Origin: Vulcanimicrobiota bacterium
GTDB lineage: Bacteria; Vulcanimicrobiota; Vulcanimicrobiia; Vulcanimicrobiales; Vulcanimicrobiaceae
Reading direction: 5' to 3'
DNA length: 64,000 nt
NCBI GenBank assembly: GCA_027306785.1
Contig: DAHUZB010000008.1
Span: 1-64,000 of the forward strand
Numbering within the stretch: position 1 is the first letter of the stretch; every line of letters begins with the position of its first letter. Shown here one piece after another: positions 1 through 64,000 of the stretch. The notes under the pieces were generated by a model. That model was given only the letters and a program-made list of their open reading frames with translations, did no database searches and was not told where the DNA came from. The position numbers and the translations under genes are program-made.

Positions 1-1
1 C

Positions 2-658
2 CCGAAGACGTTTTACGATATGGAACGCAAAGCCGGGTTCGGATCGCTCACCGAGATCGAGCTGCCCGGCGAGAACCCTGGCATCGTTCCACCACCCTCG
101 CAGTGGAGCGGCTCATCGCTTGCGACGATGGCCTTTGGTCAAGGTGTCTCGGTAACGCCGATCGCGATGGCGCGCTATTACTGCGCGATCGCAAACGGCG
201 GCGTGCTGCTGCGTCCGCGCATCGTGCACGCGATTCTCAACGAGCGCGGGCAGACGGTCTACACCTATCCGCCGGAAGTCGAACGTCGCGTCTTCTCGCC
301 GCAAACCGCGGCCGATCTGCGTCTGTTTCTGCGCGCGGTGGTGACCGGCGGAACCGGCCGCGATACCGCGCAGATCCCCGGCTATACCACCGCGGGCAAG
401 ACCGGCACCGCGCAGATGGCCGAAGGCGGCGTCTATCGTGCGGGCTACTACGCGGCGTCGTTCATCGGCATGGTGCCGTATCAGCATCCGCGCTTCGTGA
501 TCTACGTGAAATTGGAACGCCCCATCGGCAGCTACTACGGCGGCACCGTCGCGGGGCCGGCGTTTACGAAGATCGCGCGCGCCGCCATGCTCCATGCGGG
601 CATTCTTCCGGATCTGCCGAGCGCCGCTAAACACAAGAACGGTGCGACGAAGCGATGA
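2..658 (+). CDS. ftsI: Peptidoglycan D,D-transpeptidase FtsI (PBP3-type), C-terminal part
   Basis: This is the C-terminal half of a class B penicillin-binding protein, which cross-links septal peptidoglycan in the periplasm. The frame is open to the left edge, so the N-terminus and the catalytic SxxK lie outside the window. The KTG(T) box is visible as AGKTGTAQM, followed by the usual aromatic and glycine-rich region (GYYAASFIGMVP). The early GFG...ELPGE segment matches the FtsI family just after the active-site serine. Its stop overlaps the murE start by ATGA. Identity as FtsI rather than a SpoVD-like paralogue rests on its position immediately upstream of murE; there is no PASTA domain at the C-terminus, which is short and basic. 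Confidence 0.9.
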   Translation, partial: PKTFYDMERKAGFGSLTEIELPGENPGIVPPPSQWSGSSLATMAFGQGVSVTPIAMARYYCAIANGGVLLRPRIVHAILNERGQTVYTYPPEVERRVFSPQTAADLRLFLRAVVTGGTGRDTAQIPGYTTAGKTGTAQMAEGGVYRAGYYAASFIGMVPYQHPRFVIYVKLERPIGSYYGGTVAGPAFTKIARAAMLHAGILPDLPSAAKHKNGATKR

Positions 659-2121
659 CGCAGGGTGTAGCGCTCGCGACGTTGATCGGACGGCTCCCCG
701 CGAGCACGCAGGTTCTGGGCCCGCGCGATCGCACGGTGACGAGTCTCGAAATCGATTCGCGGCGCGTGCAGCCGGGCGCGATCTTCGTCGCGTTGCACGG
801 CGAGCGCAGTGACGGACACGCCTTCCTCGCGCAGGCGATCGCGAGCGGTGCGGTCGCGGTCGTCGTCGAAGCGGCGCGCGCGCTCTCGCTTCCGCATGAT
901 GTCACCGCCATTCACGTTCCCGACACACGCCGCGCGCTCTCGGAACTCGCTGCGGCGTTTTACGGCGATCCGTCACGCGCGATCGACGTGATCGGCGTTA
1001 CCGGTACGAACGGCAAGACGACCACGACGCGCATGATCGCGGCGATCCTCACCGCCGCGGGCCGTCCGTGCGGCGTGATCGGCACCGTGGGTGCGGAGTT
1101 CGGCGAACGCCGCTGGCCGCTCGCAAACACCACGCCGCTCCCGAACGAACTGCACGCATTGCTGGCCGAGATGCGTGACGCGGGCGCGAAGGCGGTCGCG
1201 ATGGAGGTCAGTTCGCACGCGCTCGCACTCGATCGCGTCGAAGACGTGCACTTTCGCGCGGCGGCGTTCACCAATCTCACGCGCGATCACCTCGATTTTC
1301 ACCATACGCTCGAGGCCTATGCCGCCGCCAAGCGGCGCCTCTTCACGATGACGGATACCGCCGTGATCAACGTGGACGACGAACACGGGGCGCGATGGGC
1401 GGGCGCGCTCGCACCCACGCTCGCCGTGCTCGTGACCTACGGCGAATCCGCGACGGCCATGCTGCGGCCGAGCGCGATCGTCGCGTCGCCGCAAGGATCG
1501 GATTTCGAAGTCGACGGCACGCCCGTGCACGTGCATCTTCCCGGTCGCTTCAACGTGAGCAATGCGCTCGCGGCGATCGGCGTCGCGCGCGCGCTCGGCA
1601 TCGACGACGCGACGAGCGCACGCGGGCTCGCCGCGCTCGAGCGCGTGAGCGGGCGCATGGAGCACGTGGGGGCGGGTGAGATCGACGTGATCGTCGACTA
1701 CGCGCATACGCCCGATGCGCTCGAACAGGCGCTGCGCGCGCTGCGCGAAACCGCGCATCGCTCGCTCGGCGTCGTCTTCGGCTGCGGTGGCGATCGCGAT
1801 CGCGGCAAACGCCCCGAGATGGGGCGCATCGCAGCGCACTACGCCGATCGCATCTACGTCACGAGCGACAATCCGCGCTCGGAAGATCCGCTCGCGATCA
1901 TCGCCGAGATCGAAGGCGGCATCGGCACGCACGCGCACACGGTCGAAGCCGATCGACGCCGCGCGATCGAACGGGCGATCGACGAAGCGCATCCGGGCGA
2001 CGTGCTGCTGATCGCGGGCAAAGGGCACGAAACCTACCAGATCGTCGGTTCGCAAACGCTGCCCTTCGACGATGTCGCGGTCGCGCGCGACGCGCTCGCG
2101 CGCCGAGGCGCATCACGATGA
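655..2121 (+). CDS. murE: UDP-MurNAc-L-Ala-D-Glu:meso-diaminopimelate ligase
   Basis: This cytoplasmic Mur ligase adds the third amino acid of the peptidoglycan stem peptide using ATP. The protein is 488 residues, normal for the family. The ATP-binding P-loop is GTNGKTTTT, about residue 120. The ligand-specificity loop reads DNPRSEDP, and the DNPR motif is the established signature of enzymes that use meso-diaminopimelate rather than lysine, which agrees with a diderm wall. The ATG start overlaps the ftsI stop by four bases and the stop overlaps murF in the same way, so it is translated as part of the coupled dcw operon. Confidence 0.96.
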   Translation: MTQGVALATLIGRLPASTQVLGPRDRTVTSLEIDSRRVQPGAIFVALHGERSDGHAFLAQAIASGAVAVVVEAARALSLPHDVTAIHVPDTRRALSELAAAFYGDPSRAIDVIGVTGTNGKTTTTRMIAAILTAAGRPCGVIGTVGAEFGERRWPLANTTPLPNELHALLAEMRDAGAKAVAMEVSSHALALDRVEDVHFRAAAFTNLTRDHLDFHHTLEAYAAAKRRLFTMTDTAVINVDDEHGARWAGALAPTLAVLVTYGESATAMLRPSAIVASPQGSDFEVDGTPVHVHLPGRFNVSNALAAIGVARALGIDDATSARGLAALERVSGRMEHVGAGEIDVIVDYAHTPDALEQALRALRETAHRSLGVVFGCGGDRDRGKRPEMGRIAAHYADRIYVTSDNPRSEDPLAIIAEIEGGIGTHAHTVEADRRRAIERAIDEAHPGDVLLIAGKGHETYQIVGSQTLPFDDVAVARDALARRGASR

Positions 2122-3497
2122 AGATTCCGTTCGATGCCGCGGCGGCGGCGACGGGCGGCGCGGTCTTCGGCTTCGATCGCGCGCCGTCGATGTTGCGCAT
2201 CGTCACCGATACGCGTGCGATCGTGCCGGGCGATACCTTCCTTGCGTTGCGCGGAGAGCGCTTCGACGGCCATCGCTTCGTCGACGAAGCCGTGGTCAAA
2301 GGCGCGGTCGCGGTGATCATCGACGATCCCGACGCGCGCCCGGCATCGCGCACGGCGCTCGTGGTGGAAGATACGCTGCGCGCGTATATGCGGCTCGCAG
2401 GCGTCGCGCGCGATCGTTTTCGCGGGCGCGTGCTCGGCATCACCGGAAGCGCGGGAAAGACCACCACGAAGGCGTTCGCGGCGCAGCTGCTCGCCTGCCG
2501 GTACGGCGATCGCGTGCTGGTCTCGCCCGCGAACGAGAACAACGAGATCGGCGTGAGTAAGCTGCTGCTCAACCTCGAGAACGACGAGCACGACGTGGTC
2601 GTGGTGGAGATGGGGGCGCGGCATTACGGCGACATCGCCGAGCTCGTCGAGATCGCCAAGCCGCACGTGGGTATCCTCACGAATGTCGGCGATGCGCACC
2701 TGGAGATCATGGGTTCGCGCGAGCGGCTCGAAGAGACCAAATGGGGACTCTTCGGCGGCGGTGCGCGCGCGGTGCTCAATGCGGGCGATGCCGCTTCGAT
2801 CATGCGGGCGCCGTCGCTCGTTGCGCCGTCCCATTGGTTCTTCGCCTGCGACGAAGGCGCGAACGCCCCCGTGCATCACCGCATCACCGCGCTCGTCGGC
2901 ACGCATCGGCTGGTCGAACTCGACGGCGCGCACGAACGCGCGTGGCCGGTCGAGGTGCGCGTGCCGGGGCTGCACAATCGCGCCAACCTCGCCGCCGCAA
3001 TCGCCGCGGCGACGGAGTTCGACGTGGGCATCGACGCGATGGTCGCCGCGATTCCCGAACTCGCGCTGCCGAGCGGACGCTATCAGCGCATTCCGCTGCG
3101 CGACGGCGTGATCGCCATCTACGACGCGTACAACGCGAACGCCGCCGGCATGATCGCCGCGCTCGATACCTTCGCGCACGAGCCCGCGCAGCGGCGCATC
3201 GCGGTGCTCGGCAGCATGGCCGAACTCGGCGAGCAAGCGACCGCTCTGCACGAACGCGTCGGCGCGCGTGCGGCTGCGACCAACGTCGATCTGCTGCTCG
3301 TCGGCGGCGAATTCGCCGCCGAGCTTGCAAGCGGAGCCGCGCGCGCAGGTCTTTCCTCGGAGCGCATCGTGCCGTTCGTGACGAATGCCCAGGCCGCGCA
3401 ATGGATTCGAGAGCACGCGCGCGCGGGTGACGTGCTGCTCCTCAAGGGTTCGCGCAGATACCGACTCGAGGAGATCGTTCAGGAGCTCATGCCGTGA
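2118..3497 (+). CDS. murF: UDP-MurNAc-tripeptide:D-Ala-D-Ala ligase
   Basis: MurF attaches the D-Ala-D-Ala dipeptide to the UDP-MurNAc-tripeptide, the last cytoplasmic peptide step. The 459-residue protein has the Mur-ligase three-domain order: an N-terminal substrate domain with an RGERFDGHRF segment, the P-loop GITGSAGKTTTK, the downstream VSPANENNEIGV segment, and the C-terminal domain with the DAYNANAAGM segment typical of MurF. It overlaps murE by ATGA at the start and the next gene by GTGA at the stop. The D-Ala-D-Ala substrate would come from ddl at the end of this cluster and from alr further right. Confidence 0.96.
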   Translation: MKIPFDAAAAATGGAVFGFDRAPSMLRIVTDTRAIVPGDTFLALRGERFDGHRFVDEAVVKGAVAVIIDDPDARPASRTALVVEDTLRAYMRLAGVARDRFRGRVLGITGSAGKTTTKAFAAQLLACRYGDRVLVSPANENNEIGVSKLLLNLENDEHDVVVVEMGARHYGDIAELVEIAKPHVGILTNVGDAHLEIMGSRERLEETKWGLFGGGARAVLNAGDAASIMRAPSLVAPSHWFFACDEGANAPVHHRITALVGTHRLVELDGAHERAWPVEVRVPGLHNRANLAAAIAAATEFDVGIDAMVAAIPELALPSGRYQRIPLRDGVIAIYDAYNANAAGMIAALDTFAHEPAQRRIAVLGSMAELGEQATALHERVGARAAATNVDLLLVGGEFAAELASGAARAGLSSERIVPFVTNAQAAQWIREHARAGDVLLLKGSRRYRLEEIVQELMP

Positions 3498-4198
3498 CCC
3501 GCGCGCTCGCCGTCACACGACCCGAGGTTCCGACCGGCGTGATCGCCGTGCCGGTGCGTACGCGTTTGGTCAATCGCGGTGACGATCTCGTCGCGCTCGT
3601 CGCCGACGCGGTGCGCGGCATCGCCCGCGCGGGCGACGTGCTCGCCGTCTCCGAAACCGCCGTCGCGATCGCGCAGGGCGAGTTCGTGCCGGCCGAATAC
3701 GTGCGTCCCTCGCGTCTCGCCTACGCGCTCTCGCGCCGCGCGGGCGCGCTCGCGACGATCAATCAGCCCGAATCGTTGCAACTGGTGATCGATCAGGTCG
3801 GGCAGTGGAAGGTGCTCTACGCGGCGATCATGCACGTGCTCGGCCGCCTGCGCGGAAAGCGCGGCGTGTTCTACGAGGTCATGGGCGAAGCGATCACCGC
3901 GATCGACGGCTACACCGGTACCATGCCGCCCTACGAGCGCGCGATCGTCTTCGCACCGCGCGAACCCGACGCATTCTGCGAAGCGGTGCGCGAGCGCATC
4001 GGCATCGATTGCACCGTCGTCGATGCGAACGATTTGGAGAAGGCGAAGGTGCTCGGCGCCTCGCGAGCGGTCGACCGAGCGAGCATCGAGCGCGCGCTGC
4101 TCGACAATCCGCACGGCAACTCCGACGAACAGACGCCCATCGTCGTGCTCAAATGGCGCGGCGACGGACCCAATCCGTTGCTGGGAGACGGCGCATGA
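3494..4198 (+). CDS. CofE-like (coenzyme F420-0:gamma-glutamyl ligase family) protein
   Basis: This 234-residue protein has the look of the F420_ligase family (PF01996). The N-terminal half carries VRTRLVNRGDDL and ARAGDVLAVSETAVAIAQGE, which align with the CofE region where a 'gDilviaqKivSkaEGr'-type motif sits. A later FYEVMGEAITAIDGYTGTM segment contributes acidic residues. CofE proper adds glutamates to F420-0; many bacterial relatives exist in genomes without known F420 use and their substrate is unsettled. The gene lies between murF and mraY with a GTGA start overlap and an ATGA stop overlap, so it is co-translated with wall genes. This suggests, but does not show, amino-acid ligation onto a wall precursor. 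No other F420 gene is in the window. Confidence 0.75.
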   Translation: MTRALAVTRPEVPTGVIAVPVRTRLVNRGDDLVALVADAVRGIARAGDVLAVSETAVAIAQGEFVPAEYVRPSRLAYALSRRAGALATINQPESLQLVIDQVGQWKVLYAAIMHVLGRLRGKRGVFYEVMGEAITAIDGYTGTMPPYERAIVFAPREPDAFCEAVRERIGIDCTVVDANDLEKAKVLGASRAVDRASIERALLDNPHGNSDEQTPIVVLKWRGDGPNPLLGDGA

Positions 4199-5163
4199 GC
4201 GAGATGTTGCGTACCGCGAGCGGCTTCATCGGCTCGGCGCTCGTCATCACGCTTGCATGCGGAGCGCTGCTGTTGCCGATGCTGCGTGCGCTGCAGTTCA
4301 AGCAGACCGCGTACGAAGACGCGCCGCAGACGCATCAGAAGAAGACCGGCACGCCGACGATGGGCGGCGTGCTCTTCGTCCTCGCGTTGCTGCCGCTGCT
4401 CCTGAGCGCGCGCACGCCCTTCGTGCTGCCGCTCTTTCTGCTGGTAGCGCTCTGCGCGCTGGTCGGCTTCATCGACGATTTCCTCGGCGTCACGCGCGGG
4501 CGCAACCTGGGCCTGCGCGCGCGCACGAAGTATCTCGCAACCGCGCTCGTCGCGATTCTCTTTCTGCGCGCGCTCACCGATTCGTACGGCTTCTTTCCGC
4601 GCGACGTGATCTTCCACGCCGGAACCTTCGCGTTGACGGTGCCGCATTGGCTCTGGCTGCTGCTCGGCATCCTCGCCGTGACCGGTGCGATACACGCGGT
4701 GAACCTCACCGACGGGCTCGACGGCCTCGCCACCGGAACGATGATCCCGCCGCTCGTCGTGCTCGCGGGGATCGGCGCCGCGATGCCGCTCGCGGCACCC
4801 ACGCAGGCCGCGTTGCTCGGTATCGGCGCGTGTCTCGGCTTTCTCTTCTACAATCGTCACCCGGCGAAGATGTTCATGGGCGACACCGGCTCGCTTGCGC
4901 TCGGAGCGTTGCTCGCGGGCATCGCGATCGTGGAAGGCGAGATGCTGCTGTTGATTCTTATCGGCGGCGTCTTCGTCGCCGAGGCGCTCTCGGTGATTCT
5001 GCAAGTCTCGTACTTCAAAGCGACGGGCGGTAAGCGGATCTTCCGCATGAGTCCGTTACACCATCACTTCGAACTCGGCGGAATGCGGGAGACCGCCGTC
5101 ACCACCATGTTCTGGATTGCGTCGTGCGTGCTCGCGGCGCTCGGAGCGGCGATCGTACAATGA
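4195..5163 (+). CDS. mraY: Phospho-MurNAc-pentapeptide transferase (lipid I synthase)
   Basis: MraY moves phospho-MurNAc-pentapeptide from UDP to undecaprenyl phosphate at the inner membrane. The start is set by the ATGA overlap with the preceding stop; this gives 322 residues. Family motifs are all present: THQKKTGTPTMGG near residue 45, FIDDFLG (aspartate pair), NLTDGLDGLATG, and NRHPAKMFMGDTGSLALG. About ten hydrophobic segments are visible. The C-terminus has the SPLHHHFE histidine loop, part of the conserved catalytic surface. The stop overlaps murD by ATGA. Confidence 0.97.
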   Translation: MSEMLRTASGFIGSALVITLACGALLLPMLRALQFKQTAYEDAPQTHQKKTGTPTMGGVLFVLALLPLLLSARTPFVLPLFLLVALCALVGFIDDFLGVTRGRNLGLRARTKYLATALVAILFLRALTDSYGFFPRDVIFHAGTFALTVPHWLWLLLGILAVTGAIHAVNLTDGLDGLATGTMIPPLVVLAGIGAAMPLAAPTQAALLGIGACLGFLFYNRHPAKMFMGDTGSLALGALLAGIAIVEGEMLLLILIGGVFVAEALSVILQVSYFKATGGKRIFRMSPLHHHFELGGMRETAVTTMFWIASCVLAALGAAIVQ

Positions 5164-6560
5164 CCGACTTTACCTTCGATGCAAAAGAGACGGTGCTCGT
5201 GATCGGGCTCGGCAAGAGCGGCCTCGCGGTCACCGAGGTGCTGCGCGCGCGCGGCGCGACCGTCTATGCGACCGACGAGAAGCCGCCCGCCGATCTCGGC
5301 GCGGCGATCGCGAGCGTGGAGGCGCACGGCGCGCACTTCACCGCGCCCGGCGATCTCGCGACGCTGCTCGACCGCGTGGATTCCGCGATTCTCTCGCCCG
5401 GCGTGCCGCTCACCTCGCCCGCCGTCCGGGCCGTGCAGCAACACAATATTCCGGTCTTCGGCGAGATCGAACTCGCGTTCCGCCTCTGTCGCGCGCCCGT
5501 GATCGCGGTCACCGGGACCAAGGGCAAATCCACCACGACCGCGCTGATCGGGCATCTGCTGCGCGCATGCGGACGCTCGGTGCACGTGGGCGGCAACATC
5601 GGCAATCCGCTCATCAAAGAAGTGCTGAACCTGAACCCCGACGACTGGGTGGTGGCCGAGGTCTCGTCGTTCCAGCTCGAAACGATTCGCTCGTTCAAAC
5701 CGCGCGTCTCGGTGATCTTGAACCTCGCCCCCGATCATCTCGATCGCTACCATTCGATGGATGAATATGCGGAAGCGAAGTTTCGTATCTTCGCCAATCA
5801 GTCACCGAGCGATTTCTTCGTCGGCAATCTCGACGACGAGCGCATCTCCGCCCTCGAAACCTCGCGCGGGGAGCCGCGCATGCACGCGCGCCAGCTCTGG
5901 TTTACGCTCGGCGATCGCCACGAGGACGCGACGATCTATCTCCACGGTGACGCCATCGTCTACGCACCGATCGCGGGCGATCCGCGCCCGATCGCGGTGC
6001 TTGAGCGCGGCGATATTCCGCTCGCGGGCGAGCATAACGTGCAGAACGTGATGGCGGCGCTGCTCGCGGCCTTCGCGGTGGGCTGTGAAGCCGCGCCGCT
6101 GCGCGAGGGTGTACGTACCTTCCGTCCCATGCCCCATCGGCTCGAACCGGTCGCCGAGATCGACGGCGTGCTCTTCGTCGACGATTCGAAATCCACCAAT
6201 CCCGGCTCGGTCGCGGCGGCGCTGCACGCCTACGATCGCCCGATCGTGCTGATCGCGGGCGGTCGCTCGAAGGGAACGGACTTCGCCGAACTGAGCGCTC
6301 CGCTGCGCGAACGAGCGAAGGCGCTCGTGCTCATCGGCGAAGCGGCCGACGAGATCGCCGCGCATGCGGGCGGCGTCTCCGTCGAACGCGCGGCTTCGAT
6401 GGACGACGCCGTCGCGCGCGCTCGCGCGCTCGCCGCGCCCGGTGACGTGGTGCTGCTCTCGCCGGGGTGTGCATCGTTCGACATGTTTCGCTCGGCCGAA
6501 CATCGCGGCGAGTGCTTCGTCGCCGCGGTGAACGCGCTGCGGGAGCCCGCCGGTGCGTAA
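5160..6560 (+). CDS. murD: UDP-MurNAc-L-alanine:D-glutamate ligase
   Basis: MurD adds D-glutamate to UDP-MurNAc-L-Ala in the cytoplasm. The protein is 466 residues from the ATG that overlaps the mraY stop. It begins with a Rossmann-like segment (VLVIGLGKSGLAV) that binds the UDP substrate, then the ATP P-loop VTGTKGKSTTTAL. The conserved HRLEPVAEIDGVLFVDDSKSTN stretch, with DDSKSTNP, lies near residue 350. The stop overlaps the ftsW GTG start by eight bases. Confidence 0.96.
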   Translation: MTDFTFDAKETVLVIGLGKSGLAVTEVLRARGATVYATDEKPPADLGAAIASVEAHGAHFTAPGDLATLLDRVDSAILSPGVPLTSPAVRAVQQHNIPVFGEIELAFRLCRAPVIAVTGTKGKSTTTALIGHLLRACGRSVHVGGNIGNPLIKEVLNLNPDDWVVAEVSSFQLETIRSFKPRVSVILNLAPDHLDRYHSMDEYAEAKFRIFANQSPSDFFVGNLDDERISALETSRGEPRMHARQLWFTLGDRHEDATIYLHGDAIVYAPIAGDPRPIAVLERGDIPLAGEHNVQNVMAALLAAFAVGCEAAPLREGVRTFRPMPHRLEPVAEIDGVLFVDDSKSTNPGSVAAALHAYDRPIVLIAGGRSKGTDFAELSAPLRERAKALVLIGEAADEIAAHAGGVSVERAASMDDAVARARALAAPGDVVLLSPGCASFDMFRSAEHRGECFVAAVNALREPAGA

Positions 6561-7716
6561 CGCGGCGCGCATGGAGCGCGCGGCCTACGACGACCGCGAA
6601 CCGGGCCTGCGTCGCTCGTACGTCGCCGCGCCGCCCGACACGATGCTCTTTGCCGCGGTTGCGGCGCTCGTGGGCATCGGGCTCGTGATGATCTTCTCCG
6701 CGTCGAGCGCGACCGCGTACGCCGAACACAACGACGTCGCGTTTTACGCCAAGCGCCAGGCCGTGTGGCTCGTGGTCGGCGCGATCTTCGCCTACGGCGC
6801 CTATCGCATCGATTACCACAAGCTCAAACGCGCCGCGCCGTATCTGTTAGCGGCATCCGGGCTCGCGCTGCTCGCGGTGCTCGTGCCGCACGTCGGCATC
6901 TCGGTCAACGGCGCCCGGCGTTGGATCGGTACGTCGTCGCTCACCTTTCAGCCGTCGGAGTTCACCAAGCTCGCGATCGTCATCTACCTCGCCGCCATGC
7001 TCGCGGCGCGCGGCGAGCGTATCACGTCGCTCACCAAAGGGCTCATTCCGCTCTGCGTACCGGTCTTTCTCTTGGCCGTGCTCGTGCTCAAAGAGCCCGA
7101 TATGGGAACGGCGAGCCTCTACGTGATGCTCGCCTTCGCGATGTTCTTCGCGGCGGGCGCACGGCTCGCGCACTTGGGCATGATCTTCAGCGCGACCGTA
7201 CCGATCGTCGTGCTCTCGATCGTCGCGAGTCCGTACAAGCGCGCGCGCATCTTCGCGTTTCTCGATCCGTGGAAGGATCCGCAGAATACGGGCTTCCACA
7301 TCGTGCAGTCGCTGCTCGCGCTCGGCAGCGGCGGACTCTTCGGCGTCGGTCTGGGCGCGTCGCGCGCGAAGTACTTCTATCTGCCCGAGCAGTACACCGA
7401 TTTCATCTTCTCGATCCTCGGCGAAGAGCTCGGCCTCATCGGCGCGCTCGTGGTGGTGGTGCTCTTCGTCGTGCTCGCGTATCGAGCGGTGCGCATCGCG
7501 ATGGCGGCGCCCGATCGCTTCGGCTTCTTTCTCTCGGTCGGCTGCGCGGCGCTGATCGTCATCCAGGCCTTCATCAACATCGGCGTGGTCTCGTCGTCGT
7601 GGCCGGTCACCGGCGTGCCGCTGCCCTTCATCTCCTTCGGCGGCAGTTCGCTGATCGTCAACTTGGTCGCGGTCGCGTTGATCCTCAACGTCGGCCGCCA
7701 TCGTAAAGTCGCTTGA
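6553..7716 (+). CDS. ftsW: Septal peptidoglycan polymerase FtsW (SEDS family)
   Basis: FtsW is the SEDS glycosyltransferase that polymerises lipid II at the septum with FtsI as partner. The 387-residue protein starts at a GTG inside the end of murD. It has roughly ten membrane segments and the SEDS landmarks: LTFQPSEFTKLAIV in the middle, the large periplasmic loop with GVGLGASRAKYFYLPEQYTD, FIFSILGEELGLIG, and the C-terminal PLPFISFGGSS. Position between murD and murG favours FtsW over RodA. The stop overlaps murG by TTGA. Confidence 0.94.
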   Translation: MRNAARMERAAYDDREPGLRRSYVAAPPDTMLFAAVAALVGIGLVMIFSASSATAYAEHNDVAFYAKRQAVWLVVGAIFAYGAYRIDYHKLKRAAPYLLAASGLALLAVLVPHVGISVNGARRWIGTSSLTFQPSEFTKLAIVIYLAAMLAARGERITSLTKGLIPLCVPVFLLAVLVLKEPDMGTASLYVMLAFAMFFAAGARLAHLGMIFSATVPIVVLSIVASPYKRARIFAFLDPWKDPQNTGFHIVQSLLALGSGGLFGVGLGASRAKYFYLPEQYTDFIFSILGEELGLIGALVVVVLFVVLAYRAVRIAMAAPDRFGFFLSVGCAALIVIQAFINIGVVSSSWPVTGVPLPFISFGGSSLIVNLVAVALILNVGRHRKVA

Positions 7717-8816
7717 ACGTCCTCTTCGCGGGCGGCGGAACCGGCGGGCATCTCTACCCCGCAATCGCGATCGCCGATGCGCTCGGCGCGCGCGCGAAGG
7801 TGCGCTTCACGGGCACGGCCGATCGTATCGAGAGCACGATCGTGCCGCAGGCGGGCTATCCGCTCGAAACCGTCGCAAGTCGACCGCTCACGCGCACGCC
7901 GTCGCTCGAACTGTTGCGCACGATCGCCGCGAACGCGCGCGGCACGCTGCAAGCGCTGCGCATCATCGCGCGCGCGAAGCCGGATATCGTGATCGCGACC
8001 GGCGGGTACGTGTGCTTTCCGGTGGTGCTCGCGGCGCGAATGCTGCGCGCGCTCGGCCGCTCGCATGCGCCGATCGCGCTGCTCGAACCGAACGCGCGTC
8101 CGGGGCTCACGAATCGGCTGCTCGCGCCGCTCGTCGACGAAGTCTGGGGCGCCTTCGCCGATGCCGATCCGCGCTTCGCCGGCAAATACGTGCAGACCGG
8201 GATTCCGGTGCGCGCGGCGCTGCGAGCGCTTCCCGCTCGCGATGACGCCAAGGCGCGACTAGGGCTCGCCGCCTCGCGCCGCACGCTGCTCGCGATGGGC
8301 GGAAGCCAGGGCGCCCGCTCGATCAATGACGCGCTCACCGCCCTGCTGCGCAGCAACGGACTTCCCGAGGGATGGCAGGTCGTGCACGTGACCGGCGAGC
8401 GCGAATACGATCGCGTGCGCGCCGCGCTCGGCGGAGGCGAGGCCGCGGTACGGCCGTACCTGCACGATATGAGCGATGCGTATGCGGCGGCCGATCTGGT
8501 GCTCGCCCGCGCGGGCGCATCGACCCTCGGCGAGCTCGCGGCGACCGGACGCCCCGCGGTGCTGGTGCCGTACCCGCATGCGGCCGACGACCACCAGCGC
8601 GCGAACGCCGAGCGCTTTGCAGCGAGCGGCGCGGCGGTGGTGCTCGATGACCGCGATCTCGCGGCGGGGAAGCTGCGCTCGGCGCTGGCCGAGATCGCCG
8701 CTCCGAGCCGCCTGGCCGCGTTCGAGGCGGCCGCCGCGCGCCTGCGCGCAAACGACCCGCTTGCGACTATTCTCGCCCGGATTGATGCACTCGCGGCGCG
8801 AAAGAGCGCATCGTAA
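7713..8816 (+). CDS. murG: Undecaprenyl-PP-MurNAc-pentapeptide GlcNAc transferase
   Basis: MurG converts lipid I to lipid II at the inner face of the inner membrane. The 367-residue protein begins at a TTG that overlaps the ftsW stop; this start puts the glycine-rich GGGTGGHLYPA loop at residue 7, as in the family. A second glycine-rich element, AMGGSQGARSIND, marks the C-terminal GT-B domain, and the UDP-GlcNAc site is seen as ARAGASTLGELAATGRPAVLVPYP. The TAATG junction joins it to murC. Confidence 0.95.
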   Translation: MNVLFAGGGTGGHLYPAIAIADALGARAKVRFTGTADRIESTIVPQAGYPLETVASRPLTRTPSLELLRTIAANARGTLQALRIIARAKPDIVIATGGYVCFPVVLAARMLRALGRSHAPIALLEPNARPGLTNRLLAPLVDEVWGAFADADPRFAGKYVQTGIPVRAALRALPARDDAKARLGLAASRRTLLAMGGSQGARSINDALTALLRSNGLPEGWQVVHVTGEREYDRVRAALGGGEAAVRPYLHDMSDAYAAADLVLARAGASTLGELAATGRPAVLVPYPHAADDHQRANAERFAASGAAVVLDDRDLAAGKLRSALAEIAAPSRLAAFEAAAARLRANDPLATILARIDALAARKSAS

Positions 8817-10192
8817 TGGAACGGCGTCCCGTGTGGCACTTCGTCGGTATCGGCGGCATCGGCATGAGCGCGATCGCGCGCATCCTGCTCGCGCGCGGCG
8901 AACGCGTCACGGGCTCGGATGTGCGCGAGACGCCGCTCGTGCTGCGCCTGCGCGAAGAGGGCGCGACGATTTCGATCGGGCACGACGCGGCGAACGTGGA
9001 CGGCGCATCGACCGTGGTGGTGAGCTCGGCGATCGATCGCCGCAATCCCGAATATCTCGCGGCGCAGCGCGCGAATCTGCCGCTGCTGCATCGCGGCGAA
9101 CTGCTCGCGCGCCTGATCGCCGATCGTTCGGGCGTTGCGGTCTGCGGCACGCACGGTAAGACCACCACGACCTCGATGGTGCACGCGGCGCTGCGCGCGG
9201 GCGAGGTGGACGCGAGTCTCGTGCTCGGCGGCATCGACGCCGCGCTCGGAACCAACGCGCACGACGGCACCTCGCCGTGGTTCGTCACCGAAGCCGACGA
9301 ATCGGACGGCTCGTTCGCGCTGCTCGATGCGCGTATCGCGATCGTTACGAATATCGAAAACGATCATCTCAAGAGCGATGACGAGCTGCCGCAACTGGTG
9401 CGCGCATTCGAGGAGTTTCTCGCGAAACTACCCGAGGACGGTGCGGCGATCGTCGGCGTCGACGATCCGCTCGCCGCATCGCTCGCGGAGCGCCCGCGGC
9501 GCGCGCGCACGGTCACGTTCGGCTTCGGGCCGCGCGCCGACGTGCGTGCGAGCGGCATGCGTTTCGACGGCCTCGGTACCGCATTCGACGTGATTGCGGG
9601 CGGCGTGTGTCTGGGCACCGTCGAACTCGCGGTGCCCGGTGCGATCAACGTGGCCAACGCCCTCGCCGCGATCGCGGTCGCGCGCGAACTCGGCGTCCCG
9701 TTCGCGCGCATCGCCGAGGGTCTGCGCGGTTTCCGCGGCGTGCGCCGTCGTTTCGATATTCTCACGCGCGGCGATCGCATGATCGTCGTCGACGATTACG
9801 CCCATCATCCGACCGCGGTGCGCGCCACGATCGCCGCCGCGCGGCAATACCATCGCGGACCGGTGGTGGTCGCGTTCCAGCCGCATCGGTTCTCGCGTAC
9901 CGCGTACCTCGCGCGTGATTTCGCCGATGCGCTGCACAACGCGGATCACGTGTATCTCGCGCCGGTTTACGCGGCGTCGGAGACGCCGATCCCGGGCGTG
10001 AGCGAGCGATCGATCGGCGAACCGCTCGCGGCGAGCGGAACGCGCGTCACCTACGTCGCGCGCGTGGACGATCTGGAAGAGCGTCTCTTCGACGAAGCGC
10101 CCGCCGGATCGCTCGCGCTGATGCTCGGCGCCGGAAATATCACCGACGTCGCCGCCCGATTGGCGCGGCGCGTCGACGCGCAACGCGTATGA
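8816..10192 (+). CDS. murC: UDP-MurNAc:L-alanine ligase
   Basis: MurC adds L-alanine to UDP-MurNAc, the first stem-peptide step. The 458-residue protein has the N-terminal VGIGGIGMSAIARILL segment, a P-loop at CGTHGKTTTT, and the central ADESDGSF and ITNIENDHL segments expected for MurC. The C-terminal domain has VVDDYAHHPTAV and QPHRFSRTA, which are specific to MurC among Mur ligases. The start shares one base with the murG stop (TAATG) and the stop overlaps murB by ATGA. Confidence 0.97.
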   Translation: MERRPVWHFVGIGGIGMSAIARILLARGERVTGSDVRETPLVLRLREEGATISIGHDAANVDGASTVVVSSAIDRRNPEYLAAQRANLPLLHRGELLARLIADRSGVAVCGTHGKTTTTSMVHAALRAGEVDASLVLGGIDAALGTNAHDGTSPWFVTEADESDGSFALLDARIAIVTNIENDHLKSDDELPQLVRAFEEFLAKLPEDGAAIVGVDDPLAASLAERPRRARTVTFGFGPRADVRASGMRFDGLGTAFDVIAGGVCLGTVELAVPGAINVANALAAIAVARELGVPFARIAEGLRGFRGVRRRFDILTRGDRMIVVDDYAHHPTAVRATIAAARQYHRGPVVVAFQPHRFSRTAYLARDFADALHNADHVYLAPVYAASETPIPGVSERSIGEPLAASGTRVTYVARVDDLEERLFDEAPAGSLALMLGAGNITDVAARLARRVDAQRV

Positions 10193-11169
10193 GCCTCACC
10201 ACCGCGCAAGCGATCGCGTCGCTGCTCAACGACGACGATCGTGCCGCGCTGCACGCGATCTTCGGCGATCGCGTGCGCTTCGACGAGCCGCTCGCCGCGT
10301 ACACGTCGTGGAAGATCGGCGGCCCGGCCGATGCGTTCGCGACGGTCGAGAGCGAGGCCGAGCTCGCCGCGCTGATGCGCCATTGCTTTGCGCGCGCGCT
10401 GCCGTGGTTCGTGCTCGGCAGCGGCAGCAACGTGCTCGTCGGCGACGGCGGCATGCGCGGCATCGTGCTGCGCTTGGGCGGAGCCTTCGCGGAGATCGCG
10501 GCGCGCGTCGACGGCGATCGCGTGATCGTCGAGGCGGGCGCCTCGGCGGGCATGGCGGCGCTTACCGCCAAAGCGGCGTCGCTCGGTGCGATCGGCATCG
10601 GCTCGCTCGCGGGAATTCCGGGGACGGTCGGCGGTTCGCTGCGCATGAACGCCGGCACCGATCGCGAGATGGGCGACTTCGTGCATGAGGTGTGGGTGCA
10701 GAGCCCGCTCAAGCCCGATCCGCACCCCGTGACCGTGCAGTACTATTACCGGCATACCAGCCTCGCGCGTGACGCGGTGGTGGCACGGGTCACGCTCGCC
10801 TTCGAGCGCGGCGACCCGAAGCACGTGCGCGAGGAGATGCAGGCCCGCCTGGTGCGGCGCAAGAGCACGCAGCCGATCGCGTTGCCGAACGCCGGTTCGT
10901 GCTTTCGCAATCCCGAGGGCGACAAGGCCGCGCGCCTGATCGAATCGGTCGGCGCTAAGGGATGGCGGGTGGGCGGTGCGGAAGTCTCTCCCCTGCACGC
11001 CAACTTCATCAACAACGTCGGCGGTGCGACCGCGGCGGACGTCGCGAGCCTGCTCGCGCGGGTTCGCCGAGCGGTGCACGACCGGTGCGGTGTGGATTTG
11101 CAGTTGGAGGTGCATCTGATCGGTGTCTTCATCGACCAAGCGCACACACGGGATGACGAAGAGAAATAA
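10189..11169 (+). CDS. murB: UDP-N-acetylenolpyruvoylglucosamine reductase
   Basis: MurB is the FAD enzyme that makes UDP-MurNAc with NADPH. The 326-residue protein shows YTSWKIGGPAD at the start of the FAD domain, GSGSNVLVGDGGMRGIVL, and GIPGTVGGSLRMNAG. The catalytic general-acid serine lies in AGSCFRNPEGDKAARLI. The C-terminal substrate domain has SPLHANFINNVGGATAADV. The separate placement after murC matches the murC-murB-ddl order of many dcw clusters. murA is not in the window. Confidence 0.96.
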   Translation: MSLTTAQAIASLLNDDDRAALHAIFGDRVRFDEPLAAYTSWKIGGPADAFATVESEAELAALMRHCFARALPWFVLGSGSNVLVGDGGMRGIVLRLGGAFAEIAARVDGDRVIVEAGASAGMAALTAKAASLGAIGIGSLAGIPGTVGGSLRMNAGTDREMGDFVHEVWVQSPLKPDPHPVTVQYYYRHTSLARDAVVARVTLAFERGDPKHVREEMQARLVRRKSTQPIALPNAGSCFRNPEGDKAARLIESVGAKGWRVGGAEVSPLHANFINNVGGATAADVASLLARVRRAVHDRCGVDLQLEVHLIGVFIDQAHTRDDEEK

Positions 11170-12094
11170 AAAAGTCGCCGTCGTCATGGGCGGTAGCAGT
11201 TCGGAGCGCGAGATCTCGATCCAAACCGGATCGGGCGTGATGCGCGCGCTGCAGGCGCTCGGGTACGAGGCGCAATCGCTCGACTACGACCGCCGCTTCG
11301 TCGATGCGGTTCGGGAGATCGCGCCCGACGTCGTCTTCAACGCGCTGCACGGACCGGGCGGCGAGGACGGCCACGTGCAGGCGCTCTTGGATTATCTCGT
11401 CATTCCCTACACGGGAAGCGGCGTGGAATCGTCGGCGCTCGCGATGGACAAGCACCTCACGAAGAAGCTGCTCGCGGCCGAAGGGCTGCCGACCGCCGCG
11501 TGGGATCTCTTCGATCTCTCGGGCGGTACGCTGCCGCTGCTGCCGGGCTCGCTCGATCTGCCGCTCGTCATCAAACCCCGCTACGAAGGCAGCTCGCAAG
11601 GCGTCACGATCGTACACACGCACGAGCAGTGGACGAACGCGATGATCGGCGCCGCCAAGAACTATCCGCAGATCATGGCTGAAGAGTTTCTCGACGGCCG
11701 CGAGTTCACGTGCGGCATCTTGGGCGAAGAGGCGCTGCCCGTCATCGAGATCGTCGCGAACACCGGCGATTTCTACACCTTCGACGCCAAATATGCGCCG
11801 GGCGGCAGCACGCACATCGTGCCCGCCAAGATCGACGAAGATCTGGCCGCGCGGCTGCAGATGCTCGCGCTCTCGGTCCACCGGCTGCTCGGACTGCGCG
11901 ATTACTCGCGCACCGATTTCATCGTGACCAAAGAGGGGCGGCCGCACATCCTCGAGGTGAACACGCTGCCCGGCCTCACCCCGACGAGCCTGCTCCCGGA
12001 TGCCTGCGCCTCGCTCGGCATCACCTACGAAGCGCTCATCGAGCGCCTCGTCGGCTACGCGCTCGCGCGCGGCGACGTTCGCGACGTCGCCTAG
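11153..12094 (+). CDS. ddl: D-alanine:D-alanine ligase
   Basis: Ddl joins two D-alanines with ATP to supply MurF. The ATG at 11153 gives 313 residues with VAVVMGGSSSEREIS at residue 8, the usual position. A GTG at 11123 lies 12 bases after a GGAGG and would add ten residues, so it cannot be excluded. ATP-grasp features include VIKPRYEGSSQGV and the C-terminal metal and substrate motif EVNTLPGLTPTSLLP. The gene overlaps the end of murB and is the last of the wall cluster; the gene after it is a peptidase rather than ftsQ. Confidence 0.95.
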   Translation: MTKRNKKVAVVMGGSSSEREISIQTGSGVMRALQALGYEAQSLDYDRRFVDAVREIAPDVVFNALHGPGGEDGHVQALLDYLVIPYTGSGVESSALAMDKHLTKKLLAAEGLPTAAWDLFDLSGGTLPLLPGSLDLPLVIKPRYEGSSQGVTIVHTHEQWTNAMIGAAKNYPQIMAEEFLDGREFTCGILGEEALPVIEIVANTGDFYTFDAKYAPGGSTHIVPAKIDEDLAARLQMLALSVHRLLGLRDYSRTDFIVTKEGRPHILEVNTLPGLTPTSLLPDACASLGITYEALIERLVGYALARGDVRDVA

Positions 12095-12169
12095 AGGGCA
12101 CTCCCGGCACCAGGAATTCTTCGTCATCGAAGCCTACACGTCGCCGTACGACTGCACGTGGAGGCATTC

Positions 12170-14107
12170 ATGACGTTTTTCCCGAGGCTGCGCCGGGTTT
12201 TACCGGTCGCACTTCTTGCTATATCCGGCGTCGTCGCCGGGGCATTCCGCGCGAGCGCGGCGCCCGGACTCGCCGTCTCGCTCGCGACGCAGAGCGATCC
12301 GATGACGGTGGTGCTCGACGAACGCACCGCACCGCGCGGTATCGCCTATACGCATATGACGATTCCGGTACGACCGGGCCCCTTTACGCTCGATTATCCG
12401 GAATGGATTCCCGGCGAGCACGGCCCCACGGGTCCGCTGCACGACATCTCGGAACTCGTCGTGAAGGCGAACGGTCGACCCGTCGCGTGGCATCGCGATC
12501 AGGTCGATCTTTACGCGTTTCACGTGAACGTGCCGCAGGGCGTGACCAAGCTCGACGTCGATTTCACGGTGCTCCTGAACACCGAGAATAACTTCGTCGA
12601 CGGTCAGCTCGCGACGCGCAACATCATGGTCGGGAACTGGAATCGCTACATTCTCTACCAGCGCGACATCGACAACACGAAATACTTCGTGAAGGCGTCG
12701 CTGATTCTGCCGAACGGCTGGGATTACGCGAGCGCGCTTCCCGTGCAGTCGCGTAGCGGGCAGCACATCGATTTCAAGACGGTCTCGCTCGAAACGCTCG
12801 TCGATTCGCCGACCGATTCCGGTCGCTACTACCGCCATATCCTCACCTGGCAGCAGGGCGCCGCGAAGACCTATCTCGATCTCTTCGCCGACCATCCCGA
12901 GGATCTCGACATCTCGCCCAAGGTGATCGCCGCGTACGAGCGCATGACCCCCGAAGCGATGGCGCTCTACGGCGGACGTCACTGGGACGTCTATCATTCG
13001 GAGCTCACGCTCAGCGATCTGATTCCGCCGCAGGGGATCGAGCATCATCAATCGAGTGACGACCGTGCGGGCGACGACTTCATGACGAATCCGCTCGAAC
13101 AGCTCGCCGGCGGCGATCTGCTCGCGCACGAGTTCTCGCACTCGTGGAACGGCAAGTATCGCCGCCCGTTCGATCTGCAGCAGCCCAACTTCAACGAGCC
13201 CTTTCCCGAGCACACGGAACTGCTCTGGCAGTACGAGGGCATGAATCAGTACATGGGCGATATGATCGCCTTCCGCGCCGGAATCAAGGGCACGGCGAAG
13301 GATTACCCCGAGTATCTCGCCTCGATCTACGCGCAGATGGCGTACGAGCCGGGACGCACCACCGAACCGATCATCGATCTCACCACCGGCGCGCCGTACT
13401 TCTATGCGACGGGCGGCGACTACAGCTCGCTGCGCCGCACGGCGGGCGATTTCTACACCGAGGGCGAGCTGATGTGGCTCGACGCCGACACGATCATCCG
13501 CGAGAAGACGCACGGCAAGAAGTCGCTGGATAATTACGTGCAGCTCTTCGCGGGCGGCATCACGCACCCGAAGGTGGTCACCTACACGCGTGCGGACATC
13601 GAGCATTACCTGAACGAAGTGGTGCCCTACGACTGGCACGGCTTCTTTCAAAAGTACGTCTATTCGATTGCGCCGAAGCCGCCGACCGGCGAGCTCGCGC
13701 GTGCCGGATACAAGCTCGTCTTCAACGACAAGCCGAACAAGTACATCACCGCGCGCGAGACGACGCGGAAGTTCATCGAGTCGTGGTATGACGTCGGCCT
13801 GAATCTCTCGGACGACGGCAGGGTGGGCGACGTGCGCGCCGGATCGGCGGCCTGGAATGCCGGATTCGGCGTGGGCATGAAGATCGCGGCGGTGAACGAC
13901 CGCGCCTTCACGCCCGCGGTGTGGCACGCCGCCGTGAAGGCGACGTCGTCGAGCACGCGCCCGATGGATGTGCTCGTCGATCACGACGGTCACTACCGCG
14001 ACCTCATCCTGCACTACACCGGCGGCGTTAAGATTCCGCATCTCGTGCGTATCAAAGGCACGCACGACATGCTGAGCGATATCATGCGTCCGCATGCGAA
14101 GCACTAA
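12170..14107 (+). CDS. Secreted M61-family metallopeptidase with C-terminal PDZ domain (copy 1)
   Basis: This 645-residue exported protein resembles glycyl aminopeptidases of family M61. The start is the ATG five bases after a GGAGG (12160-12164), giving a signal peptide that ends near ASAAPG. An N-terminal beta domain (PEWIPGEHGPTGP) precedes the zinc site LLAHEFSHSWNGK (HExxH) and the downstream LLWQYEGMNQYM glutamate expected as third zinc ligand. The last ~110 residues look like a PDZ domain (GDVRAGSAAWNAGFGVGMKI). It is probably a periplasmic peptidase. The next gene is a close paralogue starting 13 bases after this stop, so the two form a tandem duplication, probably co-transcribed. Confidence 0.85.
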   Translation: MTFFPRLRRVLPVALLAISGVVAGAFRASAAPGLAVSLATQSDPMTVVLDERTAPRGIAYTHMTIPVRPGPFTLDYPEWIPGEHGPTGPLHDISELVVKANGRPVAWHRDQVDLYAFHVNVPQGVTKLDVDFTVLLNTENNFVDGQLATRNIMVGNWNRYILYQRDIDNTKYFVKASLILPNGWDYASALPVQSRSGQHIDFKTVSLETLVDSPTDSGRYYRHILTWQQGAAKTYLDLFADHPEDLDISPKVIAAYERMTPEAMALYGGRHWDVYHSELTLSDLIPPQGIEHHQSSDDRAGDDFMTNPLEQLAGGDLLAHEFSHSWNGKYRRPFDLQQPNFNEPFPEHTELLWQYEGMNQYMGDMIAFRAGIKGTAKDYPEYLASIYAQMAYEPGRTTEPIIDLTTGAPYFYATGGDYSSLRRTAGDFYTEGELMWLDADTIIREKTHGKKSLDNYVQLFAGGITHPKVVTYTRADIEHYLNEVVPYDWHGFFQKYVYSIAPKPPTGELARAGYKLVFNDKPNKYITARETTRKFIESWYDVGLNLSDDGRVGDVRAGSAAWNAGFGVGMKIAAVNDRAFTPAVWHAAVKATSSSTRPMDVLVDHDGHYRDLILHYTGGVKIPHLVRIKGTHDMLSDIMRPHAKH

Positions 14108-14120
14108 CATGGGAGCGACG

Positions 14121-16025
14121 ATGAAGAACCTCTTGCTCGGAGCCGCGGCGCTGCTGGCGGTCACGCTGATCGGCGCGGATGCGCTCGATACGCCGCTCGC
14201 GACGCAATCGAATCCGATGACGGTCGTGCTCGACGCGACCAAGGCGCCGATCGGTCTCGCGACGACGCGCATGACGATTCCGGTCAAGCCGGGCGCGTTC
14301 ACGCTCGACTTTCCGGAATGGATTCCCGGCGAGCACGGTCCGACCGGCCCGCTCAACGTGATCTCGGAACTGCGCATGAGCGCGAACGGTAAGCCGATCG
14401 CGTGGCATCGCGATCAGGTCGATATGTACGCGTTTCACATCGACGTTCCGCAGGGCGTTTCGACGGTGGACGTGTCGTACACCGCGCTCCTCAACGGTCC
14501 CGAAAGCGGCACGATGGCGACGCGTAACATCATGGTCGGCAACTGGAACCGCTTCGTGTTCTATCAGCGCGACATCGACAACGAGCACTACTACGTGAAG
14601 GCGAGCATGATCATGCCGCACGGCTGGGATTACGCCTCGGCCCTGCCGCTCGTCAAACGTACGGGCGATCGCGTCGATTTCGGCACGGTCACGCTCGAGA
14701 CGCTCGTGGATTCGCCGACCGATATCGGCCGCTACGTGAAGCACATCACTACGTGGACCGGTAAGGACGGTGCGGCGACCTATCTCGATCTCTTCGCGGA
14801 CTCACCCGACGATCTGAAGATCAGCGATAAGGTCATCGATGCGTACAAGCGACTTACGCCCGAAGCGATGGCGCTCTACGGCGGCCGCCACTGGAACGTC
14901 TATCACGCGGAGCTCACGCTCTCCGATGCGATCGGCTTTCAAGGGATCGAACACCATCAGTCGAGCGACGATCGCGCGAGCGACGACTTCATGACCGATC
15001 CGCTCAGCCAGAAGCTCGGCGGCGATCTCGTGCCGCACGAGTTCTCGCACTCGTGGAACGGCAAGTACCGTCGTCCCTTCGATCTGCAGCAGCCGAACTT
15101 CAACGAACCGTTCCCCGAGCATACGGAGCTGCTTTGGCAGTACGAGGGCATGAACCAGTACATGGGCGATCTGCTCTCGTTCCGCACGGGCATCCGCGAT
15201 CCGAAGGAGTACCCGGAGTATCTCGCCGCGCTCTATGCCAACCTCGCGTACGAACCCGGACGCGACACCACGCCGATCATCGACGTGACGACGGGCGCGC
15301 CGTACTACTACGTCGGCGCGCGCGGCGACTATCCGAGCCTGCGTCGTACCGCCGGAGACTTCTACACCGAAGGCGAGCTGATGTGGCTCGACGCCGACAC
15401 GATCATCCGCGAGAAGACGGACGGTAAAAAATCGCTCGACGATTACACCAAGCTCTTCGCGGGCGGTGTCTCCGGACCGAAGGTGGTGACGTATACGCGT
15501 GCGGATATCGAGCACTACCTGAACGAGGTCGTCCCCTACGATTGGCACGGCTTTTTCCAAAAGTACGTGTACTCGATCGCGCCGCAGCCGCCGACGGGCG
15601 AACTCGCGCGCGCCGGATACAAACTGGTGTTCAACGACAAGCCGAACGTCTTCGCGAACGGCCGTCGAAAGGGCGTCGTGAACGCGTGGTTCGACGTCGG
15701 CACGCGTCTGAGTCCGAAGGGCGGCGTCTACGACGTGCGTCAAGGCTCGGCGGCGTGGAAGGCGGGGCTCGCGCCCGGCATGACGATCGTCGCGGTCGAC
15801 AGTCGTGCGTTCTCGTCGAAAGCGTGGGACGACGCCGTAACCGCGGCCAAGGGCGGCACGGCCCCGATCGCGCTGATCGTCAAAGAGGGCGGCTACTTCT
15901 CGCGGCTCTCGATCGACTACCACGACGGCATCAAGTTCCCGCACCTGGAGCGCATCCCGGGCACGACCGATATGCTCTCGGAGATCATGGCGCCGCACGC
16001 GACGCCGACCCCCGCCGCGAAATAG
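14121..16025 (+). CDS. Secreted M61-family metallopeptidase with C-terminal PDZ domain (copy 2)
   Basis: This 634-residue protein is a paralogue of the preceding gene along its full length. It has the same HEFSHSWNGKYRRPFDL zinc site, the same LLWQYEGMNQYMGD glutamate segment and a PDZ-like C-terminus (VYDVRQGSAAWKAGLAPGMTI). The start at 14121 follows GGGAG (14111-14115) by five bases and gives a short signal peptide, MKNLLLGAAALLAVTLIGADA. The signal sequences and PDZ domains differ more than the catalytic core, suggesting divergence in targets. A perfect inverted repeat follows the stop. Substrates cannot be named from sequence. Confidence 0.85.
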   Translation: MKNLLLGAAALLAVTLIGADALDTPLATQSNPMTVVLDATKAPIGLATTRMTIPVKPGAFTLDFPEWIPGEHGPTGPLNVISELRMSANGKPIAWHRDQVDMYAFHIDVPQGVSTVDVSYTALLNGPESGTMATRNIMVGNWNRFVFYQRDIDNEHYYVKASMIMPHGWDYASALPLVKRTGDRVDFGTVTLETLVDSPTDIGRYVKHITTWTGKDGAATYLDLFADSPDDLKISDKVIDAYKRLTPEAMALYGGRHWNVYHAELTLSDAIGFQGIEHHQSSDDRASDDFMTDPLSQKLGGDLVPHEFSHSWNGKYRRPFDLQQPNFNEPFPEHTELLWQYEGMNQYMGDLLSFRTGIRDPKEYPEYLAALYANLAYEPGRDTTPIIDVTTGAPYYYVGARGDYPSLRRTAGDFYTEGELMWLDADTIIREKTDGKKSLDDYTKLFAGGVSGPKVVTYTRADIEHYLNEVVPYDWHGFFQKYVYSIAPQPPTGELARAGYKLVFNDKPNVFANGRRKGVVNAWFDVGTRLSPKGGVYDVRQGSAAWKAGLAPGMTIVAVDSRAFSSKAWDDAVTAAKGGTAPIALIVKEGGYFSRLSIDYHDGIKFPHLERIPGTTDMLSEIMAPHATPTPAAK

Positions 16026-16045
16026 CGGACGGATCGCAACGGGCT

Positions 16046-16079
16046 ACGGGCGGGATGCGCTGCGGCGAATCCCGCCCGT
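16046..16079 (+). terminator. Perfect 11-bp stem-loop after the M61 pair
   Basis: ACGGGCGGGAT at 16046-16056 pairs perfectly with ATCCCGCCCGT at 16069-16079 across a 12-base loop. It lies 20 bases after the stop of the second M61 gene. No T-run follows, so it is a candidate for termination or mRNA 3'-end stabilisation, not a textbook intrinsic terminator. Confidence 0.5.
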
Positions 16080-16166
16080 GCCGCAAGCACGGCCGCCAAC
16101 TTAACGGAGATGAGCCAGGTTACTCCACATCTGCGTGAAACGTAGCAGGTGGTGGAGGTACCCTAC

Positions 16167-17570
16167 ATGCATCAGCACGACCCTTTCGATTGCCGGTGTC
16201 CGCACGCGGCGTTCTCCGATCGAATCTTTGCAGAGGCGCAGTCGGCGTTTAGTCGGCGCGCCTTTCTCACATCCGCCGCCGCGGCGGGCGTGGCGCTCCT
16301 GCTGCCGTGGCGCGCGCGCGCGGCGCAGCGCGTAACGGTGTTGAAAGCGGCGCGGCTCTTCGACGGGACGAACATGCACGCGCCCGGCGTGCTGGTGGTG
16401 CGCGGCGAGCGGATCGTCTCGATGAACGCGGGCGACGCCGGCAGCGATGCGGCCGTGATCGATCTCGGCGACGTGACGCTGATGCCCGGTCTCATCGACT
16501 GCCACACGCACGTGGCCGCGCGCGTCGTGCCCTCGCTCTACTTCGAAGCGATGGCGCCGAAAAACACCGTGGCCGACAACGTGCCGGAGGCGGCGCTCTA
16601 CAGCATTCGCAACGCGCAGACGATGCTGCGCAACGGCTTCACCACGCTACGCGACGTCGGCGGCGGCGCGGGGATCGATCTCGCGCTGCGCAACGCGATC
16701 AACAACGGCGCGGTGGTCGGTCCGCATATCTTCGCGGCGGGGCCCGCGCTCTCGATCACCGGCGGTCACGGCGACACCAACGACATCCCCGATTGGGTGC
16801 ACGAAGATCCGTCGGTCGGATTCGGCGCCGTGTCGTACGGCCCGTACGGCTTCCGCGAGATCGTGCGCGAGCACGTCAAGCGGCACGTGGATCACATCAA
16901 GATTCTCGCGACCGGCGGCGTGCTGAGCTACGGCGACGTGTGGAACGTGCCGCAGATGAACGAAGACGAGATCACGGCGGTCGTCGACGAGTCGACGAAG
17001 TTCGGGCGTAAAGTCTGCGCGCACGCGCATGGCGATCCGGGCATCGCGATGGCGGTCAAAGGCGGGGTGCACTGCGTGGAGCACTGCACGGGCGTGAGCG
17101 ATCGCACGCTCGCGGAGATGAAGCAGCGCGGCACGTTCATGACGCCGACGATCTGGGCGCTCGACTCGATTCTGCAGCCCGGCAATCCCAATCACATCGC
17201 GCAGAACTCGCTCGAAAAGGCCGAGAAGATGCGCAAGATTCGCAACGACGGCATGCAGCGCACGCTTGCCGCCGGGGCCAAGATCGCGTACGGCACCGAC
17301 GCGGGCGTCTTCCCGCATCACGAAAACGCGAAAGACTTCGGACTGCTCGCGAGCATGGGGATGCACCCGCTCGATCTCATGCGCGCGGCGACCACCGTCG
17401 CGGCCGAGAATATCGGCGTGAGCGATCGCGGCGCGCTCGCTCCGGGCAAACTCGCCGACGTCGTCGCCTTCGCGGGCGATCCCAGCCGCAGCATCACGCT
17501 GCTCGAGCGCAAGCCGAGCTTCGTCATGCTCGGCGGCAGCAAGATCGCCCTGGACGAGCTGGCGGTCTAG
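16167..17570 (+). CDS. Tat-type exported amidohydrolase (imidazolonepropionase/Xaa-Pro dipeptidase-like)
   Basis: This 467-residue metal-dependent hydrolase has the TIM-barrel amidohydrolase pattern. The start ATG is eight bases after GGAGG (16154-16158). The N-terminal ~60 residues hold a twin-arginine-like signal, SRRAFLTSAAAAGVALLLP, preceded by an unusual cysteine/histidine-rich leader (HQHDPFDCRCPH). The metal site begins LIDCHTHVAAR; later elements are HIKILATGGV (lysine position), VCAHAHGDPG, CVEHCTG and YGTDAGVFPHHE (final aspartate). The C-terminal LAPGKLADVVAF is the usual return to the small beta domain. Relatives act on dipeptides, imidazolonepropionate or mycotoxins, so the substrate is open. 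Confidence 0.8.
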   Translation: MHQHDPFDCRCPHAAFSDRIFAEAQSAFSRRAFLTSAAAAGVALLLPWRARAAQRVTVLKAARLFDGTNMHAPGVLVVRGERIVSMNAGDAGSDAAVIDLGDVTLMPGLIDCHTHVAARVVPSLYFEAMAPKNTVADNVPEAALYSIRNAQTMLRNGFTTLRDVGGGAGIDLALRNAINNGAVVGPHIFAAGPALSITGGHGDTNDIPDWVHEDPSVGFGAVSYGPYGFREIVREHVKRHVDHIKILATGGVLSYGDVWNVPQMNEDEITAVVDESTKFGRKVCAHAHGDPGIAMAVKGGVHCVEHCTGVSDRTLAEMKQRGTFMTPTIWALDSILQPGNPNHIAQNSLEKAEKMRKIRNDGMQRTLAAGAKIAYGTDAGVFPHHENAKDFGLLASMGMHPLDLMRAATTVAAENIGVSDRGALAPGKLADVVAFAGDPSRSITLLERKPSFVMLGGSKIALDELAV

Positions 17571-17727
17571 GGAAAACGGGCGCGCCTGTGCGGATCGCGG
17601 CGGTCCGCGTAGGCGTACCGAACCCTCCAATTCGAGGCCGTACAAAAGTCGCAGGGAGGCGCGTTCCGGCGCTTCCTCAAACTCCTACTACCCGCGCGAC
17701 GTGCGGCGGATTTCGCTGGAGGATCAG

Positions 17728-18903
17728 TTGTCTACCACAGGTTTGGTTGTCGATCGCGGGCTCGAGGGCGTTGTCGTCGGGTCCACGGTCCTTAGTAATG
17801 TCGAAGGCCAAGTCGGCCGTCTGACGTACCGCGGGTACGATATCGACGACCTCGCCCCGAACGCAAGTTTCGAAGAGATCGTGCACCTGTTGCTGCACGG
17901 GCATCTCCCCACCGCCGACGAGTTGGAATCGCTCAAGCGCGAATTGGCTTCGCGTCGCGCGCTGCCCGAGCCGCTGATCGCGGCGATGCAGAGCGTGCCG
18001 AAGACGGCGTGGCCGATGGATGTGCTGCGCACGATCGTGAGCGGTCTCGCGCTCTTCGTGCCGGTGAACAACAAGGGCGAACACGTCTCCGACGTGCACA
18101 GCGCGATCGAACTGGTGGCGAAGATGACGACGATCCTCGCGGCGTGGGATCGCATCCGTCGCGGCCTCGATCCGATCGAACCGCGCGCCGATCTCTCGCA
18201 CGCGGCGAACTTTCTCTACATGCGCACCGGCAAAGTGCCGAGCGAGATCGAGGAAGATGCGATCGACACCTATCTCGTGCTGCTCGCCGATCACTCGTTC
18301 AACGCCTCCACCTTCTCGGCGCGCGTGACGGCATCGACGCGCGCCGATATCTACGCGGCGGTGACCGCGGCGCTCGCCACGCTCACCGGCGATCTGCACG
18401 GCGGCGCGGCGAGCGCGTCGTACAACAATCTCGTGGCGATCGGCTCGCCCGAAAAGGCCGAGCAGTTCGTGCGCGACGAGCTCGCCAAGGGCAATCGCAT
18501 CATGGGCATGGGCCATCGCGAATACCGCGTGCGCGATCCGCGCGCGAAGCATCTCGAAGCGATCGCGAAGCGGCTCTCCGATCATGTCGGCAACAGCAAG
18601 TGGTACGGGATCGCGCGCGAGTTGGAGAACGCGAGCCAGAAAGCGCTGCAAGAAGCCAAACCCGATCGCAAGATCTACGCGAACGTCGATTTCTACACCG
18701 CGCCGGTGCTCGCCGATCTCGGCATTCCGGGCGATGAGTTCACCGCGCTCTTCGCGTGCGGCCGCATCGCCGGCTGGAGCGCGCACATTCTCGAACAGCT
18801 GCACGACAACCGATTGATCCGCCCGCAGGCCACCTACTCGGGCCCGCCGTCCGGACCGTTTGTTCCGGTCGAGCAGCGTACGGCCGCGACCGTAGGCGCC
18901 TAA
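17728..18903 (+). CDS. Citrate synthase (GltA/CitZ type; 2-methylcitrate synthase possible)
   Basis: This enzyme condenses acetyl-CoA with oxaloacetate. I place the start at the TTG (17728) five bases after GGAGG, giving 391 residues that begin just before GLEGVVVGSTVLSNVEG, the typical N-terminus. Catalytic elements are present: histidine in DLHGGAASASY, the GMGHREYRVRDPRA histidine/arginine segment, and aspartate in NVDFYTAPVL. The C-terminal RIAGWSAHILEQ segment is the arginine region of the substrate site. It abuts the convergent gene on the other strand with no spacer. Sequence alone does not separate citrate from 2-methylcitrate synthase; no prp genes are nearby. Confidence 0.92.
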   Translation: MSTTGLVVDRGLEGVVVGSTVLSNVEGQVGRLTYRGYDIDDLAPNASFEEIVHLLLHGHLPTADELESLKRELASRRALPEPLIAAMQSVPKTAWPMDVLRTIVSGLALFVPVNNKGEHVSDVHSAIELVAKMTTILAAWDRIRRGLDPIEPRADLSHAANFLYMRTGKVPSEIEEDAIDTYLVLLADHSFNASTFSARVTASTRADIYAAVTAALATLTGDLHGGAASASYNNLVAIGSPEKAEQFVRDELAKGNRIMGMGHREYRVRDPRAKHLEAIAKRLSDHVGNSKWYGIARELENASQKALQEAKPDRKIYANVDFYTAPVLADLGIPGDEFTALFACGRIAGWSAHILEQLHDNRLIRPQATYSGPPSGPFVPVEQRTAATVGA

Positions 18904-20166
18904 CTACTGCGGCGGCGTCGTTCGCCGCGGATCGACCTCTCGCAGATGCTTCGGGACCGGCGTCGCCTTCGGGTGCGACGTCGGTCTCGCCGTTTCTCGC
19001 GGCGCGGGTGCGGGCGCGCGGCGCGGCGGCACCGTGGGATGAGGCTCGACGATCGGGCGCGGCAGCGGAATCGGGCGCTGCACGGGCGGCAGCGGTGTGC
19101 GGCGCGGCAGCGGCGGCTGCGGCGAGCGACGCGGACCCGGCGATTGTGTGGCGACCGGCTGCGGATAGTAGCGCACGGGCGTCGGCGTGGGATTCGGCGT
19201 GGGCGACGGCTGCGGCGTTTCGTAGCGGTCGCGATCGTGCCGATGGCGCCACGGTAGCAGCGTGACGAAGGCCGGATAGGGGGCATATGTCACTTGCCCG
19301 GACGGCGAGACGAACATCGCGGTAATCGGGCACGAGAGCCGATCGTAGGTGCGATCGGTCGGCAGTGTGCCGTTGTAGAACGGCGAGCCCGGCGCCGACC
19401 ACAGCTCGTACTGCCACGGCGAGGTGCAGAGAAACGCGTACGCACGGCCGTCGGGCGGACCCACCAACTGCACCTGGACCGGATCGCCGCCGATGACCTC
19501 GTTCGTGAAGGCGGTGAGCTGCAGCTGCGACCACCCGTAGTAGCCGGGCAGCGAAGCATTTCCCGAATCGGGGCTCGGCGGCCGCGTGGTCTCGAATTGC
19601 CAGGCCACGTGGAACGGGCGGCCGTAGCTGCTCGTGCCGTCGATGATCACCTGATGCGTGCCGACCGCGAGGCCGTTGCGCGGAAGGTAGGTGACGTAGC
19701 TGCCTTCGTGCGAGGCCATCAGCGAGACATCGACGCCGTCGAGCAGCATGCGGAAGGTGCGAATGTACGCATCGGGCTCGAGCGTCACGCTCGCGGCGAT
19801 GGTGGGATAGGCGCTCGCGACGCGCGCATCTTCGGCGGGCTGTAGCCCGGTGATCGGCAGCGGGCTCGCGGTCGGCGCCGGGACGGCGGGACGCAGCGGC
19901 TGCAGCCGCGCGAAGACGTTGACGAGACGCGCGCGCCCGTCGTAGAAGACGCGCGCGCCGAGCTGCTGCGCGGTGAAGCGGATCGGCACGAAGGTGCGGC
20001 CCGCGATGATGCGCGAGCCCGCGATCGCGGTGCGCGGTAGCGGTCGATGCAGCGCCTCGAAGATCGCACGCATCGGTACCAGCACCCGCCCGCGATCGAG
20101 CAGGGCGATCGCCGAGAGCGGACGATCGTTTACGGTTACGCGGATGGGCGGCGGTGCGGTCGTCAT
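18904..20166 (-). CDS. Copper-amine-oxidase N-terminal-domain protein with Pro-rich tail
   Basis: The first ~100 residues of this 420-residue protein look like the small 'copper amine oxidase N-terminal' stalk domain (PF07833) seen in many surface proteins: VTVNDRPLSAIALLDRGRVLVPMRAIFEAL, then GRTFVPIRFTAQQLGA. The middle has beta-rich segments without a recognised family. The last ~140 residues are proline-rich, with PSPTPNPTPTP and many Pro-Arg and Pro-Leu repeats. No signal peptide is visible from the only start codon in frame (ATG at 20166; an in-frame stop lies 14 codons upstream with no GTG or TTG between). Either export is unusual or the start is misjudged. It sits downstream of alr on the same strand. 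Confidence 0.6.
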   Translation of the reverse strand: MTTAPPPIRVTVNDRPLSAIALLDRGRVLVPMRAIFEALHRPLPRTAIAGSRIIAGRTFVPIRFTAQQLGARVFYDGRARLVNVFARLQPLRPAVPAPTASPLPITGLQPAEDARVASAYPTIAASVTLEPDAYIRTFRMLLDGVDVSLMASHEGSYVTYLPRNGLAVGTHQVIIDGTSSYGRPFHVAWQFETTRPPSPDSGNASLPGYYGWSQLQLTAFTNEVIGGDPVQVQLVGPPDGRAYAFLCTSPWQYELWSAPGSPFYNGTLPTDRTYDRLSCPITAMFVSPSGQVTYAPYPAFVTLLPWRHRHDRDRYETPQPSPTPNPTPTPVRYYPQPVATQSPGPRRSPQPPLPRRTPLPPVQRPIPLPRPIVEPHPTVPPRRAPAPAPRETARPTSHPKATPVPKHLREVDPRRTTPPQ

Positions 20167-20208
20167 GATCGGTATACTGGCAACGAATCGCGGCGTGCCG
20201 TCGTTTCG

Positions 20209-21339
20209 CTACTCCTCGAACGTGCGGCGCAGCGTGCTCGGGAGGCGCGTGACGATCTCGTAGTTGATCGTGTCGGCCCACTGCGCCCACTCGTCGGCGC
20301 TCACCTCGGCGTCGCGGTCGCGGCCGAGCAGCGTCACGGTCGAACCCGTGCGCGCCTGCGGCGCGTGGGTGAGATCGAGCACGCACATGTTCATCGCCAC
20401 GCGGCCGACGATCGCGCAGCGCGCGCCGTCGATGAGGAACGCACCGCGATTGGAGAACGCGCGCGGAATGCCGTCGGCGTAGCCGAGCGGTAGCACGCCG
20501 ATGCGCATCGCGCGCGGTGCGTGAAAGGTGGTGCCGTAGCCGATCGCGGCGCCCGCCTCCACCGTGCGCGTGGCGATCAGTTGCGAGGTGTACGAGAGCG
20601 CGGGTTCGAGTGCGAGCGCGTTACCGTTCATCGCGGCGCGCGTTTGCGCCGACGGCCACAGGCCGTAGAGCGCGATGCCGAAGCGGCAGAGATCGAGGCG
20701 CGTCTGCGGCCAGAGCATCGCCGCGGCTGATGCCGCAATGTGACGTAGCGGTCGCGCGCCATGCGAGGCGAGGATCGGCTCGGCGTGCGTATACGCTTTC
20801 GTGAAGCGCTCGAGCTGATACGTGGTGTAGGGTGAGTCGATCTCTTCGGCGGCCGCGAGGTGCGAAAAGATGCCCGCGATCTCGAGATCGTTCAAATGCG
20901 CGTAGGTTTCGATCGCGTCGGGCAGATCGTCGGCCTCGAGCCCGAGGCGATGCAGTCCGGTGTTCACCTTCACGTGCACGCGCACGCGGGCGTAGCGGCG
21001 TCGCGCGGCGGCGACCAGATCGCGCACGTATTGTTTAGTATCCCAGAGCGCGAGCGCGGCGTCGGCGCCCGCGACCTCGTCGAGGAGCGCGGGTTCGACC
21101 GGGCCGAGGATCAGGATCGGCGCGGTGATGCCGCCGTCGCGCAGCGCGAGCGCCTCTTCGGGCGCGTAGACGCAGAGCATCGATGCGGCGGGCTCGATCG
21201 CGAGCGCGGTCTCCACCATGCCGTGCCCGTAGGCGTTACCCTTCACCACAAAGGCGGCGCGGGCGGGGCCGACGAGCGCGCGCAAGGCCTGCGCGTTCGC
21301 GCGCAGCGCCGAGAGCGAAATCCGCAGAGTGCCGATCAC
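20209..21339 (-). CDS. alr: Alanine racemase
   Basis: This PLP enzyme interconverts L- and D-alanine for wall synthesis. The reading frame extends far upstream, but the GTG at 21339 gives 376 residues, the family size, and begins IGTLRISLSALRANAQAL. The PLP lysine lies in FVVKGNAYGHGM. The tyrosine-bearing segment AAIGYGTTFHAPR and the following VLPLGYADGIPRAFSNRG are also standard. It supports ddl and murF at the left of the window. It is transcribed divergently from the flavoprotein oxidase gene, 62 bases between starts. Confidence 0.94.
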   Translation of the reverse strand: MIGTLRISLSALRANAQALRALVGPARAAFVVKGNAYGHGMVETALAIEPAASMLCVYAPEEALALRDGGITAPILILGPVEPALLDEVAGADAALALWDTKQYVRDLVAAARRRYARVRVHVKVNTGLHRLGLEADDLPDAIETYAHLNDLEIAGIFSHLAAAEEIDSPYTTYQLERFTKAYTHAEPILASHGARPLRHIAASAAAMLWPQTRLDLCRFGIALYGLWPSAQTRAAMNGNALALEPALSYTSQLIATRTVEAGAAIGYGTTFHAPRAMRIGVLPLGYADGIPRAFSNRGAFLIDGARCAIVGRVAMNMCVLDLTHAPQARTGSTVTLLGRDRDAEVSADEWAQWADTINYEIVTRLPSTLRRTFEE

Positions 21340-21401
21340 GTGTGCGCAGTTCGGCGGCGGTGCGGCGGGTCCCGGCGCGGGCGCGTGCGGAAGAAGCGCC
21401 C

Positions 21402-22523
21402 ATGGTCGATGTTCCGGTGCTGGTCTGCGGTCTCGGCGGCATGGGCAGCGCGGCGCTCGCGCAGTGCGCGCTGCGCGGCGTGAGCGCGCTCGGCGTGGAG
21501 CAATACGCACCCGTGCACGCCTTCGGCTCGTCGAGCGGCAAATCGCGTTTGATCCGCCGCGCCTACTTCGAAGACCCCGCCTACGTGCCGCTGCTCGATC
21601 GCGCGTACGAATTGTGGCGCGAGCTCGAAACGCGCACCGGCTCGCGGTTGCTGCATCTCGTCGGATTGCTCACGCTCGGGTACGAAGGCAGCCCCATGCT
21701 CGCGGGCGCGCGGCGCACCGCGCTTGCCTACGACCTCGATGTCTCGTTTTGGGACGCGCGCGAGATACGCGCACGCTACCCGGCGCTCGCCCCGCACGAC
21801 GGCGAGGTCGGCGTCTTCGAGCCCGAAGGCGGCTTCGTGGTGCCGGAGACGGCGATCGAGGCGCATCTCGCGCTCGCGCGCGACGGCGGCGCGCAGATGC
21901 GTTTCGGCGTGGGCATGCGTTCGTGGGAGAGCCGCGCCGACGGCATTCATGTAACGTTGACGAACGGCGAGACACTGCGCTGCGAGCGCCTGATTCTCGC
22001 GCTCGGCGCGTGGTTCGCACAGACGCTCGCCGATCTCGGCGTGCCGCTCGTCATCCAACGCAACGTGCTCGCGTGGTTCACGCCCACGCATCCGCTCGGC
22101 CCGCGCGAGATGCCCGCGTTCTTACTGGATCGGCGCGGGCTCCCGGCGGAATTCTACGGCTTTCCCGACGTGGGCGACGGCGTGAAGGCGGCGTTTCACG
22201 GCTACGGTGAGACGACCGACGCGCACCACCTCGACCGCGAGATTCACGAAGCCGACGTGCTGCCGCTCGCGCGGGCGTTCAACGCGTGGATTCCCGGCGC
22301 GGCGGGGGCCTATCGCGAAGGCAAAGCGTGCATGTATTCGCTGACGCCGGATCGGCACTTCGTGGTCGATCTGCATCCACGCGACGAGCGGGTGGTGGTC
22401 TGCGGCGGTTTCTCCGGGCACGGCTTCAAGTTCGCAAGCGCGATCGGCGAAATCGCCGCGCAGCTTGCGATCGATCGCGCCACGCCGCACGCGATCGATT
22501 TTCTTTCGTTCGCGCGCTTTTAG
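21402..22523 (+). CDS. Monomeric sarcosine oxidase/N-methyl-L-tryptophan oxidase family flavoprotein
   Basis: This 373-residue FAD oxidase belongs to the MSOX/SolA group, which oxidise N-methylated amino acids to give formaldehyde and peroxide. It starts with the dinucleotide-binding VLVCGLGGMGSAALA. The family's covalent flavin cysteine is seen in KACMYSLTPDRHFVVDLHP, and the following VVCGGFSGHGFKFASAIGE is the C-terminal FAD contact. The RLIRRAYFEDPAYVPLL segment fits the family's active-site arginine region. The true substrate (sarcosine, N-methyltryptophan, pipecolate) cannot be told. The stop overlaps the convergent membrane-protein gene by four bases. Confidence 0.85.
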   Translation: MVDVPVLVCGLGGMGSAALAQCALRGVSALGVEQYAPVHAFGSSSGKSRLIRRAYFEDPAYVPLLDRAYELWRELETRTGSRLLHLVGLLTLGYEGSPMLAGARRTALAYDLDVSFWDAREIRARYPALAPHDGEVGVFEPEGGFVVPETAIEAHLALARDGGAQMRFGVGMRSWESRADGIHVTLTNGETLRCERLILALGAWFAQTLADLGVPLVIQRNVLAWFTPTHPLGPREMPAFLLDRRGLPAEFYGFPDVGDGVKAAFHGYGETTDAHHLDREIHEADVLPLARAFNAWIPGAAGAYREGKACMYSLTPDRHFVVDLHPRDERVVVCGGFSGHGFKFASAIGEIAAQLAIDRATPHAIDFLSFARF

Positions 22524-23011
22524 CGAGCAGCCGGCGTGCGGTCGAGTTGCGCCACCACGTATGCGACCGGCAGACCGAAGAAGACGCAGTGCGCGAGCAC
22601 TTGCACGACGAGCGCGTTCGGCGTTGCGAGCGGCGCGAGTTTTCCGGCGCCGAGCAGCACGAGATCCATGAAGACGTAGACGACGATGCCGTACATCAAG
22701 CCCGAGATCGGCCAACGCGCGTTCATGAATGCGCGCGTGCTCGCGAGATACGCGTAGCCGCCCGCCCAGCCGATGCTCACGAGCACGTGTACGAGCAAGC
22801 CGAGCCATGCATAGGTCGTGCTCGTCATCGCCGCAGGCCCGATGGCGGCCGATGCGACCCATTGCCACACGGCGATCATGCTGCCGTGCTCGGGCAGCAC
22901 GGTGGCGAGCCACAAGAATCCGTCGATCGTGATCGCGCCGACGATCCCGGCGAAAAGCGCCTGCCGCAGGACGAGCGGCCAATTGACGCGTTGTTGTTGC
23001 TCGGTACTCAT
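22520..23011 (-). CDS. Small four-helix membrane protein, unknown function
   Basis: The 163-residue product has about four hydrophobic segments: ALFAGIVGAITIDGFLWLATVL, a segment after QWVASAAIGPAA, LLVHVLVSIGWAGGYAYLA, and ISGLMYGIVVYVFMDLVLL, then a C-terminal one. A soluble N-terminus (STEQQQRVN) precedes them. I do not recognise the family. It converges on the flavoprotein oxidase gene and is divergent from the Lgt-like gene, so it is likely on its own promoter. Confidence 0.7.
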   Translation of the reverse strand: MSTEQQQRVNWPLVLRQALFAGIVGAITIDGFLWLATVLPEHGSMIAVWQWVASAAIGPAAMTSTTYAWLGLLVHVLVSIGWAGGYAYLASTRAFMNARWPISGLMYGIVVYVFMDLVLLGAGKLAPLATPNALVVQVLAHCVFFGLPVAYVVAQLDRTPAAR

Positions 23012-23067
23012 GATGGCTTGAGAATTCGGCTAGGTAGCTTCCGGGCCTTGGGGGAAAGGTCGCAGCC

Positions 23068-23766
23068 ATGAGCGGTATCGATGTTCACCTACGCTGGCTG
23101 CTCGCCGCGCCGGTCTACGGAATCGCCTACGCGGCAGCGTGCGCGGTCTTTTGGTGGATGGCCCGTCGGCGCGGCCTGGCCGACGATACCACGCTGCGCG
23201 TGATGCTCGCCGGGTTGATCGGCGGCCTCGTCGGGGCGAACCTGGTGCAGCTCTTTGCCACCGGCATGCCCGGCAAGACGATCGAGGGCGGCATCATCGG
23301 CGGCTGGCTCGCCGTGGAACTGATGAAACGCTACGTCGGCATGACCCGCTCGACCGGCGATCTCTTCGCGCTCGCGATTCCGGCGGGCGAGGCGATCGGC
23401 CGCGTGGCCTGCTTCATCGGCGGCTGCTGCTACGGCAAGGTCGCGACCGGTCTGCCGTGGGCCGTTTACGATCACGGCGCGCTACGGCATCCGACGCAGC
23501 TGTATCTTTCGTTCGCGGCGCTCTGCTGCTTCGGCGTGCTCTACGCGCTCGAACGCCGCGGCGTGCTGCCCGATCGCGCGCTCTTTGCGATCGGCGGCAT
23601 GCTCTTCTGCATCGACCGCTTCGTGGTGGAGTTCTTGCGCGCGGGCGCAACGATGCTCGGCCCGATCACGCTCGCGCAAGCAGGCTGTATCGTGGGCTTC
23701 GCGATCTTCGCGACGATTTTCGCGCGCATGCTCCGCATGCGCCGCACGCTCGCCTACGCGGCATGA
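23068..23766 (+). CDS. Lgt-like prolipoprotein diacylglyceryl transferase family protein
   Basis: This 232-residue inner-membrane protein has about seven hydrophobic segments. The Lgt pattern is clear: GKTIEGGIIGGWLAVEL in the middle, GEAIGRVACFIGGCCYGKVATGLPWAV at the Lgt signature position, RHPTQLYLSFAALCC and DRFVVEFLRAG. It differs from the housekeeping enzyme in being shorter and in having FIGGCCYGK where Lgt has an N-[FI]-N-E-type motif. It may therefore be a paralogue with another lipid-linked job. A purine-rich GGGGGAAAGG precedes the ATG. The next gene overlaps by ATGA and a lipid-type radical SAM gene follows. Confidence 0.8.
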   Translation: MSGIDVHLRWLLAAPVYGIAYAAACAVFWWMARRRGLADDTTLRVMLAGLIGGLVGANLVQLFATGMPGKTIEGGIIGGWLAVELMKRYVGMTRSTGDLFALAIPAGEAIGRVACFIGGCCYGKVATGLPWAVYDHGALRHPTQLYLSFAALCCFGVLYALERRGVLPDRALFAIGGMLFCIDRFVVEFLRAGATMLGPITLAQAGCIVGFAIFATIFARMLRMRRTLAYAA

Positions 23767-24062
23767 ACGCAGAAGATCGCCGTCGCTTCCGGCAGATGCT
23801 GGTGGTCGGGGCGCTGATCGGCGGCACCGTGTTGTTCGCCCTGACGGCCTTCGCTGTCGGGGCCTTCGCGCGGGTGTGGCCCCCGCTCATCGCGGTGCTG
23901 CCGATCGCGGTCGTCGTGGTTCTGGTCGGGGTGAGCCGGTTCTGGATGCCGGGCCGCATCAATGGAACGAGCGGCTTTCTGCTGGGGTTGGCGATCGGAC
24001 TCGGGGGCGCGATCGCGACCTGCATCGGCATTCTCCAGAGCCTTTCGCACGGCGGAGTTTAA
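23763..24062 (+). CDS. Small three-helix membrane protein, unknown function
   Basis: The ATG overlaps the Lgt-like stop (ATGA). The 99-residue product has a short charged N-terminus (NAEDRRRFRQ) and three hydrophobic helices: LVVGALIGGTVLFALTAFAV, LIAVLPIAVVVVLVGVS and FLLGLAIGLGGAIATCIGIL. No family is recognised. Its tight packing between the Lgt-like gene and the radical SAM gene says that the three are co-translated. Confidence 0.7.
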   Translation: MNAEDRRRFRQMLVVGALIGGTVLFALTAFAVGAFARVWPPLIAVLPIAVVVVLVGVSRFWMPGRINGTSGFLLGLAIGLGGAIATCIGILQSLSHGGV

Positions 24063-24065
24063 CGC

Positions 24066-25595
24066 GTGCTCGAACTCTACGATTACACCATCGTCAAGAG
24101 CGTGCGCGCGCTCTGTCCGCGCTGCTTTGCGGAAAATCCCGATTTCGATCCCGAGTATCCCACCGATATCTGCGACGGACATCTGGTGGAGCGCGACGGC
24201 AAGATCTACCTGCGCCGCTTTTGTCGGCGCGGCCACGGCGAGGTGTGGTCGCTGTATGAAGAGCGCGCGGATCTGTGGCGCTATCTGCAGCAGTGGCGCG
24301 TGCCGACGAAGATCATCAATCCCGACACGCAGGCGATCTTCCCGGTGCCGATGGGGTACGAGCACGGTCTCGGCCCGACCCATCTGCAGCACTCGTGCAT
24401 CTTTCTGCTCGACATCACCACGCAGTGCAACCTGAGCTGCCCGGCATGCTACGCGCATTCCGGCCCCGAGAATGCGTCATATCTGCCGCTCGAGCAGGCG
24501 CTGCACGCGGTGGAGACCGCGATTGCGCGGGAGAACGGCCGCTTGGACGTGGTGATGCTCTCGGGCGGCGAGCCGACCGTACATCCGCAGTTCCGCGAAT
24601 TGCTCGAAGCGCTCGTCGCGCTGCCGGTCACGCGCATTCTCGTAAATACCAACGGCATTCGACTCGCGAACGACGATGCGTTTCTCGATCTGCTGCATCG
24701 GCATCGCGATCGCGCCGAAATCTATCTGCAGTACGACGGTCAGCGCGCGAGCACGCAGCAGACGTTGCGCGGGATGGAGCTCACCGCGACGAAAGCGCGC
24801 GCGGTGCAGCGGCTCTCCGATGCGCGCGTCTTCACGACGCTCGTCATGACCGTGACGGATACGAACGCCGATCAGGTGGGCGAGGTGCTCGATACCTGCT
24901 TCGCCACGCCGTTCGTGGGCGGCGCGATGTTTCAGCCGGTCTTCGCTTCGGGCCGTGCGCCCGCGTTCGATCCGATGGCGCGCGTGACGACGACGGGCGT
25001 GCTCGGCCGCATGGAGGCGCAGTCGGCGTACGGCGTGCGCGCGCATGATCTGATCGCGCTGCCGTGCAGCCACCCGGATTGCTGCTCGATCGGCTACTGG
25101 CTGAAGAACAAAGACGGCAGCCTTCGCAGCGTGGCATCGATCGTGGGCGAGGATGCGCTGAAAGCGAACCTGAGCATCTTCGGCAACTCGATCGCCTTCT
25201 CGGACGGACTCTCGCAGGTACATGACGCGCTGCTCGGGCTGATGTCGGAGACGATGACGCTCTCGCGCCCCGAACTGGTCGGCCACCTGAAGGATCTCTG
25301 CGCCGCGTGCGATCTGGGCGGTCTCACCGGCTTGCTGAAACTCGCCTTCGGCCGCGACGCCACCGCGACGTTCGTGGGCGAGCGCGTGAAACGCGTGACC
25401 GTGAAGCACTTTATGGATGCCGACACGCTTATCACCGAGCGCCTGGAGCAATGCTGCGTGCACGTCGGCGGCGCGGGGAACGATCCCGTGCGCATGCCGT
25501 TCTGCGCGGCGCGCCTCTTTCCGAAAGTTCGCAATCGCGCGATGGAAGGCATGGCGTCACGCGCCGCGATCGCCCACGCGAGCGAGCGTTCGTGA
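24066..25595 (+). CDS. Radical SAM enzyme of the MJ0619/tetraether-lipid-synthase (Tes)-like family
   Basis: The 509-residue protein starts at a GTG eight bases after GGAG. Cysteines at about 17, 20, 36 and 53 form a small zinc-ribbon-like N-terminus (LCPRC ... FCRRGHGE). The radical SAM cluster motif is CNLSCPAC (121-128) in DITTQCNLSCPACYAHSG, followed by SGGEPTVHPQF (from 166), NTNGIRLA and YLQYDGQ. This order matches the family of archaeal GDGT/tetraether synthase (MJ0619, earlier called a pterin methyltransferase). Cysteine-rich C-terminal segments (LPCSHPDCCS, CAACD, LEQCCVH) could hold further clusters. The archaeal Cys-rich segment before the radical SAM motif reads GYEHGLGPTHLQHSC here, so some ligands are absent. 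Membrane-protein neighbours fit a lipid substrate. Confidence 0.8.
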   Translation: MLELYDYTIVKSVRALCPRCFAENPDFDPEYPTDICDGHLVERDGKIYLRRFCRRGHGEVWSLYEERADLWRYLQQWRVPTKIINPDTQAIFPVPMGYEHGLGPTHLQHSCIFLLDITTQCNLSCPACYAHSGPENASYLPLEQALHAVETAIARENGRLDVVMLSGGEPTVHPQFRELLEALVALPVTRILVNTNGIRLANDDAFLDLLHRHRDRAEIYLQYDGQRASTQQTLRGMELTATKARAVQRLSDARVFTTLVMTVTDTNADQVGEVLDTCFATPFVGGAMFQPVFASGRAPAFDPMARVTTTGVLGRMEAQSAYGVRAHDLIALPCSHPDCCSIGYWLKNKDGSLRSVASIVGEDALKANLSIFGNSIAFSDGLSQVHDALLGLMSETMTLSRPELVGHLKDLCAACDLGGLTGLLKLAFGRDATATFVGERVKRVTVKHFMDADTLITERLEQCCVHVGGAGNDPVRMPFCAARLFPKVRNRAMEGMASRAAIAHASERS

Positions 25596-25948
25596 CGGAG
25601 CCGCCGCGGGCCGACCCGTGGGTGATCGTCGCGGCATGCGTCGCGGGGATCGTCCTCGGCTGCGTTGCGACGTTCGGTGTGAGCCTGGCGGTGACGTATA
25701 CCGGAACGTGGTTTGCGAATGTGTATCCGCTGAAGTCTCCCGGTGATTTCGTGGGTTCAGTAGGTACATATATATACTATCTCTGCCTCGCGCTCGGGGC
25801 GACGATCGGCTTCATCGCGATCATGCGCCGGAGCATGCGCGCGGAGTTCCGCGCGTTGCTGATCTGCGCGGCACTCCCGCTTCTCGGCTTCTTCGCGCTC
25901 TGCTCGGCCTTCTCGATCGCCGGCCTGACGCAGAGCGCTTTCCGGTAG
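25592..25948 (+). CDS. Small membrane protein, unknown function
   Basis: The GTG overlaps the radical SAM stop (GTGA), giving 118 residues. Three hydrophobic stretches are visible: WVIVAACVAGIVLGCVATFGV, YIYYLCLALGATIGFIAIM and LLICAALPLLGFFALCSAFS. The region between the first and second helix (TGTWFANVYPLKSPGDF) is probably extracytoplasmic. No family is recognised. It completes a co-translated Lgt-like / membrane / radical SAM / membrane run. Confidence 0.7.
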   Translation: MTEPPRADPWVIVAACVAGIVLGCVATFGVSLAVTYTGTWFANVYPLKSPGDFVGSVGTYIYYLCLALGATIGFIAIMRRSMRAEFRALLICAALPLLGFFALCSAFSIAGLTQSAFR

Positions 25949-25978
25949 GCGCATCGGTAACGAAGGAGTGATTTCGGA

Positions 25979-26242
25979 ATGAACGACAAGATGGAACGCG
26001 GGCGCGAGGTCGAGGGGTGGGCGTTCACCTTCTGCAAGGCGGCCTTTTTCGCGATCCTGTGCGGCAAGTACGCGGTGCTCGTGCTCTCACTCGCCGCGGT
26101 GGTGCTCTACTCCGCGGCGTACATCATGGGCGTGCGCGAGTGGCGCTGCTGGGCCAAGCCGCCGTGGACGGTGATCTTCTTTGCGGCGGTGGCCGCGGTG
26201 CAGATCGTGCTGATGCTGCGCGGTTCGAGTTTCGTCATCTAA
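25979..26242 (+). CDS. Small membrane protein, unknown function
   Basis: A good AAGGAG (25963-25968) precedes the ATG by ten bases. The 87-residue product has a charged N-terminus (NDKMERGREVEG) and two to three hydrophobic segments ending in VIFFAAVAAVQIVLML. It follows the preceding gene by 30 bases and is probably in the same transcript. No family is recognised. Confidence 0.65.
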   Translation: MNDKMERGREVEGWAFTFCKAAFFAILCGKYAVLVLSLAAVVLYSAAYIMGVREWRCWAKPPWTVIFFAAVAAVQIVLMLRGSSFVI

Positions 26243-26286
26243 GCTGCGCTTAATCTGCTTCCAAGCAACTTGTCAGCCGGTTGAGG

Positions 26287-26292
26287 TAGCAT
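26287..26292 (+). promoter_or_regulatory. Possible -10 element (TAGCAT) for a leaderless start
   Basis: TAGCAT ends six bases before the ATG at 26299, with no Shine-Dalgarno sequence between. The spacing is what a leaderless transcript would show. Similar TAxxxT-to-ATG spacings occur upstream of 30957 and 33985. No convincing -35 box is seen. Confidence 0.35.
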
Positions 26293-26298
26293 CGTCGC

Positions 26299-26592
26299 AT
26301 GATGCACGAACGCCCGCTTCAGGAGCCTTCCGACCTCGTGATTTGGGGCGCCGCGTCGCTGCTCGGCGTGCTGCTGGGCGTGGCCGTGGCCTTCATGCTC
26401 TGGACGCAACTGCACCGCACCGGCGACCCGGCGATGCTGGGCGGGGCGGTTGTCGCCTTGGGCGGTGGCCTCGGACTCATGGGCCTGAGCCTGCGCGGCC
26501 TCACCGGGCGCCTCTTTCTGGCCGCCCTGGCCTGCGCGTTGCTGCTCGGCTTCTTCACCCTCGGCGGAGCCTTCTCGACCCTGGCCGGATAG
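26299..26592 (+). CDS. Small three-helix membrane protein, unknown function
   Basis: The 97-residue product has a short polar N-terminus (MHERPLQEPSD) and three hydrophobic helices: LVIWGAASLLGVLLGVAVAFM, AMLGGAVVALGGGLGLMGLSL and LFLAALACALLLGFFTLGG. ATG codons stand at 26299 and 26302. No ribosome site is visible; a TAxxxT hexamer just upstream suggests leaderless expression. It ends shortly before the groE promoter. No family is recognised. Confidence 0.65.
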   Translation: MMHERPLQEPSDLVIWGAASLLGVLLGVAVAFMLWTQLHRTGDPAMLGGAVVALGGGLGLMGLSLRGLTGRLFLAALACALLLGFFTLGGAFSTLAG

Positions 26593-26605
26593 GCCGCAAG
26601 GCCGC

Positions 26606-26634
26606 TTGCACTCGCCCCGGGAGTCTGCTAATAT
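26606..26634 (+). promoter_or_regulatory. Sigma-70-type promoter of groESL
   Basis: A -35 box TTGCAC (26606-26611) and -10 box TAATAT (26629-26634) are separated by exactly 17 bases. The predicted transcript start falls at about 26641, at the edge of the CIRCE palindrome, as in CIRCE/HrcA-regulated chaperone operons. Confidence 0.85.
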
Positions 26635-26642
26635 CCGAGGGC

Positions 26643-26667
26643 TGGCACTCAGCTGCTTAGAGTGCCA
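26643..26667 (+). promoter_or_regulatory. CIRCE operator (HrcA binding site)
   Basis: TGGCACTC, nine bases, then GAGTGCCA form a perfect 8-bp inverted repeat. The family consensus is TTAGCACTC-N9-GAGTGCTAA, so the core GCACTC-N9-GAGTGC is intact. It lies just downstream of the -10 box of groES, so HrcA binding would block transcription at normal temperature. hrcA itself is not in the window. Confidence 0.9.
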
Positions 26668-26702
26668 ACACCCCAACAAGCAGATTTTCCTGGAGGTTTT
26701 AC

Positions 26703-27008
26703 GTGAATCTCAAGCCTTTGGCCGATCGCGTGGTCATCGAGCACGTCGAGCAGAGCGAGAAGAGCACCGGTGGTATCTTCTTGCCCGACACCGCTAAAGA
26801 AAAGCCGCAAGAGGGCATCGTCCGTGCGGTTGGCACCGGCCGCGTGCTCGACAACGGCACGACCCTTCCGATGACCGTGAAGGTCGGCGATCGCGTGATC
26901 TATTCGAAGTACTCGGGTTCCGAGATCAAGGTCGACGGTACCGAGTTCCTCATCGTTTCCGAAAAAGACGTCCTCGCTGTCGTCGACAAAGTCGCGGCCG
27001 GCGTTTAA
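26703..27008 (+). CDS. groES: Co-chaperonin GroES
   Basis: GroES is the 10-kDa lid of the GroEL folding chamber. The GTG start is six bases after GGAGG (26692-26696). The 101-residue protein opens with [15 protein letters not shown] and has the mobile-loop region [21 protein letters not shown], followed by [14 protein letters not shown]. It is controlled by the CIRCE operator upstream and is co-transcribed with groEL. Confidence 0.97.
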
Positions 27009-27019
27009 GGAGTTTCTGA

Positions 27020-28693
<1,674 letters not shown>

Positions 28694-28712
28694 TTCCCGC
28701 AAGGGAATGCAT

Positions 28713-28748
28713 AAAGGCCCCGACGGTGACGTCGGGGCCTTTTCTTTT
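28713..28748 (+). terminator. Intrinsic terminator of groESL
   Basis: AAAGGCCCCGAC (28713-28724) pairs perfectly with GTCGGGGCCTTT (28731-28742) across a six-base loop and runs into a T-rich tail (TTTCTTTT). It begins 20 bases after the groEL stop. Confidence 0.93.
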
Positions 28749-28771
28749 GCCAGTGCCGCAAGTGCGCAACG

Positions 28772-28795
28772 TGTCATCCTGAGCTTGTCGAAGGA
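28772..28795. repeat. REP-like repeat arm (TGTCATCCTGAGCTTGTCGAAGGA)
   Basis: This 24-base block is repeated in inverse orientation at 50818-50841 with only the last base different. At the second site it forms half of a palindrome. Here only one arm is present, between the groEL terminator and the low-G+C island, so it may be a solo or eroded copy. Confidence 0.75.
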
Positions 28796-28874
28796 CAGGG
28801 GGCGAAGTAGGAGGTGCGCCTTTGCTATTCTCTAGGTCTAGCTTAGGCTTGTCACATTACAAGCGAATCCGAAT

Positions 28875-29462
28875 TTACGAACGCGCTAAGGCAATCTCAA
28901 GTTCCCTAAAGAACTTGTCACAAGAGTCAACCCTACGAGCCAAATCAATATCGAATCTTGATGAAAATGCTGGTTGATCAACGCGGGGTTCATATTTGCG
29001 GCGCATCTGCTCACCCAGCCAACCTTTCGCATCACGCCTCGATTCTGGATCAGGATGATCAAAGAGATCGGCTGGTAAACCCCGTTGCCCGGCTAGAGAG
29101 CTGGCAGAAGCTAGAAACCATGTTTCGAACTCACGGTATGCTAGGGCAACTGCGAAAGGGATATCATCGCGGATAGCCTTGATCCTTCTGAGCATGTCCG
29201 GTCCAATCTCTTTTGGGCATTCATCTTCCAAATCAAGTAAAACAATTACGGATCCGTTTCCGTGTGTTTGACGAGCCGCTAGATCGATAGTTCTCAAAAA
29301 CTCTCTTTCATCTCGCCGAAAACGGTCCGCTTTCACCCTGATTGGATCTACGATCGTAAATCCCGAATGCAATCCCTTCGACGCCGCGAAACGTCGTATT
29401 ACTACGGGGACCGCTTCTACTTCACCGTATCCCTCAACGACCGTAACAATTCGGTGACTCAA
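28875..29462 (-). CDS. DUF4276 family protein (TOPRIM-like), partner of AAA ATPase
   Basis: The 195-residue protein has the DUF4276 layout. An N-terminal VTVVEGYGEVEAVPVVIRR carries the first acidic residue of a TOPRIM-like fold, and SVIVLLDLEDECP carries a DxxD-like acidic pair. A later EFETWFLAS segment is common in this family. The start is a TTG that overlaps the ATPase stop (TTGA), so the pair is co-translated. ATPase plus TOPRIM-type effector pairs (PARIS, OLD and Gabija relatives) are known anti-phage systems; DUF4276 pairs are often suspected to be similar. The G+C content and codon use differ from neighbours, pointing to transfer. Nuclease activity is inferred, not shown. Confidence 0.75.
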   Translation of the reverse strand: MSHRIVTVVEGYGEVEAVPVVIRRFAASKGLHSGFTIVDPIRVKADRFRRDEREFLRTIDLAARQTHGNGSVIVLLDLEDECPKEIGPDMLRRIKAIRDDIPFAVALAYREFETWFLASASSLAGQRGLPADLFDHPDPESRRDAKGWLGEQMRRKYEPRVDQPAFSSRFDIDLARRVDSCDKFFRELEIALARS

Positions 29463-30658
29463 TGCTTTTGAGAATCTTCAAATAGCGAAATCTGTTGATG
29501 GCTCTGCTGCTCCATGCTTTCCTCATCAGGTTTCAGTTGATTTGCTCGAAGCAGCTCGCCTGCTGAGTATAGGCCATCCTTAAGCACGGCTCTTGCCGCA
29601 TCGCTGATGTTCGTAAGGACGGTGGCGCCATTGTTTGTGGTTACTGCGCGAATTTGATCGGCGGAAATTCGTTCGTCGTCGAGTAAGTCCGCGGAGTGGC
29701 TTGTTACCAAAATCTGCTTCTGCTGACTTGCGAGGTCTAAAGCTGCTAGCATTACGCTGAGTGCGCCAGCGTGCAATGCGGTTTCAGGCTCCTCGACTCC
29801 GAGCAATGGTATTTTCGGACCTTCCGTATCAATGTCTTGAAAGAGTGATACGAGTATTCCGAGCGCTCGGAGTGTGCCGTCCGACATATTGTTCGAATAA
29901 AAATTCCAGAGGCTCTCGTTTGCCGAAACCTTTTGCCGAAATAGTACCGTCTCGAGAGAGCCGAAATTTTTGACTTCGAGCGAACGTACTTGAGGGACAA
30001 TTTTGCTAAGAAAGTCTTCGATAAGAGTCTTGGCGCTCGGAGAATTCGCAATGATTCGACTTAAGATCGTCGTGATATTGCTGCCGTCTCTGAGGAGGAA
30101 CGGTTCTGCGCTGGGAGGCTGTATTCGCTTGATTGCATCTGGATTTAAGTTGTAGAAGCGCATGCTCGAGAGCGCGTCATATAGTCCTCGGAATGCTTGG
30201 TGACCGGAAATATTGACCAGGTAGAGGCGATCTGTTGCGATGCTCGCTGTTGGCGTGACGTTGGTTGAGAGGCTGCCATTGTCAATTCTGAAAAAGGCCT
30301 CATCCAGGGCACCAAAAATATGGCATTGCTCTGTTTGGACGCTGTAGGTTCCCTTTTCTTTTGCGCCGATGCGGAAAGCGTAGTGGCCGGCTTGCCCTGA
30401 TGGAAGACTGAAATCTAAGCGAATACCGAAGTGTGTCGGATGACCGCTTGATCGCCGCCGAACATCGTTGATTCCGCCCCTGTCGCGTAACGCGTGGTCG
30501 AGCGGGGCCGTCAGGGCATCGCTGACAAATCTTAGCGCGTCAAGGAAGTTGCTCTTACCGCTGCCGTTTGGGCCAACTAAAAAAGTGAGCTGACCTAGAG
30601 CGACATCAGCCTTTGCGATGCTCTTATAATTTGTTAGACGAATACGCTTTAGAAAAAT
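29459..30658 (-). CDS. AAA (SMC/RecF-like, AAA_21) ATPase, probable ATT start
   Basis: Read from 30658, the 399-residue frame begins IFLKRIRLTNYKSI and continues LTFLVGPNGSGKSNFLDALRF (Walker A). The ABC-type signature SDGTLRALGIL, Walker B IPLLGVEEPETALHAGA and the switch histidine ILVTSHSADLLD follow. This is a complete AAA_21-type ATPase of the RecF/OLD kind. No ATG, GTG or TTG exists in frame between the upstream stop (30704-30706) and an internal ATG at 30163, which would remove Walker A. An ATT at 30656-30658, about eight bases after GAGGG, fits the family N-terminus. A five-codon ATG...TAG frame lies just upstream. It probably acts as the sensor or motor for the DUF4276 effector. Confidence 0.8.
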   Translation of the reverse strand: MFLKRIRLTNYKSIAKADVALGQLTFLVGPNGSGKSNFLDALRFVSDALTAPLDHALRDRGGINDVRRRSSGHPTHFGIRLDFSLPSGQAGHYAFRIGAKEKGTYSVQTEQCHIFGALDEAFFRIDNGSLSTNVTPTASIATDRLYLVNISGHQAFRGLYDALSSMRFYNLNPDAIKRIQPPSAEPFLLRDGSNITTILSRIIANSPSAKTLIEDFLSKIVPQVRSLEVKNFGSLETVLFRQKVSANESLWNFYSNNMSDGTLRALGILVSLFQDIDTEGPKIPLLGVEEPETALHAGALSVMLAALDLASQQKQILVTSHSADLLDDERISADQIRAVTTNNGATVLTNISDAARAVLKDGLYSAGELLRANQLKPDEESMEQQSHQQISLFEDSQKH

Positions 30659-30956
30659 CGCCTTGTCCCTCGCGACTACAAGCTGAGGTTCATGATGTTT
30701 TTTTTAGTGGCTTAGAATACCTCGAAAATCTCTTCCCCGAATATCTTAGCCCGCCGGGTTGCGCTGAGTCCGGCAGCCTGGGATATTCAGCAAGTGTGCC
30801 CGAGGAAATGGGATTCCCGAGACAATTCCACTGCGACAGCCTCGTGCCTGAGCGGGCCTCAGCGAGCCGTCTTCCGGCTGCTGCTCGCGCACAAACGGCT
30901 GAGCCCTTAAGGTTACCTCCAGGACTGGGCGCCGCGATCTGTGCATACTAGGGCCT
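30659..30956. other. 298-base intergenic region between divergent genes
   Basis: No convincing gene is seen. On the minus strand TATTCT (30714-30719) could be the -10 of the AAA ATPase, with a possible five-codon reading frame at 30676-30693. Composition changes from A+T-rich to G+C-rich around 30750, which marks the right edge of the transferred-looking island. A GCCGG...CCGGC hairpin occurs near 30750-30775. The plus-strand end holds a possible leaderless promoter for the GGDEF gene. Confidence 0.4.
30944..30949 (+). promoter_or_regulatory. Possible -10 element (CATACT) for a leaderless start
   Basis: CATACT ends seven bases before the ATG at 30957, and no Shine-Dalgarno sequence lies between. 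This spacing would place the transcript start at or next to the ATG. It is one of three such cases in the window. Confidence 0.4.
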
Positions 30957-33900
30957 ATGGCCCTCGTGCGGGATAAGGCGGCCTCGGGGCGCGAGCTTTT
31001 GCATCGCGTCGCGCTGCTGCTTGCCTCGGATCTGCCGCTGCATGACCTCGTCGAGAAGTCGGCGCTCGTGCTCGGCTCGGCGCTCGGGGGCGCGAGCATC
31101 CATGTCGTGCTGCGCCGCGAGGGGCGACCGTTCATCGAACGCGGCGCACCACTCGGCCCCAATGCGCTCGCGGTGCCGATCCTCGGGGGCGCAGGCGAGA
31201 TCGGGGTGCTACACGCGATGTGGCCCCACGGCGCCGAGCCCGACGACTATGATGTCACGCTCCTCGAAGCGGCCGCGATGCAGCTCGGGTCGCGAGCGTT
31301 GCGCGAATTCGAACGCGAGGAGCGCGAGCGGTTGCTGCAGCTCGCCGCGACCGATGCCCTCACCGGCCTCGCGAATCGGCGCACGTTCGATGAAACGCTC
31401 GCGCGGGAATGGGCGCGCTGCGCCCGGTCGGAGCGTCCGCTCAGCCTGCTGATGCTCGACGTCGATTTCTTCAAACTCTACAACGATGCGTACGGGCACG
31501 TCGCGGGCGATCGATGCCTACAGCGCGTGGCGCGGGCTATCGCGTCGTGCGTGAAGCGCCCGGGTGATGTGGCCTGCCGTTACGGCGGCGAAGAGTTTGC
31601 GGTGATCTTGCCGGAAACGGCGCCCGGCGATGCGATGCGGGTCGCGCAACAGATCTGCGATGCGGTGCGTTCGGAGCAGATCGCACATCAAGGTTCGTCG
31701 CTCGGTTATGCGACGGTCAGTATCGGATGCGCGGGCGTCGAGCCGCAGAGCGGCGTCGATCACGCGGCGCTCACCACCGCAGCTGACGAACAGCTCTACC
31801 GGGCAAAAGAGCATGGGCGTAACCGCGCGGCGTGGGCGGACGCGCTTAGCGAGGCGCCCGCTGCGGAACGACAGACCGGGCCGCGTTCGAATCTGCCGAC
31901 ACCGCAGAATCTGTTCTTCGGGCGTGACGGCGATCTCGACGTGATGGCGGCGCTGATGCGCGACGCGCGGCTGCTGAGCATTGTCGGTCCCGGCGGCGTC
32001 GGCAAGACACGGCTCGCCATCGAGTTCGCGCGGCGCCATGCGGCGCGATTTGCGGACGGCGTCTATTTCGTCGATCTTGCGTCCCTCAGCGAGGGATCGT
32101 TCGTCACACCCGAGATTTTGGCGGTGCTCGGCGTTCCCGAAGCGGCGCGGCGCGATGCCGACGAGCTCCTTGCAGCGCATCTTACCGACAAGCATGCGCT
32201 CATCGTGCTCGACAATTGCGAGCACTTGGCCGATCGCGTGGCGATCCTGCTCGAGCGACTGGTCGCGTCGACGCCCGGTCCTTCGTTCGTGGTCACCGCA
32301 CGGCGAAGTCTGCGCGTCGAGGGCGAACAGGTCTATCGGCTCGCAACCCTGCAGCAAGGCGACGCCGTCGCGCTCTTCGCCAGCCGCGCTCAGGCCGCGC
32401 TCCCGTCGTTCGGGCTCGATGCGCAGAATATCGAAACGATCAAAGCCATCTGCACCGAGCTCAACGGAATTCCGCTCGCGATCGAGCTTGCGGCGGCGCG
32501 CGTTCGGGTGTTGCCGCTCGGGGAATTGCGCACCGAGTTTGCCGAGCGCGCGCAGCGGCGCACCGTCGACGATACGATCGAGTGGAGCTACGGCATCCTC
32601 GGCGCGGACGAGCAGACGTTGCTTCGACGCCTCGCCGTTTTTGCGGGCGCGTTCACGTTGGATGCGGCGCAGGCGATTTGTGCGTACGATGCCGATTTCG
32701 ACTTGATCGACCTGCTCGGGCGCTTGAGCGACAAATCCCTCGTGCAATCGGATCCGGTGGCGGGTCGCTATTGGCTGCTCGAATCCACGCGCGAATTCGG
32801 GCGTCGCCTGCTCGAATCGCGCGGCGAATACGATCCGCTCCGAGCGCGCTACCTCGATGCGTTGGCAACGATGGCTCGCGATGCGGAGAAGCTCTTCGCG
32901 CACGGCGCCGGTGACGATGTACGCGCGAGCGTGGTCGCGACTTACGCCGACTTCCGCGCGGCGATGGAGTGGGCGCTCGCGGGCGGCGGCGACGTTCGAC
33001 AAGGCGCGGCGCTGGTGGCGGCGCTCGGTTGGTATTGGACGGAAGGCGGGCTCTGGCGCGAAGCGCGGTATTGGCTCGATCTCGCGCTGCGCCACACGCT
33101 CGACGAGATGGGAAGCGCGCTCGCGGCGCGCTTGCTGCTCGCCTCGGCGGTAGCCTACTACGTGCAAGGTGAGTTTGCGGCGATGGGTACGGAGGCGCGG
33201 CGCTGTTACGATGCCTACCGCTCGCACGACGATCGCATCGGCATGGCGAGCGCGCAGAATCTCATGGCGATCGAAGCGCAGTTTTCCGGCCGTCTGAACG
33301 ATGCATACGAACTCTGGCAATCCGTGCTGCAGGCTTCGCGTGAGGCCGGGAACGCACGGTTCGAAGCCGTGGTGCTGGGCAATCTCGCCGAGGTCGTGGC
33401 GGAATGGAAGCGCGACTATGCGGAATCCGAGCATCTCTACGAACGCGCGTCGGCGATCCATCGTCGACTCTCCAACTCATTTCCGCTCGGCGTCACGCTC
33501 GGCGACTGGAGTGTGACCGCCGCCTATCAAGGCGATCTTCGCCGGGCCGAACGTCTGGCTACGGAGGCGCTGGAGATCTTCCGCGGCTTCGACGAAGAGA
33601 TGCGCGTGGTCGAACAACTGATCCGCATCGCCCAGTATCGCATCTGGGCAGGGCGCATCGACGAAGCGAAGCGTACGCTCCGCGAGGTCTTCGAGCGATT
33701 GTCGAGCGGCGCGAATCCGCTCTATGCCGCGCGAGCGGCCGAATCGCTCGCCGAGCTAGCGGCCGCCCAGGAGCGCTCTGCGGAGGCGGCCTCGTTTCTT
33801 GCCTATGCTGATGCGCTACGCCGCGACCAGCGTCTCGTGAGACCCGCGCAAATTGTGGAGCGCCTGGCCACGCTACGCGCGCGGCTCGCGGCCGTTGCGC

Positions 33901-33962
33901 GAACGCCGGATGAACGCGAGTTCTTCGCGCTCGCTCACGAACTCATACGCCGCGCACACTAG
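30957..33962 (+). CDS. GGDEF diguanylate cyclase fused to STAND (NB-ARC-like) ATPase and TPR-like repeats
   Basis: The 1001-residue protein has four visible parts. Residues ~15-115 look like a small GAF-like sensor. Residues ~125-295 are a GGDEF domain with ATDALTGLANRR, DVDFFKLYNDAYGH, the catalytic GGEEF (210-214) and a product-inhibition RxxD (RPGD, 201-204) exactly five residues before it, so c-di-GMP synthesis looks intact. Residues ~315-650 are a STAND ATPase: Walker A GPGGVGKT (344-351), Walker B LIVLDNCEHL, and GIPLAIELAAARV. The remainder is TPR-like helical repeats. There is no DNA-binding domain. The common family has an adenylate cyclase or HTH in front of this ATPase; a cyclic-di-GMP cyclase there is unusual. 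No membrane segment is seen, so it should be cytoplasmic. Confidence 0.85.
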   Translation: MALVRDKAASGRELLHRVALLLASDLPLHDLVEKSALVLGSALGGASIHVVLRREGRPFIERGAPLGPNALAVPILGGAGEIGVLHAMWPHGAEPDDYDVTLLEAAAMQLGSRALREFEREERERLLQLAATDALTGLANRRTFDETLAREWARCARSERPLSLLMLDVDFFKLYNDAYGHVAGDRCLQRVARAIASCVKRPGDVACRYGGEEFAVILPETAPGDAMRVAQQICDAVRSEQIAHQGSSLGYATVSIGCAGVEPQSGVDHAALTTAADEQLYRAKEHGRNRAAWADALSEAPAAERQTGPRSNLPTPQNLFFGRDGDLDVMAALMRDARLLSIVGPGGVGKTRLAIEFARRHAARFADGVYFVDLASLSEGSFVTPEILAVLGVPEAARRDADELLAAHLTDKHALIVLDNCEHLADRVAILLERLVASTPGPSFVVTARRSLRVEGEQVYRLATLQQGDAVALFASRAQAALPSFGLDAQNIETIKAICTELNGIPLAIELAAARVRVLPLGELRTEFAERAQRRTVDDTIEWSYGILGADEQTLLRRLAVFAGAFTLDAAQAICAYDADFDLIDLLGRLSDKSLVQSDPVAGRYWLLESTREFGRRLLESRGEYDPLRARYLDALATMARDAEKLFAHGAGDDVRASVVATYADFRAAMEWALAGGGDVRQGAALVAALGWYWTEGGLWREARYWLDLALRHTLDEMGSALAARLLLASAVAYYVQGEFAAMGTEARRCYDAYRSHDDRIGMASAQNLMAIEAQFSGRLNDAYELWQSVLQASREAGNARFEAVVLGNLAEVVAEWKRDYAESEHLYERASAIHRRLSNSFPLGVTLGDWSVTAAYQGDLRRAERLATEALEIFRGFDEEMRVVEQLIRIAQYRIWAGRIDEAKRTLREVFERLSSGANPLYAARAAESLAELAAAQERSAEAASFLAYADALRRDQRLVRPAQIVERLATLRARLAAVARTPDEREFFALAHELIRRAH

Positions 33963-33972
33963 GCGAAGGCGG

Positions 33973-33978
33973 TATACT
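33973..33978 (+). promoter_or_regulatory. Possible -10 element (TATACT) for a leaderless start
   Basis: TATACT ends six bases before the ATG at 33985 with no ribosome site between. It lies 10 bases after the stop of the GGDEF-STAND gene, so the CoA-transferase gene may have its own leaderless transcript. Confidence 0.45.
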
Positions 33979-33984
33979 GAACGT

Positions 33985-35331
33985 ATGCCGGTGCTGCCCT
34001 CGGTTTTTCACGTCGATGCATTCGCTCTCGAGTGCGTGATGCGCGCGCACGAAGCCGCCGCGGCGTTCATGCGCGAGCGCGACGGCATCGCTCGCGCCGT
34101 TGCCGTGAACGAGCGCGAGGCCGCCATCGCGTTTCGTTCGGAAGCGTACCTACGCGTCGACGGCGCGTTCCCGGGTGAGGCGTGGGCGCCGCTCTCGGGC
34201 GATTTTCGCACGGGCGACGGGCGCTGGATTCGCCTGCACTGCAACTTTGCGCATCACGCGCTGGCCGCGCTCGCCGCGCTCGGGCTGCCGCCCGATGCAG
34301 ACCGCAATGCGCTCACCGCGGCCGTCGCGCGGTGCGATGCGTTCGCGATCGAAGAAGCGGTGATCGCGCACGGCGGTGCGGCGGCGGCGATGCGTTCGCT
34401 CGAGGAATGGACCGCGCATCCGCAAGCGCGCGCGCTCGCCGATCTGCCGCTCGTCGCGATCGAACGCATCGGTGATGCGTCGCCCGCGGCGCGGCATTGC
34501 GCCGCGGAGCGTCCGCTCGACGGCGTGCGCGTGCTCGATCTCACGCGCGTGATTGCTGGACCGGTTGCGGGTCGCGTGCTCGCGGCATACGGCGCCGATG
34601 TGCTGCGGATCGGCGCGGCGCATCTGCCCACGATCCTTCCCGCCGTCATCGATACGGGCTTCGGTAAGCGTTTCGCTGAGCTGGATCTGCGCACCGATGC
34701 GGGGCGCGCGTCGTTGCGTGCGTTGATCGCGCGGGCGGACATCGTGCTGCAAGCCTATCGCCCGCATGCGCTCGCGCGTTACGGCTTCGGTGCCGACGAG
34801 ATTGCGGCGATCAAGCCCGGCATCGTCTGCGTCTCGATCAGCGCGTACGGCCATGCGGGGCCGTGGCGCGAACGTCGCGGCTTCGATAGCGTGGTGCAGA
34901 TGGCGAACGGTATCGCGCACGAAGGCATGCGCCGCAGCGGCGGCGATCGTCCGCGCCCGTTACCCGCGCAGGCACAGGATCACGGCACCGGTTGGCTCGC
35001 GGCCGCTGCCGCGGTGGAAACGCTGCTTTTGCAAGCACACGGCGGCGGATCGTGGCACGTGCAGCTCTCGCTCGCGCGCACCGGCGAGCACCTGAAGGCG
35101 ATGGGCGAAGCCGACACGCTGCGGCTGCCGATGCCCGCGCTCGACGACGTGCGCGATCTGCTCGACGAAACGGCGTCACCCTTCGGGCGCGTGACGCACC
35201 TGCGCGTTCCGGGTCGGATCGAGGGCGTCGATCTCTGCCCGCGAACGCCGCCGCATCCGCAAGGCTACGACGCCGCGGCCTTCAGTACCGATTCCAGCAG
35301 CCCCGGAAAGCGGTTCTCCAAGCACGTGTAG
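33985..35331 (+). CDS. CoA-transferase family III (CaiB/BaiF) protein
   Basis: Family III enzymes move CoA between carboxylic acids. The 448-residue protein starts at the ATG after TATACT. Typical segments are LDGVRVLDLTRVIAGPVAGRVLA, YGADVLRIG, LDLRTDAGRASLRALIARADIVLQAYRP and GFDSVVQMANGIA. The N-terminal ~165 residues precede the canonical domain and hold a truncated, CaiB-like segment, so the protein may be a rearranged two-domain type. Substrates cannot be assigned. Its 3' end overlaps the convergent ArsR gene by 67 bases. Confidence 0.8.
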   Translation: MPVLPSVFHVDAFALECVMRAHEAAAAFMRERDGIARAVAVNEREAAIAFRSEAYLRVDGAFPGEAWAPLSGDFRTGDGRWIRLHCNFAHHALAALAALGLPPDADRNALTAAVARCDAFAIEEAVIAHGGAAAAMRSLEEWTAHPQARALADLPLVAIERIGDASPAARHCAAERPLDGVRVLDLTRVIAGPVAGRVLAAYGADVLRIGAAHLPTILPAVIDTGFGKRFAELDLRTDAGRASLRALIARADIVLQAYRPHALARYGFGADEIAAIKPGIVCVSISAYGHAGPWRERRGFDSVVQMANGIAHEGMRRSGGDRPRPLPAQAQDHGTGWLAAAAAVETLLLQAHGGGSWHVQLSLARTGEHLKAMGEADTLRLPMPALDDVRDLLDETASPFGRVTHLRVPGRIEGVDLCPRTPPHPQGYDAAAFSTDSSSPGKRFSKHV

Positions 35332-35576
35332 CGCAGCCGGACGTGGCGCTCGGTGCCCTCGACGCGCGTGCGCGTGAGGCCCGCTTCGCGCAGCACTTTG
35401 AGGTGGTGCGAGCGCGTGGACTTCGGCATCTCGGCGGGACCGAGGGTGCGGCAGATCACCTCGCCGCGCGCGTGCAGCTCGGCGACCATGCGCAAGCGCA
35501 TCGGGTCACTCAGCGCGTCGAGCACGCTGCCCAGCTCGATCGCGGCGGGTTCGGGTTCGTAAATTGCATCGGCCAT
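35265..35576 (-). CDS. ArsR-type winged-helix repressor
   Basis: From the ATG at 35576 the product is about 103 residues with an ArsR-like fold: LGSVLDALSDPMRLRMVAELH, the recognition helix region MPKSTRSHHLKVLREAGL, and a wing (RTRVEGTERHVRLRY). A TTG at 35597 would add seven residues but would run through operator 1, so the ATG is preferred. No cysteine pair for metal sensing is present, so it is probably not an arsenic sensor. It is divergent from the EamA transporter, with three matching palindromes between and in front of them, which suggests autorepression and control of the exporter. Confidence 0.85.
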   Translation of the reverse strand: MADAIYEPEPAAIELGSVLDALSDPMRLRMVAELHARGEVICRTLGPAEMPKSTRSHHLKVLREAGLTRTRVEGTERHVRLRYTCLENRFPGLLESVLKAAAS

Positions 35577-35577
35577 A

Positions 35578-35595
35578 GTTCGATCATTTTCGAAC
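35578..35595. promoter_or_regulatory. Operator 1: GTTCGA-N6-TCGAAC
   Basis: A perfect 6-bp inverted repeat with a six-base spacer lies directly in front of the ArsR-type gene start. It is the first of three copies, 37 bases centre-to-centre from the next. Confidence 0.75.
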
Positions 35596-35614
35596 AATGC
35601 GACGTTGGTCGTAT

Positions 35615-35632
35615 GTTCGATCCTAATCGAAC
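35615..35632. promoter_or_regulatory. Operator 2: GTTCGA-N6-TCGAAC
   Basis: This is a second perfect copy of the palindrome, between the divergent ArsR-type and EamA genes. The identical arm and spacer lengths argue for a dimeric winged-helix binding site. Confidence 0.75.
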
Positions 35633-35647
35633 CTTACCATGAGCTTT

Positions 35648-35665
35648 GTTCTACGTCAATCGAAC
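35648..35665. promoter_or_regulatory. Operator 3: GTTCTA-N6-TCGAAC
   Basis: This third copy has one arm mismatch (GTTCTA) and sits 33 bases centre-to-centre from operator 2. It lies upstream of the ATG at 35696 and inside the longer possible EamA frame from 35639, which supports the later start. Confidence 0.65.
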
Positions 35666-35695
35666 AAGTCGCCGCTCACGGCAAGGAAGACCACC

Positions 35696-36634
35696 ATGCT
35701 TCGTTCTCGCCTCGGACTCGCCGCCGCCCTCGCAACCGCCATCTCGTGGGGCAGCATGTTCTCCATCATGGCGCACGTGCTCGGCAGCCTCGATCCGTTC
35801 TGGCTCACCACGATCCGCTATGTCGGAGCGGCGCTGGTGCTCGGAGCGATCCTGCTCGCGGTCGAAGGGCCGCGCGCCTTTCGCACCGAGGGGCGCGGGC
35901 TACAGATCTTCGGCTTGGGGAGCGCGGGCATCGCGGTCTACAACCTGCTGATGCTCAACGGCATGAGGCTGAGCGGACCCGAGCACAGCGCGCTCTGGGC
36001 GGCGATGGTGCCGGCATTCGTCACGCTCATCCTGTGGCTGCGTACCGGCGTGCGCCCGTCGGCGGGCACGCTCGCCGGCATCGTCGTCGCCTTCGCGGGC
36101 GTCACCCTCGTGATTACCGACGGGCGGCTCGGCAGCCTCGCGCACGGCTCGCTGCTCGGCGATACGCTCATCGCAGCGGCCTCGGTCGGCATCGCACTCT
36201 ACACGGTGGGATCGGCGGCCTTCCGCGACTGGTCGTGGTTGCGCTTCACCACGTTGAGCATCATCGGCGGCGCGATTGCGACCGTGGCCGCCACGCTTGT
36301 CGCGACCGCAGTCGGCGTGGCACACGTGCCGCACGCCGTCGACGGATCGGTGATCGCGGGCATGCTCTACCTGGTGCTCGTCGCCGCCGTCTTCGGCTTC
36401 ATCGCGTGGAACTATGCGATCGCGGCCATCGGCGCGCAGAACACGGTGCTCTTCATGAATGCCGTGCCGATCGTCGCCTTCGTGGTAGCGTTGGTGCTCG
36501 GCAAACACTTCTCGCCGGTCGAGTATCTCGGCGCCGCCCTCACGATCGCCGCTCTCATCTACAACAATCGCGCGCAGCGCGCTCCGGCAGCGGTTCAGGT
36601 ACAAAGTCCCATCGCAAATGTCGACGTTGCCTGA
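35696..36634 (+). CDS. EamA/DMT-superfamily transporter
   Basis: The 312-residue protein has ten hydrophobic helices in two five-helix halves, the DMT exporter layout: LAAALATAISWGSMFSIMAHVLG, WLTTIRYVGAALVLGAILL, then the second half ending LGAALTIAALIYNNR. The start is the ATG at 35696, about eight bases after AAGGA (35683-35687). Probable role is export of a small metabolite or amino acid, under the divergent ArsR-type repressor. It is a different clade from the EamA gene at 60524. Confidence 0.85.
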   Translation: MLRSRLGLAAALATAISWGSMFSIMAHVLGSLDPFWLTTIRYVGAALVLGAILLAVEGPRAFRTEGRGLQIFGLGSAGIAVYNLLMLNGMRLSGPEHSALWAAMVPAFVTLILWLRTGVRPSAGTLAGIVVAFAGVTLVITDGRLGSLAHGSLLGDTLIAAASVGIALYTVGSAAFRDWSWLRFTTLSIIGGAIATVAATLVATAVGVAHVPHAVDGSVIAGMLYLVLVAAVFGFIAWNYAIAAIGAQNTVLFMNAVPIVAFVVALVLGKHFSPVEYLGAALTIAALIYNNRAQRAPAAVQVQSPIANVDVA

Positions 36635-36826
36635 TGTACGGCACCGAAAAAGTTGATATAAACCGCTCTCTCATGCACTTTTTGCAAAGACTGTGTGTGG
36701 GCGGGCGGTTGCACGTCGGGCCGACGGGACTTCTCGGTATGATCCGAGCGGTTTTGTCGTTTCGCGTTGATGCGGCGGTCTATTTTGCTGTTCCGTCACA
36801 TCGGCGCGATCGAAGAAGGGGCTCCG

Positions 36827-37309
36827 ATGAAGATCTTTCACCGCCTCGGTGCGGTCGCGTTTGTTCTAACCTTCACGATGGCGACGGCGTTGGCTGCCGC
36901 GCCGAAGGTCGCTCTCCATCTGCAAGGGTTGCTGTTCGCGAAGCGCGCCGGAAAGACGGTAACGGTTCCGATCGATCGTCTGCTTAAGGCGGGCGACCTG
37001 CTGCTCTATCGCATCGACGCGCGCAACGAAGGCAAAGCCGCTGCGCTCGGACTCGCGCCCGTCGGCAAAGTTCCGGCGCGCACGGCGTTCGTGCGGGTGG
37101 CTACTGCACCGCGCGGCTCGCATGTCGAGTTCACGCTCGACGGCACCCATTGGTCGGCGCATCCGATGATTCGGGTGATCGGCCCCAACGGCAAACCCAC
37201 CGAAAAACCCGCGCCGCTCGCGATGTATCGCGCGGTGCGCTGGTCGCTCACCACTCCCTTTCCGGCCGGCGCTACAGCCGCCTTTGCCTATGAGGTACGC
37301 GTGAAATGA
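36827..37309 (+). CDS. Small secreted beta-rich protein, first gene of the surface-protein operon
   Basis: The 160-residue product has a signal peptide (MKIFHRLGAVAFVLTFTMATALAAA) and a ~135-residue mature part with VALHLQGLLFAKRAGKTVTV and GDLLLYRIDARNEG, a pattern like the start of DUF11-type 'conserved repeat' domains. The start follows AAGGGG by about six bases. The stop overlaps the next gene by ATGA. I do not recognise a family beyond that. The strict coupling suggests a secreted subunit or periplasmic helper for the surface proteins that follow. Confidence 0.7.
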   Translation: MKIFHRLGAVAFVLTFTMATALAAAPKVALHLQGLLFAKRAGKTVTVPIDRLLKAGDLLLYRIDARNEGKAAALGLAPVGKVPARTAFVRVATAPRGSHVEFTLDGTHWSAHPMIRVIGPNGKPTEKPAPLAMYRAVRWSLTTPFPAGATAAFAYEVRVK

Positions 37310-39792
37310 TCCAACGCTTCAGCAGGCCGATCGCGCTGTTCGCGGCACTCGCGCTCGCGCTCCAAATCGGAGCGCCGATGCCCGCCGGCGCGGCCAACGG
37401 TCACGACGATCCCGGTACGCAGATCACGAACAACGCCACTGCGACCTATAAAGACGCGGCCGGCAACACCTACAACACCACCTCGAATACCGTCACCACC
37501 ACGGTGCAGAACGCGCCGACGCTCACCAACACGGCGGGCACCGGCGTCACGTACGCGCCGGGGCAGGTGGCCACCGATACGTTCACGCTGAGCAACACCG
37601 GTAACGGCGCGGGCTATTTCCAAATCTCCGGTAATTCCTCGGCCCCGACCACGAGTTCCGACGCGGTGCTCGGCGGTGCGGATGCCGCATCGGCGACGCT
37701 CGGCAACGGCGCGTCGAGCTGTACAACACCGGTCGGCTCGCAGGCATCGCCGTGCAAATACTCCGCGACCATCGGCGGCACCACGTACTACTTCACGAGC
37801 CTCGACGGCACGAGCGACGATAACTCGCTCGACTACTGGCTGAAGAATACGAATACGGCCACCGCGGCGGGCGCATCGATCGTTGTCAACGTCTACTACG
37901 CGATCAGCAACAGCGCGACGACGCCGGGCACCGTCACCTCGACGATCTACGCAACGGTCACCTATCCGGCGTCGGGCAGTGCCCCAGCCGAGACCTCGAC
38001 CTCGCAGTCGGCGACGCAGTCGAACACGATCAACGCCGATGCGCGTCTCGATCTCTACAAACACAGCGTGCAGAACGGCACGACCGGCGATATCACCTAC
38101 ACGATCAGCGCGCATAACGGCGGCGCCTTTGCGGCGAAGGATCTGCAGTCGGTGAAATCGCTGCTCGGCGCGAGCGTGGCGGGCGTGCTGCTCACCGACC
38201 ACATTCCGCAGTTCGGCGGCGCGCCGCTGAAGCTCAGCAACTCCGGCACCGTCACCGTCAACACGAACGCCACCTACGGCTACGCGACCGGCGCGGTCGC
38301 CGACGTGTACTACACGACCTCGGCCAACGGCACGTCCGGTTGGACGAAGGCCGCGGGCGCGTTGCCGACCGACGGCAGCGTCACCTACATCGGCGTCTTT
38401 CTGCACGGCGGCACCTGCGGTACCGCGGGCTATGAACTCTGCGCCGATGCGAGCCATCCCACCAATCCCGGCAATAGCAACGTCGCGTCGGCCGCCGCGG
38501 TGCAGATCGTCTTCACCGTCGCGCAACCGACCGGTCCCGGATCGGCCAACGCGGGCTCGGTAACGAACATCGCGAACGGCGTCATCGGCGACAATCAGCC
38601 GACGGAGCACATTCTCGGACCCGGTATCCCGGGCGGAACCAACGACTCGACCTCGTCGACGCCGCTCACCACGACCGGCCAAGGCATCAACAACACGACC
38701 AACACCTCGGTCGGCGGTGCCTCGAACAAGACCTCCGATCAGGCGCTCGCGGCCTATCAGCCGCTCACCGGACCGCTGGGGCAGCCGCAGTCGTCGGGTT
38801 CGTACGACGGTGCGGTCTCCGCAAGCACCAACAACGACTTCACCGCATATCCCTTCGGACTGAGCGGCGACAACGTGGTGAACACCAGCACCGTCGCCGG
38901 TACGCCGACGACGACGGTGACGCTCGGATCGTCGCAGACCGTCTGCGTGCCGAACACGCTCGAGAACAGCGGCAATCACGACGACTCGTTCAACATCATC
39001 GCGAACGTGCCGACCGCGTACGCGATCCCGAGCACCTCGGGCGGCGCTACGGTCTCGGGTTGGAAGGTCGGCGTCTACTCCGATAGCGCCTGTACCGCCG
39101 CGCTCGGCGGTGCGACCGACGGCGCGTCGTCGTCGACGGCATCGAACGTGGCGATCGTCTCGGGTAGTTCGCTGAACTACTACGTGAAGTTCGTCGTCCC
39201 GGCCGGTGCGCCGTACTTCACGCGCTACGATGCGCTCGTGCACACGGTCAGCGTCGGCGATAACACCAAGACCAACGACACGCACGACGATCTCTACTCG
39301 GGCTTCGTTGCGCTCACCAAATCGCAGAGCGTCACGAGCAACGGCTGTCCGACGGGCGTCTCGCCGTCGTATGCGGCGGGTACGGTCTGCCCGACGGGCG
39401 TGCTGCAATATACGGTCGACTACCGGAACCTCGTGCTCGGCACCACCGATACGAACGCGTCGTTCACCGCGGTAGTGACGCAGGCGGGGTCGCTCGCGAT
39501 CACCGATGACGGTACGGTCACCGCGTCGGCCAGTTCGACGACCACGCCGAACTGGGCGTCGTTCGCCGCGATGAACTCGGCGCCGACCGACTCGGCGAGC
39601 GGTTCCACCTACACGTACTACAGCGGAATCCCGGCGACCGGCGCCGGAACCTCGACGTGGAGTTCGACGGCGACGAAGTTCGTCGATCTCGTCGGCGGCG
39701 CGTCGTTCCAACTCGTGCCGAAGAACTATCTCGCACCCTCGGGAACGCAAGGAAACCAGGGTACCGTTACGTTCTCCGTCACGGTGAAGTAA
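37306..39792 (+). CDS. Secreted Thr/Ser-rich surface protein with DUF11-like repeats (surface protein 1)
   Basis: The 828-residue product has a signal peptide (RPIALFAALALALQIGAPMPAGA), then repetitive beta-sandwich segments rich in Thr, Ser, Gly and Asn. The first has TQITNNATATYKDAAGNTYNTTSNTV, also found in the next-but-one protein's start. The C-terminal ~340 residues (GSYDGAVSASTNNDF to GTVTFSVTVK) are homologous to the C-terminus of the glycine-rich protein at 45153. Cysteines occur in pairs (CPTG..CPTG), suggesting disulphides outside the cytoplasm. It is probably a cell-surface or fibre-forming protein. Confidence 0.75.
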   Translation: MIQRFSRPIALFAALALALQIGAPMPAGAANGHDDPGTQITNNATATYKDAAGNTYNTTSNTVTTTVQNAPTLTNTAGTGVTYAPGQVATDTFTLSNTGNGAGYFQISGNSSAPTTSSDAVLGGADAASATLGNGASSCTTPVGSQASPCKYSATIGGTTYYFTSLDGTSDDNSLDYWLKNTNTATAAGASIVVNVYYAISNSATTPGTVTSTIYATVTYPASGSAPAETSTSQSATQSNTINADARLDLYKHSVQNGTTGDITYTISAHNGGAFAAKDLQSVKSLLGASVAGVLLTDHIPQFGGAPLKLSNSGTVTVNTNATYGYATGAVADVYYTTSANGTSGWTKAAGALPTDGSVTYIGVFLHGGTCGTAGYELCADASHPTNPGNSNVASAAAVQIVFTVAQPTGPGSANAGSVTNIANGVIGDNQPTEHILGPGIPGGTNDSTSSTPLTTTGQGINNTTNTSVGGASNKTSDQALAAYQPLTGPLGQPQSSGSYDGAVSASTNNDFTAYPFGLSGDNVVNTSTVAGTPTTTVTLGSSQTVCVPNTLENSGNHDDSFNIIANVPTAYAIPSTSGGATVSGWKVGVYSDSACTAALGGATDGASSSTASNVAIVSGSSLNYYVKFVVPAGAPYFTRYDALVHTVSVGDNTKTNDTHDDLYSGFVALTKSQSVTSNGCPTGVSPSYAAGTVCPTGVLQYTVDYRNLVLGTTDTNASFTAVVTQAGSLAITDDGTVTASASSTTTPNWASFAAMNSAPTDSASGSTYTYYSGIPATGAGTSTWSSTATKFVDLVGGASFQLVPKNYLAPSGTQGNQGTVTFSVTVK

Positions 39793-39808
39793 CCGCACGG
39801 GGATCGGG

Positions 39809-41908
39809 TTGAAGCGTCTTTCCATCCTCGCCGCGGCCGCGATCGCGATGTCGGGACTCGTCGTCCCGCATCGCGTCGCGGCCGATTTGGCGGGTGGAAC
39901 GACGATCGTCAATTCGGCCTCCGTCACCTATCGCGACGCGAACGCCCATCGCTACGCGAGCACGAGCAATGCGGTCGTTTCGACGGTCGCCGAACTCTCG
40001 GCGATCGTGATCACGCCGTATAAAACGGCGCCCCAAGCCTCGACCGACGGCGTGGCCGTCGGATCGAACGCGGTGCGCACGTTCACGATCACCAACACCT
40101 CGAACATCACCGATGCCTACCAACTCTCGTCGATCGACGTGGGCTCGCTCAAACTCCTCGCGACGCATTGGCTTACCGCCTCCGGTGCAATCGCAACCGG
40201 CGTCGGCGGCGCGCTTTCGCCGAGCGTCGCGCCGGGTGCATCGATCCAAGTCCAGCTCGTCATCGCCACGAACGGAATGCAGGTCGGCCAATCGCAGAGC
40301 GTCCTGATCGGCGCTCACACCACCGTGACCGGCACGGCGAACGGACTTGCGAGCGCGAAGGGTGAGGATTGGATCGTCGGGGCGAGCGGACCCAGTCTCA
40401 CCGGCCCGAGCGGCCCGAATACGCAGATTTCCAAAACCGTCAACGGTGTTGCGCTCGTGCAGACCCAGCCGGGTGTTACCGTTCATTTCGCGATCGCGAT
40501 GCAGAACAGCGGTGGCGCACCCGCGACGAACGTTCGCGTTACCGATCCGGTTCCGCAACAGCTCACCATCGTCGCGGGCTCCGCGAGCATCAACGGGCAA
40601 CCGGCGGGATCGCAGGCGAGCGTGAGCGGGCAGACGATCGTGTTCACCGTGCCGACGCTCGCGCCGGGCGCATCGCTCGTGCTCGCGTTCGATGCCACGC
40701 TCCCGAGCGGCAGCGCGCTCGGCGAATCGTTCGTCAATATCGCGAGCGTGAGCGCCGACAATACGGCCACCTCGCCGACGACCTCGACGAGCGTGCTCGC
40801 GGGCATCGCCGACATCGTCTTCGACGGATACACGCAGGCGCCGGTGCAAGCTGCGACCGTTTCGCTGCTCGATGCCTCCGGTGCACCGCTCATGCGCGCC
40901 GTGCAGACCGGAACGAACGGCGCGTACGGCTTCGAACTGCCGGTCAGCGCGATCGGTAGCGGTGCGACGTACTATCTTACGATCTCGGCTCCCAACTATC
41001 TCAACCGACGTATCGAACTGCAGTTGAAGCCGTCGCAAGCGCCGGGGTTCTACGACGTTACCCAGATCTCGCTCGACGGGCAGCCGCTTGCGATCGCGGG
41101 CGGCCTCACGCTCACGACCACGCACGTGTCGCTGCACGATCTGCTCGGCATCTTCGGCAATCTGCCGCTCTTCGCGGCGCGCGCGATCGCGGTCACCAAG
41201 ACGGTCGACCGCAGCGCCGCATCGGCGGGCGATGCGCTCACCTACACCGTCACGGTGCAGAATCAAACGCCGAACACGCTCTCGGCGCTGCGCGTCGACG
41301 ACGAGCTTCCGCCCGATCTCGTCTACGTGCGCGACAGCGCGCGTCTCGACGGTACGGCGCTCGAGCCGACGATCTCGGGACGCGCACTCGTGTGGACGAT
41401 TCCGCAGGCCGCCTCGGGGCAGACGTATACGATCACTTATGCGGCCACGATTCTCGGCAGCGCACCCGCGGGCGCGACGCTCACCAACGTGGTCAGCGCA
41501 ACGGCGCCTTCGGGTATCGGTGGTACCGTAAGCGGCGGCGCGAGCGCGAGCGTGCAGGTGCTCGACGGACCCTTTAGCCCGCGTCGCATCGTCACCGGAC
41601 GCGTCTTTCTCGACGTCGAGCACACCGGATACTTCACGCACGGCGACAAGCCGATTCCGGGCGTGCGCGTCGTCATGGAAGACGGGAGTTTCGCCGTCAC
41701 CGATGTCAACGGGATGTTCTCGTTTCCGTCGGTGCGGCCGGGCGAGCACGTGCTCCGCCTCGATCCGCTCACGATTCCGCGCTATGCGCGCGTGCAGCGC
41801 GACGCGCCGATGAACTCCACGCGTGCCGCGCAGCGCCTGCTGCACGGCGTCCTCGACGACGCGACGATGGAAGACGTGGAGTTTGCACTGGAGCCGCGCA
41901 CGCGATGA
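39809..41908 (+). CDS. Secreted protein with DUF11 and carboxypeptidase-like repeat domains (surface protein 2)
   Basis: The 699-residue protein starts at a TTG 16 bases after the previous stop, preceded by GGGGATC. A signal peptide ends near RVAADLAGG. Repeats of the DUF11 type are clear: ISKTVNGVALVQTQPGVTVHFAIAMQNSGG and AVTKTVDRSAASAGDALTYTVTVQNQTPN. Between them is a carboxypeptidase-regulatory-like segment (VQAATVSLLDASGAPLMRAVQTG), and a Cna-B-like domain (RVFLDVEHTGYFTHGDKPIPGVRVVMEDG) closes it. Its stop overlaps the barrel gene by ATGA, which suggests that it is assembled with the barrel. Confidence 0.8.
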   Translation: MKRLSILAAAAIAMSGLVVPHRVAADLAGGTTIVNSASVTYRDANAHRYASTSNAVVSTVAELSAIVITPYKTAPQASTDGVAVGSNAVRTFTITNTSNITDAYQLSSIDVGSLKLLATHWLTASGAIATGVGGALSPSVAPGASIQVQLVIATNGMQVGQSQSVLIGAHTTVTGTANGLASAKGEDWIVGASGPSLTGPSGPNTQISKTVNGVALVQTQPGVTVHFAIAMQNSGGAPATNVRVTDPVPQQLTIVAGSASINGQPAGSQASVSGQTIVFTVPTLAPGASLVLAFDATLPSGSALGESFVNIASVSADNTATSPTTSTSVLAGIADIVFDGYTQAPVQAATVSLLDASGAPLMRAVQTGTNGAYGFELPVSAIGSGATYYLTISAPNYLNRRIELQLKPSQAPGFYDVTQISLDGQPLAIAGGLTLTTTHVSLHDLLGIFGNLPLFAARAIAVTKTVDRSAASAGDALTYTVTVQNQTPNTLSALRVDDELPPDLVYVRDSARLDGTALEPTISGRALVWTIPQAASGQTYTITYAATILGSAPAGATLTNVVSATAPSGIGGTVSGGASASVQVLDGPFSPRRIVTGRVFLDVEHTGYFTHGDKPIPGVRVVMEDGSFAVTDVNGMFSFPSVRPGEHVLRLDPLTIPRYARVQRDAPMNSTRAAQRLLHGVLDDATMEDVEFALEPRTR

Positions 41909-44900
41909 AGCCGGCGCAGCGCTTGAGCGTGCTCGCGCTCGCGATCGCCTTGATCGCGGCGTCTGCGCCCGGCCCCTCGCCGTCGCCCGCGCCGGTTGAT
42001 CTCGCGCACTTGGAGCCGACGGTCGCGAGCAATCTCTTCGTGCGCTTCGCGTCGCCCGATGCGGGTGCCGCGTCGCCGATCGAAGCGTCGGAGATCGTGG
42101 TCGAGACCACGCCGGGCGCGGTGGTGAAGCTTTGGGCCGACGATACGCCCGTCCCCGCATCGAGCATCGGCAAACTCGTCGTCGATCGCAAACGGAACAT
42201 CGCGTCGTTCCACTTCTACGGCGTGCATCTCGCGCCCGGACCGAACATCTTGCGCGCGCAGGCATTCGGCGCGCACGGTGCGGTCGGTGCGAGCGCGACG
42301 CGCACGGTATACGGACCGGGTGAAGCGTCGGCGATCGCGGTCAGCGTCGTGCAGCGTCTCGTCGCCGATGGCACGACCGTGGTGCCGATCAACGTGACCG
42401 TTACCGACCGGTACGGCCATCCCGCCGCGCCGTCGGAACGCGTGCGGATCGCGCTGCTGCGCGGTGACGCGTCGCTCGTGGGCCTGCCGGTCGCGACGCC
42501 CGCCCCGGGGCCGAACCCGCATCGCTCGCCCGATGTCGTCGATTCGCCCGATTCGCGCAATCGCGTCCTGCAAGAGCCGCTGCCGGTCGGCGGCTATCTG
42601 CTCGTCAAAGTGCTGCCGGGCACCGTCGCCGGCCCGCTGGAATTCGAAGTTCGCGTCGGCAGTGCATACACGCGCCGAACCTTTTACGTGCAGCCGTACG
42701 TGCGCCCGGCGTTCGTCAACGGACTCGTCTCGCTCGGCGCCGGCAGCGTTCCCGAAGCGATCGACGGCACCGGCACCTACGACGGCGGCGGCGCGCGCAA
42801 GCATCGGCTGGGACTCTTTGCATCGGGCGACGTCCTCGGCTCGTTGCTCACGCTCGCCTACGAATCGCAGAATCGTCTCGCGCCCGTCTCGTCGTTCGGG
42901 TCGTTTCAGGAAGATCCGAACGCGCGTCCCTATCTTACCTACGGCGACGCATCGCGCGTCGATCAGCCCTACCGCTCGAACGATCATCTCTACGCGCGCG
43001 TCGATCGCGGGCGCAGTTCGCTGATGTGGGGCGAGTACGCCGAGCAGTTGGGGCCGAGCGATTTGGGCAGTTACTCGCAGCTCTTGAGCGGAGCGCACGC
43101 GGTGCTCGGCATCGGCGCCGCCACGCTCTCGGGTTTTACCGCGCGCAACGATCAGGCCTTCGTCTCCGATTTGCTTCCGCTCTCGGGCCTGGCCTCGCTC
43201 ACGCGCGCGCTCGAGCCGAATATCGTCGTCGGATCGGATCAGCTCAGCGTGATCACGCTGGATCGTACGACGGGGCTGCAGATCGCCTCGACGCCGCTCG
43301 TGCGTAACGTGGACTACACGATCGACTACGCGACCGGGATCGTCCGCTTCGTCAATATCCCGTTGCCGTACGACGCGAACTTCAATCCGCAAGAGCTCTC
43401 GATCCACTACGAATATCAGGGGCCGGGGGTTCGTTCGCGCACCACGGGCGGTGACGTCCGACTCTCGCTTTCGCGCGATGCGCACACGACGCTCCTGGCA
43501 AGCTACTTCAACGACGTACAGGGTTCGGCCAATCTCGCGGTCGCCGCGCAGTCGTTCGAACGCACCTGGCAGAACGGCGGCATCACGATCTCGCACGCAT
43601 CGAGCAACGGATCGCTTGCGAATCAGGCGAACGCGCAATCGCTCGGCGGCGTCGCGGTTCCGAACGCGGGCGGCGCCCTATCGGCGAATCTCACGGAGCG
43701 CAACGCGCAGGATACCCTCGCGCTCGCTTATCAAGCGACGAGCGCCGGATACGACGATCCGTTCGGCGGATTTAGTTCGCCCGGCGTCTCGGCGTATCGC
43801 GCGGCGTGGACGCACGGGGCACTTGCGCGCGGACTCGTCTCGCTCGAATACACGGGCGAGCGACAGAGCGGCATCGGTCCGACGTCCACCCAGCACGACC
43901 TCGCCGCTCGCCTCGTGCGCGCGCTCGGACGCTACGTGACCGCGAATGTGGGCGTGCTTCATCACGATCAGCACGTAAACCTGAGCGCGACGCCCGCGCC
44001 GTCCTCCGGCGTGCCCGCCTTGAGCTCGACGGGGCAGACGCAGGCCGAGGCCGGGATCGCCTATCGCTCGCCGCATCGACTCGGCGTCACGTTGCAGGAA
44101 CGCGTCACGCTGAGCGGATCCGACATCGGCTCCACGCAGCCGTCGCAGACGATGGCGGAGGTGGACTACGCGCTTTCGCAACGCGGGCGACTCTTCGCGC
44201 GCGAGTTGTGGAGCCGAGCGCCGTCGGCGACGTTCGCGAATACGACGAGCAATCTCGGCATCAGCGGCTCGTCGACGCACGCGTTTCAAGCCGGTATCGA
44301 CGATGCGCTCTCGCCCGCGACGACGCTCAGTTCGAGCTACATCGTCAATCAGACCGGCAACGGCGTCAACGTGTACGACGCGCTCGGCCTCGGCGAGCAT
44401 CTGCATCTCTCGAAACGTCTGAGCGGCGAACTCGAAGTGCAGGCGGCGAAAGCGATCGGGTCGGGTGCGCAAGGCTTCACGCTTTCGTCCGCGCAGTTCG
44501 CCTATGCGGCGCCGGGGAACGCCTTGCGCGCGAGTCTCGGCTATCAGATTCGCGCGGGCGGCAGCGGCGGCGCCACGTTCAACGCGGGTCTCGCGGGACA
44601 CCTCTCGCCGTCGGTCGGAGCGATGGGCTTCTTCACGCGCGCGTACGGTAACGGATTCGCGGCCATCAACGATCGCTTCTCGCTCGCGTACCGCCCGCTC
44701 GGAAACGATCGCTTCGTGGGGCTCTTCGGCTATACGCGCTCGAACGGTGCCTCGCAGAGCGGACTCGCGAGCGGCGTCTATTCGCTCGACGGTATCTACC
44801 GCCCGACCGAGCGTACGGAGCTCGCGGCACGCGTCGCATTCAAGCAGGATTCCGCCGCCGGGCTTCCGGTCGACTCGCTGCTGTACGCGGCGCGCGTGCG

Positions 44901-45156
44901 GCGCTATCTCGGCTCGCGATTCGATCTCGGTGCGGAGGTGCGTACGATGATGGTTCCCGGCGCCGTCGATGCGCGCACGACGAGCCTTGCGCTCGAAGCC
45001 GGTGCGACGCTCGGCTCGCAGACGCGCTTCGCGCTCGGATACAATCTCGCCGGGAGCGTCGATCCCACGCTGACCGACGCGCCGTCGCGGCGCGGCTTCT
45101 ACGTGACCGTCACCACGCTCGTCGATCGGATTTTCGGCTGGGGGAAAGGCCAATGA
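41905..45156 (+). CDS. Large outer-membrane beta-barrel protein with Ig-like N-terminus
   Basis: The 1083-residue exported protein (signal ending near AASAPG) has an N-terminal Ig-like domain with SPIEASEIVVETTPGAVVKLWADDTPVP and VTVTDRYGHPAAPSERVRIALL. From about residue 265 to the end it is a long succession of alternating amphipathic strands with turns, ending in an aromatic strand (RGFYVTVTTLVDRIFGW), as outer-membrane barrels do. A VRNVDYTIDYATGIVRFVN segment recalls motifs in SprA-like and other DUF11-linked barrels. Start and stop both overlap neighbours by ATGA. It is the probable outer-membrane export or anchor component for the surface proteins. The barrel call is by pattern only. 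Confidence 0.7.
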   Translation: MKPAQRLSVLALAIALIAASAPGPSPSPAPVDLAHLEPTVASNLFVRFASPDAGAASPIEASEIVVETTPGAVVKLWADDTPVPASSIGKLVVDRKRNIASFHFYGVHLAPGPNILRAQAFGAHGAVGASATRTVYGPGEASAIAVSVVQRLVADGTTVVPINVTVTDRYGHPAAPSERVRIALLRGDASLVGLPVATPAPGPNPHRSPDVVDSPDSRNRVLQEPLPVGGYLLVKVLPGTVAGPLEFEVRVGSAYTRRTFYVQPYVRPAFVNGLVSLGAGSVPEAIDGTGTYDGGGARKHRLGLFASGDVLGSLLTLAYESQNRLAPVSSFGSFQEDPNARPYLTYGDASRVDQPYRSNDHLYARVDRGRSSLMWGEYAEQLGPSDLGSYSQLLSGAHAVLGIGAATLSGFTARNDQAFVSDLLPLSGLASLTRALEPNIVVGSDQLSVITLDRTTGLQIASTPLVRNVDYTIDYATGIVRFVNIPLPYDANFNPQELSIHYEYQGPGVRSRTTGGDVRLSLSRDAHTTLLASYFNDVQGSANLAVAAQSFERTWQNGGITISHASSNGSLANQANAQSLGGVAVPNAGGALSANLTERNAQDTLALAYQATSAGYDDPFGGFSSPGVSAYRAAWTHGALARGLVSLEYTGERQSGIGPTSTQHDLAARLVRALGRYVTANVGVLHHDQHVNLSATPAPSSGVPALSSTGQTQAEAGIAYRSPHRLGVTLQERVTLSGSDIGSTQPSQTMAEVDYALSQRGRLFARELWSRAPSATFANTTSNLGISGSSTHAFQAGIDDALSPATTLSSSYIVNQTGNGVNVYDALGLGEHLHLSKRLSGELEVQAAKAIGSGAQGFTLSSAQFAYAAPGNALRASLGYQIRAGGSGGATFNAGLAGHLSPSVGAMGFFTRAYGNGFAAINDRFSLAYRPLGNDRFVGLFGYTRSNGASQSGLASGVYSLDGIYRPTERTELAARVAFKQDSAAGLPVDSLLYAARVRRYLGSRFDLGAEVRTMMVPGAVDARTTSLALEAGATLGSQTRFALGYNLAGSVDPTLTDAPSRRGFYVTVTTLVDRIFGWGKGQ

Positions 45157-48044
45157 ACGTACGCCGCTTCGCGCGCCGCTGCACCGCGAACGTGATCGCG
45201 CTCGCCATCGCCGCGAGTACGTTCGGCGGCGCGTTTCTCGGCACGACGCTGCCCGCGCAAGCCGCGAGCATCTGTGCGACGCCGGGTAAAGACGGATCTC
45301 CCGGCACGCTGACCGGTGTCTACGATTCGTATTTTCAGCCGGCGATCGGCACGTACGCGGCGGGATCGACGAGCATCACGCTCGCGAACGGTCCGACCGC
45401 GCCCGATACCAACGGCGGCGGCGCGGGCACCGCGATCACCGCGGGCGACCTGTTGCTGATCATCCAGATGCAAGACGGGTCGTTCAATTCGACCAACGGT
45501 CCGTCGTACGGCGACGGCACGAGCGGCAGCGGCTACACGTCGCTCTCGAGCGCCGGGTTGTACGAGTACGTCACGGTGACGAGTGTCGCGGGCAACACGG
45601 TGAACATCGCGGGAACCGGGTCCGGCGGCGGCTTGATCAACACGTATCACGAAGAGGCGGCGACCGGCACGAGCGGTCAGGAGACGTTTCAGGTGATCCG
45701 CGTTCCGCAGTACGTCACCGCCACGCTCTCGAGCAACTTTACCGGTGCGTATTGGGACGGCGTAACCGGCGGCGTCGCGGGGCTCGACATCGCCTCCACG
45801 CTCAATCTCGGCGGCGCGAATCTCTATGTAACGGGTGACGGCTTTTCCGGCGGCGGCGTGACCGTCGCGACGAGTTCGGGGACGGGCTTCAGCAACTCCG
45901 ATTATGCGGAGAGTTCGCTCTCGCTCGGCGGTGGTCAAAGCGCTCCCGCCGACGGCAGCAAAGGCGAGGGCGTGATGGGCACGCCGAATTACGAATTTTT
46001 CTATACGAATTTCACCGCGCCGAATGCGCCGACGTCGCCGAACGTCGTCAACAACGGCGCCGACGGATACCCCGGCGGCGATCAAGGCCGCGGCGCACCC
46101 GGTAACGCGGGCGGCGGCGGCACCGACGAAGATCCGCCCGCGAACGACCAAAACACGGGCGGCGGCGGCGGCGGCAACGGCGGCGCGGGCGGCAACGGCG
46201 GCTATGCATGGACGCCGACCTACAGCGGCAGCACGGCGGAGTACGTGCAATACCCCTACTCGAGCGGCACCAAGACCTACTCGGCGAGCAACTTTCACGA
46301 TATCGGCGGTCGCGGCGGCGCGGCGCTCACGCCGAGTGTCACGCGTCTCTTCATGGGCGGCGGCGGCGGCGCGGGCAGCAATAACAACGCCTCCAACAAC
46401 AACAGCTACAACAACTACGGCAGCTCCGGGGGAACCGGCGGCGGCATCTTGATGATGCGCATCGCGAATGCGAGCGGTGCGTCGGCGACGGTCTATGCCA
46501 ACGGCACGACCGGACTTGCGCCCGCGAACGACGGCGGCGGCGGCGGCGGCGCGGGCGGGAGCGTGGAGATCACGTCGCCCTCCACGTTCAGCGGGATTAC
46601 CGTGCACGCCGACGGCGCGGCCGGAACGACGGCGAATGCGGCGCCGAGCGCGGTGACGCAGCAGCACGGGCCGGGCGGCGGCGGCGGCGGCGGCGCGGTG
46701 CTCACCTCGAGTCCCGTAACCGCGAGCGTCAACGGCGGCGCCTCCGGCACGACCACGACGGCCGCCACGACTTACGGCGCGACGGCCGGTACCGCGGGGA
46801 TCGCGAGCACGATCAGCGCGTCATCGATTCCGGGCGTCGCGTCGGGTGCGGAGTGCGGCTCCGGCGGCGGCACGAATACGCTGTATACCGGGCCGTACGA
46901 TGCGGCCGATACGACGTATCGTGGCGCCGATCTCACCGGCTCGTTCGACGGATCGGTCGCGGCGACGAACAACAATGACTTTACCCCGGCGCTGATCCCG
47001 CTCGTCGGTTTAAATGCGGTCAATTCGTCGAGCACGCCGGGATCGCCGAACGGGAACGTGCTCACCTTCGCCACCGTGCCGACGATCGACGTTCCGCACG
47101 TGTTGTACTACAAGGAGAGCGATCGCACCAGTCACGTCATTACGCTGACGGCGCAAGCACCGACCGGGTGGACGGTGCAGATTTGCAGCGATTCCAGCCG
47201 CAAGAACGGCAACGGCGGCGCGCTCAGCCTTGCACCCTCGAGCGCCAACTGCACGACCAACGGTACGATTTCATACAACACGTGTTCGGGCGGAAACGGC
47301 GGCACGAGCGCGTGGATCAGCGTTGCAGCCGACAATCCGGCGGCCAACACCTACACCGCGCAATACTGCAAGAACCGCTACAACGGCACGCAGTCGGTCG
47401 CCTATTGGACGCGATACACGCCGAGCACGTCGGTCACGGCGTTTACGCGCTACGACGGCAGCATCGCCGTTTACGATGACGGAGCTCCGGCATCGTTCAA
47501 CTCGACGCACGACGAGCTCTATGCGGGCGACGTCGCGCTGACGAAATCGGTGGCGGTGGTCGGTAACGGCTGCCCGAGCGGCGCGTCGCCGGCATACACT
47601 GCTCTCGGCGTCTGCCCGGGCGGCGTGCTGCGCTACACGATCGACTATCGCAATATCGTCGCGGGCGGCGGGCTCGGAACCGAAGGCAACGTCACGTCGA
47701 TCATGAGCGGCGCGGCGACGGCGGCGGGCTCATTTACGATCACCGATAACGGAACGCTCTCGGGCGTCTCGCAGACGGCGACGCCGAACTGGTCGACGTT
47801 CACCGCCGGACTACTGAGCGCGCTCGGCGCGGGCGTGACGAACACGCTCTGCGGCAGCGGCGGGAATCCGTGCGGCGACACGACGAGCGGCACGACGTTT
47901 GCTTACGATGCCGGCCACGCAAGCGGCCTCGGCGCCACAAGCTTCACGGCGACGATCGGAGGAGCGAGCTTTCAGCTCTACCCGATGGGCGTGAGCGGGA
48001 CGACCGGCCAGGGCACGATCACCTTCGCGGTCACCGTGAAGTAG
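45153..48044 (+). CDS. Large glycine-rich secreted surface protein
   Basis: The 963-residue product has a long signal peptide ending near TTLPAQAAS. The N-terminal ~280 residues include TAGDLLLIIQMQDGSFNS and AGLYEYVTVTSVAGNTV, a module seen in other large exported bacterial proteins. Residues ~290-570 are extremely Gly/Asn-rich (GGGGGGNGGAGGNGG and GGGGGGAGG runs). The C-terminal ~340 residues repeat the module ending surface protein 1 (ALTKSVAVVGNGCPSG, GGASFQLYPMG, GTITFAVTVK). It is the last gene of the coupled five-gene set and is a candidate extracellular adhesin or fibre subunit. Confidence 0.75.
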   Translation: MNVRRFARRCTANVIALAIAASTFGGAFLGTTLPAQAASICATPGKDGSPGTLTGVYDSYFQPAIGTYAAGSTSITLANGPTAPDTNGGGAGTAITAGDLLLIIQMQDGSFNSTNGPSYGDGTSGSGYTSLSSAGLYEYVTVTSVAGNTVNIAGTGSGGGLINTYHEEAATGTSGQETFQVIRVPQYVTATLSSNFTGAYWDGVTGGVAGLDIASTLNLGGANLYVTGDGFSGGGVTVATSSGTGFSNSDYAESSLSLGGGQSAPADGSKGEGVMGTPNYEFFYTNFTAPNAPTSPNVVNNGADGYPGGDQGRGAPGNAGGGGTDEDPPANDQNTGGGGGGNGGAGGNGGYAWTPTYSGSTAEYVQYPYSSGTKTYSASNFHDIGGRGGAALTPSVTRLFMGGGGGAGSNNNASNNNSYNNYGSSGGTGGGILMMRIANASGASATVYANGTTGLAPANDGGGGGGAGGSVEITSPSTFSGITVHADGAAGTTANAAPSAVTQQHGPGGGGGGGAVLTSSPVTASVNGGASGTTTTAATTYGATAGTAGIASTISASSIPGVASGAECGSGGGTNTLYTGPYDAADTTYRGADLTGSFDGSVAATNNNDFTPALIPLVGLNAVNSSSTPGSPNGNVLTFATVPTIDVPHVLYYKESDRTSHVITLTAQAPTGWTVQICSDSSRKNGNGGALSLAPSSANCTTNGTISYNTCSGGNGGTSAWISVAADNPAANTYTAQYCKNRYNGTQSVAYWTRYTPSTSVTAFTRYDGSIAVYDDGAPASFNSTHDELYAGDVALTKSVAVVGNGCPSGASPAYTALGVCPGGVLRYTIDYRNIVAGGGLGTEGNVTSIMSGAATAAGSFTITDNGTLSGVSQTATPNWSTFTAGLLSALGAGVTNTLCGSGGNPCGDTTSGTTFAYDAGHASGLGATSFTATIGGASFQLYPMGVSGTTGQGTITFAVTVK

Positions 48045-48150
48045 AGGAAAGCGAGCGGGCGAGCGTTCGCGTTATTCTTTCGCCCTTCTCTATTGCGCCG
48101 TACACTGGTACTCCAATCGTACTAGTCGATAGTGGGAGTGAATTGTTCGT

Positions 48151-49692
48151 ATGACGGCAACCATCGATCGTACCGCACTCTTCGATCTGAGCAAGCTCGG
48201 AATCGAGTCCCCGTTCCAGCGGCGCTACGACAACTATATCGGCGGGAAGTTCGTCCCGCCCGTCTCGGGTAAATATTTCGCGAACGTGAGCCCGATCGTG
48301 GGCGCTCCGTTCTGCGAAATCGCGCGCTCCAACGAGCGCGATATCGAACTCGCGCTCGATGCCGCGCATGCCGCGCGCGAAGCGTGGGGAAGAACCTCCG
48401 CGGCGGAACGCGCGCTGATTCTCAATCGCATCGCCGATCGTATGGAGGCGAATCTCGCGCGTCTCGCGCTCGCCGAGACGATCGATAACGGAAAGCCGAT
48501 CCGCGAGACCACGGCGGCCGATATCCCGCTCGCGATCGATCACTTCCGCTACTTCGCGGGTGCGATTCGCGCGCAGGAGGGCGGTATCAGCGAAGTCGAT
48601 CACGATACGATCGCGTATCATTTCCACGAACCGCTCGGCGTCGTCGGGCAGATCATCCCGTGGAACTTCCCGATTCTCATGGCGGTGTGGAAGCTCGCAC
48701 CGGCGCTCGCGGCCGGAAATTGCGTGGTGCTCAAACCCGCCGAGCAGACACCCGCATCGATTATGGTCCTGCTCGACCTCATCGCCGATCTGCTGCCGCC
48801 CGGCGTATTGAATATCGTCAACGGCTTCGGGCTCGAAGCGGGCAAACCGCTCGCATCGAACAAACGCATCGCCAAGATCGCGTTCACGGGCGAAACGACG
48901 ACGGGACGGCTCATCATGCAGTACGCGTCGCAGAACCTGATACCGGTCACGCTCGAACTGGGCGGCAAATCCCCGAACATCTTCTTCGCCGACGTGCTTG
49001 CGAACGACGACGAGTTTCTCGACAAGGCGCTCGAAGGCTTCGCGATGTTCGCGCTCAATCAGGGCGAGGTTTGCACCTGCCCCTCGCGCGCGCTGATCCA
49101 GGAATCGATTTACGATGCGTTCATGGAAAAGGCGATCGCGCGCGTCAAGAAGATTCGCCAAGGCAATCCGCTCGATCCGAGTACGATGATCGGCGCTCAA
49201 GCTTCGAGCGAGCAGATGGAGAAGATTCTCTCCTACCTCGACGTCGGCAAACAAGAGGGAGCCGAGGTGCTCGCGGGCGGCGGGCGCGCGAAGATCGACG
49301 GCCTGCTCAAGGACGGCTACTACATCGAGCCGACCGTCTTCAAGGGCCACAACAAGATGCGCATCTTCCAGGAAGAGATCTTCGGCCCGGTGCTCTCGGT
49401 GACGACGTTCAAAGACGAAGCCGACGCGCTCGCGATCGCGAACGACACGCTCTACGGCCTCGGCGCGGGCGTGTGGAGCCGCGACATCAACACGGCGTAT
49501 CGCATGGGGCGCGGCATCCAGGCCGGGCGCGTGTGGACGAACTGCTATCACGCCTATCCGGCACACGCGGCGTTCGGCGGCTACAAGCAATCGGGTATCG
49601 GCCGCGAGAATCACAAGATGATGCTCGATCATTACCAGCAGACGAAGAACATGCTGGTGAGCTACTCGCCGAAAGCCCTCGGGTTCTTCTAA
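48151..49692 (+). CDS. NAD-dependent aldehyde dehydrogenase
   Basis: The 513-residue protein oxidises an aldehyde to an acid. It has the catalytic segments [43 protein letters not shown] (general-base glutamate) and [15 protein letters not shown] (nucleophilic cysteine). The EVCTCPSR form and the DUF779 gene immediately downstream are typical of the acetaldehyde/long-chain group found with alcohol oxidation. A GGGAG lies upstream of the ATG. Confidence 0.95.
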
Positions 49693-49694
49693 GC

Positions 49695-50075
49695 ATGACG
49701 CAACGCGCGACGCGCGTTGAGGCGACGCCCGCGGCGCTCGAATTGATCGAGCGCCTGCGGGCGAAGCACGGACCGGTCATGTTCCATCAATCGGGCGGCT
49801 GCTGCGACGGCAGCAGCCCGATGTGCTATCCGCTGGGCGAGTTTCTCGTCGGCGGTTCCGACGTGAAGCTCGGTGAGATCGGCGGCGCTCCGTTCTACAT
49901 GAGCGCCGCGCAGTTCGAGTACTGGCGGCACACGAAGCTCGTCATCGATGTCGTACCGGGACGCGGCGGGATGTTCTCGCTCGAAAACCCCGAAGGCATT
50001 CGCTTCCTCACCCGCTCCCGCGTGTTCACCGACGATGAGACGGCGAACCTCACGCCTGTCGAGATTCCGACATGA
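49695..50075 (+). CDS. DUF779 family protein
   Basis: The 126-residue protein follows the aldehyde dehydrogenase by two bases. It has the family's cysteine segment FHQSGGCCDGSSPMCYPLGEF and a compact beta-rich body (GEIGGAPFYMSAAQFEYW). DUF779 genes are found next to aldehyde dehydrogenase genes in many bacteria, and their function is unknown. The 3' end overlaps the convergent DJ-1/PfpI gene by 26 bases. Confidence 0.9.
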   Translation: MTQRATRVEATPAALELIERLRAKHGPVMFHQSGGCCDGSSPMCYPLGEFLVGGSDVKLGEIGGAPFYMSAAQFEYWRHTKLVIDVVPGRGGMFSLENPEGIRFLTRSRVFTDDETANLTPVEIPT

Positions 50076-50736
50076 TCGCCTCGAGCAACGCGGCGCGTTC
50101 GTCGTAACGCGACTGCGACGCCGCGCTCAAGCGATCGACGATCTCCGCCGGCGCCCCGCTCGGTTCACCCGCATCGAACGGCGGTGCCGGCGCGTACTGC
50201 AGCATGAGTTGCGCCGCTTTCGCGCGATCCTCGCCCACGAGTTCGGCCGCGAGCGCGAGTCCGAAATCCATGCCGGCGGTGACGCCGCCGCTCGTCATGC
50301 GATTGCGATCGCGCACGTAGCGCGCGTCGGTCGGAATCGCGCCGACGATCGGCAGCAAGTCCATGTAGCGCCAGTACGTCGCCGCGCGATAGCCGCGCAG
50401 CAGGCCGGCCGCGCCGATCACGAGCGCTCCGGTGCAGACCGAGGTCACGTAGGCGGCTCGTTCGCCGCGTTCTGCGAGAAAGCGAAGCGTCGCCGGATCT
50501 TGCAGCGCGTGGCGTATGCCGTCGCCGCCGGGCACGAAGAGCACGTCGAATTCCGGTGCGGTCGCGAGATCGTAGTCCGGCGTGAAGCGCACCTGCGGCC
50601 AGCCGTCGGGCTCGACCGGTTCGCGAGAGGCGGCGATCAGCAGCGGCTCGAGACCCTCGGTCACGCCGAAGACTTCGAGCGGACCCGCTACGTCCAGAAG
50701 CTGGAAATCGGGGAAGATCAACATTCCGATACGCAT
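50050..50736 (-). CDS. DJ-1/PfpI (isonitrile-hydratase-like) protein
   Basis: The 228-residue protein is a DJ-1/PfpI glutamine-amidotransferase-like domain. The start at 50736 gives MRIGMLIFPDFQLLDVAGPLEVF, the usual N-terminus. The nucleophile-elbow cysteine is in VTSVCTGALVIGAAGLL, and the DVLFVPGGDGIR segment precedes it. Isonitrile hydratase and several transcription regulators share this domain; no HTH is attached here. The C-terminal ~50 residues (PFDAGEPSGAPAEI onward) are typical of the hydratase-like members. Confidence 0.85.
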   Translation of the reverse strand: MRIGMLIFPDFQLLDVAGPLEVFGVTEGLEPLLIAASREPVEPDGWPQVRFTPDYDLATAPEFDVLFVPGGDGIRHALQDPATLRFLAERGERAAYVTSVCTGALVIGAAGLLRGYRAATYWRYMDLLPIVGAIPTDARYVRDRNRMTSGGVTAGMDFGLALAAELVGEDRAKAAQLMLQYAPAPPFDAGEPSGAPAEIVDRLSAASQSRYDERAALLEAIMSESRQA

Positions 50737-50791
50737 GAAGCGTACATCCGCGCAACGAGGGCGGCTTCCTATGCGTCGGCGTGCGTGCATG

Positions 50792-50841
50792 GGTCACCCT
50801 GAGCCGGTCGAAAGGCGCCCTTCGACAAGCTCAGGATGACA
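50792..50841. repeat. REP-like imperfect palindrome
   Basis: GTCACCCTGAGCCGGTCGAAAGG (left arm) pairs with CCCTTCGACAAGCTCAGGATGAC (right arm), separated by a short loop. The right arm (50818-50841) is the inverse complement of the block at 28772-28795. The sequence resembles intergenic palindromes seen in many G+C-rich genomes. Confidence 0.85.
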
Positions 50842-50923
50842 CGTGAGGCACACGCTGACACGTGAGGCACACGCTGACACGTGAGGCACACGCTGACACG
50901 TGAGGCACACGCTGACACGTGAG
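50837..50923. repeat. 19-bp tandem repeat, four full copies plus partial
   Basis: TGACACGTGAGGCACACGC is repeated exactly at 50837, 50856, 50875 and 50894, and an 11-base fifth copy begins at 50913. The first copy overlaps the end of the REP-like palindrome. CACGTG is a palindromic core in each unit. Confidence 0.97.
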
Positions 50924-50954
50924 GGTCACCCCTGAGACACGAGCGATGGGTGTG

Positions 50955-51602
50955 TTAGGTGTTGGCGGGGCTCGGGGACTCCGCGGGCTGCGCGGCGGCG
51001 TCTTTGAGGAACTTCACTTCGAGCGTGGTGCCGGGCTTCACGTCGATGTCGGTCTTCATCTCTTGCGAGAGCACGTAGCCGCCCGCGGCGCCCATCAGGC
51101 CGCCGTGCTTCTTGCCCGCCGCCTTCGCGGCAGCGTGTCCGGCCATCGCGCCGCCGATCATCATGCCGATCGTGCGCAGCTTGTGCGACTTGGCGTCGAA
51201 GGCTTTGACCGAGACCAGCTTCACGTCGATCGGCGCCGTCGTACCGTCGGGCATCTTGATGTCGTCGAAGACGATCGTCATCGCGGGCTTCTTGGCGAGC
51301 CCGGCGGCCGAGACGCCCTCGAGGTGTCCGTCGATCACGGCGCCGTGCAGCGCGGCATCCTTGTGGAGCAGCGTGTCGGTCTCATCGAGCTGGAAGGTGT
51401 CGCCGTCCTTGCTCTTCTTCGAGCTGAGTTCTTGCTGCAGCTTGCCGTAGAAGACCGTCCCGGCCTTCACGAGCACCGGGCCCGCGGCCGCGGTCGTGCT
51501 CGTCGCACCGGCGCTCTCGGTCTTCACATTCGAGCTCTTGCCGCAGGCCGCGAGCGAGAGCCCGCAGATCGCCGCCAAAGCCGCACAGGTGAGTCGCTTC
51601 AT
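50955..51602 (-). CDS. Lipoprotein of unknown function
   Basis: The 215-residue product has a lipoprotein signal, MKRLTCAALAAICGLSLAACG, with a lipobox ending at LAAC. The mature part contains VLVKAGTVFYGKLQQELSSKKSKDGDTFQLDETD, IDGHLEGVSAAGL and a short glycine/alanine-rich hydrophobic segment (RTIGMMIGGAMAGHAAAKAA) like a glycine-zipper. It ends with a Pro-rich tail. It may be a small envelope protein with a beta-barrel-like or zipper fold; no exact family is recognised. Confidence 0.75.
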   Translation of the reverse strand: MKRLTCAALAAICGLSLAACGKSSNVKTESAGATSTTAAAGPVLVKAGTVFYGKLQQELSSKKSKDGDTFQLDETDTLLHKDAALHGAVIDGHLEGVSAAGLAKKPAMTIVFDDIKMPDGTTAPIDVKLVSVKAFDAKSHKLRTIGMMIGGAMAGHAAAKAAGKKHGGLMGAAGGYVLSQEMKTDIDVKPGTTLEVKFLKDAAAQPAESPSPANT

Positions 51603-51695
51603 AAGTCCCTCCGTAGTTACGAAAAACGTCGTAGTCCCGACGACTCCCGGCCGGGCGAAAGGGCTGCGGGCGGCCCCCCCTAAGCAATAGGGATA

Positions 51696-53507
51696 ATGCA
51701 GCGCGCCATCAACGATTTCACGATCCGGGTCGCGACGGTCAACGGCTCGGGAAGTCAATCCTCGAACCTCGTCCTCACCAATGCGATCTTTTCGCTCGGT
51801 ATCCCCGTCGCTCCGAAGAACGTCTTTCCGTCGAACATCGAAGGGTTGCCCACCTGGTTCGACGTGCGCGTTACCGCTCGGGGCTATCAGTGCCGCACGC
51901 GTGAGATCGATCTGCTGGTCGGTTTGAACGCGGCAACTTGGCGAACCGATGTCGCGAGCGTCAAGCCGGGCGGTGCGATCGTGCATGAGGCGAGCTATCC
52001 GATCGCGGGCGATACGCTGCGCGACGACGTCGTCTACTACGCGGTGCCGTTCAACGAGCTCGCCAAGGCGAACTTCGACGGCACGTTGCGCAAGTATCTG
52101 CTCAACATGGTCTACGTGGGCGTGCTCGCGGAACTGCTCGGCATCGACGAAGCGACGATCGAGGCGGCGATCGGCAAACAGTTCAAGAGCAAACCGAAGG
52201 CGGTCGCGACGAATATGGACGCGGCCCGCGTCGGCTTCGCGTACGCGCGCGAGCATCTGACCAAGAACGATCCCTACGCACTCGAACGCATGAGCGGCCG
52301 CACCGAAGGCCGACTCTTCATGGACGGCAATCGCGCCGCCGCGCTCGGTTGCGTCATGGGCGGTTGCACGGTCGCCGCATGGTATCCGATCACCCCCTCG
52401 TCGTCGCTCTGCGAGAACTTCATCGCGCTCACCGAGAAGTACCGCGTGAACAAAGCGACCGGCGAGAAGAACGTCGCGATCGTGCAGGCCGAAGATGAAC
52501 TCGCCGCGATCGGCATGGTGCTCGGCGCGGGCTGGGCCGGTGCGCGCGCGATGACGTCGACCTCGGGCCCGGGACTCTCGCTGATGGCGGAATGGGCGGG
52601 CTACGGCTACTATGCCGAGATTCCCGCGGTGATCTTCGACGTGCAGCGGGCGGGCCCGTCGACCGGTTTGCCGACGCGCACGATGCAGGCCGACGTGAGC
52701 TTCGCCTACCATCTCTCGCACGGCGACACGAAGCACATCGTGCTGCTGCCCGCGACGGTGAACGATGCCTATGAGATGGCGATGGACGCGTTCGATCTGG
52801 CCGATCGCTTTCAGACGCCCGTCTTCGTGCTTTCCGATCTCGATCTCGGCATGAATTCCTGGATCACCGAACCGTTTGCGTACCCGGAGCGGCCGTTCGA
52901 TCGCGGCAAGGTGCTCGATGCGGCCGATCTCGCGAAGGCCGAATCGTGGGGACGCTACCGCGACGTCGATCACGACGGTATTCCGTATCGCACGTTGCCC
53001 GGAACCGATCATCCGAACGCGGGCTACTTTACGCGCGGAACCGGTCACGACGAGCAGGCGCGGTATTCGGAATTGCCCGATGTGTGGCAGCGCGGCTTGG
53101 ATCGCTTGACGCGCAAGCACGATACCGCGCGCGCCGCGGTGCCCAAGCCGATCGTCGAGGATGACGGGCAGCCCGCAGCGATTCTCGCCTACGGAACCAC
53201 GCATCATGCCGTGGTCGAAGCGCGTGATATCCTGCGCGCCGACGGCATCGCCGTCGACTACCTGCGCTTGCGTGCGCTTCCGTTCGCGCCCGAGGTCGCG
53301 GCGTTTATCGCGCGCCACGAGCGCGTCTACGTCGTCGAACAGAATCGCGATGCGCAGCTCTACACGCTGCTGCGGGCGGAATTGCCGAACCATCTCGTCT
53401 CGCGCATTCGTTCGATTCGCCACTACAACGGCGTGCCGATCGACGCGCACGCCATCATCGACCCGCTGCTCGCCGCCGAACGCGAGCCCGCGGTGGTCGC
53501 GGAGTAA
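51696..53507 (+). CDS. korA: 2-oxoacid:ferredoxin oxidoreductase, fused gamma-alpha subunit (KorA-like)
   Basis: The 603-residue protein joins a gamma domain (residues ~1-190: VATVNGSGSQSSNLVLTNAIFSLG, VRVTARGYQCRTREIDLLVG) to an alpha domain (from ~200: GRLFMDGNRAAALGCVMGGC, YPITPSSSLCENF). This fusion is the common form of 2-oxoglutarate ferredoxin oxidoreductase. The beta subunit follows five bases later. The enzyme makes succinyl-CoA or acetyl-CoA with reduced ferredoxin and may supply the TCA cycle alongside the citrate synthase at 17728. Substrate choice (2-oxoglutarate or pyruvate) is not certain. Confidence 0.9.
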   Translation: MQRAINDFTIRVATVNGSGSQSSNLVLTNAIFSLGIPVAPKNVFPSNIEGLPTWFDVRVTARGYQCRTREIDLLVGLNAATWRTDVASVKPGGAIVHEASYPIAGDTLRDDVVYYAVPFNELAKANFDGTLRKYLLNMVYVGVLAELLGIDEATIEAAIGKQFKSKPKAVATNMDAARVGFAYAREHLTKNDPYALERMSGRTEGRLFMDGNRAAALGCVMGGCTVAAWYPITPSSSLCENFIALTEKYRVNKATGEKNVAIVQAEDELAAIGMVLGAGWAGARAMTSTSGPGLSLMAEWAGYGYYAEIPAVIFDVQRAGPSTGLPTRTMQADVSFAYHLSHGDTKHIVLLPATVNDAYEMAMDAFDLADRFQTPVFVLSDLDLGMNSWITEPFAYPERPFDRGKVLDAADLAKAESWGRYRDVDHDGIPYRTLPGTDHPNAGYFTRGTGHDEQARYSELPDVWQRGLDRLTRKHDTARAAVPKPIVEDDGQPAAILAYGTTHHAVVEARDILRADGIAVDYLRLRALPFAPEVAAFIARHERVYVVEQNRDAQLYTLLRAELPNHLVSRIRSIRHYNGVPIDAHAIIDPLLAAEREPAVVAE

Positions 53508-53511
53508 CGCC

Positions 53512-54519
53512 ATGACGGTCAATATCATCGGTCTCGCACGAGACGTGTACAAAGGTCTGCCGACCACGCTCTGCGCGGGCTGCGGGCACAACTCGATCAC
53601 GAATCATCTGATCAAAGCGCTCTACGAGTACGGCGTCGAGCCGCACCGCTTGGCCAAGATGAGCGGCATCGGCTGCTCGTCCAAAACGCCCGCATATTTC
53701 GTGGATCAGGCACACGGCTTCAACGGCGTGCACGGACGCATGCCCTCGGCCGCGACCGGCGCCAAACTCGCCAATCGCGATCTCGTCGTGCTCGGGATCA
53801 GCGGCGACGGCGATACCGCGAGCATCGGACTCGGACAGTTCGCGCACCTGGTGCGCCGCAACCTCGACTGCACGTACATCGTGGAGAACAACGGCGTCTA
53901 CGGGCTCACCAAAGGGCAGTTTTCGGCGACCGCCGATATCGGCTCGACGCTGAAGAACGGGACCGTGAACGAGTACGCGATGATCGACGTGTGCGGGCTC
54001 GCGATCGAACTCGGCGCGACGTTCGTCGCGCGCTCGTTCTCGGGCGACGGGAAGCAGCTGGTTCCCCTCATTCAGGCCGCGATCGCGCACGGCGGCACCG
54101 CGATTCTCGATATCATCAGCCCGTGCGTCACCTTCAACGATCACGTGGGCTCGACCAAGAGCTACGCCTACGTGAAGGATCACGAGATGGTGGCGAACAT
54201 GCCCGATTTCATTCGTCCCAAGGAAGAGATCACGGTCGATTACGAGCCGGGCACGACGCAGACGATCGAACTCGAGGGCGGCGCGCACGTGCTTCTGCGC
54301 AAGATCGACGCTACGTACGACGCGACCGATCGCATCGGCGCATTGCAGGCCATCCACGCGGCGCGCGGCAAGGGCGAGTTCCTCACGGGCCTGCTCTTCG
54401 TCGACGCGACCGTGCCCGATCTCTGCGAAAAGGAACGCATGACCGCGACGCCGCTCAAAGATCTCGGCGAAGCGGAGTTGCGAATCGGGCGCGAGGACTG
54501 GGCGAAGCTCTTCGCCTAG
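53512..54519 (+). CDS. korB: 2-oxoacid:ferredoxin oxidoreductase, beta subunit (KorB-like)
   Basis: The 335-residue beta subunit starts at the ATG four bases after the korA stop. The iron-sulphur ligands are seen in LCAGCGHNSI, SGIGCSSKTPAYF and DIISPCVTFNDH. The TPP motif GDGDTASIGL runs into IVENNGVYGLTKGQFSAT. The YGLTKGQ.S segment is characteristic of KorB-type enzymes. It forms an electron-linked complex with KorA; no ferredoxin gene is adjacent. Confidence 0.92.
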   Translation: MTVNIIGLARDVYKGLPTTLCAGCGHNSITNHLIKALYEYGVEPHRLAKMSGIGCSSKTPAYFVDQAHGFNGVHGRMPSAATGAKLANRDLVVLGISGDGDTASIGLGQFAHLVRRNLDCTYIVENNGVYGLTKGQFSATADIGSTLKNGTVNEYAMIDVCGLAIELGATFVARSFSGDGKQLVPLIQAAIAHGGTAILDIISPCVTFNDHVGSTKSYAYVKDHEMVANMPDFIRPKEEITVDYEPGTTQTIELEGGAHVLLRKIDATYDATDRIGALQAIHAARGKGEFLTGLLFVDATVPDLCEKERMTATPLKDLGEAELRIGREDWAKLFA

Positions 54520-54529
54520 CGCGCGGCGG

Positions 54530-54865
54530 CTACGAGATCAGACGCAGGGTGAGCGGATAGCGATACCGCTCGCCCTGCGACGTTTTGACGCCCGCGATGA
54601 TGCAGAGGACGAGGTTTGCGAGGCCGACGATCGCGAGCAAAAGGATGCCGACGACCGCAAAGATCAGGACCCAGGAGATGAGCGCCGCGATCAACACGGT
54701 GATCTGAAAGTTCAAGGCCTCTTTCGCCTCGTCCGCGAGCCATGGTTTGTTCTCGCGCGAGACGAGCCACACGATCAGCGGCACGAGAAATCCGAAAAAG
54801 ACGCCGCTGAGATGGGTGAGGACGGCGATGGTCTTGTCGTCCTGCGTGGGCTGCTGCTCGATCAT
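54530..54865 (-). CDS. DUF4870 family membrane protein
   Basis: The 111-residue product matches DUF4870: an N-terminal KTIAVLTHLSGVFFGFLVPLIVWL, DEAKEALNFQITVLIAALI and a last helix ending in GVKTSQGERYRYPLTLRLI. Three to four membrane segments are visible. Function is unknown. It overlaps the APC permease stop by ATGA, so the two are in one operon. Confidence 0.85.
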   Translation of the reverse strand: MIEQQPTQDDKTIAVLTHLSGVFFGFLVPLIVWLVSRENKPWLADEAKEALNFQITVLIAALISWVLIFAVVGILLLAIVGLANLVLCIIAGVKTSQGERYRYPLTLRLIS

Positions 54866-56190
54866 GGCGTTCCCTCCTGTGCAGCGGCCTTACGACGCGC
54901 GCGCGTGAAAACCCGGTAGACCGGCAGCCCGAGCAGCATGATCCCGAGGCCCACGAGCGTGTCGCGCGGCGATCCGATCGCGACGTCGGCCACGATACCC
55001 CACGCGACCGCGAGAAAGAGCGCGGTGCTCCACGGGTGCAACGGCATGCGGAACGAGACCGGTCGGTCGCCGTCGCGTTTGCGAAAAATGAAGAGCGCGA
55101 TGGCGGCGAGTCCGAAGAAGACGAAATCCACGCTCTCCACGTAGTTGAGGATCTGGTTGTAGCTCCCGCTCAGCGCCACGACGGCGGCGGTCAGGCCCTG
55201 CGCGAGGATCGCGAGCACGGGCACTCGCGTGCGCGGATGCACGTAGCCGAGAAAGCGGAAAAACGTGCCGTCTTCGGCCATCTGATAATAGACGCGCGGC
55301 GAGACGAGGATCTGCTGCGAGAGCGTGCTCATCGTCGCGATTGCGACGAGTCCGGTGACGATCGCCGCGCCGACGGGGCCGAGCGCGAGCGCGGCGAGAT
55401 CGCTCGCGGGCGTCTGCGAATGCGCGAGCGCGGCGGCACCGAGCCCGTGCAGAAACGCCCAATTCGCGAGCAGATAGAGCACCACGACGAGCAGCACGCC
55501 GATGGTGATCGCGCGCGGTAACGTGCGCGCCGGGTCTTTCAATTCGGCATTGATAAAGCTCGACGTATGCCAGCCGTCGTAGGCGAAGAGCACGGCGACG
55601 AGCGCGATACCGCTCGCTCCGAGCAGTTGCGCGTTCGAGAGCGGCGCGAGCGCGGGGGCGACGACGGCATGCGTCGCGGCGCCGTGCGCGATCAGCGCGC
55701 AGACGGCGACGACGAGAATCATCGCCACGTTGAGCAGCATGAAGAGATGCTGGGTGATCGCACCCTGACGCACGCCGACGCAGTTGACGAGCGTGAACGC
55801 GGCGATGATGATCGCGCCGAGGACGCCGGTTCCGATCGGCAGATGCAGCGCGGGTATCACGTAGATTGCGAAGGTGACCGCACCCGCCGCCATGCCGCCG
55901 CTCTGCGCCACGAAGAGCAGCGTCCACCCGTAGACGAAGGCGATGCTCGGGTGGAACGCGTCGCGCAGGTAGGCGTAGAAGCCGCCGTCCTCGGGTCTGC
56001 GCGCGGCGAGCTCGGCGAAGAGCGCCGCGCCGAGCAGGGCGATCAGACCGCCCGCGATCCATGCCGCCGTGGCGAGCGCGGGCGTGTGCAGGTAGCCGAT
56101 CACGAGCGCGGGGTTGAGAAAGATGCCGGAGCCGAGGATCCCGCCCATCACGATCAGCACCGCATCGGTACTGCCGAGCCGTCGTATCAT
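54862..56190 (-). CDS. APC-superfamily amino-acid permease (copy 1)
   Basis: The 442-residue permease has twelve hydrophobic segments in the APC layout. The first holds VLIVMGGILGSGIFLNPALV, the family's unwound-helix GSG motif, followed by ELAARRPEDGGFYAYLRDAF. The end carries short hydrophobic helices and a basic tail (FTRARRKAAAQEGTP). It is one of three related permeases in this end of the window and is followed by the DUF4870 gene. Likely substrates are amino acids or polyamines. Confidence 0.9.
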   Translation of the reverse strand: MIRRLGSTDAVLIVMGGILGSGIFLNPALVIGYLHTPALATAAWIAGGLIALLGAALFAELAARRPEDGGFYAYLRDAFHPSIAFVYGWTLLFVAQSGGMAAGAVTFAIYVIPALHLPIGTGVLGAIIIAAFTLVNCVGVRQGAITQHLFMLLNVAMILVVAVCALIAHGAATHAVVAPALAPLSNAQLLGASGIALVAVLFAYDGWHTSSFINAELKDPARTLPRAITIGVLLVVVLYLLANWAFLHGLGAAALAHSQTPASDLAALALGPVGAAIVTGLVAIATMSTLSQQILVSPRVYYQMAEDGTFFRFLGYVHPRTRVPVLAILAQGLTAAVVALSGSYNQILNYVESVDFVFFGLAAIALFIFRKRDGDRPVSFRMPLHPWSTALFLAVAWGIVADVAIGSPRDTLVGLGIMLLGLPVYRVFTRARRKAAAQEGTP

Positions 56191-56235
56191 TGCGGCCCAG
56201 GACCCGGGGAGGCAAGCGGACGGTTTCGCCCGCGG

Positions 56236-57222
56236 CTAGGCGCTGCGGAAGTGCTCCATCCGATCGTGCGCGGCGACGAACGCGTCGACGACGTAGGGAT
56301 CGAACGCGCCGCCGCGTTCACCGACGATCTGTGCGAGCGCGTGCTGCGCGGTGAACTCCACGCGATGCGGTCGTTCGGAGACGAGGGCCATGTAGGTGTC
56401 GGCCACGCCGACGATGCGCGCGAGCAGCGGCGTCTCGTCGCCGCAGAGTCCGTCGGGATAGCCGCTCCCGTCGTAACGCTCGTGATGGAAGCGCGCGATC
56501 GCCTCGGCGGCGCGCATCAGCGGACGGCCGCCGCCCGAGAGGATGGCGGCTCCGGCGTCGACGTGGTTGTTGACGACGCTGCGCCAGCGCGACGTGAGCG
56601 CCGAGGGCATCGCGCGTACCTTGCTCGGCACGGCGATCATGCCGACGTCGTAGACGAGACTGCAGATCCGCAGCGTTTCGCACTGCTCCGGCGGCAGCCG
56701 CAGCTCGGTTGCGATCGCGACGGAGAGATCGCGTACGAGCACCGCTTGCCGGGCCAGGTCACGATCGTAGGCTTCGAGCATGCGATGTAGGCGCAGCAGC
56801 GTATCGCGTTCGTCGGTCGGCATCACGATCTCGCCGAAGCTCGTCCGCGGCGTGGGCGACCCGGCATAGTGACGCAGTTGCTTGGTGAACTCGCCGAGCG
56901 CGAGCGGCTTGTTCAGAAACAGCGTCGCGCCCGCGGCGAGTGCCCGTTCGGCGAGGGTGCGATCGCCCGCCGCGGTAAGCATCAGGATCGGCGTGAACGC
57001 ATGCGTGGGCAGCGCGCGAACCGCGGTGATGAAATCGACGCCGTCCATCTCCGGCATCTGATAGTCGACCACGATCAACGACGGGCGCAGATCGCGTAAC
57101 CGTTCGAGCGCGTGCTGCGGGTCGTCGAAGGCAAGCGCCTCCTCGGCGAGGACGCGTTTGACGACGGCACCGTAGAATTTGAGGTTCGTCTCATCGTCGT
57201 CGACGACGACCACGCGGTTCAT
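56236..57222 (-). CDS. Response regulator with degenerate HD-GYP domain
   Basis: The 328-residue protein starts at 57222 (MNRVVVVDDDETN). Residues 1-120 are a receiver with the acceptor D53 in VVDYQMPEMDG and K105. The rest resembles HD-GYP c-di-GMP phosphodiesterases (FHHERYDGSGYPDGL, residues 245-259; RIVGVADTYMALVSERPHR). However, the HD dyad position reads YDVGM (residues 191-195) instead of HDxGK, and the upstream first-helix histidine is also missing. The metal site is therefore probably broken and the domain may act as a c-di-GMP sensor or scaffold. No histidine kinase is adjacent. Confidence 0.85.
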   Translation of the reverse strand: MNRVVVVDDDETNLKFYGAVVKRVLAEEALAFDDPQHALERLRDLRPSLIVVDYQMPEMDGVDFITAVRALPTHAFTPILMLTAAGDRTLAERALAAGATLFLNKPLALGEFTKQLRHYAGSPTPRTSFGEIVMPTDERDTLLRLHRMLEAYDRDLARQAVLVRDLSVAIATELRLPPEQCETLRICSLVYDVGMIAVPSKVRAMPSALTSRWRSVVNNHVDAGAAILSGGGRPLMRAAEAIARFHHERYDGSGYPDGLCGDETPLLARIVGVADTYMALVSERPHRVEFTAQHALAQIVGERGGAFDPYVVDAFVAAHDRMEHFRSA

Positions 57223-57317
57223 ACCTTGTAGTCTCTCCCGCGCGCGACGAGCCAAACCTTATCGGCGCGTGAAACCTCCGCGTAGCTGCGGTAAAGTTGC
57301 GGTCAACCCTCCGAGCG

Positions 57318-58511
57318 CTACGTCCATTGATACGCCGGTTCCGCATGCTGCGTGAGATCGAGTCCCAGGTGCTCCTGATCCGCCGTCACGCGTAGCGGCA
57401 TCACGATCATCACGAGCTTGAGCACGACCCACGTCATTGCCGCGCTGTAGATCCACACGACGCCGACCGCGGCGATCTGCACGAGCACCTGGTGCGCCAC
57501 GGCGGCGTGCACCGCGAAGATGCCGGTGAGAATCGCGCCGACCGTACCGCCGATGCCGTGTACCGGAAAGACGTCGAGCGCGTCGTCGACGCGCATGCGG
57601 GCACGCAACTGCACGGCTCCATAGCAGACGAGCGCGGCGATCGCGCCGATCAGGATCGCGGCGGCGGGCGTCACGTAGCCCGCCGCGGGCGTGATCGCCA
57701 CCAGACCCGCAGCCGACCCCGCGGCGGCCCCGACCGCGGTGGGCGAGCCGCTGCGCCACCAGGCGAGGGTCATCCATGCAAGCGCGCCCATCGCACCCGC
57801 CACGTCGGTGTTCACGAAGGCGATCGCCGCGATGCCGTTGGCCGCGAGCGCGCTCCCCGCGTTGAAGCCGAACCAGCCGAACCAGCACAGCGCGATGCCG
57901 AGCAGCATCATCGTGCGGTCGTGCGGTTCGTGTGCGCCGCCGTGCAGGCGCGGTCCGAGCATCCACGCGCAGACCAGCGCCGCCACGCCCGACGAAACGT
58001 GTACGACCGTGCCGCCCGCGAAATCGAGCGCACCGAGATCGGCGAGCCATCCGCCGTGCCCCCAGATCCAATGCGCGATCGGATCGTAGACGAGCGTCGA
58101 CCACAGCACGGTAAAGATCAGGAACGCGGCAAACCGCTTACGTTCGGCGAACGCTCCGGTGATGAGCGCGGGCGTGATCACGGCGAACATCATCTGAAAG
58201 AGCGCGAACGCGGCGTGCGGGATCGTCGCCGCGTACTGCGGGTTCGGCGCGGCTCCCACATGTGCGAAACCGAGCCAAGCGAAGCCGCCGATAACGTGAT
58301 GCCAATCGGGACCGAAGGCGAGCGTGTAGCCCCACAGCACCCATTGCACGGCGACGGCGCACAGCGCGAAGAAACTGTGCATCAGCGTCGAGAGCACGTT
58401 CTTGCGGTGCACGAAGCCGCCGTAAAAGAACCCGAGTGCCGGAGTCATCAACATGACGAGCGCCGCGCTCGTCAGCACCCATGCGGTATCGCCCGCGCTG
58501 ATCCGTTCCAT
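57318..58511 (-). CDS. amt: Ammonium transporter (Amt)
   Basis: The 397-residue protein has eleven hydrophobic segments. Family motifs include ALGFFYGGFVHRKNVLSTLMHSF, the DFAGGTVVHVSSGVAALVCAW segment with the pore histidine, and a later FPVHGIGGTVGAILTG with the second pore histidine. It takes up ammonium at the inner membrane. No glnK (PII) gene is adjacent, unlike many amt genes. It lies between the degenerate HD-GYP regulator and an APC permease, in the nitrogen-related zone. Confidence 0.93.
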   Translation of the reverse strand: MERISAGDTAWVLTSAALVMLMTPALGFFYGGFVHRKNVLSTLMHSFFALCAVAVQWVLWGYTLAFGPDWHHVIGGFAWLGFAHVGAAPNPQYAATIPHAAFALFQMMFAVITPALITGAFAERKRFAAFLIFTVLWSTLVYDPIAHWIWGHGGWLADLGALDFAGGTVVHVSSGVAALVCAWMLGPRLHGGAHEPHDRTMMLLGIALCWFGWFGFNAGSALAANGIAAIAFVNTDVAGAMGALAWMTLAWWRSGSPTAVGAAAGSAAGLVAITPAAGYVTPAAAILIGAIAALVCYGAVQLRARMRVDDALDVFPVHGIGGTVGAILTGIFAVHAAVAHQVLVQIAAVGVVWIYSAAMTWVVLKLVMIVMPLRVTADQEHLGLDLTQHAEPAYQWT

Positions 58512-58557
58512 AGAGGAACGTTACCGGATCGCGCGTCGCGGCGCATTCGCCGAACGG

Positions 58558-59907
58558 TTAAATCTCGCGGGCTCGTTTACGACGAAAGGCGTAATAGACC
58601 GGGATACCCGTGAGGAGCACGACCACACCGATCAGCGTATCGGTGGTGGATTTCAAGAGCACGTCGACGACGATGCCCCACGCGACCACGAGAAAGAGCA
58701 ACGTACTCCACGGATGGAGCGGGATCGTAAAGAACGGGCGCGGCGCGCGCGCCGCCGCGTCGCGTCGACGAAAGATGATGAGCGCGAGCGCCGCGAAGCC
58801 GAAGAAGATGTAGTCGACGCTCGTGACCCAGTTGAGGATCAGATCGTACTTGCCCGAGAGCGCGATCAGCATCGCGGCGACGCCTTGCACCGCGATTGCG
58901 ATCACCGGAACGTGCGTGCGCGGATCGATCTTCGCGAGCGCTTTGAAGAACGTTCCGTCGGCGGCCATCTGATAGTACACGCGCGGCGCGGTGAGAATTT
59001 GATTGGTGATGAAGCCGAGCGTGGAGAGCGCGACGATCGTCGCCATGATCGTGCCGCCGACCGGCCCGAGCACGGCGCGTACCACGTCGGATGCGGGGGT
59101 GTCGGTGTGCGCGAGTCCGTCTTGCCCGAGCGCCGCCAAGCAGACGGCGTTGACCGCGAGGTAGAGCACGACCACGCCGAGCACGCCGTAGATCATGCCG
59201 CGCGCGAGCGTCTTGTGCGGATCGCGCAGCTCCGCCGACATGAAGCTCGACGTTTGCCAGCCGCTGTAGGCGAACATCACCGGCACGAGCGCGAGACCCA
59301 TCGCGAGCAGCGGATTGAACGGCGCGACCGGAGCGTTGACCGCCGGGTGCACGAGCGCGCCGTGAACGGCGAAGAGACCCACCGCGATCACGCCGAGAAT
59401 CGCGACGAGCTTGGCGAGCATGAAGCCGTTCTGCGCGTTCGCGCCCTGTCGCACGCCCAGGCAGTTGACCAGCGTGAAGAGCGCGATCACGCCTACCGCG
59501 ATCGCGGTGGTGAGCGGACCGGAGAGATGCGTGCCGGTGATGGCGGGTAGATAGAATGCGAAGGTGACCGCCGAGGCGGCCGCGCCGCCGCTCTGCGAGA
59601 CGAGCAGTAGCGTCCACCCGTAGCAGAAGGCGACGAGCGGATGAAACGCCTCGCGCAGATACGCGTAGACGCCACCGTCGTCGGGACGGCGGGCGGCGAG
59701 TTCGGCGAAGACGCCCGCGCCGATCATCGCGATCGCGCCGCCGAGCACCCAGGCGAGGATCACGAGCGGACCGGTGTGCACGAAGCGCGCCACGCGCGAC
59801 GTATTGAAGAAGATGCCGGATCCGATGATGCCGCCCATGACGATGAGCGCGGCGTCGCGCGCGCCGAGTCGGCGCTGCAGTTGAGGGTGCTCGGATGCCT
59901 CGGCCAT
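58558..59907 (-). CDS. APC-superfamily amino-acid permease (copy 2)
   Basis: The 449-residue permease is closely similar to copy 1: ALIVMGGIIGSGIFFNTSRVA at the first helix, ELAARRPDDGGVYAYLREAFHPL, SGGAAASAVTFAFYLP and a C-terminus with RRRDAAARAPRPFFTIPLHPW. It begins with a short hydrophilic segment (AEASEHPQLQRRLG). An Lrp/AsnC gene lies directly upstream on the same strand, 39 bases away, and could control it. Confidence 0.9.
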   Translation of the reverse strand: MAEASEHPQLQRRLGARDAALIVMGGIIGSGIFFNTSRVARFVHTGPLVILAWVLGGAIAMIGAGVFAELAARRPDDGGVYAYLREAFHPLVAFCYGWTLLLVSQSGGAAASAVTFAFYLPAITGTHLSGPLTTAIAVGVIALFTLVNCLGVRQGANAQNGFMLAKLVAILGVIAVGLFAVHGALVHPAVNAPVAPFNPLLAMGLALVPVMFAYSGWQTSSFMSAELRDPHKTLARGMIYGVLGVVVLYLAVNAVCLAALGQDGLAHTDTPASDVVRAVLGPVGGTIMATIVALSTLGFITNQILTAPRVYYQMAADGTFFKALAKIDPRTHVPVIAIAVQGVAAMLIALSGKYDLILNWVTSVDYIFFGFAALALIIFRRRDAAARAPRPFFTIPLHPWSTLLFLVVAWGIVVDVLLKSTTDTLIGVVVLLTGIPVYYAFRRKRAREI

Positions 59908-59946
59908 GCACGGTCATTCCGCGCACGGCGCGCGCGGCCTGTAGCG

Positions 59947-60450
59947 TTACGCCGGATGCAGCGTGGGGTGCCGATCGGTGGAGAGCGCGAGCGTCGTCGC
60001 GGTGGCGGTTACCTGCGGTGATTCGCGAATCGCATCGAGCACATCGGCGAGATCGCGCGAACTGCGCGCATGCACCTTCACGAGCAGACACCACTCGCCG
60101 GTGACGCGATGCACCTCTTCCACCGCGGCGGCGTCGTTTGAGAGCGCCATCACGCTGCGCGCGTGCACGTCGCAGTCGCCGCTGCCGGTGCGCACCCAGA
60201 TGAAGGCGAGGATCGGATAGCCCAGTGCTTCCCAATCCACGACGATCGTATAGCCGACGAGAATGCCCATGCGCTCCAGGCGGCGCATGCGGTCGCGCAC
60301 GGCGGGGCGTGAGAGCGAGAGCGTGCGCGACAGCTCCTCGGCGCTGGTGCGGCCATTACGGCGCAGTTCGTGCAGCAGGCGCAGATCGATGGCATCGAGC
60401 CTGCGAATCGACGGCAGGGAATCGGGCTGCAGCACGGGCGGGACCTCCAT
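59947..60450 (-). CDS. Lrp/AsnC-family transcription regulator
   Basis: The ~167-residue protein starts at ATG 60450 (a TTG lies one codon earlier) with GAAGG just upstream. The N-terminal HTH is LDAIDLRLLHELRRNGRTSAEELSRTLSLSRPAVRDRMRRLE, followed by an AsnC_ligand-binding (RAM) domain with VRTGSGDCDVHARSV and EVHRVTGEWCLLVKVHARS. Such regulators sense amino acids and control transport or metabolism. It sits between APC copy 2 (same strand) and EamA (divergent), and TTCGAA motifs fill the shared promoter region. Confidence 0.93.
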   Translation of the reverse strand: MEVPPVLQPDSLPSIRRLDAIDLRLLHELRRNGRTSAEELSRTLSLSRPAVRDRMRRLERMGILVGYTIVVDWEALGYPILAFIWVRTGSGDCDVHARSVMALSNDAAAVEEVHRVTGEWCLLVKVHARSSRDLADVLDAIRESPQVTATATTLALSTDRHPTLHPA

Positions 60451-60455
60451 CAACC

Positions 60456-60496
60456 TTCGAATCGTACGTGTTTCGAAAAAATGCTTTCGTTTCGAA
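60456..60496. promoter_or_regulatory. Three TTCGAA motifs in the Lrp-EamA intergenic region
   Basis: TTCGAA occurs at 60456-60461, 60472-60477 and 60491-60496, with starts 16 and 19 bases apart. The 73-base intergenic region between divergent lrp-type and EamA genes holds all three. The spacing suggests helical-face-related binding by the Lrp protein, but this is inferred. Confidence 0.35.
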
Positions 60497-60523
60497 CGTT
60501 ACTATACGATACTCGGTTACGAT

Positions 60524-61438
60524 ATGGAAAGCGTGAGCTCGCCGCCGCGCGTCCGGGCTCTGCCCTGGATCGCGCTCGTTGCCGTCTGGTTTCTCTGGGG
60601 ATCGACCTACATCGCGATCCGCGCCGCGGTGGAGACGATCCCGCCGTTCCTCATGGTGGGCGTGCGCTACCTGATCGCGGGCTTGCTGCTGAGCGGTGTG
60701 CTCGTACTCTGGAACCGCGATTGGCTGCGCGCGATCACGCGGCGGCAGTGGATCTCGCTCGCGGTCGCCGCCTTCGCGCTGCTGGTGGTCGGCAACGGGC
60801 TGCTGAGTTTCGAAGAGCAGTACGTTCCCGCGGGGGCCTCGGCGCTCGTGGTGGCGACCACGCCGATCTGGTTGATGCTCATCGATGCGGTGCTCGATCG
60901 CCGCGGCATCGCGAAGCTCGCGGTCGCCGGGCTCGTGCTCGGCACCCTCGGTATCGCGGCGCTGGTCGGCATTCCGGGCGGCACGATGCCGCTCGCGCAC
61001 GCCGCGGTCATTCTCTTCAGCGCGCTCTCGTGGGCGGCGGGTTCGGTATACATGCGCCGCAACGCGGGCTCGCACGGGAACCCGCTCATTCCCGCGCTCG
61101 AGATGTTGGCGGGCGGCGTGATGGCATTGATCGTCGCCGTCGCGACGGGCGAGACCGCGCACGTCAACCTCGCGGCGATCGCACCGCAATCGGTCGCGGG
61201 CTTCTGGTGGCTGGTCGGCCCCGGCGCGATCGTGGGCTACAGCGCCTACGGCTACGCGGTACGCACGCTGCCGACGCCGATCGTCGCCACCTATGCATAC
61301 GTCAATCCGGTGGTCGCCGTGCTGCTCGGCGCGCTCGTGCTGCACGAGTCGCTCTCGCCGGGCGTGTTGGTCGGCGGCGTCGGCATCGTGCTCGCCGTGA
61401 TCCTGATCCTACGCGCGTCGCGCCGCGCGACGTCCTAA
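60524..61438 (+). CDS. EamA/DMT-superfamily transporter (RhaT/YdcZ-like)
   Basis: The 304-residue protein has ten hydrophobic helices. Typical segments are WFLWGSTYIAIRAAVETIPPFLMVGVRYLIAG, NGLLSFEEQYVPAGASALVVATTPIW and SYMRRNAG-like second-half elements ending VILILRASRR. The start ATG at 60524 is the first after the divergent control region. The WGSTYIA start is common in amino-acid exporters of this family, and the neighbouring Lrp-type regulator supports an amino-acid role. Confidence 0.9.
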   Translation: MESVSSPPRVRALPWIALVAVWFLWGSTYIAIRAAVETIPPFLMVGVRYLIAGLLLSGVLVLWNRDWLRAITRRQWISLAVAAFALLVVGNGLLSFEEQYVPAGASALVVATTPIWLMLIDAVLDRRGIAKLAVAGLVLGTLGIAALVGIPGGTMPLAHAAVILFSALSWAAGSVYMRRNAGSHGNPLIPALEMLAGGVMALIVAVATGETAHVNLAAIAPQSVAGFWWLVGPGAIVGYSAYGYAVRTLPTPIVATYAYVNPVVAVLLGALVLHESLSPGVLVGGVGIVLAVILILRASRRATS

Positions 61439-62763
61439 CGCGCGACGGTGCGGCCGATGCGTAGCGCGAAGTAGAGCACGCCGAAGAACGCCATCACGCC
61501 GAAACCGAAGAGCGTGTCGAGCGGATAGAGCGCAGCGCACGCCACGAAGATGATCGTGAGCGCGGCGAGCACGAGCGCGGTACTGTACGGATGCAGCGGA
61601 ATGCGAAAGAACGGCGCGGGCGCGCCCGCCGCCGCGTCGCGTTTGCGAAAGACGAAGACTGCCACGGCCGCCGCCGCGACGAAGGCCCACTCGGGCGTCG
61701 TCACCCAGTTGACGATCTGTTCGAAGCTTCCGCTCGCGGCGATGATCGCGGCAAAGAATCCTTGCAACAGGATCGCGTAGGTCGGTACGTTCGTGCGCGG
61801 GTTGATCCGCGCGAAACGCTCGAAGAGTCCGCCGTCGGCCGCCATCTGAAAGTAGATGCGCGGCGCGAGCAGGATGCTGTTGCTGATGTAGCCGAGCGTG
61901 GAGAGCGCGATCGCGATCGCGATTGCCCGCGCGCCGAACGCGCCGAAGGTACGCGACATCACGTCGGCGGCGGGCGTGGCGCTCGCGGCCAGGCCCTCGA
62001 CGCCGAGCACGCGCAGGCAGCCGACGTTCACGAGCACGTAGATCGCGATGATGACGGCGGCGGCGATCACGAGCGCGCGCGGCAGCGTGCGCGCCGGATC
62101 GATCGTCTCGCCGATGATGTAGGTCGCGCACTGGAGTCCGTTGTAGGCGAAGAGTACCGGCAGCATCGCGGTTCCGACGACCGCGAGGAGGCCGATCGGC
62201 GATGCGGCGAGCGCGTGCGTCACGCTCTGCGGCGCGGCGGCCGGGCCGATCAGTCCGCCGACGATGAGCGCGCCGATCGCGAGCACTTTGAGCGCGACGA
62301 GCAAATTTTGCCAGGCGCTTCCCTGACGGACGCCGAGGATGTTGATCGCGGTGACGATCGCGAGCGTCGCGATCGCGATCACCTTCACCGACGGCGCGTG
62401 CGGGCCGAAGAGCGGTGCGAGATAGCCCGCGAAGAGCACGGCCGAAGCGGCGGTGGAGCCGGTATAGGCGATCGTCAGCGTCGTCCAGCCGAAGATGAAG
62501 CCCGCGACCGGATGAAACGCATCGCGCAGAAAGGCGTAGAGCCCGCCGCTCTCGGGGCGACGCGCCGACAGCTCGGCGAAGACGAACGCCGACATCAGCG
62601 CAAGCACGCCGCCCGCGATCCAGCAGCCGAGAACGATCGCCGCGTTCGGCGCACGATGCGCGACGACCGCGGGATTGCGAAAGATGCCCGACCCGATGAC
62701 CGCGCCGATCGCGATCAGGGTGAGGTCAAGCAGTCCGAGACGCCGCTGTAACACGATCCGCAA
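61435..62763 (-). CDS. APC-superfamily amino-acid permease (copy 3)
   Basis: The 442-residue permease is again similar to copies 1 and 2: TLIAIGAVIGSGIFRNPAVV, ELSARRPESGGLYAFLRDAFHPVAGF and a final VLYFALRIGRTVAR. It overlaps the hydrolase gene upstream on the same strand by 38 bases and is thus in a coupled minus-strand set with the hydrolase and alcohol dehydrogenase. It abuts the EamA gene at a four-base convergent overlap. Confidence 0.9.
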   Translation of the reverse strand: MRIVLQRRLGLLDLTLIAIGAVIGSGIFRNPAVVAHRAPNAAIVLGCWIAGGVLALMSAFVFAELSARRPESGGLYAFLRDAFHPVAGFIFGWTTLTIAYTGSTAASAVLFAGYLAPLFGPHAPSVKVIAIATLAIVTAINILGVRQGSAWQNLLVALKVLAIGALIVGGLIGPAAAPQSVTHALAASPIGLLAVVGTAMLPVLFAYNGLQCATYIIGETIDPARTLPRALVIAAAVIIAIYVLVNVGCLRVLGVEGLAASATPAADVMSRTFGAFGARAIAIAIALSTLGYISNSILLAPRIYFQMAADGGLFERFARINPRTNVPTYAILLQGFFAAIIAASGSFEQIVNWVTTPEWAFVAAAAVAVFVFRKRDAAAGAPAPFFRIPLHPYSTALVLAALTIIFVACAALYPLDTLFGFGVMAFFGVLYFALRIGRTVAR

Positions 62764-63487
62764 ACTCCCGAACCAGAGCGGTGAATTCCTCCGCGCGCAC
62801 GAGCGGAGCGGTGTGATCGCTGCGGCGAATGATGCGCAGACGCGCCTGCGGCAGCCGATTCAAGAATCGCCGCTCGTCCATGCGGAAGACGAGATCGTAC
62901 TCGCCGTTGACGATGAGGGTCGGCCCGCGATACGCCGCGACGGTGTCGCTGAAACGCGCGCCGCGCGAGATGAGCTTGGTATCGTTCAGCACCTGCGGGT
63001 CGAACGGAATGCGCTCCACGACCTCGGCCCACGCTCGCGGCAGCGTTGCGCGGAGCGTGACGTGCAGAAAACGCTCGCGCAGCGGCGTCGGAAGCGCGGT
63101 GATGAACCGCGCGCCCGCTTCGTACGGCCAGTGCTTCCAGCCCACGAAATCGAGCGTGCACCCGGCGAGCAGCAGCGCGCGCGTGCGATCCGGATGCGTC
63201 GCGGCATACTCCATCGCCACGTACCCGCCGAGCGAGTAGCCCACGATGAGCGGCGGCTGCGCGCAGACCTCGCCGGTAAGCTCGTCGAGCAGCGCGCGCA
63301 CCGCACCCGGCTCGAACGGCACGCGGGCGAGCGCGCCGTGCCCGGGAAGATCGGCGGCGACGACGTGATAGCGGTCGACGAGTGCGCGCGCATGGCGCGT
63401 CCAGATATCGCGCCCGAGCCGAATGCCGTGGAGAAAGAGGATCGCCGGATTGCGGCGATCCCCGTACTCAGCGTACGCCCGTGTCAA
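62726..63487 (-). CDS. Alpha/beta-hydrolase fold protein
   Basis: The 253-residue protein has the alpha/beta-hydrolase pattern: ILFLHGIRLGRDIW (oxyanion region), VVAADLPGHGAL, the nucleophile elbow VGYSLGGYVAMEY (serine), GEYDLVF (aspartate) and RRSDHTAPLV (histidine). The TTG start overlaps the upstream dehydrogenase gene by 20 bases. No family-specific motif identifies the substrate. It is co-transcribed with the dehydrogenase and an APC permease. Confidence 0.8.
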   Translation of the reverse strand: MTRAYAEYGDRRNPAILFLHGIRLGRDIWTRHARALVDRYHVVAADLPGHGALARVPFEPGAVRALLDELTGEVCAQPPLIVGYSLGGYVAMEYAATHPDRTRALLLAGCTLDFVGWKHWPYEAGARFITALPTPLRERFLHVTLRATLPRAWAEVVERIPFDPQVLNDTKLISRGARFSDTVAAYRGPTLIVNGEYDLVFRMDERRFLNRLPQARLRIIRRSDHTAPLVRAEEFTALVREFADRVTAASRTA

Positions 63488-64000
63488 GGATGACTTTGAT
63501 CGCGCGGCGTTCGTCCATCGCTGCGTAGCCCTCGGCCACGCGGTCGAGCGGCAGCGCGAGATCGAAGACCGGCGACGGATCGATCGTGCCGTCCATCACG
63601 TGCCGCATCAGCGTCTCGATGTACGCGCGTGTCGGCGCGAGCGCACCGCGCAGCGCCACATTCTTCGCAAAGAGCGGACGCAGCGGCAGATTCGTCACGT
63701 TGTGCGGAACGCCGACGAAGCTCACGATGCCGCCCGGGCGCGCGACTTCGAGCGCGAGCTCCATGCTCTCCTGATTGCCGACCGCCTCCACGACCGACGA
63801 CGCGCCGCCGCGGGTCAGTTCGAGCAGCGTCTGCGCCGTGTTCGGGTCGTGCGAATCGATCGTGTCGGTCGCGCCGAAGCCGCGCGCGAGTTCCAGGCGT
63901 TTGGGGTTGTGGCCGACGGCGATCACGCGCTCCGCGCCGATCACGCGCGCCGCGGAGAGCACGCCGCACAGTCCCACCGCGCCGTCGCCGATCACGACGA
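63468..64000 (-). CDS. Zinc-type alcohol dehydrogenase, C-terminal part (cut by window end)
   Basis: The visible ~177 residues are the NAD(P)-binding half of a medium-chain dehydrogenase. Segments are VVIGDGAVGLCGVLSAARVIGAERVIAVGHNPKRLELARGFGATDTID, then SVVEAVGNQESMELALEVARPGGIVSFVGVP and LDRVAEGYAAMDERRAIKVILD. The N-terminal zinc-binding half lies beyond the window's right edge. Its stop lies inside the start of the hydrolase gene. Confidence 0.85.
   Translation of the reverse strand, partial: VVIGDGAVGLCGVLSAARVIGAERVIAVGHNPKRLELARGFGATDTIDSHDPNTAQTLLELTRGGASSVVEAVGNQESMELALEVARPGGIVSFVGVPHNVTNLPLRPLFAKNVALRGALAPTRAYIETLMRHVMDGTIDPSPVFDLALPLDRVAEGYAAMDERRAIKVILDTGVR

Follow-up and report, generated by a model that had tools for sequence, protein, structure and literature searches.

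A conserved five-gene set with a DUF11 stalk protein and a predicted outer-membrane barrel: a possible surface-display operon

The question raised by this locus was whether five adjoining genes for secreted proteins, read in an earlier note as a possible surface-assembly operon with an outer-membrane barrel, form a genuine set, and what that set might build. The window, meaning the whole stretch of DNA that was analyzed, comprises 64,000 nucleotides of contig DAHUZB010000008.1 from a Vulcanimicrobiota bacterium. The five genes form a run at 36827–48044, all in the same direction on the + strand, where that note placed them:

36827–37309, +, gene 1 (small), open reading frame of 160 aa
37306–39792, +, gene 2 (S1), open reading frame of 828 aa
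39809–41908, +, gene 3 (S2), open reading frame of 699 aa with a TTG start
41905–45156, +, gene 4 (barrel protein), open reading frame of 1083 aa
45153–48044, +, gene 5 (glyS, glycine-rich protein), open reading frame of 963 aa

Between S1 and S2 there is a gap of exactly 16 bases (39793–39808), and the other three junctions, at 37306, 41905, and 45153, are exact 4-base ATGA overlaps. By inspection, each of the five N-termini looks like a Sec signal peptide, in agreement with the earlier note, and none of the five contains a lipobox. The description of the products as DUF11 surface proteins held in the strict sense for S2 alone, the one protein in which DUF11 scores above the Pfam cut-off. Pfam matches identified the flanking genes as an EamA-type transporter upstream and an aldehyde dehydrogenase downstream, the latter starting at 48151. 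One further feature lies between glyS and the aldehyde dehydrogenase gene:

48051–48070, +, terminator-like hairpin, 7 bases 3' of glyS, a consensus match only

Because 12 terminator-like sites were observed in the region against 7.6 expected, this hairpin is weak evidence by itself. A sigma-70 promoter scan gave no site, and Rfam gave no match in 30000–54000.

Conservation of the set was determined first within the phylum. The barrel was present in 30 of 149 genomes and missing from the other 119, and is therefore accessory. Strong S2 matches and full-length barrel matches occurred in exactly the same 20 of 118 relatives. S1 was found in those 20 plus G048, whose contig ends within S1, and small in those 20 plus G048 and G047; the profile for small (A4) gave E < 1e-40 in 21 of the 118 relatives, plus G047. 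Of the 20, 17 have small, S1, S2, and barrel in this order and without a break on a single contig; in G003, G009, and G060 the gene set was interrupted by contig ends. Short gene overlaps were also found in relatives, and in G047, from the window's own family, a single open frame of 1663 codons contains both the S2 and the barrel matches. Kinship inflates these counts, so clusters from other phyla weigh more.

Recognizable versions of the set were found in Deinococcus, Thermus thermophilus HB8, Cyanobacteria, Proteobacteria, and one Oligosphaeraceae bacterium. In the Deinococcus, Thermus, and cyanobacterial clusters, the assigned genes were matched at E values of 1e-17 to 1e-124 by profiles built without these sequences; the matches to the profile for small ranged from 1e-23 to 1e-36. 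In Deinococcus ficus, small, S1, S2, and barrel follow one another as they do in the window, a beta-helix protein comes fifth, and there is a 4-base overlap between S2 and barrel. The cluster TTH_RS10905–TTH_RS10925 of T. thermophilus HB8, on pTT27, keeps this order for all five genes, with 4-base overlaps between S2 and barrel and between barrel and gene 5. Two cyanobacterial plasmids carry S1, small, S2, and barrel, to which the annotated one adds a gene 5 with DUF11 repeats, and the S2-barrel overlap in Synechococcus NIES-970 is again 4 bases. Because the overlaps recur in relatives and the gene order is kept both there and in other phyla, the five genes are not chance neighbors. The joint conservation on which the earlier interpretation depended was thus observed within the phylum and across phyla.

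In Gammaproteobacteria and the Oligosphaeraceae bacterium, one gene, preceded by small and S1-like genes, encodes S2 and barrel together as a protein of about 2000 aa. The recurrence of such a fusion, G047 included, where other genomes have a 4-base overlap, is good evidence for joint action of the two, and we conclude that S2 and the barrel are probably one unit. Since they are one polypeptide in Gammaproteobacteria and the Oligosphaeraceae bacterium, anchoring is favored as the role of the barrel toward S2.

The barrel protein scored above cut-off for none of the Pfam or NCBIfam families, and its sequence had no homologue among solved structures at E values up to 1. An AlphaFold2 model built with 27 homologues (pLDDT 72.3, pTM 0.55) and structure searches gave two regions, and a third feature is the most conserved motif of the barrel:

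42028–42702, +, two Ig-like domains with an intimin D00-D0-like fold, residues 42–266 (model and structure search)
42706–45123, +, predicted outer-membrane beta-barrel of about 40 amphipathic strands, residues 268–1073 (model and structure search)
43312–43410, +, most conserved barrel motif, residues 470–502, DYTIDYATGIVRFVNIPLPYDANFNPQELSIHY

Residues 268–1073 of the model contain 42 strands of at least 7 aa, and the alternation of hydrophobicity along the strands had a z of 3.2 relative to within-strand shuffles. Structural neighbors found with Foldseek and VIA-align were porins, SlpA, LptD, FimD, and SprA, with low TM-scores that back the outer-membrane class but neither a closest relative nor a strand number; SlpA aligned with the model over 461 residues (Z 11.6). 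In the motif, D470, Y471, Y475, G478, D490, P495, and Y502 are invariant, the homologues from Gammaproteobacteria and Oligosphaeraceae included. We conclude with moderate confidence that gene 4 encodes two Ig-like domains followed by a large barrel of outer-membrane type with roughly 40 strands, a count that may be off. The earlier call of a barrel for the 1083-aa protein is consistent with this model of an Ig-like pair and C-terminal barrel and with its outer-membrane structural neighbors. Neither of the two findings that the earlier note named as grounds for refutation was made, and its interpretation is supported in part. A soluble repeat protein was also considered; it was not backed by the model, the structure search, or the amphipathicity of the strands.

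Orientation of the barrel was suggested by OmpA domains, which bind peptidoglycan. Such a domain precedes the barrel in Gamma- and Betaproteobacteria, is encoded by a separate gene adjoining the barrel gene in Acinetobacter, and in one cyanobacterium gave a weak match after the barrel, below the Pfam cut-off; in all, it is fused to or beside the barrel at four distant loci. The binding of these domains to peptidoglycan suggests that the barrel ends face the periplasm, and hence that the fused S2 end starts there.

The domain order of S2 is GTxIxNxA, DUF11, CarboxypepD_reg, DUF11, SdrD_B, and a conserved C-terminal segment, RLLHGVLDDATMEDVEFAL. DUF11 scored 97 bits (Pfam cut-off 24.6), with two domains:

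40424–40768, +, S2 DUF11 domain 1, predicted isopeptide triad K209/D246/N310
41186–41506, +, S2 DUF11 domain 2, predicted isopeptide triad K464/D498/N560
41600–41761, +, S2 SdrD_B-like domain, 32.1 bits against a cut-off of 29.7

All three residues of the first triad are kept in 16 of 16 S2 sequences; K464, D498, and N560 are kept in 14, 14, and 15 of the 16. A search of the PDB with the S2 profile gave a sole match, 9IFR, a solved DUF11/CLIPPER domain in which a Lys-Asn bond lies beside a catalytic Asp and which, when it lacks the Lys, has its melting point lowered from about 80 to 45 °C (PMC12617251). The S2 triads consist of the same residues as those in 9IFR. Judged by sequence, S2 belongs to the CLIPPER/DUF11 kind, and its two DUF11 domains are predicted to hold Lys-Asn isopeptide bonds that would stiffen it as a stalk. 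The C-terminal segment of S2 recurs at the end of a giant S2-like protein at a second locus of the same genome, on contig C33. This locus lacks small, S1, and gene 5; it has only a barrel and the S2-like protein, whose 2771 aa include 13 DUF11 and 13 DUF7933 repeats.

The other three proteins are less readily classified. Small is a predicted secreted protein with a single DUF11-like domain, which is divergent and lacks the Lys-Asp-Asn triad, together with a Pfam match, below threshold, to a related DUF family. Its profile also gave local, weak matches to sialidases in the PDB. S1, predicted to be secreted, is all-beta and has no Pfam match; its N-terminal GTxIxNxA domain is common to S2 and its C-terminal module to glyS. 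The AlphaFold2 model of S1 (pLDDT 65.6) is a chain of beta-sandwich-like domains whose last strand, 818–827, lies at the C-terminus, and a structural search with it returned generic Ig-like matches only. GlyS, also predicted to be secreted, has further parts: besides the module common to S1, it contains a glycine-rich middle that resembles AgmC_N; it has no Pfam match above cut-off. Assignment of glyS as the gliding protein AgmC was rejected, because AgmC_N covers only part of the glycine-rich region at 76 bits, against a cut-off of 275. Gene 5 is the least conserved of the five. A glyS-like protein adjoins the barrel in most relatives; at four loci (L046, L047, L050, and L051) its place is taken by a different protein, and at two (L038 and L043) there is no gene 5 beside the barrel. 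No adhesive Pfam domain matched any of the five proteins, and such domains diverge fast.

Small, S1, and most gene 5 proteins stop exactly at a C-terminal beta-strand with the pattern [F/Y]xVxV[K/N]:

37289–37306, +, C-terminal strand motif of small, YEVRVK (end ...FAYEVRVK)
39772–39789, +, C-terminal strand motif of S1, FSVTVK
48024–48041, +, C-terminal strand motif of glyS, FAVTVK

When a single fixed pattern was applied, this ending was found in 17 of 18 small, 18 of 20 S1, and 6 of 9 glyS sequences, as compared with 5 of 219 for other genes of the same loci, 0 of 24 for barrels, and 1 of 22 for the S2 group, where the single case is a gene 5 protein placed there by weak similarity; these counts describe and do not prove, because the pattern was picked after the sequences had been viewed, the homologues are not independent, and most of the control proteins are cytosolic. 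Endings akin to it were present in Deinococcus (FRVTVK, FRVKIN, FRTTIQ) and in cyanobacteria (YQVRVR, FQRRIN, FRAKVK), and those of Thermus are similar. The strand may be a recognition tag, or it may be no more than the strand with which an Ig-like domain ends. This exact ending, common to small, S1, and gene 5 and not to S2 or the barrel, is the new observation made here.

The interpretation toward which we lean, by a modest degree, is that of a surface-display and assembly operon, in which barrel and S2 form an outer-membrane platform that displays small, S1, and gene 5 as a fiber or adhesin. Gene 4 would supply the predicted large beta-barrel of the outer membrane, its two Ig-like domains lying in the periplasm. 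S2 would dock on it through the conserved C-terminal DUF11-SdrD_B-RLLHG..D...FAL module; that the two work as one unit is strongly suggested by the gene fusions. The isopeptide-locked DUF11 domains predicted from the conserved triads would make the stalk stiff. Small, S1, and gene 5 would be beta-sandwich clients of this platform, exported by Sec and perhaps then through the barrel, and the C-terminal strand of a client would either be recognized by the platform or complete the fold of a neighbor. The product would be an anchored fiber or adhesin at the surface, with gene 5 as a variable, lineage-specific end piece; both export by the barrel and a layer, fiber, or adhesin as the product are suggested by the domain types, the shared C-terminal strand, and the literature on DUF11.

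A narrower role, which we consider unlikely, is that of an anchor only: the barrel would hold the S2 stalk in the outer membrane, as in a fibrillar adhesin that has its own barrel in the manner of an autotransporter, and small, S1, and gene 5 would take another route to the surface or decorate S2 without crossing the barrel. The S2-barrel fusions agree with this, as does the second locus, in which a barrel and a giant S2-like protein occur without the other three genes; DUF11 arrays, moreover, form known surface filaments (PMC13319060). However, in the five-gene loci small and S1 are conserved with the barrel as tightly as S2 is, and small and S1 have the common C-terminal strands, which S2 does not.

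Less probable still is a translocon resembling the type IX secretion system (T9SS), with the barrel as a wide protein-conducting pore and the client C-terminal strand as the secretion signal. The likeness to SprA/Sov consists of a large outer-membrane barrel, a DY-type motif, and clients with a beta-strand end. The very large size predicted for the barrel, a short match to SprA around the DY motif (E 0.0024), the appearance of SprA at rank 24 of the Foldseek matches, and the confinement of the strand motif to the clients all speak for it. Against it, the SprA/Sov family scored 15.1 bits on the barrel with a cut-off of 200; LptD, FimD, SlpA, and porins fit the model equally well or better; and no T9SS partner or motor gene was found in the cluster. 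Por_Secre_tail, the type A C-terminal domain, had no match in the genome, which is 96% complete, and was detected in the control, Bacteroides ihuae. A search for GldL/GldM gave no match in the genome, and none in the control genomes either. Membership of the T9SS was rejected, since neither the SprA model nor Por_Secre_tail was matched.

A third alternative is an envelope tether or scaffold of the SlpA or OmpM kind. Here the barrel would link outer membrane and cell wall, and the beta-sandwich proteins would assemble into a lattice that is periplasmic or resembles an S-layer. The long SlpA alignment agrees with this, as do the OmpA domains found with the barrel in Proteobacteria and in cyanobacteria, but it is very improbable given that the window's five proteins have no SLH or OmpA domain, that presence of the barrel in the phylum is patchy, unlike that of an essential tether, and that the giant S2-like versions, if extended, would exceed the periplasm.

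We return to the display or assembly operon and its standing among known systems. One near likeness is to the CLIPPER fibrillar adhesins with an OmpA anchor (Acinetobacter silvestris B9T28_05395, PDB 9IFR; PMC12617251), which share the triad-bearing DUF11 with S2; the proteobacterial relatives of the operon also have OmpA beside the barrel. The operon differs in that its stalk has a gene of its own, which is paired with a large barrel and accompanied by three more conserved secreted proteins; PMC12617251 describes no barrel or operon, and the word "barrel" is absent from its text. The grappling-hook proteins GhpA/GhlA of Aureispira and Litorilinea are long DUF11 arrays that act as surface filaments, and the giant DUF11 protein beside the barrel on contig C33 resembles them, the comparison being one of architecture. 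The hook, however, is one giant protein, with 49 DUF11 domains in GhlA, whereas S2 has 699 aa and two; the available part of the source (PMC13319060) mentions no barrel operon.

Resemblance to chaperone-usher systems may lie in a barrel encoded beside Ig-like secreted subunits and in the presence of FimD among the structural matches, the TM-scores of which are low. No Usher or PapD-type chaperone matched in Pfam among the five proteins at E values up to 0.1, and a donor-strand extension of the subunit type was not identified. The type Va autotransporter beta-domain of Pfam had no match in gene 4 or its fused homologues. Deinococcus SlpA (of the S-layer deinoxanthin-binding complex) and OmpM combine a large barrel with N-terminal periplasmic domains, as is predicted for gene 4, and differ in their gene neighbors and in the SLH domain, for which Pfam gave no match in the five proteins. 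Because these defining families were unmatched, the set stands apart from the T9SS, chaperone-usher, autotransporter, and SLH-tether systems; a likeness in working principle to any of them is possible.

No description of a barrel-DUF11 operon was found in the limited literature searched. The parts, DUF11 stalks and outer-membrane barrels, are known, and the conserved set that they form here itself appears to be undescribed. A bolder form of the display or assembly reading, which we offer as a tentative and rather doubtful proposal, is a pathway common to several phyla and outside the numbered secretion systems, in which a barrel of about 40 strands and an isopeptide-locked stalk would export strand-tagged clients and build a surface fiber. 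If so, Eremiobacterota, Deinococcota, Cyanobacteriota, Proteobacteria, and one Oligosphaeraceae bacterium would share a widespread, unnamed surface assembly machine, the proteins of which have so far been annotated only as "DUF11 domain-containing" or "hypothetical", and which would explain how some DUF11 stalks are held in, and perhaps cross, the outer membrane. The proposal is directly testable, because T. thermophilus HB8, which is genetically tractable, carries one version of the set on its megaplasmid. No mention of TTHB179–TTHB182 was found in the limited literature searched; the exonuclease gene preceding the HB8 set appears, from its position and from papers on TREX-type enzymes, to be TTHB178.

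Seven relatives (loci L036, L038, L040, L043, L044, L045 and L049) have one and the same gene pair next to the cluster or its flank; judged by eye, the two genes encode an aldo/keto reductase and a protein of RidA type. This pair is missing from the cluster site in the window's genus; the comparison suggests that there was an old common site and that a move came later.

The genome of the window carries a second barrel gene on contig C33, followed by a gene for a giant S2-like protein of 2771 aa with 13 DUF7933 and 13 DUF11 matches (L033:9310-12183 and L106:386-8701). This pair is found without the small gene, S1 or gene 5, and similar pairs are present in the relatives G054 and G021. On the minus strand of contig C35 of the same genome, two neighbouring proteins of ~1100-1180 aa contain DUF11/NEW3/CARDB domains (L107:2802-6347 and 6486-9791); most relatives, including those that lack the barrel, match them through similar open frames of ~1100 codons.

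In Deinococcus radiodurans MP1 (L112:3590-11799), S2 and the barrel are annotated in several pieces with overlapping reading frames, and a separate small gene is absent from the annotation. This version of the cluster looks broken or mis-assembled. On the Thermus thermophilus HB8 megaplasmid pTT27, type I-E CRISPR genes lie a few kb from the homologous cluster (L113:1363-15719). The fused Gammaproteobacteria protein, in which S2 and the barrel form a single polypeptide, has matches on plasmids of Sinorhizobium, Phyllobacterium and Devosia. Those that match its barrel part alone carry the annotation TonB-dependent receptor, which may be a mistake.

Elsewhere in the window, two mutually overlapping genes on the minus strand (28875-30163) adjoin groEL (27029-28693) within the stretch of minimum GC content (0.545). 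By eye, one resembles an AAA/RecF-like ATPase and the other a DUF4276-like protein, and they may be a defence-type pair.
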